DNA of 45,455 nt from Microbacterium sp. B19 (lineage in GTDB: Bacteria; Actinomycetota; Actinomycetes; Actinomycetales; Microbacteriaceae). Of the stretch, positions 1 to 45,455 are shown one piece after another (the stretch's first letter is position 1; each line of letters opens with the position of its first letter). The stretch lies in NCBI RefSeq assembly GCF_000333395.1, contig NZ_BADA01000441.1, positions 1 through 45,455 of the forward strand, written 5' to 3'. The notes beneath the pieces are model-generated. The model was not told the DNA's origin, ran no database searches, and was given only the letters and a program-made list of their open reading frames with translations. The translations under genes and the position numbers were made by a program.

Positions 1-4
1 GGCG

Positions 5-2752
5 TCACGGGGCGTCGTCGCGGACACCCGCCATGTACCGTTCGATCGCCAGACGCGTCGCGGGGTCGTCCCACGACAGCGGCAGGCGCACCTCGCGCGA
101 CGGCACCACGAGCTCGGACGTGGGCGGCAGATCGTCGTCGAGCTCGCGCAGGAGCCCCACGAGTTGCGACGCGCGCAGCACCGAGGCATCCGTGTGCACC
201 TGGAGCGACCGGATGCCGGGGGTGACGTCGAGGATTCCCTTCGGCGCTTCCTGGGCGAGGCGTTCCTGCAGCGCGTGCACGCGCATGCGGAGGCCGAGGT
301 CGAGCACCTGGTCGCCGAACTCGACGAGGACGTTGTCGTCGCCGTCGCGGCGGTACGTGGTCCGCGGGCGGAGGACGCGCTCGCCCTCGACCTCGGCGTC
401 GCGCGACGCGATCACGCCGTCGTCGCCGTCGCCGGTCCCGACGAGCGCGGGGGCGGCGATCGCCGGGTCGAGCGTCGCCGCGTCGGCCTCGCGCACGGGC
501 GCGAACCGCACGACGTCGCCCGGCCGCAGCTGCCCGAGCTTCCAGAGATCCCCGGATGCCACGACCACCGGGCACACGAACCCGCCGAGGCTCGGCCCGT
601 CGGGGCCGAGGAGCACGGGGGTGTCGCCGGTGAAGTCGAGCGCGCCCACGGCGTAGGGCGTGTCGTGGATGTTCGACGGGTGCAGCCCCGCCTCGCCGCC
701 GTCGGTGCGCGCCCACGTGGGCTTCGGGCCGGTGAGCCGCACACCGGTGCGGGCGGAGTTGACCTGGACGCGGTACTCCGCGGAGTACAGGGCGTCGATG
801 TCGGCGCGCGTGAAGAACTCGGGGGCGCCGTGCGGCCCCTCGGTCACGGCCAGCACCCACGTCGTGTCGAGGTGGGGGCGCCGTTCCGCAGGGACGAGTG
901 CCGGGTCGGCGACCGCGGCGGCGCCGGGGCGCAGCACGTCACCGGTCACGAGCGCACGGCCACCATGACCGCCGAACCCGCCGAGCGTGAAGGTCGACGC
1001 GCTCCCGAGGTACGACGGCACGTCGATGCCGCCGCGCACCGCGAGGAACACGCGCATGCCCGGGCCCTCGGCGGTGCCGACGCGCAGCACGCCGCCCGCG
1101 GGAACCTCGATCGGCTCCCACTGCGCGGCGGCGACGCCGTCGACCTCGACCGCGACCGGCGCTCCCGTCACGGCGACGACCGTAGCCACGCTGAAGCGCA
1201 GCGTCGGACCGGTCAGCGTGATCTCGAGTCCCGGCGCGCCTTCGGGGTTGCCGACGGCGAGGTTGGCCTCGCGGAAGGACACGGCATCCATGGGTCCGGA
1301 CGGCGGGACGCCGATCTGCCAGTACCCGACGCGTCCGGGGAGGTCCTGCACGGTCGTGAGCATGCCGGCATCCACGACGTCGATGCGCGGATCGGGGTCG
1401 CGCGCGTCGTCGAGGGTCCCGGTGTCGTGCGCGACGGCGCGGACGCGCGGGTCGTTCACGATCTCGCGGATCATGCCGGCACCGGTGACGATGCCGTCGA
1501 TGCGCGTGTCGGCGAGCGCGGCCGAGAGCCGGTCGAGAGCGGCGTCACGGTCGCCGCCGTACGCGATGACCTTGCCCAGCAGCGGGTCGTAGAACGGCGA
1601 GACCTCGCTGCCGGCCTCGACCCAGGCATCGACGCGGATGCCATCGCCCTCGGGCAGCTGCACGGCGGTGACGAGTCCCGTGGACGGGGTGTTGCCGCGG
1701 TCGGGGTCCTCGGCGTAGATGCGGGCCTCGACCGCGTGGCCTCGGGGCTCGCGGGCTTCGGCGAACAGCGCGTCCGGCACGGCCGTGGGGCCGCCGCCGG
1801 CGAGATCCAGCATGAGGCCGACGAGGTCGACGCCGAACACCGCCTCGGTGACCGGGTGCTCGACCTGGAGGCGCGCGTTGACCTCGAGGAAGTACGCGCG
1901 CTCGGCGACGGGGTCGTAGACGAACTCGGCCGTCCCGGCGGAGCGGTATCGGATGCCGGATGCCAGGGCCGCCGCGGTGCGGTGGAGTTCCGCGCGCACC
2001 TCCTGGGGGAGTCCGGGAGCCGGCGCCTCCTCGACGACCTTCTGGTTGCGACGCTGCAGCGAGCAGTCGCGGTCGCCGAGGACCGCGACGCGGCCCGCGC
2101 CGTCGCCGAACAGCTGCACCTCGACGTGTCGGGCGGGGCGCACGAACTTCTCCAGGAACACCCCGGGCGTGCCGAAGCTCGCCTCGGCCTGGCGGACCAC
2201 CGCGTCGTACGCGGCGCGGAGCTCGCTGGCATCCGCGCACACACGCATCCCGATGCCGCCCCCGCCGCCGGTGGCCTTGAGCATCACGGGATATCCGATG
2301 ACGGATGCCGCGGCCTCGGCCTCGTCGACCGACTCGAGCACGCCGGTGCCGGGGAGGAGCGGCACGCCCGCGGCCTCGGCGAGCGCCCGCGCACGGTGCT
2401 TCAGACCGAAGGCCTCGAGCTGCTCGGGCGTCGGACCGACCCACGCGAGCCCCGCCGCCTCGACGGCGCGTGCCGCGTCGGCGTTCTCGGCGAGGAACCC
2501 GTACCCCGGGTGGATCGCCCCGGCGCCCGTGGCGCGGGCGGCGGCCAGGATGGCATCCACTCTCAGGTACGACTCCGCGGCGGGGGCCGGACCCAAGCGC
2601 ACGGCCTCGTCGGCCTCGCGGACGTGCGGGGCGGCGCGGTCGGCGTCGGAGAACACCGCGACGGTGCGCAGGCCACGCTCGCGCGCGGAGCGCAGGATGC
2701 GGCGGGCGATCTCGCCCCGGTTGGCGACGAGGAGCGTGTCGAAACCGGTCAC
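5..2752 (-). CDS. Urea/guanidine carboxylase, C-terminally truncated (biotin carboxylase-KipA-KipI)
   Basis: ATP- and biotin-dependent carboxylase of the urea carboxylase family; next to two DUF1989 proteins the likelier substrate is guanidine. From the GTG at 2752 the protein is 915 residues. An N-terminal biotin carboxylase domain (ANRGEIARR near residue 10, a glycine-rich ATP loop, GDRDCSLQRRNQK, NARLQVEHPVTE) runs to about 450. A KipA/AHS2 carboxyltransferase domain follows (VVDAGMLTTVQD, GYWQIGVPPSGPMD), then a KipI/AHS1 domain (VEFGDQVLDL, ILDVTPGIRSLQVH). The GTG overlaps the upstream stop (GTGA), so it is preferred to an in-frame ATG at 2800 lying inside the previous gene. Family members are about 1200 residues and end with a biotinylated lysine domain. 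Here a TGA at 5-7 follows DDAP, where homologues read DAPWCPSN, so the end of KipI and the whole biotin carrier are missing or lie off-window in another frame. Confidence 0.85.
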   Translation of the reverse strand: MTGFDTLLVANRGEIARRILRSARERGLRTVAVFSDADRAAPHVREADEAVRLGPAPAAESYLRVDAILAAARATGAGAIHPGYGFLAENADAARAVEAAGLAWVGPTPEQLEAFGLKHRARALAEAAGVPLLPGTGVLESVDEAEAAASVIGYPVMLKATGGGGGIGMRVCADASELRAAYDAVVRQAEASFGTPGVFLEKFVRPARHVEVQLFGDGAGRVAVLGDRDCSLQRRNQKVVEEAPAPGLPQEVRAELHRTAAALASGIRYRSAGTAEFVYDPVAERAYFLEVNARLQVEHPVTEAVFGVDLVGLMLDLAGGGPTAVPDALFAEAREPRGHAVEARIYAEDPDRGNTPSTGLVTAVQLPEGDGIRVDAWVEAGSEVSPFYDPLLGKVIAYGGDRDAALDRLSAALADTRIDGIVTGAGMIREIVNDPRVRAVAHDTGTLDDARDPDPRIDVVDAGMLTTVQDLPGRVGYWQIGVPPSGPMDAVSFREANLAVGNPEGAPGLEITLTGPTLRFSVATVVAVTGAPVAVEVDGVAAAQWEPIEVPAGGVLRVGTAEGPGMRVFLAVRGGIDVPSYLGSASTFTLGGFGGHGGRALVTGDVLRPGAAAVADPALVPAERRPHLDTTWVLAVTEGPHGAPEFFTRADIDALYSAEYRVQVNSARTGVRLTGPKPTWARTDGGEAGLHPSNIHDTPYAVGALDFTGDTPVLLGPDGPSLGGFVCPVVVASGDLWKLGQLRPGDVVRFAPVREADAATLDPAIAAPALVGTGDGDDGVIASRDAEVEGERVLRPRTTYRRDGDDNVLVEFGDQVLDLGLRMRVHALQERLAQEAPKGILDVTPGIRSLQVHTDASVLRASQLVGLLRELDDDLPPTSELVVPSREVRLPLSWDDPATRLAIERYMAGVRDDAP

Positions 2753-3429
2753 GGGCGCGTCACCACCATGCGCAGCGGCGTGCAGCTGAAGTCGTTGCAC
2801 GGGTTGTTCATCTGCGGGCAGTTGGAGACGATCACCAGGACGTCGCGCTCGGCGCGCAGGGCGACGCGCTTCCCGGGCGCCGACATGCCGTCGACGATGC
2901 CGAGCGACCCGTCCTCCTCGACCGGGACGTTCATGAACCAGTTGAGGTTGGACACGAGATCGCGGGCGCCCAGTCCGTAGCGCGCGGCCTCGGCGAGGAA
3001 GTTCTCACGGCAGCCGTGCTGGTACAGCGTGTGATGGCCGTAACGGAGGGTGTTGGACTCCTTGGAGCACGCCCCGCCGATGGTGTCCTGGCGGTCGACC
3101 TCGTTGCCGACCACGGTCATGAGCGGGAGGCCGAGGTTGCTGCGCAGCACCGTGCCGGTGCGGACGTAGACGTTGCGCTGCCACGCGATCGTGTCGGCGG
3201 CGCTGTAGCGCTCGTCGGTGTCGTCGGCCGCGTACACGAGGAAGTCGGCGGACTGGTTGCCGCCCACGTCGACGATCGTCAGGACGTCGCCGGCGCGGAC
3301 GATGCCCGACCACGGTCCGCGCGGCGCGACGCGCTCGTCGAGCACGACCTCGCCGGGAACGAGGGGCTCCGACCAGTCGAGGGGGACGCCGTCGGCGTGG
3401 ACCGGACGTTCGGGAACGGTGGTGATCAT
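2749..3429 (-). CDS. DUF1989 urea carboxylase-associated protein (probable carboxyguanidine deiminase subunit)
   Basis: A 226-residue protein of the 'urea carboxylase-associated protein' family (DUF1989). Pairs of these proteins are now known to form carboxyguanidine deiminase, which converts carboxyguanidine from guanidine carboxylase into allophanate. Family features visible are VDVGGNQSADFLVYAADD near the N-terminal third, a CSKESNTLRYG segment, NLNWFMNVPV, and a cysteine pair in NNPCNDFSCTPLRM at the end, plausibly metal- or substrate-binding. It is the second gene of a three-gene minus-strand operon, 12 nt after its partner, and it ends in a GTGA overlap with the carboxylase. Which of the two subunits (A or B) this is cannot be fixed here. 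Confidence 0.85.
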   Translation of the reverse strand: MITTVPERPVHADGVPLDWSEPLVPGEVVLDERVAPRGPWSGIVRAGDVLTIVDVGGNQSADFLVYAADDTDERYSAADTIAWQRNVYVRTGTVLRSNLGLPLMTVVGNEVDRQDTIGGACSKESNTLRYGHHTLYQHGCRENFLAEAARYGLGARDLVSNLNWFMNVPVEEDGSLGIVDGMSAPGKRVALRAERDVLVIVSNCPQMNNPCNDFSCTPLRMVVTRP

Positions 3430-3441
3430 GACGTCTCCTCC

Positions 3442-4281
3442 TCAGAGCCCGGCCAGGGCGGCGTACGTGATGCTGTTGCGGTAGGCGCGCTCGCGCTCCG
3501 GGGTGAGGGAGAACACGGCATCCCCCTCGCCCGTCGGCTGAGACGCCCAGGCGGCGACCTGGAGCGGACCGACGACGTAGTCCTCGCGCAGGTCGAGCGG
3601 GTGCGGGACGTTGGCGACCAGCACGATCAGCGGCAGCTCGGCGACGAGGTCGACGGAAGCGCCCGCGCCGGCGGAACCGAGCCACTCGAGGTCGCCCTCG
3701 GGGTTCGCGCGCACGCCCTGGAAGAACGACACCGACGGCGGCAGGTCGCGCACGGTCAGGCCGTGCTTGCTCGCGGCCAGCCGCAGCAGACCGTGACCCG
3801 ACGGCGACGGCCCCTCGGGGGCGGCGTCGCCGTAGCGCTCGATCGCAAACGCGTCGCTCGTCGTTCCGCAGAACGCGTCGTGGTGGCCCGAGGTGTCGGC
3901 GGCGATCGTCGCGAGGACGCGACCGTCGCCCGAGAGGAGGGGGTGGCCCTCGCCGAGGTAGGCCTGCCACGGGATCTTCTGCGTGTCCGCGACGTTGAGG
4001 CGCTCGCCGGGCTCGACGGCGTTGAAGAGGAGCACGGTGGCGCAGGCATCCCCGGTCGGGTCGGTGAAGCGCAGGCGCGTGCCGCGGGCGACGCGCAGGT
4101 GCGTGTAGCCGCCCGGGGCGACCGTCTCGGCCCAGCGGAGGTCTTCCGCGGCGACCCCCTCCGGCGCGAAAGGAGCCGCGGAGGGCGGGAGATACGGCAT
4201 CCATTCCGACTGTGCGGCGCGGGCGCGGGCGTCCTCACGGGCGCGCCCCACGTTGCCGAGCGCGTCGACACGACCTTCCAT
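3442..4281 (-). CDS. DUF1989 urea carboxylase-associated protein (second carboxyguanidine deiminase subunit)
   Basis: A 279-residue DUF1989 protein and first gene of the operon. It shares the fold signature of its downstream partner: a beta-rich start (GGYTHLRVARGTRLRF), then DPTGDACATVLLFNA, a long middle and a C-terminal VLVANVPHPLDLREDYVVGPL. In that last segment the partner's cysteine-rich motif is replaced by N-x-P-H-P-L, so the two subunits are not interchangeable. The ATG at 4279-4281 has a GAGG sequence about 8 nt upstream. A palindrome at 4292-4311, 11 nt before the start codon, is the likely TetR operator. Function as part of carboxyguanidine deiminase follows from family knowledge and gene order; no catalytic residue can be assigned from sequence alone. 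Confidence 0.82.
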   Translation of the reverse strand: MEGRVDALGNVGRAREDARARAAQSEWMPYLPPSAAPFAPEGVAAEDLRWAETVAPGGYTHLRVARGTRLRFTDPTGDACATVLLFNAVEPGERLNVADTQKIPWQAYLGEGHPLLSGDGRVLATIAADTSGHHDAFCGTTSDAFAIERYGDAAPEGPSPSGHGLLRLAASKHGLTVRDLPPSVSFFQGVRANPEGDLEWLGSAGAGASVDLVAELPLIVLVANVPHPLDLREDYVVGPLQVAAWASQPTGEGDAVFSLTPERERAYRNSITYAALAGL

Positions 4282-4291
4282 GTGCAGCCTC

Positions 4292-4311
4292 TTTCTGTCG
4301 CTTGACAGGTA
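4292..4311. promoter_or_regulatory. Candidate TetR operator, copy 1
   Basis: Imperfect palindrome TTTCTGT-CGCTTG-ACAGGTA between the divergent DUF1989 operon and the tetR gene. Its core CTGTC(A/G)AGC…ACAG, read on the other strand, is almost identical to the palindrome at 5235-5256 in front of the symporter. This supports one regulator for both transcription units. Confidence 0.65.
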
Positions 4312-4367
4312 TTAGAACAGGCGTGCGTTTCGACGGCGTTACAGGACCGTCCGGGTACGGTGGGGGC

Positions 4368-5024
4368 ATGGCGCCGACGAGAACCGGACGACCCCGGGCA
4401 TCCGGCTCCTCCCCCACCGGACTCGGCACACGCGCCGATGTCCTGGCCGCCGCGGCCGCTCTTTTCGGCACGCGCGGGTACGCCTCGGCCAGCACGCACG
4501 CGATCGCCGAGGCCGCCGGCATCCGCCAGGCCACGCTCTACCACCACTTCGCGCGGAAGCAGGACATCCTCCTCGCGCTGCTCCTCGACACGGTGCAGCC
4601 CTCGCTCGACGTCGCAGCGGAGCTCCTCGCGCGGGACGAGGAACCCGCCGCGCGCCTGTGGGCCCTGTGCGTCGCGGACGTCACGCTCCTGGCCGAAGCG
4701 CCGCACAACACCGGCGGCCTGTATCTGCTGCCCGAGGTGTCGGACGCGGCCTTCGAGCCCTTCCGCGAACGCCGCAGCGAGCTCGAGACCACCTACCGCA
4801 CGCTCGTGGCCGCGTGCGGCGTCGCGCCCGGCGCGGCCGCCGCGGGCGCCTCCCTCGTGCTGGCGCTGGTGGAGAGCGTGATCCTCCAGCGCAAGGGCGG
4901 GCAGACGGCGACCCTGGATGCCACGACCATCGCCGCCGCCGCGTTGCGCGTCCTCGACCTCGACGCCGTGACGCGCGAGCGCGCGGCCGCGCTGGGGCCC
5001 GCGGTTCTGTCGGCACTGGGCTGA
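4368..5024 (+). CDS. TetR/AcrR-family transcriptional regulator
   Basis: A 218-residue TetR protein. After a basic N-terminus (RTGRPRASGS) comes the helix-turn-helix: TRADVLAAAAALFGTRGYASASTHAIAEAAGIRQATLYHHFARKQDILLALL, about residues 18-65, with the typical TLYHHF recognition helix. The remaining helical domain should bind an effector. The ATG at 4368 is chosen because a TACGGT -10-like box ends 6 nt upstream (leaderless geometry) and because upstream in-frame sequence would enter the divergent gene. It lies back-to-back with the carboxylase operon and just upstream of the symporter, both preceded by the same palindrome. It probably represses both and is relieved by guanidine or an intermediate (inference). 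Confidence 0.9.
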   Translation: MAPTRTGRPRASGSSPTGLGTRADVLAAAAALFGTRGYASASTHAIAEAAGIRQATLYHHFARKQDILLALLLDTVQPSLDVAAELLARDEEPAARLWALCVADVTLLAEAPHNTGGLYLLPEVSDAAFEPFRERRSELETTYRTLVAACGVAPGAAAAGASLVLALVESVILQRKGGQTATLDATTIAAAALRVLDLDAVTRERAAALGPAVLSALG

Positions 5025-5080
5025 GGCCTCGGCCCGTGGTGGGTTGTGGCCGCGAGCCGGGTTGGGGCCGCCTCCCCCGC

Positions 5081-5145
5081 GAGACTGCAAGCGGCTGACA
5101 AACCCACTGCAGGCTGCAACCGACATGTCAGCAGCGTGCAGTCTC
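5081..5145. repeat. Long inverted repeat between tetR and the symporter gene
   Basis: Arms GAGACTGCAAGCGGCTGACA (5081-5100) and its complement at 5126-5145 match at 18 of 20 positions around a 25-nt loop that itself contains CTGCAG. It starts 56 nt after the tetR stop. It could form a terminator-like hairpin for tetR, though no U-run follows; a mobile palindromic element is the alternative. Confidence 0.75.
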
Positions 5146-5234
5146 GGCGGATGTCGCGCGCGGCTCCGTGACCGCGGGCGATTTCACGCGCCTTTTACAC
5201 AGCCGAAACCAGGCGCGACCTCGGCGAGCGGATC

Positions 5235-5256
5235 GTTTCTGTCAAGCAACAGAAAC
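5235..5256. promoter_or_regulatory. Candidate TetR operator, copy 2
   Basis: Perfect palindrome GTTTCTGT-CAAGCA-ACAGAAAC, with 8-bp arms and a 6-bp centre, 31 nt upstream of the symporter start. Apart from one base it contains the same CTGTCAAGC(A/G)ACAGAAA string found on the minus strand at 4292-4308. Confidence 0.72.
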
Positions 5257-5287
5257 CCGAACCGCCCCTCATCGCCGGGAGCCCGCC

Positions 5288-6802
5288 ATGATCATCTTCG
5301 GAGTCGCGCTGAGCGTCGTCCTCATCCTCGTCGTCGGCATCGTCGTCGCACGCAAGGTCGACGGCGACAGCGCGAACTACCTCGTCGCCGGACGCCGCCT
5401 CGGCGTCCCCCTCGTCGCCGTCAGCCTCACCGCCGCCGCGGTCGACGCCAACGCCACCGTCGGCAACACCGACCTCACCTCGCAGTTCGGCTTCTGGTCG
5501 GGGGCGTCGCTCGCCATCGGCCTCGCGGTCTGCCTCCTGCTGACGGGGCTCTTCCTCGCCAAGCGTATGAACGCCATGAAGCTCTTCACGCTGGGCGACT
5601 TCTTCCGCCTGAGGTACGGACGCTCCGTCGAGCTGTTGGCATCCGTCCTCATGATCGTGTCGTTCACGTTCCTGCTCGCCGGAAACCTCGTCGCGTGCGG
5701 GTTCCTGCTCGAGCGCTTCGCGAACATCCCGTACGCGTGGGGCGTGGTGCTCGCGGTCGTCCTCGTGCTCGCGTACACGGTCGCCGGCGGCCTCTTCTCG
5801 GATGCCTACACCGCGGCGATCCAGACGACGATCACCGTCATCGCGGCCATCGTGCTGCTCGCGTGGGTCGCGGTGTCGTACGGCATCGTCATCCCCGAGG
5901 GCATGGGACCGTTCGACCTCCAGCAGCTCACCGACCCGGCGGCCGGAGCCCCGATCAACTGGGCGACGCTCATCTCGCTCGCGATCGGCGACATCGTCGC
6001 GATCGACTTCATGCAGCGCATCTTCGGCGCGAAGAGCCCCACGGTCGCGCAGCGCTCGTGCTTCGTCGCGGCGGGCCTGACCGCGGCCATCGGCAGCGTG
6101 TTCGCGATCGTCTCGCTCAGCGTGACCTCGACGCTCGGCCTCTCGGTCGACAACGGCCCGGTCCTCTACACGCTGCTCGGCGACTACGCGCCGCCGATCA
6201 TCGCGATCCTCGTCCTCTCGGGCATCGTCGCGGCCTCCTTCTCGACGGCCTCGGGCGCGATGCTCGCGACGTCGGCGATCGCGGTCCGCAACATCTTCAC
6301 CGTCCGCCGTCACACCGGAACGGGTCCCGACCCGCTGCTGCGCTGGACGCGCCTGGCGATGATCCCCTTCGTGATCGCGGGCGCCTTCCTCGCGATCCGC
6401 GTCAGCCAGACCGGCATCCTGCTCACCCTCGCCTTCGACCTCATGCTCGCGTGCCTCGCGGCGCCGTTCGTCATCGGGGTGTTCTGGAAGCGCCCGGGCA
6501 CGGTCGCGGCGCTCGGCGCGATGGCCGTCGGCTTCGTCGTGCGCATGATCCTGCTGGCCCTGACCCCGACCCTGTACGGCGTGCCGAACGACATCCTGTA
6601 CATCCCGAACGACCTGATCGGGGCGGACTTCGACGGTTGGGCCACGCTCGTCTCGGCGCTCGTCGGCTTCGGCACGTACGTCGCGCTGGCCCTCGCGGTC
6701 CCGCGTCGCGAGTCCGAGCTCGACCGTGAGGCGGCGGTCCTCGCCGACCTCGCCGCCGAGCGCGAGGCGTCGGAGAACGAAGAGGTCGAGGTGCCCGCGT
6801 GA
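5288..6802 (+). CDS. Sodium:solute symporter (SSS family)
   Basis: A 504-residue membrane protein of the sodium/solute symporter family with about 13 predicted hydrophobic helices. The first helix is IIFGVALSVVLILVVGIVV, followed by the family's YLVAGRRLG segment near residue 35. SGIVAASFSTASGAML near residue 310 is the conserved helix carrying the sodium-site serines and threonines. The C-terminal tail is charged and cytoplasmic. The ATG at 5288 is chosen because the hydrophobic helix starts right there; upstream in-frame codons overlap the operator. The substrate is not evident from sequence. The shared palindromic operator with the carboxylase operon suggests guanidine, urea or a related nitrogen compound (inference). 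Confidence 0.85.
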   Translation: MIIFGVALSVVLILVVGIVVARKVDGDSANYLVAGRRLGVPLVAVSLTAAAVDANATVGNTDLTSQFGFWSGASLAIGLAVCLLLTGLFLAKRMNAMKLFTLGDFFRLRYGRSVELLASVLMIVSFTFLLAGNLVACGFLLERFANIPYAWGVVLAVVLVLAYTVAGGLFSDAYTAAIQTTITVIAAIVLLAWVAVSYGIVIPEGMGPFDLQQLTDPAAGAPINWATLISLAIGDIVAIDFMQRIFGAKSPTVAQRSCFVAAGLTAAIGSVFAIVSLSVTSTLGLSVDNGPVLYTLLGDYAPPIIAILVLSGIVAASFSTASGAMLATSAIAVRNIFTVRRHTGTGPDPLLRWTRLAMIPFVIAGAFLAIRVSQTGILLTLAFDLMLACLAAPFVIGVFWKRPGTVAALGAMAVGFVVRMILLALTPTLYGVPNDILYIPNDLIGADFDGWATLVSALVGFGTYVALALAVPRRESELDREAAVLADLAAEREASENEEVEVPA

Positions 6803-6807
6803 ATCTT

Positions 6808-6834
6808 GGATCCAAAGATGCGCGTATGGGATCC
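6808..6834. promoter_or_regulatory. Paired GGATCC operator, site a (cyclase promoter)
   Basis: GGATCC at 6808-6813 (in TTGGATCCAA) and again at 6829-6834, 21 bp apart, directly upstream of the cyclase gene. A TAAGGT -10-like box at 6842-6847 lies 7 nt before the GTG start, suggesting a leaderless mRNA. Confidence 0.7.
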
Positions 6835-6854
6835 CGAGAGCTAAGGTACTCCTC

Positions 6855-7502
6855 GTGACCATCATCGACTTGAGCATTCCCGTCCACCCCGAGATGCTGC
6901 ACTGGGGCCGCCGACCGACGTACGAGATGGTGGAGGAGATCACCGACACCAGCCCGAGCGAGGTGTCGCGCTGGCTCATCGGCGCACACACCGGCACCCA
7001 CGTCGACGCCCCGAGCCACTTCGTGCCCGGCGGGACGACCGTCGACTCGCTGCCCCTCAGCCACACCGTCGGCCTCGCGCGCGTGCTGGACCTGCGGCAC
7101 GTCGAGAAGGAGATCACCGACGCCGACCTGATCGCCGCGGGCGCGGAGGGCGCGACGCGCGTGCTCTTCAAGACGCGCAACTCCACCGACGCCCTGACCC
7201 GCAACGAGAAGAGCGCCACCTGGGTGGGGCTGGGACCGTCGGGCGCGCAGTGGCTCGTCGATCACGGCGTCGTCTTCGCCGCGAACGACTACATGACGAT
7301 GGAGGCCCCCGACCACACGGTCGAGTGGCCGACGCACGTCATCCTGTGCAACGCCGGCGTCGTGATCCTGGAGAACGCGAACCTCGCCGAGACCGAGCCG
7401 GGCGACTACTACCTCGTCTGCCAGCCGGTGCCGTTCGAGGGGCGCGAGGCCGCCCCCGCCCCGACGCTCCTGCTCCCGGCGGAGACGGCGAACGTCGTCT
7501 GA
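6855..7502 (+). CDS. Cyclase / kynurenine-formamidase-like metal-dependent hydrolase
   Basis: A 215-residue protein of the Cyclase family, which includes bacterial arylformamidase (KynB) and other manganese- or zinc-dependent amide or lactone hydrolases. The hallmark HTGTHVDAPSHF, carrying the metal-binding HxGTHxDxPxH, is at about residues 48-59. A second histidine-bearing stretch is MEAPDHTVEWPTH. The start is the GTG at 6855, since IIDLSIPVHPEM follows immediately as in the family. It is preceded by a GGATCC pair and so belongs to the large regulon. With the amidases and lactonase-like proteins it probably opens a ring or cleaves an amide; a kynurenine substrate is not implied. Confidence 0.85.
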   Translation: MTIIDLSIPVHPEMLHWGRRPTYEMVEEITDTSPSEVSRWLIGAHTGTHVDAPSHFVPGGTTVDSLPLSHTVGLARVLDLRHVEKEITDADLIAAGAEGATRVLFKTRNSTDALTRNEKSATWVGLGPSGAQWLVDHGVVFAANDYMTMEAPDHTVEWPTHVILCNAGVVILENANLAETEPGDYYLVCQPVPFEGREAAPAPTLLLPAETANVV

Positions 7503-7529
7503 TCCGCGCACGGGGCGCCCGGATGCCGC

Positions 7530-8555
7530 TCAGGCGTCGGGGCGCCCCGGTCCGCGGTCGAGGAGGCGGCGCGGTTCGTCGACGAGCATCTCATCGACCC
7601 GAGCCCCGCCGAGGAGCCCGCGGAGTTCCGGAACGATCGTCGCGAGCAGTCGGCCGTAGCCGTACCCGCCGTGCCGCGCGAGCTGCGCCTTGGTCCACAC
7701 CGACTGCCCGAGCACGTACCGGGCGTCCGGCCGCGCCGTCGCGGCATCGACGAAGAAGCGCACGCGCTCCGCGTCCGTCGGATTGTGAACCCGACCCACG
7801 TGCACGTCCTCGGTCCCGAAGCACATCTCGAGCGTCGCGCCCGCGTCCGACAGCTCGCCCCAGTAGCCGGCATCCAGGAACTCGTCGGCGTTGGTGAAGA
7901 TCACGCGATCCGCGGACAGTCCCGCGCGGCCGATCTCGTCGAGGACGGCGAGGCCGTCGCGCGCGTCGGGGTCGAGCCGCACCGAGACGCTCGCGCCGGA
8001 CCTCCCGGCGGCGGAGGCGGCCGCGCGCAGCATCCCGCGTTCGGCCCCGGGAAGCCCGGCGGTCGTGCCCAGGATGCCGAGGAGCCCCGCGCGGTAGTCC
8101 GTGCCCGGCACCGCGTCGTCGAGGGCGGCCGCGAACAGGGCGCGGAGTCCGTCCTCGTCGAGGGCCGCGATCTCGGGCGGCAGTGTCGCGCGGATGTACG
8201 TGCCGTACGCGACGACGATCGTCATCCCGGACCGCCGGGCGATGTCGGGCAGCCGCGCGTGGTCGGGGCCGAGCCCCCACGACGTGCACTCGACGAGCGC
8301 GCGCTGGCCCGCGGCCGCCGCCGCGCGGAGCTCGTCGACCGCGGCATCCGGGTCGTCCAGGCGGAGGTTGTCGGCGAACGCGAGCATGTTGCGGCGCAGG
8401 TAGTCGCGCGTCTCGGGTCGCACGGTCGCCGGGCCCGGGGGCGGGGGCTGCTCGCCCGACCGCTGCAGCCGCGCGGAGTCGGCGAGCACGTGATCGTGCA
8501 TCGACGTCGGCCCCAGCGCCGAGGTCGGGACGGGGCCCAGGACGGTCTCGATCAT
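7530..8555 (-). CDS. Phosphotriesterase-family protein with altered metal site (paralogue A)
   Basis: A 341-residue protein with the TIM-barrel signature of phosphotriesterase/lactonase relatives, starting IETVLGPVP. The first metal motif HDH is kept (residues 20-22). The other expected ligands, judged against the two canonical paralogues in this window, are replaced: the bridging acid is Ile161, the histidine of strand 5 is Arg193, the GHxD histidine is Asn222, and the final Asp is Ser285 (GQSVWTK). The protein at 19497-20516 has the same Arg/Asn/Ser set, so this is a subfamily trait rather than random decay. The ATG at 8555 is chosen because an upstream in-frame ATG would lie in the operator. 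Hydrolysis by the usual two-metal mechanism is unlikely. Divergent from the cupin gene across operator site b. Confidence 0.82.
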   Translation of the reverse strand: MIETVLGPVPTSALGPTSMHDHVLADSARLQRSGEQPPPPGPATVRPETRDYLRRNMLAFADNLRLDDPDAAVDELRAAAAAGQRALVECTSWGLGPDHARLPDIARRSGMTIVVAYGTYIRATLPPEIAALDEDGLRALFAAALDDAVPGTDYRAGLLGILGTTAGLPGAERGMLRAAASAAGRSGASVSVRLDPDARDGLAVLDEIGRAGLSADRVIFTNADEFLDAGYWGELSDAGATLEMCFGTEDVHVGRVHNPTDAERVRFFVDAATARPDARYVLGQSVWTKAQLARHGGYGYGRLLATIVPELRGLLGGARVDEMLVDEPRRLLDRGPGRPDA

Positions 8556-8574
8556 GCGCGCTCCGTTTCGTTGC

Positions 8575-8601
8575 GGATCCATTCTGGCCCATTTAGGATC
8601 C
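8575..8601. promoter_or_regulatory. Paired GGATCC operator, site b (phosphotriesterase-like/cupin divergent promoter)
   Basis: GGATCC at 8575-8580 and 8596-8601, 21 bp apart. The right copy is part of TTAGGATCCAAACATGAC (8593-8610), in which TAGGAT acts as a -10 box and the ATG at 8606 follows 6 nt later. TTGCGG lies 17 bp upstream as a weak -35. The same 18 bases occur on the minus strand at 32841-32858. Confidence 0.75.
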
Positions 8602-8605
8602 AAAC

Positions 8606-8974
8606 ATGACTTTCGTGATGAGACCCGCCGAACTGGATGCCGCCGAGCTCGAGGCCAAACCCCTCGCCCCGCCGAACGCCGAACCGCTGTCGGGCGAGAT
8701 CATCGTCCGCGGCAAGGTGCAGTTCGTGAACGACGACCGCACGATCATCTCCGGCGTCTGGGAGAGCGACCCCGGCACGTCGCGCTGGGAGTTCCTCACC
8801 CGCGGCGAGATCGTCCACATCCTCGCGGGCCGCATGACCGTGCAGCGCGACGGCGAGGAGGCGGTCGAGCTCACCGCCGGCAGCGCCGCGTACTTCCCGA
8901 TCGGGTGGACCGGCGTCTGGACCGTCATCGAGCCCGTCCGCAAGCTCTACGTGGTCTACAAGCCCGCGGCTTGA
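8606..8974 (+). CDS. Cupin-domain protein (cupin_3/EutQ-like)
   Basis: A 122-residue single-domain cupin. The core reads WEFLTRGEIVHILAGRMTVQRDGEE, then the second conserved half LTAGSAAYFPIGWTGVWTVIEPVRKLYVVYK, the pattern of the DUF861/cupin_3 group. That group includes ethanolamine- and ureidoglycine-related cupins. Only one histidine (VHIL) lies in the usual metal-binding strand, so metal binding is uncertain. The start is the ATG at 8606, which follows a -10-like TAGGAT by 6 nt and so looks leaderless. Transcribed divergently from phosphotriesterase-like paralogue A, with operator site b overlapping its promoter. Its role is probably a small-molecule isomerase, lyase or binding protein of the pathway. 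Confidence 0.8.
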   Translation: MTFVMRPAELDAAELEAKPLAPPNAEPLSGEIIVRGKVQFVNDDRTIISGVWESDPGTSRWEFLTRGEIVHILAGRMTVQRDGEEAVELTAGSAAYFPIGWTGVWTVIEPVRKLYVVYKPAA

Positions 8975-9355
8975 GCGCCGGGCTCCCCGCACAACTCCGG
9001 CGGAACCGCTCGTCGCCGCTCCGCGGCGGCGGCCCAGGGCGGGGATGCCGGAGTTGTGCAAACCGGGCGGGCGGGCACCGGCGGCCGGCCGGGCGGGCAG
9101 GCGGGCGTGAAGCCCGGGCCGGAGCCACCGTCCGGCACAACTCCGGCAGAACCTCGCCGCGACCGGCCCGGGTCGGCACCCGAAGGCAGACGTGCCGGAG
9201 TTGTGCAGCGACAGCCAGCCTCCCCGGGCCGGGCAGCCGGGCTGCCGGGCCGGAGCCGCCGCGCGGCACAACTCCGGCAGAACCTCGCCGCGACCGGCCC
9301 GGGTCGGCACCCGACGGCAGACGTGCCGGAGTTGTGCAGCGACAGCCCGGGCCGG
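8975..9355. repeat. 380-bp gene-free gap with three copies of a palindromic element
   Basis: Between convergent genes. Three units each begin GCACAACTCCGGC and end with its complement GCCGGAGTTGTGC: 8989-9059, 9135-9206 and 9266-9337. The last two are near-identical direct repeats (9134-9216 and 9265-9347, one base different, 131 bp apart). The first shares only the 13-bp ends and has its own inner GC hairpin. Each can fold into a strong stem. They may terminate transcription from both sides or be a small palindromic repeat family. No coding sequence seen here. Confidence 0.88.
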
Positions 9356-10267
9356 TCAGCCCAGGCGCAGGAGCCGGGCGGCGTTCTCGCCGACGATCGC
9401 GGCCGCCTCGGCGGCGGACAGGCCGGGCAGCTCCTCGACCACGGCCGCCGTCGCGCCGGGGGTGTACCAGGGGAAGTCCGAGCCGAGGACGACCCGCTCC
9501 ACGCCGATCGCGCGGACGAGTGCCACGACCTGCGCGGCCGTCGGGGCGAGCGGGGCGCCGATCCAGTGCACGATCTCGGACAGGTCGAACCGGAGCGTCG
9601 GCTGCGCCTCGGCGAGCGCCTCGACGTCGCGCCAGGCCGCACCGCCCAGGTGCGCCATGACCACCGCGAGCCCGGGACGCTCCCCGGCCACCGCGGCGAT
9701 GCGCTTCGGGTCGGCCCAGCCGAAGCCGCGGACGTCGGGGCCGCCGTGGAAGACGACGGGGGCGCCCGCCTCCTCCAGCGCGTCGTACGCGCCGGCGAGG
9801 CCCGGGTCATCGGGGAACGTGCGGATCGCGATGGGGTGCAGCTTCAGCCCGCGGGCGCCGGCGTCGCCGAACATCTCCGCGAAGTGCGCGTACACCTCGC
9901 CCGACGTCATGACGGCCGGGTTGGCCGCGAGGAACGGCAGCAGGCGCGGGTGCTGCGCCCCCACGTCGCACAGCCACCGGTTGTAGGCGACGAGCTCGTC
10001 GCGGAGGGCGGCGTGCGGCGGGACCCCGGGCCAGTAGTCCGCCCCGCCGGGCGGGTGCGGAAGGTCGGGCAGCTCGAAGCTGCCGAGCACCGCGGCGTAG
10101 TCGAACCCGTCGGACTCCAGCGTCGCGAGCGCGTCCGCGACGGTGCCCGCGATCCCGGCGAACGTCACGTCGGGCTTCTCGCCGTACTCGACGATCGGGT
10201 ACGCGGTCAGATCGTGGAGCCCCTGCGCCGGGTCGGCATACAGGTGCAGGTGGGTGTCAATCCTCAT
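9356..10267 (-). CDS. Amidohydrolase family 2 (TIM-barrel hydrolase/decarboxylase)
   Basis: A 303-residue member of the amidohydrolase_2 family (ACMSD/hydrolase group). The metal motif DTHLHL is at residues 4-9, followed by GLKLHP in mid-protein, VFHGGPD, MAHLGG and the C-terminal GSDFPW, which supplies the catalytic aspartate. All expected ligands are present, unlike the amidohydrolase at 13008. The ATG at 10267 overlaps the end of the upstream RidA-like gene by 11 bp, indicating co-transcription from operator site c. Likely activity is hydrolysis of a cyclic amide or lactone, or a decarboxylation; the substrate is unknown. Confidence 0.83.
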   Translation of the reverse strand: MRIDTHLHLYADPAQGLHDLTAYPIVEYGEKPDVTFAGIAGTVADALATLESDGFDYAAVLGSFELPDLPHPPGGADYWPGVPPHAALRDELVAYNRWLCDVGAQHPRLLPFLAANPAVMTSGEVYAHFAEMFGDAGARGLKLHPIAIRTFPDDPGLAGAYDALEEAGAPVVFHGGPDVRGFGWADPKRIAAVAGERPGLAVVMAHLGGAAWRDVEALAEAQPTLRFDLSEIVHWIGAPLAPTAAQVVALVRAIGVERVVLGSDFPWYTPGATAAVVEELPGLSAAEAAAIVGENAARLLRLG

Positions 10268-10772
10268 CGTCGACCTCGGGGGCCGGATGCCGGGTCTCGA
10301 CGACCGTGACCATCTCGAACACGTTGTTGCCCGACAGGCTCGTCACACCGATCCCCGCGGAGGTGGAGCGACCGATCCGCGGCCCGAACACTTCGACGAA
10401 GAGGTCGGCCGCGCCGTTGGTGACGAGGTTGACGTCGGTGAAGTCAGGCGCGACACAGACGAACGTCAGCGTGCGGATGAAGGCGGACACCTCGTCGAGC
10501 GACCCGACGGCGAAGCGGATGAGACCGAGGACGTTGATCGCGGCGTAGCGTGCGGCCTCGTACCCCTGCTCCAGCGTCACGGTCTCGCCGACGCGGCCGG
10601 GGTAGACCTTGTTGCCCTGGCGATCCTCGGGCGTGATCCCGCTGATCGTCAGCGTGCGCCCGAGGTGGTGGAACGCCTTCATGGTGGCGTAACGCTCGCC
10701 GTAGGGCGGATCGGAGTAGTCCGGGATCACCAGACCCATTTCCTTGACACGCTGCTCCGCACTCCACGCCAT
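10257..10772 (-). CDS. RidA/YjgF-family protein lacking the substrate arginine
   Basis: A 171-residue RidA-superfamily protein, longer than classical RidA (about 130) because of an N-terminal extension. The fold is seen in LTISGITPED, EQGYEAARYAAINVLGLIRFAVGSLDEV and LFVEVFG. Aligning the last strands with the divergent neighbour, the position of the conserved arginine that salt-bridges the imine substrate's carboxylate is Ser138, while the later glutamate is retained as Glu153. It is therefore unlikely to be a standard enamine deaminase. The ATG at 10772 has GGAG upstream. Forms a minus-strand unit with the amidohydrolase below it. Confidence 0.82.
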   Translation of the reverse strand: MAWSAEQRVKEMGLVIPDYSDPPYGERYATMKAFHHLGRTLTISGITPEDRQGNKVYPGRVGETVTLEQGYEAARYAAINVLGLIRFAVGSLDEVSAFIRTLTFVCVAPDFTDVNLVTNGAADLFVEVFGPRIGRSTSAGIGVTSLSGNNVFEMVTVVETRHPAPEVDDED

Positions 10773-10791
10773 GGGGTCTCCTCGTCTCAAT

Positions 10792-10818
10792 GGATCCATT
10801 TCTTGTGAGATAGGATAC
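10792..10818. promoter_or_regulatory. Paired GGATCC operator, site c (between the two RidA-like genes)
   Basis: GGATCC at 10792-10797 and the variant GGATAC at 10813-10818, 21 bp apart. TAGGAT at 10812-10817 serves as a -10 box for the rightward gene, which here also has its own ribosome binding site (GAAAGG). Confidence 0.68.
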
Positions 10819-10837
10819 AACCGACGAAAGGCGCGAG

Positions 10838-11338
10838 ATGACATCCGCAGAAGCACGCGTACGTGAACTCGGACTCGAGATCCCCGACTACAGCGACCCG
10901 CCCTTCGGCATCCGCTATGGCCGGATGAAGCCGTTCCACCGCATCGGCTCGCTCATCGAGCTGGCGGGACTCACACCCGAGAACCGCGCGGGCGACCGGC
11001 TGAACCCCGGCGTCGTGAGCGTGGACGTCACGGTCGAGGAGGGCTACGCGGCCGCGCGGCTCACGGCCATCCACACACTCGGCATGATCCGGTACGCCGT
11101 CGGTTCGCTCGACAACGTCGTGAGCCTCTCGCGCGCGCTGTGCTTCGTGGTCTGCCCGCCCGGCTTCGAGGACCTGCACCTCGTCTCCAACGGCGCGACC
11201 GACCTCTTCCTCGACGTCTTCGGCGACGAGGTCGGCAGCGTGGGCCGCGCCTCGATCGGCGCGACGAGCCTGTCGCGCAACAACTGCTTCGAACTGTGGC
11301 TCAGCCTGGAGTGCGCGCCGGAGACCCCCACCGCATGA
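10838..11338 (+). CDS. RidA/YjgF-family enamine/imine deaminase-like protein
   Basis: A 166-residue RidA-superfamily protein, clearly paralogous to the divergently transcribed protein at 10257-10772: both start with a GL(E/V)IPDYSDPP motif and share the GYxAAR…LGxIRxAVGSLD core. It keeps Arg137 and Glu152, exactly 15 residues apart like Arg105 and Glu120 of E. coli RidA, so it could hydrolyse reactive enamines or imines made by the pathway's amine oxidases. The stop overlaps the MFS start (ATGA). It may form mixed trimers with its partner (inference). Confidence 0.84.
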   Translation: MTSAEARVRELGLEIPDYSDPPFGIRYGRMKPFHRIGSLIELAGLTPENRAGDRLNPGVVSVDVTVEEGYAAARLTAIHTLGMIRYAVGSLDNVVSLSRALCFVVCPPGFEDLHLVSNGATDLFLDVFGDEVGSVGRASIGATSLSRNNCFELWLSLECAPETPTA

Positions 11339-12567
11339 ACGGCGCGCGGGACATCACCCGCACGGTGCCGTTCTGGCTGATCTTCGCCGCATCGACACTG
11401 GGCGGCATCACCAACTCCGCCAGCACGCCCCTGATCCCCGTCTACGTCACGGACGTCCTCGGCGGCGGGACCGAGCTCGCCGGGGCTCTCATTTCGCTCG
11501 CCGCGGTGGCCTCGATGCTGTCGATGCCGGTCGCGGGGGTGCTCGGCGACCGCTTCGGCTACCGTCTCGTGGCCGTGATCGGCAGCGCCGTCGCGACCGC
11601 CGCGATGGTGCTGCTCGTGAGCGTCCCGACCATATGGGGTGCGGGCCTCAGCCGCCTCCTGTTCGGTCTCGGCGGGTCGGCCGCGGTCACGCTCCTCATG
11701 GCGTGGCTCGTGACCATGGCCGCACCGGGACAGCGCGGGAAGGCGCTGAGCATCTACGGCCTCAGCGTCTGGATCGGACTGGCACTCGGCCCACCCCTCG
11801 GCACCGCGGTCAACGCGGTCGCGGATCCGCGGACGGTGTTCCTCGTGTGCGCCGGCCTCGAGCTCGCCACGGGCCTCCTCATCCTCGCGCTCCCCCGCGT
11901 GCCGCGCCCCGCGCCGCGCTCCGACGCCGCTCCCCGCCCGCGCGGTCTCCGGGCCCTGTGGCGGGCGTTCGTGGCGGTGTGGAGCCCCGGCGTCGTCGCG
12001 GCGGCGGCGTGGTGCGGCGAGGGGCTCATGCTCGGGTTCCTCATCGTGCACCTCTCCGCCGCCGGCATCCCGGCGACGGGGATCACCGGGGCGGCGTCCG
12101 TGTTCGCGGTCTTCGCGGTGTCGGTCATCGTCGCTCGCCTCTTCCTGGCGAACCTGCCCGACCGGATCGGTCCGCTGCGGGCGACGGCGATCTCGCTCGT
12201 CGCCCTGACGGCGGGCCTGATCACCCTCGCCCTGGCGACCGATTTCTGGGTCGCGTCCGCGGGCGCCGCGCTGATCGGAGTGGGGTTCTCGCCGCTGTAC
12301 CCGTCCCTGACGATGCTCGCCACCCGCGGACTCCACCCCGAGAACCGTGCGCTGGGAGTGGGGCTCTTCTCCAGCTTCACGAGCATCGGCTACGGCGGAG
12401 GCGCGGTGATCGGCGGCGCCGTGATCGCCGTCGCCCCCTCGATGTGGGCGTTCCTCCTCGTCGCGGCGCTGCAGCTGGTGGCGCTCGCCGTGCTGACGAT
12501 CTTCACGCGCGACGACTCCCCCCGGACCCGAACGGATGCCGTGGAACCCCGGGACCCCGCCGCCTGA
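11335..12567 (+). CDS. MFS transporter
   Basis: A 410-residue membrane protein with about 12 hydrophobic helices. The family loop motif between helices 2 and 3 reads GVLGDRFGYRLVAVIG (residues about 73-88), with the expected G-x-x-x-D-R. The central loop between helices 6 and 7 is basic and proline-rich. The ATG at 11335 overlaps the RidA-like stop, so the two are translationally coupled under operator site c. The direction of transport and substrate are not visible in the sequence; import of the pathway substrate or export of a toxic intermediate are both possible. It ends 12 bp from the convergent deaminase gene. Confidence 0.87.
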   Translation: MNGARDITRTVPFWLIFAASTLGGITNSASTPLIPVYVTDVLGGGTELAGALISLAAVASMLSMPVAGVLGDRFGYRLVAVIGSAVATAAMVLLVSVPTIWGAGLSRLLFGLGGSAAVTLLMAWLVTMAAPGQRGKALSIYGLSVWIGLALGPPLGTAVNAVADPRTVFLVCAGLELATGLLILALPRVPRPAPRSDAAPRPRGLRALWRAFVAVWSPGVVAAAAWCGEGLMLGFLIVHLSAAGIPATGITGAASVFAVFAVSVIVARLFLANLPDRIGPLRATAISLVALTAGLITLALATDFWVASAGAALIGVGFSPLYPSLTMLATRGLHPENRALGVGLFSSFTSIGYGGGAVIGGAVIAVAPSMWAFLLVAALQLVALAVLTIFTRDDSPRTRTDAVEPRDPAA

Positions 12568-12579
12568 CGCGGCGCCGGC

Positions 12580-13011
12580 TCACCAACCGCGCAAGCGCTT
12601 GGCCGGCAGCAAATCGCTCATCCCCACGGCGACCGTGTCGGCGCCGCGGGTGATCCAGACGCGGGCGTCGGGCCAGTAGTCGGTCAGCAGCTCGGCGCAC
12701 ACGCCGCACGGCTCGATGACGTGCTCGGTGCCGCCCGGGCGGCGCAGCACGCTCACCCCGGCCACCACCGTGCCGCCGGCCGCGATCACGTTGCCCGCGG
12801 CGACGCCCTCGGCGCACACCGCGGAGCGGCGGGCCGACCCGTCGACGTGCACGCCCGTGACGATGCGGCCGTCGGAGAGCCGGAACGCGGCGACGACCTC
12901 GTGCCGCCCCGCGCGGTAGACCGCGTCGAGCTGCGCCCGCGCGGCCTCCAGCAGCTCGGCGTCCCCGTCGGACATCTCCGCGGGACGCACGAGCGGCGGA
13001 CGGTGGGTCAC
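12580..13011 (-). CDS. Cytidine/blasticidin-S deaminase-like zinc deaminase
   Basis: A 143-residue protein with the zinc deaminase signature: Cys66-Ala-Glu68 (SAVCAEGVAAGN) and Pro-Cys102-x-x-Cys105. That gives three cysteine zinc ligands and a catalytic glutamate, as in small tetrameric cytidine deaminases. The C-terminal AVGMSDLLPAKRLRGW resembles the end of blasticidin-S deaminase. The GTG at 13011 overlaps the upstream stop (GTGA) and is preferred; an ATG at 12975 would also leave all motifs intact. As the last gene of an ABC-transporter operon it probably removes an amino group from a pathway heterocycle or amidine rather than acting in nucleoside salvage (inference). Confidence 0.82.
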   Translation of the reverse strand: MTHRPPLVRPAEMSDGDAELLEAARAQLDAVYRAGRHEVVAAFRLSDGRIVTGVHVDGSARRSAVCAEGVAAGNVIAAGGTVVAGVSVLRRPGGTEHVIEPCGVCAELLTDYWPDARVWITRGADTVAVGMSDLLPAKRLRGW

Positions 13012-13778
13012 ACCGGCACCGCGATGCGCATGATCCGGGCGTAGTTCCCGCCCTCGACGAGCGCGCGGTCGGCGGCATCCGGGATCGCCTTCGCGATCTT
13101 CATGCGCTCGAGGTCGAAGTCCGACCCCGGCCACTCCGAGCCCATGAGGATCTTCTCCGGCCCGAGCCGCGCGTACGCGCGCTTCACGTCGGCCATGAGG
13201 GTCGCGGAGGTCTCGAGGTACACGTTCTCGCGACGCTCGGCCACGATGATCGCCTCGGGCACGTTCCAGACCGCGCCCATGTGGGCGATGATCGTCGGCA
13301 CGTCGGGGTGGTCCTTCGCGATCTCCTCGATCGAGAAGGGCGCGCAGAAGGCATCGTCGAGGGCGTTGATGATGACCGCCATGCCGTTCGCGGCGCACGC
13401 GCGGAACACCGGGTCGAGCAGACCGTGGTCGGCGACGTGGTACCCGTGCATGCTCGGGTGGAGTTTGAGACCCCGGATGCCGGCATCCGCCAGTCGTTGG
13501 ATCTCCTCGACCGCGTCATCGGCCTGCGGCATGACCTGTCCGAACCCGATGAAACGGTCGGGGTGGGCATCCTGCAGCCCGATGATGAAGTCGTTCTCGA
13601 TGCGCTGCGCGAGCGAGCACACCATCGCCATGTCGACGCCCGCGGCATCCATCCGCGAGAGGATCCGCTGCGGGTCGAAGGGGACGTACGCTGGCGGCTC
13701 CTCACCGGGGCGTGCGCCGGTGAGGTAGTCGGACCGGCCGCGGACGTCCTGGGTCGTGTTGTAGGCGTCGATGATCAC
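13008..13778 (-). CDS. Amidohydrolase_2-type protein lacking the HxH metal motif
   Basis: A 256-residue TIM-barrel protein with amidohydrolase_2 features: GIRGLKLHPSMHGYH, IIAHMGAVWNVPEA and the C-terminal MGSEWPGSD. The N-terminal metal motif, DxHxH in the family, reads Asp4-Ala-Tyr-Asn-Thr, so both histidines are gone; the C-terminal catalytic Asp of SDxP is Glu. The metal site must be changed or absent. The GTG at 13778 places the changed motif at the usual distance from the N-terminus; an upstream extension offers no HxH. It lies between the ABC ATPase gene (38 bp away) and the deaminase, with which it overlaps. Confidence 0.78.
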   Translation of the reverse strand: MIIDAYNTTQDVRGRSDYLTGARPGEEPPAYVPFDPQRILSRMDAAGVDMAMVCSLAQRIENDFIIGLQDAHPDRFIGFGQVMPQADDAVEEIQRLADAGIRGLKLHPSMHGYHVADHGLLDPVFRACAANGMAVIINALDDAFCAPFSIEEIAKDHPDVPTIIAHMGAVWNVPEAIIVAERRENVYLETSATLMADVKRAYARLGPEKILMGSEWPGSDFDLERMKIAKAIPDAADRALVEGGNYARIMRIAVPV

Positions 13779-13816
13779 GGGTACTCCTGAGGTGGGGGGG
13801 AAGAAAGGGGCGGGGC

Positions 13817-14875
13817 TCACACCGGGACGGGGATCGCCGCGGTCGCGACGGCCTCGATGAGGTGCACGCGCTCGGGGTTCCGGCACGCCAGGCGCACCAC
13901 CGATCCCACGGCGAGGGACGACAGGTCGGTCGACGGGGAGAGCGATGCCACGACCTTGCGGCCGTACGCGGTGGTGAGCTCGAGGCGGTAGCGCGAGCCC
14001 TGAAAGCTCACGAGCCGCACCGTGCCCTCGACGGCCCACGCCGTCGCCGCTTCCTCGGGCGCGAGGACCGTCATGTCCTCGGGGCGGAGGACCGCCGTGG
14101 CATCCACGATCTGTCCCGTCGAGTCGTCGATGAGCGCGCCGTCCGAGACGGGCAGGAGGTTCGCCTCGCCGAGGAAGCTCGCGACGTACGCGTTGACCGG
14201 GCGGCGGTACAGATCCTCGGGGGTCGCGACCTGAACCAGTCGGCCCTCGTGCATGATCGCGACGCGGTCGGACATCGTCAGCGCCTCGGTCTGGTCGTGG
14301 GTGACCGAGACCGTGGTGATCCCGACCTGGCGCTGGATGCGGGTGATCTCGACCTGCATCTGCTCGCGCAGCTGCTTGTCGAGGGCCGCCATCGGCTCGT
14401 CCAGGAGCAGGATGCCGGGGTTCGCGGCGAGTGCGCGGGCCAGGGCCACGCGCTGGCGCTGTCCGCCGGAGAGGGACGCCGGCGAACGGTCGGCCATGCC
14501 GGGGAGCTGCACGAGCGCGAGCATCTCCTCCGCGACCTTGCGGCGCTCGACGCGCGGCCGGCGGGCGGCCGACAGCGGGAACGCGACGTTCTCGCCGATC
14601 GAGAGGTGCGGGAAGAGCGCGTAGGACTGGAACACGACGCCGACGTTGCGCTTCTGCGGCGCGAGACGCTCGACGTTCTGGCCGTCGAACGCCACGTGCC
14701 CGGCATCCACCGACTGGAGTCCGGCGATGACGTTGAGCAGCGTCGACTTGCCGCTGCCGCTGGCGCCGAGGAGCGTTACGAACTCGCCCGGCTGCACGTC
14801 GAGGGACACACCCTTGAGCACGTGGTTGGCGCCGAGGGTGACCTCGACGTCGGTGATGGAGAGGGCGATGGTCAT
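13817..14875 (-). CDS. ABC transporter ATP-binding protein (spermidine/putrescine PotA-type)
   Basis: A 352-residue ATPase. Walker A GASGSGKST is at residues 37-45, followed by the Q-loop (GVVFQSYALFPHLS), signature LSGGQRQRVALARAL, Walker B ILLLDEPMAALD and the H-loop SVTHDQTEAL. A C-terminal TOBE-like domain (LRPEDMTVLAPEE onwards) identifies the PotA/CUT1 group that energises uptake. The ATG at 14875 overlaps the permease stop (ATGA). With the two permeases upstream and the lipoprotein at 16821 it makes a complete polyamine-type importer, probably for an amine-bearing pathway substrate. Confidence 0.92.
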   Translation of the reverse strand: MTIALSITDVEVTLGANHVLKGVSLDVQPGEFVTLLGASGSGKSTLLNVIAGLQSVDAGHVAFDGQNVERLAPQKRNVGVVFQSYALFPHLSIGENVAFPLSAARRPRVERRKVAEEMLALVQLPGMADRSPASLSGGQRQRVALARALAANPGILLLDEPMAALDKQLREQMQVEITRIQRQVGITTVSVTHDQTEALTMSDRVAIMHEGRLVQVATPEDLYRRPVNAYVASFLGEANLLPVSDGALIDDSTGQIVDATAVLRPEDMTVLAPEEAATAWAVEGTVRLVSFQGSRYRLELTTAYGRKVVASLSPSTDLSSLAVGSVVRLACRNPERVHLIEAVATAAIPVPV

Positions 14876-15738
14876 TCGATGACTCCTTCCGGGCGGACCG
14901 CGGCGGTACGGGCGCGACGCGCCCCTGCCCGGCGCGTTCCGCGACCGATGACGAGCGGGACGATCGCGAGCACGACGATCGCGAGCAGGGAGACGAGGGT
15001 GGATGCCGCCGTGAGTTCGGGCGAGAACGCCTCCGAGGCCGCGCTGAGCATCTTCAGCGGCAGCGTCTGCACCCCGGGCGGGAGCAGGAACACGGCGAGC
15101 ACGACCTCGTCGAAGACGACGACGAAGGCGAACAGCGCCCCCGATAGGATGTAGGGGACGAGCGCCGGCAGCTCGATCTTCCACAGCACGAGGGGCCAGC
15201 GGGCACCGAGCGTCCAGGCCGCCGGGCGGAGCGCCGGATCGATGCGCGCGACACCGCCGGAGACGATCACGAACACGTACGGCAGCGCCAGCAGGGCGTG
15301 GCCGAGGACGAGCGTGAGGACCGAGCCACGGAGGAACGAGAACTCCGACCCGGCACCGTACAGGCCGACCGCGTAGGCGATCGGGGGCAGGGCGATCGGG
15401 ACGATGAAGAGCGTGCGGATCCACCGCTGCGCGGCGCGACGCCGGACGCGCGTGAGGCCGATGGCACCGAGCGTGCCGAGGACGGTCGCGATGAGCGTCG
15501 CGGCGGCGCTCTCCCACAGCGAGAACGTGAACGCGTTCATCCAGCGGCGGTTGCCGAGGACCTTCTCGTACCACTGCAGCGAGAAGCCGTCGGGCGGGAA
15601 GAGGATGAAGCTCCCCTCCGTCCACGACGTGGACACGAGGATCAGGAACGGCACGATCAGCAGCAAGCTCGCGAGGAGCGCGACGACGATGACGGGGAAC
15701 CGCCAGGCGCCGAGGCTGCGGGCAACGGTGGTCGTCAT
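14872..15738 (-). CDS. ABC transporter permease (PotC-type)
   Basis: A 288-residue integral membrane protein with about six helices, the first being VIVVALLASLLLIVPFLILVSTSW. The cytoplasmic EAA-like loop (RIDPALRPAAWTLGARWPLVLWKIELPALVPYILSG) contacts the ATPase and is typical of the spermidine/putrescine permease group. The ATG at 15738 sits one base after the stop of the other permease and its stop overlaps the ATPase start, so the three are tightly coupled. The C-terminus is basic. Confidence 0.9.
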   Translation of the reverse strand: MTTTVARSLGAWRFPVIVVALLASLLLIVPFLILVSTSWTEGSFILFPPDGFSLQWYEKVLGNRRWMNAFTFSLWESAAATLIATVLGTLGAIGLTRVRRRAAQRWIRTLFIVPIALPPIAYAVGLYGAGSEFSFLRGSVLTLVLGHALLALPYVFVIVSGGVARIDPALRPAAWTLGARWPLVLWKIELPALVPYILSGALFAFVVVFDEVVLAVFLLPPGVQTLPLKMLSAASEAFSPELTAASTLVSLLAIVVLAIVPLVIGRGTRRAGARRARTAAVRPEGVIE

Positions 15739-15739
15739 G

Positions 15740-16642
15740 TCAGCCCCACTTCTCGCTCACCTTGAACAGGCGATCGGCGACCAGGTACACGAGCATCGTC
15801 CCGCCCACGAGCAGGATGCTCATCGCGGCCGCCAGGTCGGGTCGGTCGGCCTTGCTCATCTGCGCGTTGATCACGCCGGAGACCGTCATGTTCGCGGGGC
15901 CGCCGAGGAGCAACGGCGTGACGTAGAAGCCGAGCGACATCACGAACACGAGGACGCCGCCGCTGATGATCGACGGCACGATGTGCGGCCACGTGACCGT
16001 GCGGAAGGTCAGCAGCGGGCCGGCACCGAAGATCGTCGCGGCGTTCAGCTGCTCCTTGTCGATGGACTGCAGCGCGCTCATCACGGGGAGGACGGCGAAG
16101 GGCAGCATGACCGCGATCATCGCGGGGTACATGCCGGCGACGGTCTGGTAGATCTCGACCGGCTGGTCACCGAGCCCGATGAGCCCGAGGAACCAGTGGA
16201 TCGCCCCCTTGGGGAGTTCGAGCAGGACCCACCCGAACGAGCGCACCATGACCGAGGTCCAGAGCGACAGCATGAGCGCCACCAGCAGCAGCACGCGGAG
16301 CCAGGCCGGGGAGGCGACCATGGCGAGGGCGTAGGCGGCACCGAGGACCATCGTGAGGATCATCGTGACCACCGCGATCACGACGGTGCGGCCGAGCGAG
16401 CTGAGGAACGCGGGCACGTCGAACATCCCGGCGTACGCCGCTCCCCCACCCTCCAGCGACATCGCCACGAGGGCGATCATCGGGACGCCGAGGGCGACCG
16501 CGAAGAACACGATGGGCGGCCACATGAGCCACCGCACCTCCGCCCGGCTGAATCCTCGGTCTCCCGCGCGGGCGGAACGCACCCGCGGGATCCTGGTGGC
16601 CACGCTCGCACTACTCACGCGCTCATGCTCCTCGGTCGACAT
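15740..16642 (-). CDS. ABC transporter permease (PotB-type)
   Basis: A 300-residue permease with about six helices (for example WLMWPPIVFFAVALGVPMIALVAMS). Its EAA-like loop reads DKEQLNAATIFGAGPLLTFRTVTWPHIVPSIISGG. First gene of the permease-ATPase operon. The open frame continues upstream to 16876 but crosses operator site d and a terminator, so the ATG at 16642 (MSTEEHERV) is taken as the start. The gene has its own operator-promoter, separate from the binding protein gene that lies 179 bp upstream and is insulated by a hairpin. Confidence 0.88.
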   Translation of the reverse strand: MSTEEHERVSSASVATRIPRVRSARAGDRGFSRAEVRWLMWPPIVFFAVALGVPMIALVAMSLEGGGAAYAGMFDVPAFLSSLGRTVVIAVVTMILTMVLGAAYALAMVASPAWLRVLLLVALMLSLWTSVMVRSFGWVLLELPKGAIHWFLGLIGLGDQPVEIYQTVAGMYPAMIAVMLPFAVLPVMSALQSIDKEQLNAATIFGAGPLLTFRTVTWPHIVPSIISGGVLVFVMSLGFYVTPLLLGGPANMTVSGVINAQMSKADRPDLAAAMSILLVGGTMLVYLVADRLFKVSEKWG

Positions 16643-16691
16643 TGCGGGGGCGTTTCCCCGCTCGTGGACGGCTCTCGGGATTCGGATGCTT

Positions 16692-16718
16692 GGATCCAAA
16701 GTGAACCGTTCTGGATCC
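16692..16718. promoter_or_regulatory. Paired GGATCC operator, site d (ABC permease operon)
   Basis: GGATCC at 16692-16697 (in TTGGATCCAA) and 16713-16718, 21 bp apart, 50 nt upstream of the permease start. On the minus strand a TTGGAT box occupies the position that TAGGAT has at sites b and f. Confidence 0.72.
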
Positions 16719-16770
16719 GATTGTAGGAGTGCCGTGTTTCCTGCGCGTAACAGCGCACCCTGAAACGACG

Positions 16771-16804
16771 GAAAGGCGCCTCCCCGCGAGGGGAGGCGCC
16801 TTTC
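16771..16804. terminator. Perfect hairpin between binding-protein and permease genes
   Basis: GAAAGGCGCCTCCCC and its complement flank a 4-base loop, a very stable stem bounded by AAA/TTT. It lies 17 nt after the stop of the binding protein gene and before operator d. It should terminate that transcript and let the lipoprotein be made in excess of the membrane components. Confidence 0.85.
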
Positions 16805-16820
16805 ACCTAGAGGGTCGGAC

Positions 16821-17897
16821 TCAGCCCGCGAGCCACGCGGTGTACGAGTTGAGCAGGAGGTCGGCGTTCTCGGCACGCCACTCCTCGCCGTACGACAGCA
16901 GGTTGGTGTGGTCGGGGGCGTTGACCACCTGGGACTTGACGTCCGCGGGCAGCTCGTCGAAGACCGCGGGGTTGACCGGACCGTACCCGGTGCGCTGAGT
17001 GAAGACGGCCTGGCGTGCCGGGTCGTTCATCCACGCGGCGAGAGCTGCGACGGCGTCGGGGTTCTTCGACGACTTGGGCGACACGAAGCCCGAGGGGATC
17101 GCGAAGGCCTGGTTCCACTGGACGGTGACGTCCTGGCCGGCGTTCTGCAGGGCACGGAACTGACCGGTCACGGTGACGGCGATCGCCGCGCTGCCACTGG
17201 TGAGCAGCTGCTGCGTCTCCGGGTAGGACTGGTAGAAGACCAGGCTGTCGCGGATCGTGTTCAGCTTCTTCTCGGCGCGCGGGATGTCGAGCGGGTAGAG
17301 GTCGGCCGGCTTGACGCCGTCGGCGAGGAGCGCGATCTCGTAGGACGAGTCGTACGAGCCCGGGTCACCCGGCCACGCGCGCTTGCCGGGGAACTTCGTG
17401 GTGTCGAAGAAGTCGGCCCAGTTCTGCGGACCGCCGTTGGGGAACGTCGAGGTCAGCCAGCCTTGCGCGATACCGAAGACGAAGCCGCCCATGTAGTACG
17501 GACGCACGTTCTCCGGAAGGAGGCTGCCCTGGGCGTCCTCGGGGACCGTCGCGAGGTTGTCGAGGCTCGGCAGGATGTCGGAGATGCCGGCTTGGAAGAC
17601 GTCGTAGTCGCCCGCCTCGCCCTTGAGCTCGCTCTTGTAGACCGAGTCCTCGATGCTCGTGGAGACCACGTCGACACCGGTCTCGTCGATGAAGCTGTCG
17701 AAGTAGGCGACCTGACGGCTCTCGTTCGTGGGCCCGCCGTAGTCGGCCCAGACGACCTGACCGCTGAGGGCGGCGGAGCTGCCGGAGGCGGCGGGCTCGC
17801 TGTCGGACGAGCCGGCGCAACCGGCCGCGAGGACGCTCACCGCGGCGAGTCCCGCGAGAGTGGCGGCGAGCCGCCGGGAACGGTTCGGGATCTTCAT
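16821..17897 (-). CDS. ABC transporter substrate-binding lipoprotein (spermidine/putrescine PotD-type)
   Basis: A 358-residue exported lipoprotein. The signal peptide has a basic start (MKIPNRSRR), a hydrophobic core and the lipobox LAAGC with Cys27 as the likely lipidated residue, then a Ser/Ala-rich linker. The mature part (GQVVWADYGGPTNESRQVAYFDSF…, YDVFQAGISDILP, WADFFDTTKFPGKRAW, SGSAAIAVTVTGQF) matches extracellular solute-binding proteins of the polyamine group. The ATG at 17897 is chosen because the signal peptide begins there. It is monocistronic, driven from operator site e and closed by the hairpin at 16771-16804. It would capture the amine substrate for the importer encoded next to it. 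Confidence 0.9.
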   Translation of the reverse strand: MKIPNRSRRLAATLAGLAAVSVLAAGCAGSSDSEPAASGSSAALSGQVVWADYGGPTNESRQVAYFDSFIDETGVDVVSTSIEDSVYKSELKGEAGDYDVFQAGISDILPSLDNLATVPEDAQGSLLPENVRPYYMGGFVFGIAQGWLTSTFPNGGPQNWADFFDTTKFPGKRAWPGDPGSYDSSYEIALLADGVKPADLYPLDIPRAEKKLNTIRDSLVFYQSYPETQQLLTSGSAAIAVTVTGQFRALQNAGQDVTVQWNQAFAIPSGFVSPKSSKNPDAVAALAAWMNDPARQAVFTQRTGYGPVNPAVFDELPADVKSQVVNAPDHTNLLSYGEEWRAENADLLLNSYTAWLAG

Positions 17898-18010
17898 GAC
17901 TGGAGTACTCCTCGTGCTGTGCGGAAGGGTGGGCCGGACACGACGCATTCGGGTTGCGTGCGGGGCGCGGCGGCCGGGTGGAGGATCATGGATATATCTC
18001 AGGTGGAACT

Positions 18011-18036
18011 GGATCCAATTTTGCAGGATTGGATCC
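18011..18036. promoter_or_regulatory. Paired GGATCC operator, site e (binding-protein promoter)
   Basis: GGATCC at 18011-18016 and 18031-18036, 20 bp apart (the other six sites have 21). On the minus strand TTGGAT followed 16 bp later by TATATC could be the promoter of the lipoprotein gene, which starts 114 nt further on. A GGATCA at 17983 may be a further half-site. Nothing else is seen in 17898-18078. Confidence 0.65.
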
Positions 18037-18078
18037 GCTCGTATGTGCCGAGCATGTTTCCGAGATGTAAAAGGTCGC

Positions 18079-19500
18079 TCAGTCCTGCGGTCCGCGGGCG
18101 GTCAGGCCGAGCACCGCTTCGATCCCCGCGGTGACCGAGAGCAGGTCGGCCTCGCCGCGGTGGCGGCCGACGACCTGCATGCCCACGGGCAGATGCTCAT
18201 GGAATCCGGCCGGGGTGACGGCGACCGGGTGCGCCGTGACGGTGAAGCGGTTCGCGAGCATCTGCCACCGGAAATAGCGATCGTAGACGGCGTCGCCCAC
18301 GCGCTCGACCCACTCGACCTCGGCCGGCGGCGCCACGACGGGCGTCGCGGGGGCGATGAGGACGTCGACGTCGGCGAACAGCCGCTCGGTCCGGCGGAAG
18401 ACCTCGGTGCGCGTGCGCAGGGCGTCGGCCAGCTCTGCCGCCGTGATGCGCTCCCCCTGCCGGACGTTGCGCAGCAGGTCGGGGCGCATGAGGTCGGGAT
18501 GGGTGGCCGCCTCTCCGCGGTACGAGGCGAAGAAGTTGTACATCTCGACGGTCTCCCAGGCGGCCTCGGCATCCGCGAGCTCGAGATCCAGGTCGACGAT
18601 CTCGTACCCCGCGGCGGCGAGCGCATCGCGCGTCCGCGCGTGGACGGCGGCGACCTCGGCCGAGATCGGCACTCCGCCCGCGTCACTGCTCCACCCGATC
18701 CGGACGGATTCCGGATGCCGCGACGTCAGGGACGCGAAGACGGACGGGTCCTCCGCGATCGACAGGGGCGCCATCGGGTCGGGCCCCGCCATCGCGGCGA
18801 GGGCGTAGGCGACGTCGTCGCTCGTGCGCGCCATGGGGCCCAGGACCCCGTGCGCGGTCCAGCCGTTGTCGAGCCGTCCGCTCGCGACGCGACCGGGCGT
18901 CGGCCGCAGGCCCACGACGTTGCAGAACGCCGCGGGGTACCGGAGGCTCCCGCCGCTGTCGGAGCCGTCCGCGAACGGCAGCATCCCCGCCGCGACCGCG
19001 GCCGCGGCCCCACCGCTCGACCCGCCCGCGTGACGCGAGAGGTCGTAGGGGTTGCGGCACGTGTCGGCGATCGAGCTGAACGTCAGCGTGCCGAGACCGG
19101 CCTCGGGGGTGTTCGTCTTGCCGATGACGAGCGCCCCGGCGCGTCGCATCCGTCCGACGACCATCGCGTCGGCGCGGGCGGGTGGCGCGTCGGCGTGGAT
19201 CAGCGAGCCGTGCCGGGTGGGGAGCCCCTCGACGTCGAGCAGGTCCTTCACCGCGGTCGGCAGACCGTGCAGGAGCCCCACCTCGTCGCCGCGCGCGACG
19301 GCGGCGTCGGCCTCGCGCGCCAGGGCGAGCGCCTCGGACTCGGGCACCATCGTGACGATCGCGGCGACCGCGGGGTTGTGCTCCTCGATCCGCGCGAGGT
19401 GCGCGCGCATGACCTCTTCGGCGGAGAACTCGCGGGACCGGATGCCGGCGGCGAGCTCGCGCGCGCTCCGTCGGTGCAGGGGCTGGTCGGTGGGGGTCAT
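18079..19500 (-). CDS. Amidase signature family hydrolase (paralogue 1)
   Basis: A 473-residue amidase-signature enzyme that hydrolyses carboxamides. The Ser-cisSer-Lys triad is visible: Lys85 in PTAVKDLLD, the serine pair in AGGSSGGAAAA (161-162) and nucleophile Ser185 in DSGGSLRYPA. The length is normal. The ATG at 19500 overlaps the stop of the gene before it. It is the last gene of the 12-gene operon that starts at 32845 and is similar in layout to the amidase at 21900, suggesting duplication within the cluster. Confidence 0.9.
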   Translation of the reverse strand: MTPTDQPLHRRSARELAAGIRSREFSAEEVMRAHLARIEEHNPAVAAIVTMVPESEALALAREADAAVARGDEVGLLHGLPTAVKDLLDVEGLPTRHGSLIHADAPPARADAMVVGRMRRAGALVIGKTNTPEAGLGTLTFSSIADTCRNPYDLSRHAGGSSGGAAAAVAAGMLPFADGSDSGGSLRYPAAFCNVVGLRPTPGRVASGRLDNGWTAHGVLGPMARTSDDVAYALAAMAGPDPMAPLSIAEDPSVFASLTSRHPESVRIGWSSDAGGVPISAEVAAVHARTRDALAAAGYEIVDLDLELADAEAAWETVEMYNFFASYRGEAATHPDLMRPDLLRNVRQGERITAAELADALRTRTEVFRRTERLFADVDVLIAPATPVVAPPAEVEWVERVGDAVYDRYFRWQMLANRFTVTAHPVAVTPAGFHEHLPVGMQVVGRHRGEADLLSVTAGIEAVLGLTARGPQD

Positions 19501-20516
19501 GAGAGGATCTCCGTCCTGTCCAGGAGCGCGACGGGGCGCGCGACGAGCATGTCGTGGAGGCGGGCGTCGTCGACGCCGAGGCCCGCGAGGAGCGGGGCGA
19601 TGCGCATGAGCACGTGGCCGTAGCCCATGCCGCCGTAGCGCGTCAGCTGCCCCTTGGTCCAGACGGAGCAGCTGAGCGTGATCGCGGCGTCGGGGCGCGC
19701 GGCGACGAGCGCACCGAGGAAGTCGAGGCGCTCGCGGTCGGTGTGGTCGCGGATGCCGCCGCCGAACGAGTGGTCGCTGCCGAACGCGAACTCGACCACC
19801 GCGCCGGTGTCCACGACCTCGAACACGTAGTCCAGGTCGAGCACCTTGTCGATGTTGCAGAACAGGATCCGCTCGGGCGCGAGGCCTGTGGCGGTCAGGA
19901 TGCCGGCGACCTCGGGGCCACGGCGGGCGGCGGCGTCCAGGCGGATACTCACGGACGCTCCCGCTGCGGCGGCGGCGCGTCCCGCGGCGCGGAGGGCTCG
20001 CCCCTCGGCCACGGTGATCTCCGCGCTCGTGCCGAGGAGCCCGAGGAGTCCGGCGCGGAACGACGTCCCGGGCACGGCATCCGTCAACGCCGTCCGGAAG
20101 AGCTCGAACATCTCGCTCTCGTCGAGGTCGCGCCACCACGCCGGGAGGGTCTTGTCGATGTAGGAGCCGTAGGCCGCCACGATCTGCACGCCGCTGCGGC
20201 GGGAGATGTCCGGCAGGTCCGCGTGCCGAGGCCCCATGCCCCACGACGTGGCCTCCACGACCGCGTGCAGGCCCGCGGCTCGCGCGGCGGCGAGTTCCCC
20301 CGCCGCGGTGTCGGGCGCGTCGAGCGTGAGGTTGTCGGGCATCGACATCCAGTTCCAGCGGAGGTCGCCCCACGTCTCCAGGCGCGGCGGACCGTCCAGG
20401 AACGAGCCGTCCGGCAGCGGTCGAGCGAGCCCGCGGGAGTCGGTGAGCAGGTGCTCGTTGGTCGAGGTCGGACCCCACCCCTCCGCGGGGACGGGGCCGA
20501 GGACGGTCTCGATCAC
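19497..20516 (-). CDS. Phosphotriesterase-family protein with altered metal site (paralogue B)
   Basis: A 339-residue phosphotriesterase-fold protein closely resembling the one at 7530-8555 (IETVLGPVP start, E(C/A)TSWGxGPxHAxLPDI, GASVS(V/I)RLD, (C/Q)SVWTK). It is more altered: the HxH motif is Asn20-Glu-His22, the bridging acid is Leu160, and the remaining ligands are Arg192, Asn221 and Ser284. A normal binuclear metal centre is therefore not expected. The GTG at 20516 overlaps the stop of the upstream amidohydrolase. The tryptophan- and arginine-rich conserved motifs shared by the two paralogues suggest a retained binding site with a new role, perhaps as a partner of the canonical paralogues or a metal-free enzyme. 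Confidence 0.82.
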   Translation of the reverse strand: MIETVLGPVPAEGWGPTSTNEHLLTDSRGLARPLPDGSFLDGPPRLETWGDLRWNWMSMPDNLTLDAPDTAAGELAAARAAGLHAVVEATSWGMGPRHADLPDISRRSGVQIVAAYGSYIDKTLPAWWRDLDESEMFELFRTALTDAVPGTSFRAGLLGLLGTSAEITVAEGRALRAAGRAAAAAGASVSIRLDAAARRGPEVAGILTATGLAPERILFCNIDKVLDLDYVFEVVDTGAVVEFAFGSDHSFGGGIRDHTDRERLDFLGALVAARPDAAITLSCSVWTKGQLTRYGGMGYGHVLMRIAPLLAGLGVDDARLHDMLVARPVALLDRTEILS

Positions 20517-21873
20517 GCGCCGGCCGATCGGTACACGGTGCGTCCGCCGACGACCGTGCGGCGCACGCGCAGTCCGCGGAGCGCCTCGACACCGGCATCC
20601 ACGGGATCCGCCGACCACAGCGCCCAGTCCGCGAGCATGCCCGGGCGGATCATGCCGCGGTCGTGCTCGGCGAGACTCGCGTACGCGGCGCCGGTCGTGT
20701 ACCCGGCGAGCGCCTCGTCCAGCGTGATCGCCTCGGACGGGTCGAGCGGCTCGGCCGCGTTCGCGACGTGCCGGGTCACGGCCTGCCACATGAGGTGGCG
20801 GGGGTCGAAGGCGAAGTACGGCCCGTCCGACCCGAGCGCGAGCACCGCGCCCGCGTCGATCCACGACCGCATGGGGTTGGCGCGTTCGGCGCGCTCCCCC
20901 AGCTTCTCGCGCAGGCCGACGCCGTTGTGCCAGATGATCGAGGGCTGGAGGGATGCCACGGTCCCCACGCTTCCGGCCAGACGCATCGTCTCGGCGCTCG
21001 GCTCGAGGTAGCCGTGGATGACCTGGTAGCGGTTCTCCGCGACCGCGGCGCCGGCGCGCGCGTACTCCCGCGCGACGAGTCCGATCGCTGCTCCCCCGAC
21101 GGCGTGCGTTCCGACGCCCCACCCGTTCGCGGCGCAGAACGCGACGAGGCGGGCGTACTCGGCATCCGGGATCCGCTGCTCGCCGCGGTAACCGGTGGCA
21201 TCCCACGGCTCGTCCAGGAGCGCCTGGCCCTTGAGCGCCTCGCCGTCGGCGTACACCTTGATCGGGCCGAGGCGCAGGACGTCGTCGCCGAAGCCCGTCG
21301 AGACCCCGGTACCCGCGAGGTGCGCGATCACGGCGTCGACGTCGGGGGTGTCGGGCGAGCCGATCTCGAGGTACGGCATCGCGACGGTGCGCATGGTGAG
21401 CCGTCCGCGGCGGTGGGCCTCCTGGTAGCCGCGCATCTCGTCGGGCGTGACGGCGGGGTCGATGATCCCGGTGAAGCCCAGGGCGTGGAAGAGCGGCTGC
21501 ACGAGGTCGAGGCCCGCGACGCGCTGGTCGAGCGTGGGCGGTTCCGCGCCGGTCCAGTCCTCGTCGTCGAACGTCCGGGCCATCGCCTCGATGTAGCCGT
21601 CGATGTCGACGTCGGGGGTGACGTGCTCGCTCCCCTTCAGCCACCGCGCTGCATGTGCAGGTGCGCGTCGATGAGCCCCGGGAGCACGACGCCGTCGAGC
21701 TCTTCCGTCTCGTGCTCGGCCGGGAGCGCCGCGCGCACCTCGTCGACGGCGCCGACCGCGAGGATGCGACCCCCGTGCACCGCGAACGCCTCGGCGTGGG
21801 GCCGGTCGGGGTCCATCGTGCGGACGGGCGCGATCAGCAGGGTGGGGGTGTCGTTCCGGGGGGACGGGGTCAT
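20513..21873 (-). pseudogene. Amidohydrolase_3 (YtcJ-like), interrupted by a -1 frameshift near 21640
   Basis: Two frames together make one metal-dependent amidohydrolase. The first part (ATG at 21873, stop at 21637-21639) gives 78 residues ending PGLIDAHLHMQRGG and holds the HxH metal motif. The second frame continues from about 21640 with LKGSEHVTPDVDIDGYIEAM and carries the rest: KVYADGEALKG, THAVGG, VIHGYLEP, LGSDGPYF and the C-terminal beta domain with VGGRTVY. One missing base (a C in the GGCTG run) explains the break; repaired, the protein would be 453 residues. Starting inside the second frame at its ATG (21583) loses the metal ligands. It is either a recent loss of function or a sequencing error; the rest of the operon looks intact. 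Confidence 0.8.
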
Positions 21874-21899
21874 GCGGGGCTCCTCATCGGGGCAATGGG

Positions 21900-23315
21900 T
21901 TACAGGGCCGGGCGGCGGGCCATCGTGTCGGCGACCGCGCCCTCCCAGGTGAGGCCGAACTCCAGCAGCGTGCGGTCGGCGCGGTACGGACCGACGAACT
22001 GCACGCCGATCGGCAGCCCCTCGGTCGAGAACGAGAAGGGCAGCGACAGCGCCGGCATGGCGGTCGCCGTGATGCGGCTGCAGGACCGCTGCCACGCGTA
22101 GTACCGGTCCATCGCGACGCCGTCGATCTCGGTCGGGTACTCCCATTCGACGGGGAAGGGCAGCACCTGCACGCACGGCGCGAGCAGCAGGTCGACGTCC
22201 TCGAACAGCGCCTGGAAGCGGCGGAACAGCCGGGTGCGGGCCCCGGCGGCGCGCGTGATCGTTTCGGCCGTGAAGCCGCCGGCCCACGCGATGTCGTCCT
22301 TGAGCGTCTGCTTGACGAGGTCGGGGTGCTCCGCGGCCTCCTCGCCGTGCGCGTCGAGGAACTCCAGCGAGCGGAACGTCTCGAACACGAGGTCGGCCTC
22401 GGACAGGTCGATGTCGACCGGGATCACCTCGGCGCCGAGGTCGGCGGCCAGACGCGCCGCCGCCTCGGTCGCGGCCCGCACCTGCGGGTCGAGGGGCAGG
22501 CCGCCGAGGTCGGGGCTGTACGCGACGCGGGCGCCGGCGAACGGACGCGGCTGCAGCGACAGGAACAGCGCGGGATCCTCGTCGATGGACAGCGGCGCCC
22601 GACGCTCGGGCGCCGAGATCACCGACATCAGCAGGGCGGTGTCGCGCACGGTGCGGGCCAGCGGACCGAGCACCGAGCCGGGGTCCCACGCGTTGCCGGG
22701 CCGGGCCGAGGCGACGCGGCCCGCGGTCGGGCGGAGCCCCACGAGGTTGCCGAACGACGCCGGGTTGCGGATGCTGCCGCCGAGGTCGGAACCGTCGGCC
22801 ATCGGCAGCATGCCGCTCGTCACCGCGGCGGCGGCCCCTCCGCTGCTGCCGCCCGCCGAGCGCGAGAGGTCGTACGGGTTGCGCGTGATCCCGAACACGT
22901 CGTTGAACGTGTGGGAGCCGACACCAAACTCCGGGGTGTTCGTCTTCCCGACGAAGACGCCCCCGGCGCCGCGGATGCGCCCCGAGATGACGCTGTCGGC
23001 GGCGGCCACCGTGCCCACGTGGATGCGCGATCCGTGGGTCGTGGGCAGCCCCGCGACGTCCATCAGATCCTTCACCGCGAACGGCAGGCCGTGCAGCGGG
23101 CCCAGCGACAGCCCGCGCGCCTGGAGGGCGTCGAGTTCGCGCGCGCGGTCGATCGCCTCCTCGGGACGGTACGACACGATCGCGTTGACGGACGTGTTGA
23201 TCGCGTCGATGCGCTCGAGGTGCGCGCGTACGACCTCCTCCGACGACACCTCGCGACGGCGGATCGCCTCCGCGAGGGCGGACGCGGAACGGCGGGTCAG
23301 GTGCGACAGGTTCAT
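21900..23315 (-). CDS. Amidase signature family hydrolase (paralogue 2)
   Basis: A 471-residue amidase-signature protein. Lys82 (AVKDLMD), the serine pair 157-158 (AGGSSGGAAAA) and nucleophile Ser181 (DLGGSIRNPA) complete the catalytic triad. It ends in TAA and begins at the ATG overlapping the GMC oxidoreductase stop (ATGA). Compared with paralogue 1 the substrate region (LDAHGEEAAEHPDLVKQTLKDDIAWAGG) differs, so the two probably hydrolyse different amides of the same route. Confidence 0.9.
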   Translation of the reverse strand: MNLSHLTRRSASALAEAIRRREVSSEEVVRAHLERIDAINTSVNAIVSYRPEEAIDRARELDALQARGLSLGPLHGLPFAVKDLMDVAGLPTTHGSRIHVGTVAAADSVISGRIRGAGGVFVGKTNTPEFGVGSHTFNDVFGITRNPYDLSRSAGGSSGGAAAAVTSGMLPMADGSDLGGSIRNPASFGNLVGLRPTAGRVASARPGNAWDPGSVLGPLARTVRDTALLMSVISAPERRAPLSIDEDPALFLSLQPRPFAGARVAYSPDLGGLPLDPQVRAATEAAARLAADLGAEVIPVDIDLSEADLVFETFRSLEFLDAHGEEAAEHPDLVKQTLKDDIAWAGGFTAETITRAAGARTRLFRRFQALFEDVDLLLAPCVQVLPFPVEWEYPTEIDGVAMDRYYAWQRSCSRITATAMPALSLPFSFSTEGLPIGVQFVGPYRADRTLLEFGLTWEGAVADTMARRPAL

Positions 23316-24829
23316 GCGGCATCCTCGATCAGCATTCGGGCGATGTTCTCCCCCACCACGACGGCGGGCATGGCGGTCGTGGCGCGGGGCACGCGGGGCA
23401 TGATGGCGCAGTCCGCGACCCGCAGGCCGTCCACGCCGTGCACCCGGCCGCGGGCGTCGACGACCGCGAGCGGGTCGCCGTCGACGCCCATCCGGCACGT
23501 GCCGACCGGATGCCAGTAGTTGTCGGGGTGCGCGTACAGGTGGGCCGCGAGCGCCTCCCGCGTGAAGGTGTCGGGGCCGGGGTGGATCTCGCGGCCCACG
23601 AGCGGGGCGAGCGCGGGGGTGGCGGCGAGGTCGCGCAGGATCTCCGCGCCGTCGATGAGCATTGCGACGTCGAGACCCCCGGGGTCGGTGAGGAACCGGT
23701 GGTCGATGATCGGCTTCGCCTCGGGGTCGGTGCTGCGGATCCGCACGAACCCCCGCGAGCGCGGAAGGAGCGCCGAGGTCCCGATGCTCCACCGCTTCTC
23801 GTCGCCCCGGTGCGTGGGGCTGTACGGCAGGAAGTGCAGGTCGAACGCCTCGGTCTCGATGCTCGAGGCGGCCTTGCCCATCGCCTGCTCGTCGGGGGCC
23901 CACCCGGCCGCGCGGGCGGCATCCATTCGCGCGCTCATGCGCTCGGACCCCTCCCAGCTCATGAGGAGGAACGGCTGGTCGTGGAGGTTCTCGCCGACGC
24001 CGGGGAGGTGCTGGACGACCGGGATGCCGAGCGGTGCGAGCTGCGCGGACGGCCCGATGCCCGAGCGCAGCAGGACCGTCGGGGAGTTGTAGGCGCCGCC
24101 GGCGAGGACGACGGTGCCCGCCCGGACCTCGACGACCTCGCCGCGGTGGTGCACCACGACGCCGGTCGCGCGGCCGTGCGCGACGACGACCCGGTCCACG
24201 AGCGCCTCACCGACGACCGTGAGGTTCGGGAGCGACCGGACGGGATCGAGGTACCCGAAGGCCGCGTTGATGCGGACGCCGTCCTGGATGTTCATGTCCT
24301 CGGGCGCGAAGCCCGCGGCCTCGTCGAGGTCGTTGAGCGTCTCGACCCGCGGCATCCCGACCGCGGGGGCGGCGTCGTACCAGGCGTGCTGCCAGGGCGT
24401 GAGCTCGTCGGCGGTGAAGCGGTGCACGCGCAGACGGCGCATGCCCTCCTGGAACAGCGGCAGCAGGTCGTCGGCGGCCCATCCGGTGAGGCCCGCCTCG
24501 GCCCACGCGTCGTAGTCGCGGCGATGCCCCCACGTCTGGGTGCAGCCGTTGACGTCGCTCGAGCCGCCGATGGCGCGGGCGCGCTCGAACCCGACCTTCC
24601 ACGGGTACGTGTCGCCGGAGTCGTACCCCCAGTCGTGCGAGCGGCCCAGCCGCGTCGCGTCGAGGAGGTCCGCCGGCCAGGCCGGATCGCCCTCGGGCCC
24701 GAAGTCGGGTCCGGCCTCGAGCAGGAGCACCTCGTGGCCCGCCTCCGCGAGGCGCGCGGCGACGACGCTTCCCGCCGTCCCGCCGCCCACGACGACGTAC
24801 GCCGCTTCGCGGGGCAGGCCGCTGGTCAC
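23312..24829 (-). CDS. GMC-family FAD-dependent oxidoreductase
   Basis: A 505-residue glucose-methanol-choline oxidoreductase. The N-terminal FAD motif is YVVVGGGTAGSVVAARLAE, followed by LLLEAGPD, the GMC signature stretch GGSSDVNGCTQTWGHRRDYDAW, and GGAYNSPTVLLRSGIGP. The C-terminal NYWHPVGTCRMG supplies the catalytic histidine. The second active-site residue, usually His or Asn in the final PRxxxxxNP segment, appears to be Thr (VPRATTAMP), which is unusual. The GTG at 24829 overlaps the preceding stop. It would oxidise an alcohol of the pathway to an aldehyde, feeding the aldehyde dehydrogenase in the same operon. Confidence 0.88.
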   Translation of the reverse strand: MTSGLPREAAYVVVGGGTAGSVVAARLAEAGHEVLLLEAGPDFGPEGDPAWPADLLDATRLGRSHDWGYDSGDTYPWKVGFERARAIGGSSDVNGCTQTWGHRRDYDAWAEAGLTGWAADDLLPLFQEGMRRLRVHRFTADELTPWQHAWYDAAPAVGMPRVETLNDLDEAAGFAPEDMNIQDGVRINAAFGYLDPVRSLPNLTVVGEALVDRVVVAHGRATGVVVHHRGEVVEVRAGTVVLAGGAYNSPTVLLRSGIGPSAQLAPLGIPVVQHLPGVGENLHDQPFLLMSWEGSERMSARMDAARAAGWAPDEQAMGKAASSIETEAFDLHFLPYSPTHRGDEKRWSIGTSALLPRSRGFVRIRSTDPEAKPIIDHRFLTDPGGLDVAMLIDGAEILRDLAATPALAPLVGREIHPGPDTFTREALAAHLYAHPDNYWHPVGTCRMGVDGDPLAVVDARGRVHGVDGLRVADCAIMPRVPRATTAMPAVVVGENIARMLIEDAA

Positions 24830-25458
24830 GCGGGCACCGCGGCGCCGTCGAAGGACGCCGTCACCTCGGCCGCCGTGACGAGGGCGTCGCGCTGCAGGTA
24901 CTGCACGGCCTCGAGGGCGTTGTCGTGCGCGCGCTGCGTGGACCCGGCGACGCAGTCGGTCACCACCCGCACGCGGTAGTCGTGCTGGTGCGCGTCGACC
25001 GCGGTGTAGTGGATGCAGACGTCGGTGAGACCGCCGACGAGCACGACCGTGTCGGCCTTGTACGCCTTCAGCACGATCTCGAGCTCGGTGCCGAAGAACG
25101 CCGAGTAACGGCGCTTGCGGATGAGGAACTCCTCGGGCTGCGGGTCGAGCCACGCCGCGATCTCGGTGTCGGGGTCGCCCTCGATGCAGTGCGGGCCCTC
25201 GGAGCCGTCGAGCTCGCGCCCGATGTCGACGAGCGAGCGCTTGTGCACCTCCTGGATCCACACGACGGGCACGTCGGCCGCGCGGGCGCTGTCGACGAGT
25301 GCGCGGACGCGCGCGCGGCGCTCGGCGCGACCACCCATGAGCACGGGGATGCCACCCTCCTCGGGCGGGGTGGTGCCGGCGCCGCCCTGGATGTCGACGA
25401 CGATCAGGACGGTGCGGCCGACCAGGTGGGCGGGGCCGATGGGGGCGATGTCGGTCAT
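24826..25458 (-). CDS. Isochorismatase-family amidase (N-carbamoylsarcosine-amidase-like)
   Basis: A 210-residue cysteine hydrolase of the isochorismatase superfamily. The triad is Asp22 (IVVDIQGG), Lys115 (LIRKRRYSAFFGT) and Cys148 (GGLTDVCIHYTAVDA). A cis-peptide V-G-G-L-T precedes the cysteine, as in N-carbamoylsarcosine amidase, biuret hydrolase and nicotinamidase relatives. It would release ammonia or carbamate from a small amide. Its GTGA overlap with the GMC gene shows tight co-expression. Together with a flavoprotein of sarcosine-oxidase type elsewhere in the regulon it recalls creatinine-type degradation, but the exact substrate is open. Confidence 0.87.
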   Translation of the reverse strand: MTDIAPIGPAHLVGRTVLIVVDIQGGAGTTPPEEGGIPVLMGGRAERRARVRALVDSARAADVPVVWIQEVHKRSLVDIGRELDGSEGPHCIEGDPDTEIAAWLDPQPEEFLIRKRRYSAFFGTELEIVLKAYKADTVVLVGGLTDVCIHYTAVDAHQHDYRVRVVTDCVAGSTQRAHDNALEAVQYLQRDALVTAAEVTASFDGAAVPA

Positions 25459-25466
25459 GAGGGCTC

Positions 25467-26489
25467 CTAGAGCGTCGGACGGTCGAGCAACCGCCGGGGG
25501 GTGTGGATGAGGATCTGGTCGGCGACCGCCGGGTCGCCGGCGATCTTCGCGATCGCGGGGCCGATGCGGGCGAACAGGTGGTCGTAGCCGCGCCCGCCGT
25601 TGCGGCGGAGGTTGGCCTGGGCCCACACGTCCTGCGCGATGACGAGCTGGTCGCCGTAGCCCTCGGACAGCAGCCACTCGACCATGTCGAGGCGCTCGGC
25701 ATCCGTCGGGTTCCGGAGGTCCGCTCCGCCGTAGTAGAAGTCCGACCCGAAGGTGTCGTACGCGAGCACGGCGCCGGCCTGCGCGATATCGCGGTGGTAG
25801 GCCTGGTCCCAATACTCGTCGAGGTGGCCGATGATCACGCGGTCGGGCGACATGCCCTCCTCGACCAGCACCTCGAGCACCTCGGTCCCGGCCATGCCGC
25901 GGAACGACTGATGGGTGTAGACGGTGGCCCCCGTCTCGGCGCCGGCACGCGCCGCCGCACGGAGCGAGCGCCACTCGGCATCCGTCACGGGGTAGCTCGT
26001 GCCGATCTCGCCGAGGAGGGCGGGGCGGATGCCGGTGCCGTCGATGCCGTCGCGCAGCTGCGTCAGCAGCAGCTCGGTGAGGGTGTCGACGTCGGCGGTC
26101 CGGACGTCGTCCGGCATCGTCGGCTCGACGTAGAACCCGGCCCCGACCATGACGTGCACGCCGGAGCGGCGGGAGATCTCGGGGAGTTCGGCCAGACGGC
26201 GTCCCATGCCGTCGAGGGTGAGCTCGACGACGCCCGAGCCGCCGGCGGTGACGACGTGGGCGAGTTCCTCGCCGGCGACGACGGGGTCGTGCAGGACGAT
26301 GTTCTCGGGGATCGAGAGGAAGTTCCAGCGCAGGTAGGCCATGAGCTCGGGGCCCATCGGCACGCCCTCGGGCGGCAACTCGGTGGGGGTCTTCGCCCAG
26401 ATGCGCAGGTCGCTCAGCAGGTGCTCGTGCATCGACGTGCGGCCCAGGTCGGCGGCGTCGATGGGCCCCAGGACGGTGTGGATGGGCAT
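25467..26489 (-). CDS. Phosphotriesterase-family metallohydrolase, canonical (paralogue C)
   Basis: A 340-residue phosphotriesterase-related hydrolase with all metal ligands: HEH at residues 21-23, the bridging acid in LLGEIGTS, histidine in TVYTHQS, histidine in VIIGHLDE and aspartate in IAQDVW. It shares the TVLGP start and E…ISRRSG segment with paralogues A and B and so shows what those have lost. Enzymes of this group are mostly lactonases or amidases with weak phosphotriesterase activity. It ends in TAG 8 bp before the isochorismatase gene and follows paralogue D by 3 bp. Confidence 0.88.
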   Translation of the reverse strand: MPIHTVLGPIDAADLGRTSMHEHLLSDLRIWAKTPTELPPEGVPMGPELMAYLRWNFLSIPENIVLHDPVVAGEELAHVVTAGGSGVVELTLDGMGRRLAELPEISRRSGVHVMVGAGFYVEPTMPDDVRTADVDTLTELLLTQLRDGIDGTGIRPALLGEIGTSYPVTDAEWRSLRAAARAGAETGATVYTHQSFRGMAGTEVLEVLVEEGMSPDRVIIGHLDEYWDQAYHRDIAQAGAVLAYDTFGSDFYYGGADLRNPTDAERLDMVEWLLSEGYGDQLVIAQDVWAQANLRRNGGRGYDHLFARIGPAIAKIAGDPAVADQILIHTPRRLLDRPTL

Positions 26490-26492
26490 CGG

Positions 26493-27503
26493 TCACTCCC
26501 CGAAGACGGCGCGACGCGGGTTGTCGCGGTGGATGGCGTCGAGGACCTCGGGCGCGATGCCGGATTCGACGGCGATCCGACGGAACTCCTCGAAGAGGAA
26601 GGTGTAGCCCGGGCCGCCGTACGCGCGCAGGTGCGACCGCTGGCAGACGTCGTGCGACAGGAGGACCCGGTCGGCGTAACCCGCGTCGATGATGCGGCGG
26701 AGGTAGTCGATGCGCCGGTCGATCTGGTGGCGCACGAGCGTCCCGCCCACGCGGCAGGTCATGAGACAGTCGTACTCCACGAACGCCCCGCGACGGAGCA
26801 GCTCGAGCGAGTAGTCGACGCTCTTGACGGTGTCGGCGTGGCCGATCACGACGCGCGACGGGTCGACGCCCTCCTCGGTCAGGATCTCGAGCTGTGCGAG
26901 GCCCGTCGGGAACGACGCGGCGTGGGTCGTGATGAGGGCGCCCGTCTCGCGCCCCGCGCGGGCGGCGGCGCGGAACGACCGCTCCTCGACCGCGGTGATG
27001 TGCGACAGGTCCGAGGCGATCTCGCCGATCACGCCCGCGCGCACGCCCGTGCCGGGGATCTCGTCGAGGAGGTCGGCGATGAGGAAGTCGGCCAGGGTGT
27101 TCGTCGGCGTCCGGTCGAACCACTCCTTGTCGAGGTAGGTGTCGTAGTAGTGGCCGGTCCCGAGGATGACCTGGATGCCACTGGCCTCCGCGGCGCGGCG
27201 CGTCGCTCGGACGTTCGCGATCGAGCGCGATCCGGTCCGCCGGTTCTGCTGCAGCTCCGTGATGTCGTCGCTCTCGCCGAACGGCGCCGCGTAGTCGCTG
27301 AGCTCGCCGTTCGTGAGGTCGATGAGCGTCGAGCCGCCCGCGGCGCGGAACAGCGCGAGCTCGGCGAGCATCTCCTCCTCGACCGCGAGGTAGCCGTCCT
27401 GCGGGGTCGTGCGCGTCATGTTGATGTAGACGTGCTCGTGCGGCAGCGTGACGCCGAGCCGCTCGGGGGCGATCGGCCCCGAGACGCCGTGGACGGTGAG
27501 CAT
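26493..27503 (-). CDS. Phosphotriesterase-family metallohydrolase, canonical (paralogue D)
   Basis: A 336-residue phosphotriesterase-related protein. Ligands present: HEH at 22-24 (LPHEHVY), bridging Glu in GVIGEIASD, His in LITTHAAS, His in VIGHADT and Asp in LLSHDVCQ. It is more distant from the other three paralogues and looks like the broad lactonase/phosphotriesterase-homology group. The ATG at 27503 is selected because LPHEHVY then falls at the usual distance. Located directly after the aldehyde dehydrogenase gene. Probable role: ring-opening of a lactone or lactam intermediate. Confidence 0.88.
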   Translation of the reverse strand: MLTVHGVSGPIAPERLGVTLPHEHVYINMTRTTPQDGYLAVEEEMLAELALFRAAGGSTLIDLTNGELSDYAAPFGESDDITELQQNRRTGSRSIANVRATRRAAEASGIQVILGTGHYYDTYLDKEWFDRTPTNTLADFLIADLLDEIPGTGVRAGVIGEIASDLSHITAVEERSFRAAARAGRETGALITTHAASFPTGLAQLEILTEEGVDPSRVVIGHADTVKSVDYSLELLRRGAFVEYDCLMTCRVGGTLVRHQIDRRIDYLRRIIDAGYADRVLLSHDVCQRSHLRAYGGPGYTFLFEEFRRIAVESGIAPEVLDAIHRDNPRRAVFGE

Positions 27504-27508
27504 GCCGG

Positions 27509-28975
27509 TCACGCCTCCGGGATCGCGATGACGACGCTCTTGGTCTCGAGGAAGCCGCGCAGCCCTTCCTCGCCGAGGTCGCGGCCGAGCCCCGACTCCC
27601 CCGTACCGCCGAACGACAGCGCCGGGTCGAACAGGTTGTAGGTGTTGATCCACACCGTGCCGGCGTCCAGCGCGGCGGCCATGCGGTGCGCCCGGCCGAG
27701 GTCGCGGGTCCACACGCCCGCCGCGAGGCCGTACGCGGTGTCGTTGGCGATGCGGATGGCATCCGCCTCGTCCTCGAAGGGGATGATGCCGACGACGGGT
27801 CCGAAGATCTCCTCGCGGGCGATGCGCATGTCGTTGGTGACGCCGGCGAACAGGGTCGGCTCGACGTAGAAGCCCGGCTCGCGGACCCCGCCGCCGGCGA
27901 GGAGGGTCGCGCCCTCGTCGACACCGGCGCGGATGTAGCCGAGCACGCGCTCGCGCTGCTCCTCCGACACGAGCGGACCGACCGTGATGCCGCCGTCGAG
28001 GCCGTCGCCGACGGGGACGCGGCCCACGGCCGCCGTCATCCGCTCGGTCATCTCGGCGAGGATCGAGCGCTGCACGAGCAGGCGGCTGCCCGCGGTGCAC
28101 ATCTGCCCCGAGTGGCCGAACGACGCGCGCATCGCGGTGAGGACCGCGGCATCCAGGTCGGCGTCCTCGAAGACGATGTTCGGGCTCTTGCCGCCGAGCT
28201 CGAGCGTCACGCGCGTGAAGTCGTCGGCCGCGGCGTGCGCGACCAGGCGCCCCACCTCGGTCGACCCGGTGAAGGTGATCTTCGCGATGCCGGGGTGGGC
28301 GGTGAGCGCGGCGCCGACCGACCCGTCGCCCGTGAGGATGCTCACGGTGCCGGCGGGAACGCCCGCCTCCGCCAGGATGCCGCCGAGGCGGAGGAGCGTG
28401 AGCGGGGTGTCCTCCGCGGGCTTGGCGACCACGGGGCAGCCCGCGGCGAGCGCCGGGGCGAGCTTGAACGCGGCGGTCATGATCGGGAAGTTCCACGGCA
28501 GGATGATCGCCACCGGGCCCACCGGTTCCTGCACGGTGTAGACGTGGTGCCCGCCGCCGTCGACCGACACGACCGTGCCGCCCAGGCGCGACGGCGCCCC
28601 GGCGAAGTGCCGGAACGTGCGCGCCGCCATCGCGGTGTCGGCGCGGGAGCGCTCGATGGGCTTGCCGTTGTCGCGCGTCTCGAGCACCGCGAGCTCTTCG
28701 AGCCGCTCCTCGATGAGGTCGGCGACCCGGTTGAGGATCCGCGCGCGCTCGAGCGGCGCGAGCCCCCGCCAGCGGCGGTCGGCGTGCGTCGCGACGGCGA
28801 GCGCGACCGCGGCGTCGACGTCGGCGGCCGTGGCGTCGGCCACGGTCGTGAGCACTTCCCCGGTGGCGGGGTCGATCACCGGACGCGCGGGGCGCTCGCC
28901 GAGCGGCATCCACTCTCCGCCGAGGAGGAACGGTTCGTACTCCGGCAGCGCGGTGACGGTGGGGCGAAGGCTCAT
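27509..28975 (-). CDS. Aldehyde dehydrogenase family protein
   Basis: A 488-residue NAD(P)-dependent aldehyde dehydrogenase. The cofactor motif ILPWNFPIMTAAFKLAPALAAGCPVVAKPAE, the glycine-rich FTGSTEVG, the catalytic glutamate in VTLELGGKSPN and the catalytic cysteine in GHSGQMCTAGSR are all present, as is EEIFGPVV. It is of normal length. Being third after the Rieske oxygenase and next to the gamma-glutamylation ligase, it resembles the PuuA-PuuC pairing of gamma-glutamylated amine breakdown and may oxidise a gamma-glutamyl-aminoaldehyde or an aldehyde from the GMC enzyme or amine oxidases (inference). Confidence 0.92.
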   Translation of the reverse strand: MSLRPTVTALPEYEPFLLGGEWMPLGERPARPVIDPATGEVLTTVADATAADVDAAVALAVATHADRRWRGLAPLERARILNRVADLIEERLEELAVLETRDNGKPIERSRADTAMAARTFRHFAGAPSRLGGTVVSVDGGGHHVYTVQEPVGPVAIILPWNFPIMTAAFKLAPALAAGCPVVAKPAEDTPLTLLRLGGILAEAGVPAGTVSILTGDGSVGAALTAHPGIAKITFTGSTEVGRLVAHAAADDFTRVTLELGGKSPNIVFEDADLDAAVLTAMRASFGHSGQMCTAGSRLLVQRSILAEMTERMTAAVGRVPVGDGLDGGITVGPLVSEEQRERVLGYIRAGVDEGATLLAGGGVREPGFYVEPTLFAGVTNDMRIAREEIFGPVVGIIPFEDEADAIRIANDTAYGLAAGVWTRDLGRAHRMAAALDAGTVWINTYNLFDPALSFGGTGESGLGRDLGEEGLRGFLETKSVVIAIPEA

Positions 28976-28983
28976 GGGGGTCC

Positions 28984-30513
28984 TCAGAAGATCTCGAAGT
29001 ACTCGCGCTGCTCCCAGTCGGAGACGTGGCGAAGGTAGCGGGCGAACTCCGCCCTCTTGATGGTCGCGTACCAGTCGACGACGACGTCGCCGAGCGCGGC
29101 GCGGAACACCGCGTCGGCCTCGAACGCGTCGACGGCGGCGCCCAGCGAGGCCGGGAGCGACGGGGCGTCCGTGCGGTACGGGTCGGTTGTCGGCGCCGGC
29201 GGGATGAGACCCCGGTCGATGCCGTCGACGCCGCTGATCAGCTGCGACGCGATGTACAGGTACGGGTTGGCCGCGGGCTCGCCCGAACGGTTCTCCAGGC
29301 GCGTCGCGGGGTCGCCCACGCCGCCGACGGCGCGGACCATCGCGCCCTTGTTGTCGATGCCCCACGCGATGCGGTCGGGTGCGAGCGAGTTCGGCTGGTA
29401 GCGCTTGTAGCCGTTGACCGTCGGGGTCGTGAACGCCGCCGCGGCACCGGCGTGCGCGAGCAGACCGCCCAGGTAAGCCGAGCCGAGCAGCGACAGCGTC
29501 GTGCCGGGGGCGTCGGGGACGAACGCGCCGCGACCGGTCGCCCGATCGGTGAGCGACTGGTGCAGGTGCCACCCGGTGGACGCGCCCTCGGCGCCCTGCG
29601 GGCGGGACATGAACGTCGCGTGATACCCGAGGCCGGCGGCGATGCGCCGGACGGCGGTGCGGCACAGGACGATGGCATCCGCGATCTCGGCGGCCGAGCC
29701 GGCCTCCATCGTGATCTCGAACTGGCTGGGACCGAACTCCAGCTCGATCGAGCGCAGCGGCAGGTCGAGCAGCGTCAGCCCGCGGTACAGCGCGTCGACG
29801 AGCGGCTGCATGCGGTCGAGTCCCTCTTCGAGCAGCAGCTGCGATCCGCGCGTGGTCGGGGCCGCGAGCGAAGCGGCACCCGGGCGGCCCGGCGCACCGA
29901 CGTGCTCGGTGCCGAGGGCGGCGTCCTCGGCGCGGAAGACGTGGAACTCCAGCTCGGCGCCGACGGTCATGTCATAGCCCCGCGAGGCGAGGGTGGTCAG
30001 CTCGTTGCGGAGGATCGTGCGGGTGCAGAACGGCACGGGGCTGCCGTCGGGGAAGTGCAGGTCGCACAGGATCCACGCGGTCCCCGGCGCCCACGGCAGC
30101 ACGCGGAACGTCGTGGGGTCGGGCACCAGCACGATGTCGCCGGCGCCGCTGAACCCGCCGACCCCGACGCCCGTCTCGGCGCTGAACACCGAGAAGACGG
30201 ACTGCCCCGACGTGTCCTTCAGCAGCAGCGAACTCGGTGCCGTCACGCCCGAGCGGAGGGCGGCGGCGAGTCCGCCGCGCGCGATGGTCTTCCCGCGCAG
30301 GATGCCGTGCTGGTCGACGAACGAGAAGCGGACCATGTCGATGCCGAGCTCGTCCACGACGCGGCGCATCTGACCCGCGGCGGCGTACTTCGCCTCACTC
30401 CACAGCCCGTGCCGGTGGACGAAGCCCTCCCGGTCTGCCGCGAGCATCGGCCGCGCCGAGATGCCGCCGCCGCTCTCCGAGACGGGGCGCTCGTCGACGT
30501 TGCGCTCACGCAT
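28984..30513 (-). CDS. Glutamine-synthetase-like gamma-glutamylamide ligase
   Basis: A 509-residue protein of the glutamine synthetase superfamily. It has the N-terminal beta-grasp (DMVRFSFVDQHGILRGKTI), the metal-binding glutamates in GAELEFHVF and IELEFGPSQFEI, the ATP region TGWHLHQSLTD, and NRSGEPAANPYLYIASQL near residue 400. The DQHGxxRGK motif and lack of a separate adenylylation loop place it with ligases that attach glutamate to amines (PuuA, anilide ligases such as TdnQ/AtdA1), not with the housekeeping enzyme. The ATG at 30513 overlaps the Rieske gene by 8 bp. Direct neighbourhood to a Rieske oxygenase is the arrangement seen in aniline catabolism, where the gamma-glutamyl amide is the true oxygenase substrate. 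Confidence 0.85.
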   Translation of the reverse strand: MRERNVDERPVSESGGGISARPMLAADREGFVHRHGLWSEAKYAAAGQMRRVVDELGIDMVRFSFVDQHGILRGKTIARGGLAAALRSGVTAPSSLLLKDTSGQSVFSVFSAETGVGVGGFSGAGDIVLVPDPTTFRVLPWAPGTAWILCDLHFPDGSPVPFCTRTILRNELTTLASRGYDMTVGAELEFHVFRAEDAALGTEHVGAPGRPGAASLAAPTTRGSQLLLEEGLDRMQPLVDALYRGLTLLDLPLRSIELEFGPSQFEITMEAGSAAEIADAIVLCRTAVRRIAAGLGYHATFMSRPQGAEGASTGWHLHQSLTDRATGRGAFVPDAPGTTLSLLGSAYLGGLLAHAGAAAAFTTPTVNGYKRYQPNSLAPDRIAWGIDNKGAMVRAVGGVGDPATRLENRSGEPAANPYLYIASQLISGVDGIDRGLIPPAPTTDPYRTDAPSLPASLGAAVDAFEADAVFRAALGDVVVDWYATIKRAEFARYLRHVSDWEQREYFEIF

Positions 30514-31843
30514 CGACGGTCTCCTCGGCGGTCGCCTTCGGGGCGGCCCACGGCGAGGCGGAGCGGCGCTCCTGCTCGCGCTGGACCCAGCGCTCCTGCC
30601 ACGCGTCGTTGGCCGCGATCGTGTCCATCGCGAGCGGCCCGGTGAGCTTCGCGGCCTCCGCATCGCTCACGGGGTGCGAGGGCGTCTGCCCACCCGCGGC
30701 GAACGAATCGATCGCGCGGAGGAGCAGGCGGCGGTTGGCGGTGACGGCGCGGTCCGAGACGCCGAGGCGCTCGACCGTGCGGTCCTGGATCGGGCCCATG
30801 CTCTCGACGGCCCACTGGTCGTGGACGTTGATGTCCAGGCCCATGCCCGTGTACGTGAGGTCCTTCTGCTCCTGCGGGTCGAAACCCCAGTTGTTGTCGC
30901 GGTTGCGGATCGGCCGGTAGTCCGGCAGCGTCACGCCCTCGAGGCGCTGCTGCAGCAGGGTCTCCTTGTCGGTGACCTCGGCGAAGTCGTACCAGATCAT
31001 GTACCAGTAGTGATGCTCGTCGTCGATCGGCACGTGCCACTGCGTGAACACCTTGGTGTTACCGAACGGCACGACGAAGGCGTTCGGGAACATGAGGTTC
31101 GTCACGCGGACGTGTTTGATGTCGTCGGTGAGCTGCCGCAGCGCGAAGACGCGGAGGCCGTGCTCGGCGCTCTCGACCTCGATGTCGGGGCGGTAGCTCT
31201 CGCCCACGAGCATCGAGAGCTTCTTGCCGGTGCCCTCGACCTCCTCGGCGAACTGCTGCCCGTACATCTCGCGCGGGTCCTCCTGGATGAAGCGGTGCAG
31301 GAACGACACGTGGCTCGGGTCGATGCCGCCCTCGAGGCCCTGCAGCCAGTTGCAGTCCCACAGGCCCTTGAACGCGAAGGTGTACTCCTCGGGCGCGATG
31401 AAGCAGTCGTAGTCCGGGAACGGCGGCGGGTCGCCCGCACCCATGTAGGTGAAGATGATCCCGTTCTTCTCGACGCACGGGTAGTTGGCGATGCGGATCT
31501 TGCCGAGGAATTGGCTGTGCTCGGGCTCGGCCGGCTGCTCGACGCACTTGCCCTCTCCGTCATAGAGCCACCCGTGGTACAGGCACCGGATGCCATCCTC
31601 CTCGAGGCGGCCGTACGACAGGTCGACCCCGCGGTGGGCGCAGTAGCGGCTGATGAGGCCCCAGCCCTCGCGCTTCTTGAACAGCACGAGGTCCTCGCTC
31701 ATGATGCGGACGGCCTTCACCGGCCGCTCCCCCGGCATCTCGGACACGAGCGCGGCAGGCTGCCAGTACGAGCGCAGCAGGTTGCCGAGCGGAGTGCCGG
31801 GACCGGACCGGGTGATCTTCTCGTTGTCTTCCTGCTTCAGCAT
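30506..31843 (-). CDS. Rieske non-haem iron oxygenase (phthalate-dioxygenase/VanA type)
   Basis: A 445-residue single-component-type oxygenase. The [2Fe-2S] Rieske ligands are Cys68-x-His70 and Cys87-x2-His90. The catalytic part begins NWLQGLEGGIDPSHVSFLH, with bridging Asp175 and iron ligands His178 and His183, a wording typical of the phthalate 4,5-dioxygenase/LigX group that hydroxylates or demethylates aromatic acids and alkaloids. The C-terminus carries an Ala/Glu-rich tail. The dedicated reductase gene lies 54 bp upstream, and gene products downstream can process an amine or amide product. The ATG at 31843 is the first sensible start. Confidence 0.9.
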   Translation of the reverse strand: MLKQEDNEKITRSGPGTPLGNLLRSYWQPAALVSEMPGERPVKAVRIMSEDLVLFKKREGWGLISRYCAHRGVDLSYGRLEEDGIRCLYHGWLYDGEGKCVEQPAEPEHSQFLGKIRIANYPCVEKNGIIFTYMGAGDPPPFPDYDCFIAPEEYTFAFKGLWDCNWLQGLEGGIDPSHVSFLHRFIQEDPREMYGQQFAEEVEGTGKKLSMLVGESYRPDIEVESAEHGLRVFALRQLTDDIKHVRVTNLMFPNAFVVPFGNTKVFTQWHVPIDDEHHYWYMIWYDFAEVTDKETLLQQRLEGVTLPDYRPIRNRDNNWGFDPQEQKDLTYTGMGLDINVHDQWAVESMGPIQDRTVERLGVSDRAVTANRRLLLRAIDSFAAGGQTPSHPVSDAEAAKLTGPLAMDTIAANDAWQERWVQREQERRSASPWAAPKATAEETVDA

Positions 31844-31897
31844 CGCCGTCGCCTCTCGTGCTCTGTCGTGGTCGGTTTCGTGGGGGTTCCGGGCGGG

Positions 31898-32845
31898 TCA
31901 GGCCTGGAGGACGAGGACGGGGCACGCCGAACGCGAGACGCACACCATCATGCAGTCGTTGGCGGCCCGTTCCTGGGTCGTCAGGACGAAGTCGCGGTGC
32001 TCCACTTCGCCCTCGAGCACGCCCGTCTCGCAGCTGCCGCAGATGCCCTCCTCGCAGTCGGAGAGCACCTCGACTCCCGCCTCGCGCAGCACCTCGAGCA
32101 CGGTCTGCTCGGGTTCGACGGTCACCTCGACGCCCGTGAGCGCGAGGCGCACGGCGAACGGGCCGCCGGGTTCGTACTCGACGACGGGCGCGGTGAAGTA
32201 CTCCAGGTGCAGACGACCGGATGCCTCGGGCACGACGCGCGTGACCTCTTCGAGCATGCGCGCCGGGCCGCACGCGTAAACCGCGGCGTTCGGGTGGGCC
32301 GCGAGCTCGGCCTCGAGGTCGGCGCGGACGCCCTCGTCGCGGGCGACGACGTCGACCGCTCCCCCGGGGATCGTGGCGAGGACGTCGAGGAAGGCCATGC
32401 GGGTGCGGGAGGCGCCGAGGTACAGCACCCGCCACGGCACGCCCGCCGCGGCGGCGGCGCGCACCATGGGCAGAACCGGCGTGATGCCGATGCCGCCCGC
32501 GAGGAACAGGTACTCGCCGGCGGGGACGAGGCCGAAGTGGTTGCGGGGACCGCGGAGCGACACGACGTCGCCCGGGCGGAGGCGCTCGTGCACGGCTCGG
32601 GAACCGCCGCGGCTCTGCTCCTCGCGCAGGACGGCGATGCGATAGCGCGCCGAGCCGGGCTCGCCGCAGAGCGAGTACTGGCGGACCGGGGCCCCGGGGA
32701 GGGCGAGGTCGACGTGGGCGCCGGGCGTCCATTCGGGCAGCGGTCCGTCGACGCCCTCGAGTTCCACGGACATCACGTCGGCGGTCTCGAGGGTCAGGGA
32801 GCGTACGCGAGCGCGTAGCTCTCCGGCATCCTCTCGAGTCGTCAT
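31898..32845 (-). CDS. Rieske oxygenase reductase (VanB/phthalate dioxygenase reductase type)
   Basis: A 315-residue electron-transfer flavoprotein: flavin-binding domain with RQYSLCG (residues 55-61), NAD-binding domain starting LAGGIGITPVLPM (115-127) and YACGPARM, then a C-terminal plant-type [2Fe-2S] ferredoxin domain with Cys264, Cys269, Cys272 and Cys302. It passes electrons from NAD(P)H to the oxygenase encoded next to it. The first gene of the 12-gene operon. A TAGGAT -10 box sits 6 nt before the ATG on the minus strand, so the transcript is probably leaderless and directly overlapped by operator site f. Confidence 0.92.
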   Translation of the reverse strand: MTTREDAGELRARVRSLTLETADVMSVELEGVDGPLPEWTPGAHVDLALPGAPVRQYSLCGEPGSARYRIAVLREEQSRGGSRAVHERLRPGDVVSLRGPRNHFGLVPAGEYLFLAGGIGITPVLPMVRAAAAAGVPWRVLYLGASRTRMAFLDVLATIPGGAVDVVARDEGVRADLEAELAAHPNAAVYACGPARMLEEVTRVVPEASGRLHLEYFTAPVVEYEPGGPFAVRLALTGVEVTVEPEQTVLEVLREAGVEVLSDCEEGICGSCETGVLEGEVEHRDFVLTTQERAANDCMMVCVSRSACPVLVLQA

Positions 32846-32849
32846 GTTT

Positions 32850-32876
32850 GGATCCTAACAGATGCAGATTGGATCC
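32850..32876. promoter_or_regulatory. Paired GGATCC operator, site f (main catabolic operon)
   Basis: GGATCC at 32850-32855 and 32871-32876, 21 bp apart. On the minus strand the near copy is embedded in TTAGGATCCAAACATGAC (32841-32858), identical to 8593-8610 in front of the cupin gene. The GntR gene reads away from it on the plus strand, so site f may also serve autoregulation. Confidence 0.78.
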
Positions 32877-32987
32877 CGAATCATTGGTCTGGGAGCCAGT
32901 ACCGCGTGGATTGCGTGGCATCCGGCACCCGTTCTGCTAGGTTCGCACCTCGTGGGATCGCGACCACGATCGACCGAGAGGGGCACC

Positions 32988-33710
32988 ATGGCCGCACGGG
33001 GGGAAACCGAGATCACGGCGGCCGGGGGGCACGCGCTCGTCGACGAGATCGCCGCCAAGATCCGGGAACGCATCATGTCGGGCGACATCCCCATCGGCGC
33101 GCAGCTACGGCAAGCGGAGCTCGCCAACGACTTCGGCGTCAGCCGCACCCCGGTGCGCGAAGCGCTGCGCCAGCTGCAGACCGGCGGCCTCATCGAGGTG
33201 CTGCCCAACCGCGGTGCCGTCGTGCGCGTGCCGGCGCCGTGGGAGGTGCGCGAGGCCTACGAGGTGCGCGCCGAGCTCGAAGCCCTCGCGGCGGCCCGCG
33301 CCGTCGAGCGCATCTCGCGCAACGACGTGACGCGCCTCCGCGCGGCCAACCAGGACATGTACGACCGCTCCGTCGAGCGCGAGCGCGGTCAGAGCGACCC
33401 TGCCCTCGCGAGCCGCCGCGAGAACGACGTGTTCCACAACACGATCGCGCAGGTCTCCGCCAACGCCCGCCTCGCCCGCGCGATCGAGGAGATCAACGAG
33501 ACCTTCCCCCGCAACGTCTCGGCTCAGCTCCTCGTGGGCGACGACCGCCACCGCGAGGAGAACTTCCAGGAGCACGTCCGCATCATCGACGCGATCGAGC
33601 GCGGCGACGCCGAAGCCGCCCGCCGCGAGATGCGCGACCACGTCCTGAAGGCCGGCGAGCAGCTGGCGCGCTGGTACGAGCGGCGCTCCGCGACGGTGTT
33701 CACCGGCTGA
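32988..33710 (+). CDS. GntR-family regulator with FCD domain (VanR-like), probable master regulator
   Basis: A 240-residue regulator. An N-terminal winged helix (HALVDEIAAKIRERIMSGDIPIGAQLRQAELANDFGVSRTPVREALRQLQTGGLIEVLPNRGAVVRVP, about residues 15-78) is followed by an all-helical FCD ligand domain whose metal-binding histidines are seen in ENDVFHNTIAQ and the HVRIIDAIERGD stretch. The ATG at 32988 has a purine-rich ribosome site (GAGAGGGG) and a TAGGTT -10-like box 44 nt before it. Transcribed divergently from the catabolic operon across operator site f. VanR of Caulobacter, from the same GntR/FCD group, binds ATTGGATCCAAT, which fits the GGATCC pairs found at seven promoters here. Probably a repressor released by a pathway metabolite. 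Confidence 0.9.
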   Translation: MAARGETEITAAGGHALVDEIAAKIRERIMSGDIPIGAQLRQAELANDFGVSRTPVREALRQLQTGGLIEVLPNRGAVVRVPAPWEVREAYEVRAELEALAAARAVERISRNDVTRLRAANQDMYDRSVERERGQSDPALASRRENDVFHNTIAQVSANARLARAIEEINETFPRNVSAQLLVGDDRHREENFQEHVRIIDAIERGDAEAARREMRDHVLKAGEQLARWYERRSATVFTG

Positions 33711-33760
33711 CGCGGGGGGGGTCGGAGGACACCGTTCCATGTGTCCGCCGCGGAAAACAA

Positions 33761-33787
33761 GAATCCCCTCGCGAGGCGAGGGGATTC
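33761..33787. terminator. Hairpin terminator after the GntR gene
   Basis: GAATCCCCTCGC and its complement around a GAG loop, 50 nt past the GntR stop, with an AAAACAA run upstream. A stable 12-bp stem that should end transcription and marks the left border of the defence-like island. Confidence 0.82.
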
Positions 33788-33845
33788 CGGGATAGGCACG
33801 ACGGTCCAAGCCCGTCGCTCTGCACTCGACGGTACGTTCTAGGTC

Positions 33846-34568
33846 GTGTCGAGTCAACCTGATGTCCGGCGGCTCCTCCTGAGTGAGCCCCGATTGCGGC
33901 CCTATCTGAACGACGCCGGGCAGGATCTCGAGCGGGCATGGTCGACCTACCTGTGGGCGAACGAACTGTCCGGCTCGCTCCACGCCCAGATCTCCCTAGT
34001 CGAAGTAGCGATCCGCAATGCCCTGGATCGCGCGGTGTCCACGTGGAACGTCGCGAACGGCGGATCGGCGGAGTGGACTCTCCCGGGCAATGCCCAAGAG
34101 CCCCTCTACGCACTACTGAAGAACGATCTCAACAAGGCACGAAGGGCCGCTGCACGTGAGGCAGGGCTTCGCACGACGGGTCACCCTCGCCAGGGTGTGA
34201 CCGCTGGCCATGATGACATCGTGGCGCAGCTGATGTTCGGCACGTGGGTCAAGCTGCTCCGGCCGATGTCTAAGGTCGAGTCACCTCATCGCCAAGTGGC
34301 GTTGTGGTCAGCTGGCCTGAACGCTGCGTTCCCGGGGGCGGACCAGTCTGACGCGGGGAGGGCGAAGATCGGTGAGCAACTCGACAGCATTCGACGTCTG
34401 CGAAATCGCGTTGCACATCACGACAACCTCCTGGGCGTCAAGACGAGCAGCCGCCTCAACCAGATGCTCTCGCTCGTGCACAAAGCCAATGCGGCCTATC
34501 CCAGGCTCGTGATGGCGAACAGCAGTGTCCGGCGCATCGCCCGTGACGACCCACGACGGATCAAGTAG
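33846..34568 (+). CDS. Abi-like HEPN-domain protein (AbiD/AbiF type)
   Basis: A 240-residue protein resembling the Abi_2 family of phage abortive-infection factors. The N-terminal half has the family's helix with VEVAIRNALDR (residues 52-62), and the C-terminal half carries the HEPN ribonuclease motif R-x4-H, Arg186 to His191, in RRLRNRVAHHD. This supports an RNA-cleaving toxin-like activity triggered on infection. The GTG at 33846 is 7 nt after a TACGTT -10-like box. Codon and base composition is clearly less GC-rich than in the catabolic genes around it, indicating separate acquisition. Its 3' end faces an AbiEi-type antitoxin gene 35 bp away. Confidence 0.78.
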   Translation: MSSQPDVRRLLLSEPRLRPYLNDAGQDLERAWSTYLWANELSGSLHAQISLVEVAIRNALDRAVSTWNVANGGSAEWTLPGNAQEPLYALLKNDLNKARRAAAREAGLRTTGHPRQGVTAGHDDIVAQLMFGTWVKLLRPMSKVESPHRQVALWSAGLNAAFPGADQSDAGRAKIGEQLDSIRRLRNRVAHHDNLLGVKTSSRLNQMLSLVHKANAAYPRLVMANSSVRRIARDDPRRIK

Positions 34569-34603
34569 TTGAAGGCGTTGCGCGAGCCTCCCTCATTGCC
34601 GGA

Positions 34604-35275
34604 CTACTGCCCTCCGGCCCCTTCGCCGCGAGGAACTTCCCGCTCCAGGGCATCCAGTACCCCGCGCACGGCGGCGTTCGCGCGACCGAACGTGTCAATA
34701 ACACGCCGCAGATCCGCCGGCCGGACCTGCCCACGCAGGTGACGCGCCGCGGCCGCGGCCTCATCGGGCATGCCTCCCTGGCCCGGCTTCATCAGAAGGT
34801 CGTACAGCGTCTGCGCCGGCGTGGTCACCAGAGCACGTCCGAGCTCGTTCTGCTCGAGTACGGCGTCAAGACGATCGAGATCGCGCGGAACGAGGTGCAC
34901 GATGCCCCCGGTGTCCAGGGTCACGGGAGGTCGTCCCGCCTCCGGGATGGCAACGGTCGTCACGCCGATAGCGCGAGGAATCGCTGCCCAATGGCGCGCG
35001 GCGCCCAGCCCCATGAGGATGGCATTGCGGTTGCCGAAGCGGGCAGTGGCCACGGCCAGCCCTGCCGCTTCCAGGGTGGGGCGCCATTTTCGACCGTCGC
35101 GACCCTCCGGGGGTGCCGCGTAGACGCCCTTGGCGAGACGGACCAACGCCCCGCGGTCGGCGAGTCGAGCGATCGTGCGGCGTGCATGGGCGAGGTCCGC
35201 TTCCAGGTCCTGGGGCCGCACTGTCCGCAGCGGTGCGCGCTCGATTGCACGCAGCGCATCGACGTCGTTGACCAT
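34604..35275 (-). CDS. abiEi: AbiEi-type antitoxin / transcriptional regulator (orphan)
   Basis: A 223-residue protein of the AbiEi antitoxin family: an N-terminal winged helix (LRAIERAPLRTVRPQDLEADLAHARRTIARLADRGALVRLAKGVYAAPPEG) and a C-terminal domain with RNAILMGLGAARHWAAIPRAIGVTTVAIPEAG and ALVTTPAQTLYDLL. Such proteins repress their own promoter and neutralise the AbiEii nucleotidyltransferase toxin. No AbiEii gene follows; instead the Abi-like HEPN gene faces it. The ATG at 35275 has a strong GGAGGTGG ribosome site and lies just inside a large palindrome at 35290-35334. Confidence 0.82.
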   Translation of the reverse strand: MVNDVDALRAIERAPLRTVRPQDLEADLAHARRTIARLADRGALVRLAKGVYAAPPEGRDGRKWRPTLEAAGLAVATARFGNRNAILMGLGAARHWAAIPRAIGVTTVAIPEAGRPPVTLDTGGIVHLVPRDLDRLDAVLEQNELGRALVTTPAQTLYDLLMKPGQGGMPDEAAAAARHLRGQVRPADLRRVIDTFGRANAAVRGVLDALEREVPRGEGAGGQ

Positions 35276-35289
35276 CGAATCCACCTCCC

Positions 35290-35334
35290 TTACTGAGACT
35301 AGCGTGACACCTAGTGTCACGTCAGTCTCAGTAA
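35290..35334. promoter_or_regulatory. Nested palindrome, candidate AbiEi operator
   Basis: Outer arms TTACTGAGACT (35290-35300) and AGTCTCAGTAA (35324-35334) are perfect complements. Inside them GTGACAC and GTGTCAC (35304-35320) form a second palindrome around CTA. It covers the -10/-35 region expected for abiEi, starting 15 bp upstream of its ATG. Fits autorepression by the winged-helix domain. The region from 35335 to 35394 holds nothing further that I can identify. Confidence 0.8.
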
Positions 35335-35394
35335 GTTTGTTCTGCAGCCGGAAGAGCGTGCCTCCGCCCGCGGCCGACCCTCGTGGGCCGCGCC

Positions 35395-35904
35395 TCAGCC
35401 GACCACCAGCGGCGCCGCCATCAGCACCGCCGACGCGCCCATCGCGAGCGGCGGGAGCCGCGTGACGAGCGGCCGGTCGCGGTGCGCCGTGACGAACAGC
35501 ACCACACCGCCGACGGCGTACGCGGCCACCCCGACGAGCGTGAGCACCACGAGCGGCATCGCCCCCGCCCCGTGATGCGACGAGCCGGGGGATGCCGGGA
35601 CGTGCGCGGCCAGCAGCAGGGATGCCATGAGCACGGCGCCGAGCGCGTCGAACGCCCGCATCCGCCGGTCGTCCCCGCGCCGCGCGCGCCCCGGAGCAAC
35701 CGCGACGAGCGCGGCGAACAGCAGCGCCGCCGCCCAGAACACCGGCGGCACGCGCGCGCCGCCGAGCACCATGTCGCCCATCGCGAGGAGCATGAGCGCC
35801 GCGATGAGCAGTTCACGCACGCGCGCGGCGGGGCGGTCGGCGGCGACGCAGCACGCGCCGGCCGCCGTCGCCACCAGCGCGCCGACATGCAGGACCTCCC
35901 CCAT
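35395..35904 (-). CDS. Small integral membrane protein (DUF5134-like), possible copper partner
   Basis: A 169-residue protein with about five hydrophobic helices (LLIAALMLLAMGDMVLGG, VFWAAALLFAALVAVA, ALGAVLMASLLLAAHV, MPLVVLTLVGVAAYAVGGVVLFV and a last one at the C-terminus). A His-His-Gly-Ala-Gly-Ala-Met stretch sits in a loop near residue 115 and Met residues line helix 2, features of small actinobacterial membrane proteins that often accompany copper proteins. The ATG overlaps the stop of the amine oxidase gene (TGATG), so it is translated with the copper enzyme. A role in copper delivery is inference only; the family name is tentative. Confidence 0.68.
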   Translation of the reverse strand: MGEVLHVGALVATAAGACCVAADRPAARVRELLIAALMLLAMGDMVLGGARVPPVFWAAALLFAALVAVAPGRARRGDDRRMRAFDALGAVLMASLLLAAHVPASPGSSHHGAGAMPLVVLTLVGVAAYAVGGVVLFVTAHRDRPLVTRLPPLAMGASAVLMAAPLVVG

Positions 35905-37985
35905 CAGTGCCCGTGGTGCTCGTGCCCGTGGTGCCCGTGCGCGGAGTGGTCGTGGTGCTCGTGCCCGTGGTGCTCGTGCCCGTGGTGCCCGTGCGCGGAG
36001 TGGTCGTGGTGCTCGTGCCCGCCGGCGTCGTGCCCGTGGAACGCGTGGCCCTCGGCCACGGCACCGCCCGACCCCGCGACCGGCGCGTGGCAGTGGTCGC
36101 CGCCCGAGGACGGGGGCAGGTCGAGCGACGGGTTCCGCGTGAAGAAGCCGTCCGGCTCGAACCGCAGGCCGATGCGGTGCACCGGCATGATCGGCCATTC
36201 CTCGGGCTTCGGGTAGTGGTGCACGCCGACGATCGGCCACAGCACGAGCTCGGCGCCGTCGAGCGGACGATCCGCCTGCTGCCAGGCCGTGATGCCCTCG
36301 GCCTCGAGCGGCGCCTGGTTGGGGTAGTCGCCCGTGATGAAGCGCTCGTTCGGGTCGTACGCGGTGGCCCACAGGTGCTTCGAGACGAACGGCGCCTTGC
36401 GCGCGACGATGCTGCCGGGCTTGGCGAACAGCCGCGTCGTGTGCATCGCGGACAGACGGTAGGCGGTGCTCTCGCCGAAACGGTTGGTGCGCTCGGTGTT
36501 CTCCACCCGCCAGTGCACCGCGCGGGACGCGTCGGCCATCCGACCGGCATCCTTCTCGGACGCGATGACCTCGGAGACCATCTTGACGGCGTTGCCCCAG
36601 GGGTTGAGCTCTTCGTCCTCCTCGACCTCGGCGTGCACCTCGACCAGGCGGTTCTTCGGCCCGTCGACCGCGGTGTCCATGCGCACGGCGAAGTAGTGCT
36701 GGTGCGTGGGGGCCTGGACGTTGGGACTGACCATGCGACCGTAGGCGGGCATCTTGCCGTCGTCGATGCCGGACACCGACAGGATGCCGGTGAGCTTGAT
36801 CTCCAGCTCGATCGAGCCGTCCTGGTACAGCGACCAGTAGAAGCCGTAGTCGTAGTTCGCGACGGTCGCGAAGAACGAGATCACCAGGCGCCGCGAGCGG
36901 CGGACGTCGGCCTCGCCCGTGCGGGTGTTGACGTGCTTCCAGAGGATGGACGAGTCCTCCTCGTGCAGGCACACGCCGTTCGTGATGGTCTGAGCCTCGC
37001 CGACGCCGTCGAGCACGTGGGCGTCGAAGTAGTGGATCTCGCCGAGGCAGTCGCATCCGAGTTCGAGGGATGCCGTGAGGGGGCCGGCCCCGTACTCGCC
37101 CCAGTCGAAGAAGTTCTTGCGGTACGCCGTCGGGTCGGAGTCGAGATACGGCACGTACATCTCGTTCACCGCGGCGCGGCGGAGGACGGGACGCTCGACG
37201 TCGCCGTCGCGGTACGCGATGTCGTGCAGCACGAGCCCCTCGCGGTGCGTGAAGCCGATGCGGAACGACCAGTTCTGCCACGTGACTCGGTGGCCCTCGA
37301 CGGTGAAGCCGGGGCCCTCGGGCTGCGTGATCTCCAGCGGCGCGACGTGGCGGTCGGGACCCCAGGTGCCCGAGCGGTAGTTGCCGCCCTCGCTCGCCAT
37401 CGGGAGGACGCCGTGGTCCTCGAGCCGGATGATGTCGAGGGTCTCGAGGTCGAGGATCGGCACGAGACCCGCGACCGGACGCGCGTAGCCGTTGTCGTCG
37501 GCGCTCTCGCGGTACCAGACGGTCCCCCACGACAGACGGCGGTCGGCGAGGTCCTCGGGTTCGAAGCCCGTGATCGACTCGGGGTCGACCCACACGTGCG
37601 TGGTGTCGGTGATGCCGCGCTTGGCGAGGGCCTCCTTGAGGAGCGGGTGCTCGCGCGCGGCGCGGGCGATCGCGCGCGCCTCGTCGCTCGAGACGCCGGG
37701 GCGCTTGGCATCCACCGGGCTCCAGGATGCCAGCGAGGCCTCGGCGCGGTCGGTGCCCGAGGTCCAGCCGGTGACCTCCCACGCCGCGTGCGCCGCGGGG
37801 TTCATCACGATGAGGCGCACCGGGCGCCCCTGGCCGGGGGCGAGGCTGCGGGCCAGACCCTCCTCGACGGCGATGCCCCAGAAGCGCGGTTCGGCGCCGA
37901 TGCGGTCGTCCGCGCGCACCAGCGCGGTGATCTCGACGATCTCGCTCGGGGTGAGGGGGTCGCTCCAGTGCCGGTCGGCGGTCAT
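35904..37985 (-). CDS. Copper/topaquinone amine oxidase with His-rich C-terminal tail
   Basis: A 693-residue primary-amine oxidase. The topaquinone precursor is Tyr378 in VANYDYGF; the catalytic base is Asp294 in FFDWGEYG; copper ligands are the two histidines of PTHQHYF and a later one in MPVHRIGL. No signal peptide is visible, as in cytosolic actinobacterial enzymes (about 640 residues). The extra C-terminus is a tail in which about half of the last 45 residues are His, built from two copies of GHEHHDHSAHGHHGHEHH. It oxidises primary amines to aldehydes with release of ammonia and H2O2. Start: ATG at 37985, 41 bp after the ggt gene; downstream is the small membrane protein. Confidence 0.93.
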   Translation of the reverse strand: MTADRHWSDPLTPSEIVEITALVRADDRIGAEPRFWGIAVEEGLARSLAPGQGRPVRLIVMNPAAHAAWEVTGWTSGTDRAEASLASWSPVDAKRPGVSSDEARAIARAAREHPLLKEALAKRGITDTTHVWVDPESITGFEPEDLADRRLSWGTVWYRESADDNGYARPVAGLVPILDLETLDIIRLEDHGVLPMASEGGNYRSGTWGPDRHVAPLEITQPEGPGFTVEGHRVTWQNWSFRIGFTHREGLVLHDIAYRDGDVERPVLRRAAVNEMYVPYLDSDPTAYRKNFFDWGEYGAGPLTASLELGCDCLGEIHYFDAHVLDGVGEAQTITNGVCLHEEDSSILWKHVNTRTGEADVRRSRRLVISFFATVANYDYGFYWSLYQDGSIELEIKLTGILSVSGIDDGKMPAYGRMVSPNVQAPTHQHYFAVRMDTAVDGPKNRLVEVHAEVEEDEELNPWGNAVKMVSEVIASEKDAGRMADASRAVHWRVENTERTNRFGESTAYRLSAMHTTRLFAKPGSIVARKAPFVSKHLWATAYDPNERFITGDYPNQAPLEAEGITAWQQADRPLDGAELVLWPIVGVHHYPKPEEWPIMPVHRIGLRFEPDGFFTRNPSLDLPPSSGGDHCHAPVAGSGGAVAEGHAFHGHDAGGHEHHDHSAHGHHGHEHHGHEHHDHSAHGHHGHEHHGH
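35913..36020. repeat. Two 54-nt tandem repeats coding the His-rich tail
   Basis: Units at 35913-35966 and 35967-36020 encode the same 18 residues (GHEHHDHSAHGHHGHEHH) and are nearly identical in DNA. Copy number of such a repeat can change by slippage. Confidence 0.85.
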
Positions 37986-38026
37986 CGGGTCTCCTTGCTG
38001 CGGTGGTGCGGGCGATGCGGGTGGGT

Positions 38027-39526
38027 TCAGGATGCCGGGACGAGGGCGGCGACCCCGTCGGCGCGGGGGTCGCTCGCGGCATCGCGCACCCCGGCGGTGC
38101 GCGATCGGCGGACGAGCTGGACGTGGCCGGCCTCGTCGGCGGGCCCGGGGAAGGACGCGATCCCGAGACCGAGGAACTCGGCGCGCTCCACGACCTCCGA
38201 CACGACACCGGGTTCGGTGACGAGCGTGAGGCGGTCGTGGCCGAGGTCGCGGTCGCCGATCACCCAGCGCGGACGGCCGAGCAGTTCGTCGAGGTCGACG
38301 GCGGGGTCGGTCGCATCCGGCAGGAGCTGGGCGAGGATCCACGGCTGAGCGCGTCCGCCCTGGCATCCGGCGACCACGGTCAGGTCTCCGCGGTCCACGA
38401 TCGCGGGAGCGAGCGTGTGCGGCGGGCGGGCGCCGGGCCGGATCGCCGCGGGCGAGGCGGGGTCGATCGAGAACGCGCCGCCGCGGTTGTGCAGCAGGAT
38501 GCCGGTCGCGGGGTCGAGGAGTCCGGAACCGAAGGTCTGGTACACGCTCTGCACGATCGTGACGGCGAATCCGTCGTCGTCGATCGCGACCACCGCGGCG
38601 GTGTCGCCCTGCGGCCGGGGCTCGAGCGGGCCACGGAAGGGACGGGCGTCGAGCGCGAGCATCGCCTCGACGTCGACGGGACCCGCGGCGGGGTCGCCGA
38701 GGTGCGCGCCGCGGGCCTGGACACCGAGGACGCTGGCCTCGAGAAGCTCCGCCGCGCCGGGCTCGCGCTCGCCGGCCGCGGCGACGCCCATGAGGATCGC
38801 CCCCACGGACGGCGGCGGCGCGACGCTGTACCGGGCGTCGCCGATCTCGCGGGTCAGCGCCTCGGTGACCTCGGCGCGGTAACCCGCGAAGTCGTCGACG
38901 GTGTGCGTGCCGCCGTCCGCGCGCAGCGTCTCCACCAGAGACCGCGCGATGTCGCCCGCGTAGAAATCGTGGGGGTCGGTCGCCATCCGACGCAGCGACC
39001 GGGCGAGCGCGGGCTGAACGAGCGCGTCGCCCTCGACCAGGAGCGCGCCGTCGCGCGTGAAGACGTCCCGGAGCCCCGGGTCGGCGAAGATCGCGTCGGC
39101 GCGCGACACCAGCGCGCGGTCAAGGCCCGCGCTGACCGTCGTGCCCTCCTCCGCCGCCGCGGCGGCGTCCTCGAGCGCGCGCGCGAGCGGCAGGACGGCG
39201 CCGAGTCCGGCGATCGCCTGCCATCCGGCGAACATCCCGGGGACCGTGACCGACCCGGCCCCGGCGCGCGGGACCTCGGTCCAGGCCGCGGCGACGTCGG
39301 CGATCGCGGCGGGCGCTGTGCCGGCCGCGACCACGGCGACCGTGGAGCCGTCGGGGCGACGGACGAGGGCGATGAGGTCACCGCCGACGGCGCACTGGTG
39401 GGGGTACACCACGGTGAGCATCGCGGCCGCGGCGAGCGCCGCATCGAGCGCGTTGCCGCCCGCAGCGATCGCGGAGCGTCCCGCCTCGACGGCGGCGTGG
39501 TGCGGAGCGGCGAGCGCGATGGTCAT
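38027..39526 (-). CDS. ggt: Gamma-glutamyltransferase / gamma-glutamyl hydrolase, cytosolic form
   Basis: A 499-residue Ntn-hydrolase of the gamma-glutamyltransferase family. The proenzyme would cleave itself before Thr309 in PQGDTAAVVAIDDDG, giving the large and small subunits. The N-terminal half shows the family's AGRSAIAAGGNALDAALAAAAML and GSVTVPGMFAGW. There is no signal peptide, so unlike most homologues it should act in the cytoplasm. In a regulon that also encodes a gamma-glutamyl-amine ligase it is a candidate for removing the glutamyl group after oxidation (inference). The ATG at 39526 overlaps the stop of a remnant ORF; a damaged copy of its 5' end lies directly upstream. Confidence 0.9.
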   Translation of the reverse strand: MTIALAAPHHAAVEAGRSAIAAGGNALDAALAAAAMLTVVYPHQCAVGGDLIALVRRPDGSTVAVVAAGTAPAAIADVAAAWTEVPRAGAGSVTVPGMFAGWQAIAGLGAVLPLARALEDAAAAAEEGTTVSAGLDRALVSRADAIFADPGLRDVFTRDGALLVEGDALVQPALARSLRRMATDPHDFYAGDIARSLVETLRADGGTHTVDDFAGYRAEVTEALTREIGDARYSVAPPPSVGAILMGVAAAGEREPGAAELLEASVLGVQARGAHLGDPAAGPVDVEAMLALDARPFRGPLEPRPQGDTAAVVAIDDDGFAVTIVQSVYQTFGSGLLDPATGILLHNRGGAFSIDPASPAAIRPGARPPHTLAPAIVDRGDLTVVAGCQGGRAQPWILAQLLPDATDPAVDLDELLGRPRWVIGDRDLGHDRLTLVTEPGVVSEVVERAEFLGLGIASFPGPADEAGHVQLVRRSRTAGVRDAASDPRADGVAALVPAS

Positions 39527-39695
39527 GTCAGATCCCCGGGCGGGCCGTCGAGATGAACGGTGAGCATCGCGCCGCGGGGAGCGCCCATTGAGCGCGTGCC
39601 GCCGCCAGCGATCCGGAGCGTCCGCCTCGACGCGGGCTGGTACGGAGCGGCGAGCCCAATGATCATGTCAGATCACCCGCGGGGCCGTCGAGATG
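39465..39695. repeat. Degenerate tandem duplication across the flavoprotein/ggt junction
   Basis: About 90 bp around the ggt start (39465-39555) reappears at 39606-39695 with several substitutions and small indels, 140 bp apart. Both copies contain the end of the upstream flavoprotein (HLDGP-x-GDLT, stop) and the ATG of ggt (39526 and 39666). Confidence 0.8.
39523..39666 (-). pseudogene. Remnant ORF from duplicated ggt start fused to flavoprotein tail
   Basis: A 47-codon ORF starting MIIGLAAPY, a decayed copy of the ggt start MTIALAAPH, then shifted in frame and finishing LTVHLDGPPGDLT like the flavoprotein's C-terminus. The stop overlaps the true ggt ATG, so translation coupling is preserved. 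Not considered a functional gene. Confidence 0.7.
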
Positions 39696-40767
39696 AAGTC
39701 GAGATCGGGCCCGTCGATCCCCGGTGGCGAGATCCGCGACCGCGTCGCCGATCGCGGGACCGAACCTGAAAGCCGTGCCCCGAACACGCCGAGACGGCGA
39801 TGACCTCGGGGGCGTCGGCCAGGGCCCCGATGACGAAGCGTTTGTCCTCGGTCATCGTGTACAGGCACGCGGCGAGTTCGACGGGTGCGGTGTCGAGCGC
39901 GGGGACGTACGCGTGCAGCAGATCGCGCAGCGCGTCGGCTTCGGCGGGCGTCGGGGGCGCGACGGGGGTCTCGGGGTCCCAGACCTCTCCGGCATCCACT
40001 CCGAGCTTGACGCCGTTGCCGTCGGCATCCGGGATGCCGAAGACGAGCCCGTCGGCGCGATCGACCGAGAACGCTCCGAGCGCCGACGGGATCCCCGCGG
40101 GCTGGCCGGCACGGACCGTGACGGTGAGGATGCGCCACACCTCGAGGAGGTCGGACAGCTGCGGCAGCAGGGTGCCGGCCCACGAGCCGCCCGCGACGAC
40201 GAGACGGTTCGCGCGGACGATCCCGCGGTCGGTACGGACCTCGACGCCGTCGGCGACCGTGTCCCAGCCGAGCACCCGCTCGCCGTCGCGCAGGTCGGCG
40301 CCCGCGGCCTCGGCGAGCCGACGGAGGGCGATGAGCGACCGCTCGGCCTCGAGCACCCCGGCGGACGGGTCGTGGACGGCGCGGTAGCCCTCGGGCACCG
40401 CGAACGACGGCATGAGGGCGGCCATCTCGGCGCGGTCCTCGACCAGGACGCAGTCGGGGCCCTGCAGCTGTGACGCCCCCTCGTGCGCGTACAGTCCGCC
40501 GGTGCGGTGCAGCAGCTTCTCGCCCGAGGCGCGCTCGAGCGCCTCCCACGCGTCGAAGGCCTTCTCCACCAGCGGGTTCCACACCGGGTTCGGGTACGCG
40601 CGGCGGATCATGCGCGTGCGTCCGTGCGAGGACCCGCGGCCGTGCCCCGGCACGAAGCGGTCGATCCCGATCACGCGGACGCCGCGGGCCGCGAGCGCGG
40701 CGACGGTGGACATGCCGTGGATGCCGAGCCCGAGTACGACGACGTCAGCCGACACGACCCCGCTCAC
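39663..40767 (-). pseudogene. FAD-dependent amine oxidoreductase (sarcosine-oxidase/MTOX-like), frameshifted near its end
   Basis: The gene codes for a flavoprotein of the monomeric sarcosine oxidase group. FAD motif GLGIHG is at residues 13-18, followed by DRFVPGHGRGSSHGRTRMIRRAY, GGLYAHEG, VVAGGSWAGTLLP and CLYTMTEDKRFVIG. The final motif breaks after SACSGHGFQ: one extra base (the G pair at 39765-39766) shifts the frame to an unrelated end, stopping at 39673. Removing it restores FGPAIGDAVADLATG and a stop at 39663-39665 overlapping the next ATG, for 367 residues. The covalent-flavin cysteine region is not certain. GTG at 40767 overlaps the aminotransferase stop. The shifted protein lacks only the last helix and flavin contact. 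Confidence 0.8.
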
Positions 40768-42020
40768 CGGAGGATTCCCGTCGCGATCGCGGCCACCCCG
40801 TCGACGAGGGCGGCGATGTCGGAGTCGTCGTTGTAGACGTGGGCGGACGCGCGGACGACGCTGGGCACCCCGCGGTCGCCGAGATCCCACTGGCCGTGGG
40901 TCGCGGGAACCGAGACGACCCGGACTCCGCGCCGCGCGAGCTGGACGACGGCGTCGGCCGCGGCCACACCGTCGATCACGAACGTCACGAGGGCGGAATG
41001 GCTCCCCGCCGGGTCGGCGACGGTGACGCCGTCGATCTCGGCGAGCGCCGTCCGGAGGCGCGCACCGGTCTCGACGAGCCACTCTTCCGTTTCGGGGATG
41101 CCCCGCGCGGCGGCCTCCTCCAGGGCGACGCCGAGTCCGAGGCGCGCCGCGAGCGGGCCCTCCCACGTCTCGTAGCGCCGCGCCGAGGGGACGAGCTCCC
41201 AGTCCGCGCTCGAGGTCCAGTGCGCACCGCGCACGTCGGGGGCGATGGGGAGCAGACGCTCGAGCAGCGTGTCGCGGACGTAGGCGAAGCCGGTGCCGCG
41301 CGGGGCCCGGAGGAACTTGCGGCCCGTCGTGACCAAGACGTCGCACCCGATCTCGCGGACGTCGACCGCCAAGTGGCCGACCGACTGCGTGGCATCCAGG
41401 ATGTACGTGCCTCCGTAGCGCTGCACGACCTCCCCGATCTGGGCGGCCGGTTCGACGAGACCGGACGAGGTGGGCACGTGGGCGACCGTCACGATCGACG
41501 GTACCCCGTCGGACAGCAGGGCTTCGAGCGCGGGGACGTCGACCCGACGGTGCGCGTCGTACGGCGCGATGACGAGGTCGATGCCGCGTTCGCGCGCGAG
41601 GCTCATGAGGTGGAGCGCGTGGCTGACGTAGGTGCTGCTGGACGCGATGATGCGCTGTCCCGCGGCCGGCCGCAGCGCGTCGAGGAGGATGCGGAGGCCC
41701 GTCGAGGCGCTGTCGAAGAGGGCGATCTCGGGGGTGTCCGCGCCCACGAGCTGGGCGGCCGAGGCGTACACCGCGTCGAGGTCGGCGCGGCGTTCCGCGG
41801 CTGCCTCGTACCCGCCCTTCTGCTCCTCGAGCCGCAGGTGGTCCACCACCGCGGCCACGACGGCGTGCGTCGGCAGGGCCGCGCCGGCGGCGTTGAAGTG
41901 GCTGGTGAGGGTCGAGCCGGCGGTGCGCGCGCGCTCCGCACCGACGTCGATCGCGGATCCGCCCACGAAGGGCGCGGATGCCGAGGCCGTCGCGGCGTCT
42001 GCGGTGGGGGGCGGGTTCAT
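40764..42020 (-). CDS. Class V aminotransferase / PLP-dependent lyase (cysteine-desulfurase-like fold)
   Basis: A 418-residue PLP enzyme of aminotransferase class V. The Schiff-base lysine is Lys235 (TTGRKFLRAPRGTGF), the aspartate that contacts the pyridine nitrogen is Asp209 in LDATQSVGHLAVD, and phosphate-binding SASTG is near residue 105. This sequence type includes isopenicillin-N epimerase-like and ergothioneine-biosynthesis-like lyases and not only desulfurases; no catalytic cysteine loop is evident. First gene of a minus-strand unit with the flavoprotein, ggt, amine oxidase and membrane protein genes, starting from operator site g. Probably cleaves or transaminates an amino-acid-like part of the substrate. 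Confidence 0.86.
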   Translation of the reverse strand: MNPPPTADAATASASAPFVGGSAIDVGAERARTAGSTLTSHFNAAGAALPTHAVVAAVVDHLRLEEQKGGYEAAAERRADLDAVYASAAQLVGADTPEIALFDSASTGLRILLDALRPAAGQRIIASSSTYVSHALHLMSLARERGIDLVIAPYDAHRRVDVPALEALLSDGVPSIVTVAHVPTSSGLVEPAAQIGEVVQRYGGTYILDATQSVGHLAVDVREIGCDVLVTTGRKFLRAPRGTGFAYVRDTLLERLLPIAPDVRGAHWTSSADWELVPSARRYETWEGPLAARLGLGVALEEAAARGIPETEEWLVETGARLRTALAEIDGVTVADPAGSHSALVTFVIDGVAAADAVVQLARRGVRVVSVPATHGQWDLGDRGVPSVVRASAHVYNDDSDIAALVDGVAAIATGILR

Positions 42021-42043
42021 GGGGGACGGGTTACCTCCGGGTA

Positions 42044-42070
42044 GGATCCAAACATACTACATGTGGATCC
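42044..42070. promoter_or_regulatory. Paired GGATCC operator, site g (aminotransferase / amidotransferase-like divergent promoter)
   Basis: GGATCC at 42044-42049 (in TAGGATCCAAACAT, shared with sites b and f) and 42065-42070 (in GTGGATCCAAT), 21 bp apart, between two divergent genes. It links the 35.4-42.0 kb unit to the GntR regulon although the regulator gene is 9 kb away. Confidence 0.75.
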
Positions 42071-42099
42071 AATCTGTGATCGCCCGTCTCGGAGGTGCC

Positions 42100-42891
42100 G
42101 TGTCCCGCATGCTCGCCTACGTCGGCCCGGAGCCGGCGAACGTCGCCGCCACGCTGGGCGACGACGTCCTGGCATCCTTCGCCGCCCTCTCCCGCGTGCA
42201 CGCCGACGGCTGGGGCGCCGGCTGGCGCACGGAACGGGGAGTCGCGGCGAAAGTCGCGCCCGGACGCCCCGCCACGTGCCACGCCCTCGCCCGGGCGGTC
42301 CGCGTGCCGGCGACCGCCGCTCTCCTCTACCTCCGCTTCGGCAGCGCCGGAAGCGGCCTGAGCGAGCGGGAGGCACAGCCGTTCCTGTTCGGCGACGAGG
42401 TGTTCGAGCACAACGGCGCTCTCGCCCCTGCGGATCGCCTCCGCGACGCGCTCACCGACGATGAGCGCGCGACGCTCCGCGGCACCAATGACAGCGAGCT
42501 GTATTTCGCCCGCCTGCGCCGGGCGATCACCCCCGGAACCGACGTCGACCCGACCCGGATCGCGGATGCCGTCGCCGACGTCCGCGCGTCGTACCCCGAG
42601 GCGAGTCTCAACGCGCTGCTGCTCACCCCGACCGCCCTGGTCGCGGTGCACTCCTCGGCCGGTCGTCCCGCCCCGCTCGCCGCGTTCGCCGCGCGCGGGC
42701 TCGACCTCGCGGCCCTCCCACCGGGTCACGGCGACGGCTACAACGTCCTCTTCACCCGCCGCACCGCCTCCGGCGCGCGCCTGGTCGCGACGACCGGCAT
42801 CCCCCTGGACGGCTGGACCCCGCTCCCCGAGAACACGGTCTCCCTGGTGACCCCCGGGTCCGTGGCATCCACCCCCATCCCCTCCGCGTGA
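42100..42891 (+). CDS. Class II glutamine-amidotransferase-like Ntn hydrolase with Ser in place of Cys nucleophile
   Basis: A 263-residue protein with the layout of stand-alone class II glutamine amidotransferases (EgtC/YafJ-like): start MSRMLAYVGPEP, DGWGAGWRTERG, a strand ALLYLRFG, EAQPFLFGDEVFEHNGAL and NDSELYFARL. After removal of the initiator the N-terminal residue would be Ser2, where relatives have the catalytic Cys2 (MCR-L). Serine can serve in other Ntn hydrolases, so a hydrolase of gamma-glutamyl amides is conceivable, but loss of activity is equally possible. The GTG at 42100 follows GGAGG by 4 nt. Divergent from the aminotransferase across operator site g. Confidence 0.8.
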   Translation: MSRMLAYVGPEPANVAATLGDDVLASFAALSRVHADGWGAGWRTERGVAAKVAPGRPATCHALARAVRVPATAALLYLRFGSAGSGLSEREAQPFLFGDEVFEHNGALAPADRLRDALTDDERATLRGTNDSELYFARLRRAITPGTDVDPTRIADAVADVRASYPEASLNALLLTPTALVAVHSSAGRPAPLAAFAARGLDLAALPPGHGDGYNVLFTRRTASGARLVATTGIPLDGWTPLPENTVSLVTPGSVASTPIPSA

Positions 42892-42959
42892 GCGCGTGAG
42901 GGGTCAAGAATTGTCGCCGCGGACCCCCTCGAAGCGACAATTCTTGACCCCTCACGCGC
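42892..42959. terminator. 68-bp perfect inverted repeat, probable terminator/palindromic element
   Basis: 26-bp arms, 42892-42917 and 42934-42959, are perfectly complementary around a 16-nt loop; the arms contain GGGGTCAAGAATTGTCGC. It begins at the base after the amidotransferase stop and ends 28 nt before the next start. Without a T-run it may be a terminator of the GC-stem type or a mobile palindrome. Confidence 0.85.
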
Positions 42960-42987
42960 CCGCGCCTGCCGGGATAGCGTGGAACCC

Positions 42988-43854
42988 ATGGCACGCATGC
43001 GGGTGGAACCGGACGATGCGCCGACGGCGCGACTGTCCGACGGGGCGATCGCGCGGGTGACCGCGTCCACCTACGTGTCGGGGTCGGAGCTCGTCGTCGA
43101 CGGCACCCCGCAGTCGCACGTCGACCTCGACGATCCGACGCACCTGCACTTCGAGTACGTCGCGCGCATGGGTGCGGTCATCGACAGACTCCGGATGCCA
43201 GGACAGCCGCTCACCGCGGTCCACCTGGGCGCGGGTGCCCTGACGCTCCCCCGCTACGTCGAGGCCACGCGACCCGGGTCGCGGCAACAGGTCATCGAGC
43301 TGGAGCCGGCGCTGTGGGACCTCGTGCGCGAGAATCTCCCCCTCCCCCGCGGGGCCGCGATCCGCGTCCGCATCGGCGACGCCCGCGCGGGCCTCGGTCG
43401 ACTGCCCGCGGGCCTGCACGGCGCCGTCGACCTGCTCGTGAGCGACGTCTACTCCGGCGCGCAGACGCCCGCGCACCTCACGACCGTGGAGTTCTACCGC
43501 GAGGCCGCGGCGCTCCTCGCGCCCGACGGCGTGCTGCTCGTCAACGTCTCGGACGGCCCCGGGTTGGCGTTCGCGCGGCGGCAGGTCGCGACGGTGCGCG
43601 AGGTGCTCCCCGAGGTCATCGTGCTCGCCGAGGTGCAGGTGCTGAAGGGCCGCCGGTTCGGCAACCTCGTCGTCGCCGCCTCCGCCGCGCCCCTCCCGGT
43701 CGAGTGGTTGCCGCGTCTCATGGCCGCGGGCCCCCACCCCGCGAAGGTCGCCCAGGGAGCCGAGATCGACGAGTTCATCCGCGACGCGCGTCCGGCGACG
43801 GATGCCGATGCGACACCCTCGCCCAAGCCCTCGGCATCCATCTTCGATCGCTGA
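42988..43854 (+). CDS. Spermidine-synthase-like methyltransferase-fold protein
   Basis: A 288-residue Rossmann protein related to spermidine synthases as found in many actinobacteria. The nucleotide-binding strand is AVHLGAGALTLPRYVEATRPGS, followed by QQVIELEPALWDLVRE, VRIGDARAGL and the family's DLLVSDVYSGAQTPAHLTTVEFYREAAALLAPDGVLLVNV. The polyamine-site DDP of true spermidine synthases is not obvious, so the activity is unknown. The ATG at 42988 is 7 nt after a TAGCGT -10-like box (leaderless). Not linked to a GGATCC pair, so it is probably outside the catabolic regulon. Confidence 0.8.
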   Translation: MARMRVEPDDAPTARLSDGAIARVTASTYVSGSELVVDGTPQSHVDLDDPTHLHFEYVARMGAVIDRLRMPGQPLTAVHLGAGALTLPRYVEATRPGSRQQVIELEPALWDLVRENLPLPRGAAIRVRIGDARAGLGRLPAGLHGAVDLLVSDVYSGAQTPAHLTTVEFYREAAALLAPDGVLLVNVSDGPGLAFARRQVATVREVLPEVIVLAEVQVLKGRRFGNLVVAASAAPLPVEWLPRLMAAGPHPAKVAQGAEIDEFIRDARPATDADATPSPKPSASIFDR

Positions 43855-43969
43855 CGAGGGACGCCCGGACGCTCGCCCGGGCGGGTTCGCGACCCGCCGG
43901 TGTGGCGAGGCGGAGCATCGGGTGCCCGCACCGCAGACTGGAAGCATCGACCATTCGAGAGGAGCGACG

Positions 43970-44497
43970 GTGAGCTATATCCACGGGTACGACCCCGACA
44001 CATTGCGCGAGATCACCGACTCTCGCGAGTGCGCGGAGCGGCTCGAGGAGATCGGTTCGCAGCGCAGTCTTCCGGCCCTTCTCGAGCGCACCTGGCTGCT
44101 GAAGGTGCTCGATCGCTTCGACGAGGCCCTGACGATCTCGGAGCAGTCGGTGCGCGTCGCCCGCATGGCCGGGACCCGGCGCGACCTGCTGCGCGCCCGC
44201 ATCCTGCACGCCACGATCCAGCAGTGCCGCGGCGCGTTCGCCGCCGCCGAGCAGGAGCTGACGACGTGCGCGGAAGAGGCCGAAGGACAGGGCTGGGCGG
44301 GCATCGCCGCGTTCGCCCTGCAGCACCGCGGCAAGGTGCACTACGACGAGGGCGACTTCGAGGCCGCCCGCCGCGACTTCAAGCGCGCGCTGTTCCTCCG
44401 CCAGAACGCGGGGGCCAGCGACGCCGAACTCGAGTCGACGCTGCTCGCGATCGACGCCGCCGAGCGCCGGCGGGCTCGCGCGGTCGTGGCGAGCTGA
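43970..44497 (+). CDS. TPR-repeat protein of unknown function
   Basis: A 175-residue helical protein built from about three tetratricopeptide-like hairpins: LLERTWLLKVLDRFDEALTISEQSVRVARMAG, LLRARILHATIQQCRGAFAAAEQELTTCAEEAEG, and AFALQHRGKVHYDEGDFEAARRDFKRALFLRQNAGA. It has no signal peptide or enzyme domain and probably mediates protein contacts. The GTG at 43970 has a GAGAGGAG ribosome site. Confidence 0.82.
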   Translation: MSYIHGYDPDTLREITDSRECAERLEEIGSQRSLPALLERTWLLKVLDRFDEALTISEQSVRVARMAGTRRDLLRARILHATIQQCRGAFAAAEQELTTCAEEAEGQGWAGIAAFALQHRGKVHYDEGDFEAARRDFKRALFLRQNAGASDAELESTLLAIDAAERRRARAVVAS

Positions 44498-44526
44498 CGT
44501 CGGAGCCCCTCTCTACGATTTCCGTC

Positions 44527-45015
44527 ATGTCCGATCTGCAGCGTGTGCGCGTCTGGGCAGAGGCATTGATCGCCCTGCATCTCGACGACTCGTGGTCGTT
44601 CGCCTTCGACAACGCCAAGCGCCGCGCCGGGCTCTGCGACTACGGCCGCCGCCGCATCAGCGTCTCGCGCTACCTCGCCGCGCGCTACGACGACGACACC
44701 AACCACCAGACTCTGCTGCACGAGGTCGCGCACGCCCTGGCCGGCGCCGCGGCGGGGCACGGGCCGACGTGGAAGCGCGCGGCCCGCGACCTCGGGTACG
44801 TCGGCGGAACGACGCACGCCGGCGAGACCGCCAACGAGCTGGCGCCGTGGGTGGGCACGTGCCCGGCCGGACACGTCGCCTACCGGCACCGCCGTGCGAC
44901 GCGGCCGACGTCGTGCGCGAAGTGCGCACCGTACTTCGACCCGCGCTTCGCGCTGACGTGGGTGCACCGCGAGATCAGCCCCGCGACCCGGCTCGCCGCG
45001 GCGACGCCGCGCTGA
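44527..45015 (+). CDS. SprT-like zinc metalloprotein
   Basis: A 162-residue protein with the SprT-like domain: a helix, AFDNAKRRAGLCDYGRRRISVSRYLAAR, then the metalloprotease motif His65-Glu-Val-Ala-His69 in TLLHEVAHALAG and a third histidine in HGPTWKRAARDLG. A C-terminal zinc-ribbon-like CPAGH…CAKC follows. SprT-like proteins resemble the SPRTN protease that removes DNA-protein crosslinks, though bacterial function is little known. ATG at 44527 lies 7 nt after TACGAT (leaderless geometry). Confidence 0.87.
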   Translation: MSDLQRVRVWAEALIALHLDDSWSFAFDNAKRRAGLCDYGRRRISVSRYLAARYDDDTNHQTLLHEVAHALAGAAAGHGPTWKRAARDLGYVGGTTHAGETANELAPWVGTCPAGHVAYRHRRATRPTSCAKCAPYFDPRFALTWVHREISPATRLAAATPR

Positions 45016-45025
45016 GCGGGCGGTC

Positions 45026-45455
45026 TCACACCGCGGTGAAGACGCCGCTCCTCAGCACCGGGACGACGGATGCCGCATCCCGCGCGGCCGCGGCCAGGAC
45101 GAGGTCGCGTTCGCCCGCGTCGGCGCGCGAACGCCCGGTGCCGCTCGCGGTGAGCAGGTGCCGCACGGCCCCGCGCAGCGCGCGGAACCCTTCGCCCGCG
45201 ACGGCGGCGTCAGGCGACGCGTGATCGATGCCGAGGTCGCCGAGCGCGGCCACGACGGCCCCCGCGCCGAGCAGATCCTCGACGGCGAACCGCGGGCCGC
45301 CCGCGTCGGCGTCGCCCGCCGCGATCACCGCGATGCTCGTCCGGTCGCCGCGCGAGTGCTGCACGTCGAGCACATGGGCGGCGACGGCGGCCGCGTTGCG
45401 GATCCCCGCGACCACGACGTGCGCACCGGTCTCCTCCGCGCGAGCGCGAGGGATC
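45026..45455 (-). CDS. comB: 2-phosphosulfolactate phosphatase family protein (ComB), partial
   Basis: The C-terminal 142 codons of a gene that continues past the right edge. The open frame shows GAHVVVAGIRNAAAVAAHVLD, SIAVIAAGD, RFAVEDLLGAGAVVAAL, SPDAAVAGEGFRAL, HLLTASGTGR and the end VVPVLRSGVFTAV, matching the ComB family, which dephosphorylates 2-phosphosulfolactate. Actinobacterial members are common outside coenzyme M makers, so the real substrate is uncertain. Convergent with the SprT-like gene, 10 bp apart. Confidence 0.8.
   Translation of the reverse strand, partial: IPRARAEETGAHVVVAGIRNAAAVAAHVLDVQHSRGDRTSIAVIAAGDADAGGPRFAVEDLLGAGAVVAALGDLGIDHASPDAAVAGEGFRALRGAVRHLLTASGTGRSRADAGERDLVLAAAARDAASVVPVLRSGVFTAV

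Follow-up and report, generated by a model that had tools for sequence, protein, structure and literature searches.

A Cys/His tail and a linked membrane protein as a putative copper-supply module of an AGAO-like amine oxidase

How does an amine oxidase without an apparent export signal obtain its copper in a copper-scarce cytosol? The literature passages that we examined do not address the copper source of cytosolic oxidases resembling AGAO, the phenylethylamine oxidase of Arthrobacter globiformis. The question is raised by one locus in a 45,455-nucleotide stretch of Microbacterium sp. B19 (contig NZ_BADA01000441.1, the window), where an oxidase gene with a His-rich end meets a gene for a small membrane protein (Table 1).

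Table 1. Features of the oxidase locus, in window coordinates
Feature	Position	Strand	Basis
AGAO-like copper/topaquinone amine oxidase gene, 693 aa	35904..37985	-	PF01179 and N3 domain, PRK11504.1, AGAO alignment
C-terminal Cys/His tail past the enzyme domain, residues 625-693	35907..36113	-	altered forms in homologues
HCH motif, residues 631-633; common to AGAO (..GSHCHG) and many relatives	36087..36095	-	tail comparison
54-nt unit, upstream copy, 18 residues; imperfect array beyond, to 36039	35961..36014	-	TRF
54-nt unit, downstream copy, 18 residues	35907..35960	-	54/54 identical to upstream unit
169-aa membrane protein, six predicted TM helices	35395..35904	-	weak DUF5134 similarity, structure prediction, conserved columns

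The oxidase and its C-terminal tail

A Pfam search of the oxidase matched PF01179 (484.8 bits against a cut-off of 27, 2.6e-145) together with the N3 domain, and the PRK11504.1 model (NF008559) scored 734.7 bits (cut-off 651). The segments NYDYGFYW, HQH and HHYPKPEEWPIMP align with AGAO (PDB 1av4/1rjo); they correspond to the topaquinone tyrosine and the copper-ligand histidines. A signal peptide was not apparent in the N-terminus (MTADRHWSDPLTP) by a simple hydropathy test, and homology begins 4 residues past the start MTADR. By both marks the enzyme appears to be cytosolic.

A first-pass annotation of the locus, made from the letters alone, had described a His-rich extension beyond the normal domain end. 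This was borne out: matches to the family models end at residue 623-632, and the reading frame runs on as far as residue 693. The tail (row L001) reads PSSGGDHCHAPVAGSGGAVAEGHAFHGHDAGG(HEHHDHSAHGHHGHEHHG)x2H; of its 69 residues, 26 are His and 1 is Cys. As a ligand-rich terminal stretch past the folded domain it is of the metallochaperone type, with metal binding and hand-over putative. The two 18-residue His-rich repeats described earlier, encoded by 54-nt tandem DNA, are also present; the equation of the tail with these repeats has to be corrected, as they only close a longer tail that opens with HCH. TRF followed the 54-nt array with a score of 236, and only two arrays among the window's 65 rows scored higher.

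Homologues 72-99% identical to the window oxidase retain a tail with His and/or Cys, in altered form and of different lengths, and the tail frame is therefore real. Repeat number did not hold across homologues. The 54-nt repeat is missing even from a 99% identical enzyme, which makes it an elaboration and not a core feature, and the tails of relatives 96-99% identical are shorter. Judged from these alignments, the duplication is recent and lengthened a common tail type. The same variation is what would be expected if the tail were a neutral low-complexity extension, whose GC-rich His/Gly/Asp repeats slip, expand and contract without function. For the extra 18-residue unit itself neutrality is plausible.

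Tails of AGAO-like and secreted-type oxidases

A class survey covered 108 places. The fragment G247:C12 and L002, whose C-terminus is cut, were left out, which gave 77 AGAO-like and 29 secreted-type enzymes; the AGAO-like class was assigned by profile score, or by identity for the fragment L003. Cys was present in the C-terminal tail of 77/77 AGAO-like enzymes with an intact C-terminus, where random windows of the same length drawn from the core predict 10.7, and a Cys/His pair motif was found in 74 (4.6 expected by the same measure). Among the secreted-type enzymes, Cys occurred in 5/29 C-termini (10.5 expected) and the pair motif in one (0.5 expected). The earlier description of the tail as out of the ordinary for this family is thus contradicted, and we rejected the idea of a tail special to the window enzyme, since AGAO-like homologues without export signals near-universally carry Cys/His tails, AGAO itself (ending GSHCHG) among them.

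The two groups also differed at the N-terminus. In a simple hydropathy test, a start followed by a hydrophobic stretch was seen in 0/73 testable AGAO-like enzymes (L125, L132, L163 and L003 being untestable) versus 24/29 of the secreted type; within the surveyed class, AGAO-like enzymes that lack export signals are common. A genus survey found Cys in 91/91 AGAO-like C-termini. These are 93 C-termini less two of the secreted type (L025, L030), with L295, cut by a contig end, among them; the set is not exactly that of the 95 AGAO-like loci, as cut C-termini are missing and L127 was added from the class survey. Among homologues from several phyla, 74 of 79 intact tails had Cys or at least two His (L105, at a contig end, was left out).

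Exceptions were few. Three tail-less AGAO-like enzymes have export signals (L072, L076, L321), and another without a tail (L063) carries an N-terminal MSACH instead. Counting against the rule, L087, L319 and L084 look non-exported yet have no Cys/His tail at all. In the sets examined, a C-terminal metal-ligand tail, His- or Cys-rich and of no fixed sequence, is thus found almost without exception on non-exported AGAO-like oxidases, to which it is restricted. On one tree, Cys-rich tails give way to His-rich ones and the reverse, with at least 10 changes of His-richness. This interchange, the retention of composition despite sequence drift and the lack of Cys enrichment in secreted-type enzymes all argue against a neutral tail, which we consider very unlikely.

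The membrane protein behind the oxidase

The last base of the oxidase stop TGA (35906-35904) is the first base of the membrane gene's ATG (35904). The overlap noticed at first is therefore a single nucleotide; the His-His…Met loop noticed with it exists, as HHGAGAM. The gene lies in an amine-catabolic cluster.

Structure prediction gave the protein six helices (pLDDT 88.7). Lys+Arg counts per loop of 3.3/0.3/4.5/0.0/2.0 suggest that the His-rich loop is outer and that Cys18-19 lie at the inner end of helix 1. Conserved residues are H6, C18, C19, M38, M42, D44, M93, M100, H110, H111, M155 and M162. In the non-redundant set, Cys, His and Met make up 10 of the 20 columns conserved at 80%, an enrichment with p 1.5e-5; M38 and M42, both in predicted helix 2, occur in 94% and 96% of 47 sequences. 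The protein falls outside DUF5134 (PF17197) at 22.5 bits, below the gathering score of 29, and 12/47 relatives match that family at E up to 0.1 (best 1.4e-5). Foldseek returned no match at E <= 0.001 for this protein or for the AGAO-group partner described below, and the VIA-align rows for the window protein held generic helical bundles only. A Pfam sequence search yielded no match of its family to CTR-type importers, and profile comparison revealed no relation between this family and the partners found in the AGAO group or in Bacilli.

Within the genus, the membrane gene is present in 46/149 genomes, 44 of which have an AGAO-like oxidase; G354 and G438 have the membrane gene without one. Thirty-two of 52 copies lie directly downstream of the oxidase, and another 14 share its strand and contig at a distance of up to about 18 kb. 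The remaining 6, one possibly split by the assembly, have no oxidase nearby on their own contig and strand. G009 and G010, each the second piece of a split gene, do not enter this count. An order-wide search gave 20 rows, or 18 genes with L335/L344 and L336/L345 counted once each, and several matches span only part of the profile. Four of these genes had gone into the profile; of the other 14, nine lie directly downstream of an oxidase, six of these from one genus, and one divergently beside it. The membrane gene is thus a real partner of the AGAO-like oxidase. No membrane gene was detected directly behind 66/78 class-survey enzymes, and the partner is therefore not obligatory. Also against a joint role, in L005 (oxidase 99% identical) the membrane gene is frameshifted and the tail intact. 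In the L333 assembly no stop codon interrupts the oxidase frame ahead of the membrane gene.

At least eight His were counted in the tail of 24/30 genus enzymes with an adjacent membrane gene versus 12/60 without (Fisher 5e-8). We rejected this correlation as independent evidence, because the genus tree (L025, L030 and L295 left out) shows only two changes of partner presence. Six more relatives with a partner piece (L334-L339), whose tails are of the Cys type, also speak against it.

The protein might instead be an amine permease, a sensor or an anchor for amine catabolism, with no role for metal. Its place in the amine-catabolic cluster would suit this, as would L275 and L287, the two distant cases that we followed along each gene; in both, the membrane gene closes a run of genes about 8 kb long that begins with the oxidase and contains transporter-like genes (gene names by our own reading). 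Conservation concentrated on His, Met and Cys argues against it, and so do partners of other families. That of the AGAO group (family of G039) is invariant only at H22, C46, C49, M72 and H76 in 20 sequences (from 20 loci, with L308 and L314 out as no start was found, L300 equal to L013, and L085 and L179 added); of 47 genomes that carry it, 46 have an AGAO-like oxidase, and 38/47 copies lie directly downstream. In a Methylophaga (L091), a Caa3_CtaG protein (PF09678) fills the same position directly behind the amine oxidase gene. An amine role is, on balance, unlikely. In Methylophaga and in Thalassolituus the Caa3_CtaG protein is the genome's only PF09678 match; the pairing is not general in its class, where 369 genomes held 9 with an amine oxidase match, 37 with CtaG and 1 adjacent pair. 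Besides these Proteobacteria, Bacilli also have partners of their own: three carry Met-rich proteins that contain the motif MGAMMG and end in a His-rich stretch.

A putative copper-supply module and known systems

The first-pass annotation had proposed that the tail stores or delivers copper for topaquinone formation. The tail is ligand-rich, lies past the fold and is tied to a membrane gene conserved at His, Met and Cys, and a role in copper acquisition is therefore its best reading, as a putative one. We propose, with about even confidence, that tail and membrane protein act as one copper-supply module, which serves a cuproenzyme maturing in the cytosol; that the metal is copper, that it moves inward and that it is handed to the active site is what we infer. 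Co-translated with the oxidase, the membrane protein would take copper from outside by its His-rich outer loop and outer Met residues and pass it along a Met path to the Cys pair on the cytosolic side. There the flexible tail would capture it and raise the local copper level, both to load the active site and for the self-catalysed formation of topaquinone. That such modules evolved repeatedly, with a Cys/His tail and unrelated membrane copper importers in several lineages, is a more tentative proposal, to which we give slightly less than an even chance.

The two parts could also protect the cell by buffering or exporting copper or another metal, without feeding the active site. His-rich and Cys-rich tails equally suit metal storage, and according to one study (PMC13344008) the copper membrane proteins of Bacillus subtilis include the importer YcnJ and the suspected exporter CtaM. 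Protection explains less well why the enzyme itself bears the tail and why exported AGAO-like enzymes lack it, and outer His/Met with inner Cys would fit inward hand-over; we regard it as quite unlikely.

In the titles and abstract beginnings that we searched, mainly from the open literature, we found nothing on a copper chaperone for these oxidases, on their copper uptake, on a partner gene or on a His-rich tail. If such modules did evolve repeatedly, they would amount to a hitherto undescribed way for copper to reach a bacterial cuproenzyme in the cytosol, and the AGAO group, with the textbook model of topaquinone formation, would be among its users. Tail and partner genes are concrete, deletable candidates in the enzyme group used to study this self-catalysed step.

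AGAO belongs to the same subfamily and aligns to residues 13-634 of the window oxidase, its end ..GSHCHG matching ..GGDHCHA there; its tail has about a dozen residues and the window tail 69. The titles, abstracts and passages on AGAO that we searched give no role for its tail. Some AGAO deposits, 620-628 residues long, lack part of the C-terminus, and HarA forms its topaquinone in E. coli when the medium contains copper (PMC6345859). With ample copper, neither part of the module is therefore likely to be required. The Caa3_CtaG protein of Methylophaga likewise stands behind an amine oxidase and belongs to a different family from the window's membrane protein. CTR copper importers have MxxxM inside a helix and a three-helix subunit; the window protein resembles them in M38 and M42 within a predicted TM helix and differs in having six predicted helices. 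UreE, HypB and SlyD carry flexible, terminal His-rich stretches of variable length, proposed to store or deliver metal. The window tail resembles them in form; theirs are on separate nickel accessory proteins, whereas this one is on the metal-using enzyme itself.

A Cys/His tail past the oxidase domain

The open frame of the window's AGAO-like copper amine oxidase (AGAO, Arthrobacter globiformis phenylethylamine oxidase) runs to residue 693, and the family models stop at about residues 623 to 632. The last 69 residues (the tail) contain 26 His and 1 Cys, with an HCH motif in the opening stretch and two 18-residue repeats at the close, and the 54-nt units encoding these repeats are identical at 54 of 54 positions (TRF score, 236). 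The first-pass annotation had described this His-rich repeat tail and an overlap with the gene for a small membrane protein. Both were borne out; the oxidase stop and the ATG of the 169-residue gene share one base. The oxidase lies amid likely amine-catabolic genes (see the table). By sequence reading, a similar Rieske-like protein is encoded behind related oxidases in other actinobacterial loci (e.g., L039, L049, and L058).

Features of the window: oxidase gene, its neighbours, and tandem duplications
Feature	Positions	Strand	Remarks
AGAO-like copper amine oxidase gene	37985-35904	minus	693 residues
Membrane partner gene	35395-35904	minus	169 residues
AbiEi-antitoxin-like gene	34604-35320	minus	just beyond membrane partner gene
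Abi_2-like gene	33846-34568	plus	just beyond membrane partner gene
Likely amine-catabolic neighbours	27509-42020		aldehyde dehydrogenase, glutamine-synthetase-like ligase, Rieske oxygenase and reductase, GntR regulator
Further likely amine-catabolic neighbours	27509-42020		gamma-glutamyltransferase-like protein, FAD oxidoreductase, class V aminotransferase
Imperfect 140-nt tandem duplication	39411-39697		87% matches, score 439; spans start of gamma-glutamyltransferase-like gene and upstream stretch
Two 131-nt tandem copies	9114-9379		86% matches, score 395

We examined homologues in four sets: the class (set 1), the best homologues at one genome per species (set 2), the genus (set 3), and the class of a Methylophaga genome (set 4). 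In the 296 genomes of set 1, we read 107 of the 108 places matching an amine oxidase: 77 AGAO-like enzymes with an intact C-terminus, 29 enzymes of another, secreted type, and 1 with its C-terminus cut. The tail had been thought unusual in the family; it proved to be a family trait, since all 77 AGAO-like C-termini carry a Cys past the conserved domain end (10.7 expected from equal-length random windows of the same proteins). A close Cys/His pair was present in 74 of the 77 (4.6 expected). Secreted-type C-termini contained Cys in 5 of 29 cases (10.5 expected) and the Cys/His motif in 1 of 29 (0.5 expected).

The scan for set 2 matched at least 594 stretches, and 588 of the 594 encode a relative. 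Among the best 80 of these, which span Proteobacteria, Bacilli, and Planctomycetes among others, 74 of 79 intact homologues have a tail with Cys or at least two His. All 91 AGAO-like C-termini in Microbacterium (set 3) contain Cys. Any amine oxidase match was found in 9 of the 369 genomes of set 4; two of the seven matches above 350 bits end in a Cys tail, L091 (..SGSSCCSE) and L320 (..SARCCGE). No export signal was seen in either, the first 16 model positions of L320 being unmatched. Tails are of two kinds, Cys-rich (e.g., GCCGGGAACTCGH) and His-rich (e.g., HDHGSQDHGAHGHHH), neither with a fixed sequence. AGAO, a model enzyme for topaquinone formation, ends in GSHCHG.

The window enzyme extends 53 residues past position 640, and its close relatives L005 (99% identical), L033 (98%), and L034 (96%) extend 35, 22, and 32; their shorter tails are in frame and still contain His. 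In the comparison of homologues that the annotation had proposed, a tail was kept by these relatives, and the window's 54-nt repeat was not conserved even in the 99% identical enzyme. The 54-nt repeat is young, and we read the duplication as elaborating a tail that conserves its composition while its sequence varies freely.

Export signals and enzymes without the tail

Export was called throughout by simple hydropathy and reading of the sequences. By the hydropathy test, none of the 73 testable AGAO-like enzymes of set 1 has an export-type N-terminus, whereas 24 of 29 secreted-type enzymes do. In set 4, L321, L323, and L324 carry a signal sequence or lipobox and lack the Cys/His tail; L321, with a lipobox, is AGAO-like by score. 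L322 also lacks the tail, and its N-terminus is ambiguous.

Five homologues among the best 80 of set 2 are tail-less (L072, L076, L063, L084, and L087). L072 and L076, both from Planctomycetes, have the only two convincing N-terminal signal sequences among these 80; a third flag, in L073, falls well before the probable start. L063 is without the C-terminal motif and begins with MSACHTS, an N-terminal Cys/His motif also observed in L099 (MSCCHTT). In L084, from a Bacillales metagenome-assembled genome, one open frame (2445-5375, plus strand) encodes a GcvT-type (aminomethyltransferase) protein followed by a tail-less amine oxidase. L087 and, in set 4, L319 both look non-exported and lack the tail. 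A rule that cytosolic AGAO-like enzymes carry the Cys/His tail and exported ones do not fits most of these sequences.

Membrane proteins encoded behind the oxidase

Across 149 genomes of the genus, a profile built from the small membrane protein genes found behind oxidases detected this partner in 46. An AGAO-like oxidase occurs in 67 of the 149 and in 44 of the 46 (Fisher P = 2.6e-18, kinship ignored), leaving two genomes with the partner alone. Among 52 partner copies, 32 begin on the oxidase's strand, 95 to 219 nt past the end of its domain, and 14 more lie no farther than about 18 kb from the oxidase on its contig and strand, 13 of them downstream and 1 upstream; the other 6 are not near an oxidase on the same contig and strand. 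Nine of the 13 lie about 8 kb away; two such loci read gene by gene (L275 and L287) are same-strand runs with the oxidase first and the membrane gene last. In 30 adjacent pairs, the oxidase stop and the start of the partner match are -1 to +13 nt apart, a spacing that would place both products together. Against a general pairing stand the two genomes with the partner alone and the class survey, in which 66 of 78 oxidases had no membrane gene detected directly behind them.

An order-wide search of 297 genomes returned 18 partner genes, 12 of them immediately downstream of an amine oxidase and 1 in divergent orientation next to one. Excluding 4 profile members, 9 of 14 lie directly behind an oxidase and 1 beside. 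Eight of these nine score only 35 to 63 bits, so that position serves as a fair blind test, although a single genus contributes six of the nine and the match of several covers just part of the profile.

Several loci were unusual. The partner gene of L005 (3528-4033) is frameshifted, possibly by sequencing error. In the L333 assembly, the oxidase frame is stop-free through the following membrane gene, likely a frameshift or assembly error. In two genus genomes (L291 and L293), membrane gene copies without an adjacent oxidase adjoin a glycoside-hydrolase-65-like gene, so named by sequence reading.

In 33 partner sequences below 70% identity, the columns conserved at 80% are L5, H6, A9, M38, A41, M42, D44, W57, R75, H85, G89, M93, A94, L96, M100, H110, H111, R149, M155, and M162. 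Conservation is ligand-rich: His and Met make up 10 of the 20 columns (P = 1.5e-5 against composition), and about three quarters of the sequences retain C18 and C19. The AlphaFold model has six helices (pLDDT, 88.7), and no solved structure stands out in fold comparison. Lys plus Arg average 3.3, 4.5, and 2.0 in loops 1-2, 3-4, and 5-6, and 0.3 and 0.02 in loops 2-3 and 4-5. By the positive-inside rule, this distribution puts the His-rich loop 4-5 on the outer side; the Cys pair then lies in helix 1, towards its inner end.

Other proteins occupy the same position. The oxidase of genome G039 ends ..ANSSQSGSHCHG, nearly like AGAO, and the genome is therefore presumably of the Micrococcaceae. In its family, the protein encoded behind the oxidase is unrelated to the window's partner and is predicted to have four helices. 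AGAO-like oxidases occur in 63 of 120 genomes overall and in 46 of the 47 bearing this protein; 38 of its 47 copies immediately follow the oxidase, counting matches down to 20 bits. Its only invariant columns in 20 sequences are H22, C46, C49, M72, and H76. A third protein, in Bacilli (L065, L075, and L083), has invariant C57, M60, M64, SS.MGAMMG, and a His-rich end, from three sequences only. A membrane protein of 244 to 266 residues is encoded behind the oxidase in two Methylophaga, a Thalassolituus, and one further Pseudomonadota metagenome-assembled genome (L091, L107, L099, and L097). That of L091 was tested and matched the copper-assembly family Caa3_CtaG (PF09678; 39.7 bits versus 27.7), and by coordinates the gene behind the oxidase is the sole PF09678 match of its genome in both L091 and L099. 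The analysis shows the position, composition, conservation, and predicted topology of tail and partner.

A proposed route for copper

Cells keep cytosolic copper scarce. According to a review, bacteria have almost no cuproenzymes in the cytosol (PMC7558416). AGAO-type enzymes make their cofactor from their own tyrosine, using copper and oxygen (PMC9491219). We infer that the metal is copper, that it moves inward, and that it is handed to the enzyme. The membrane partner would pass it from outer His/Met to inner Cys, and the oxidase tail would capture it, raising its local concentration at the maturing enzyme.

Several observations speak against this proposal. The partner gene of L005 is frameshifted, and within the genus the association of partner with tail type arose independently just twice. 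HarA, an enzyme of this group expressed in Escherichia coli, forms its cofactor in the foreign host given copper (PMC6345859). AGAO deposits of 620 to 628 residues exist, a length that may reflect the construct or only the modelled part. Tail and partner would therefore be needed at most when copper is limited. Our literature search, largely outside subscription journals, found no description of an on-enzyme tail shared by cytosolic copper amine oxidases at large and accompanied by lineage-specific membrane partners; metal-binding tails and copper importers are each of known kinds.
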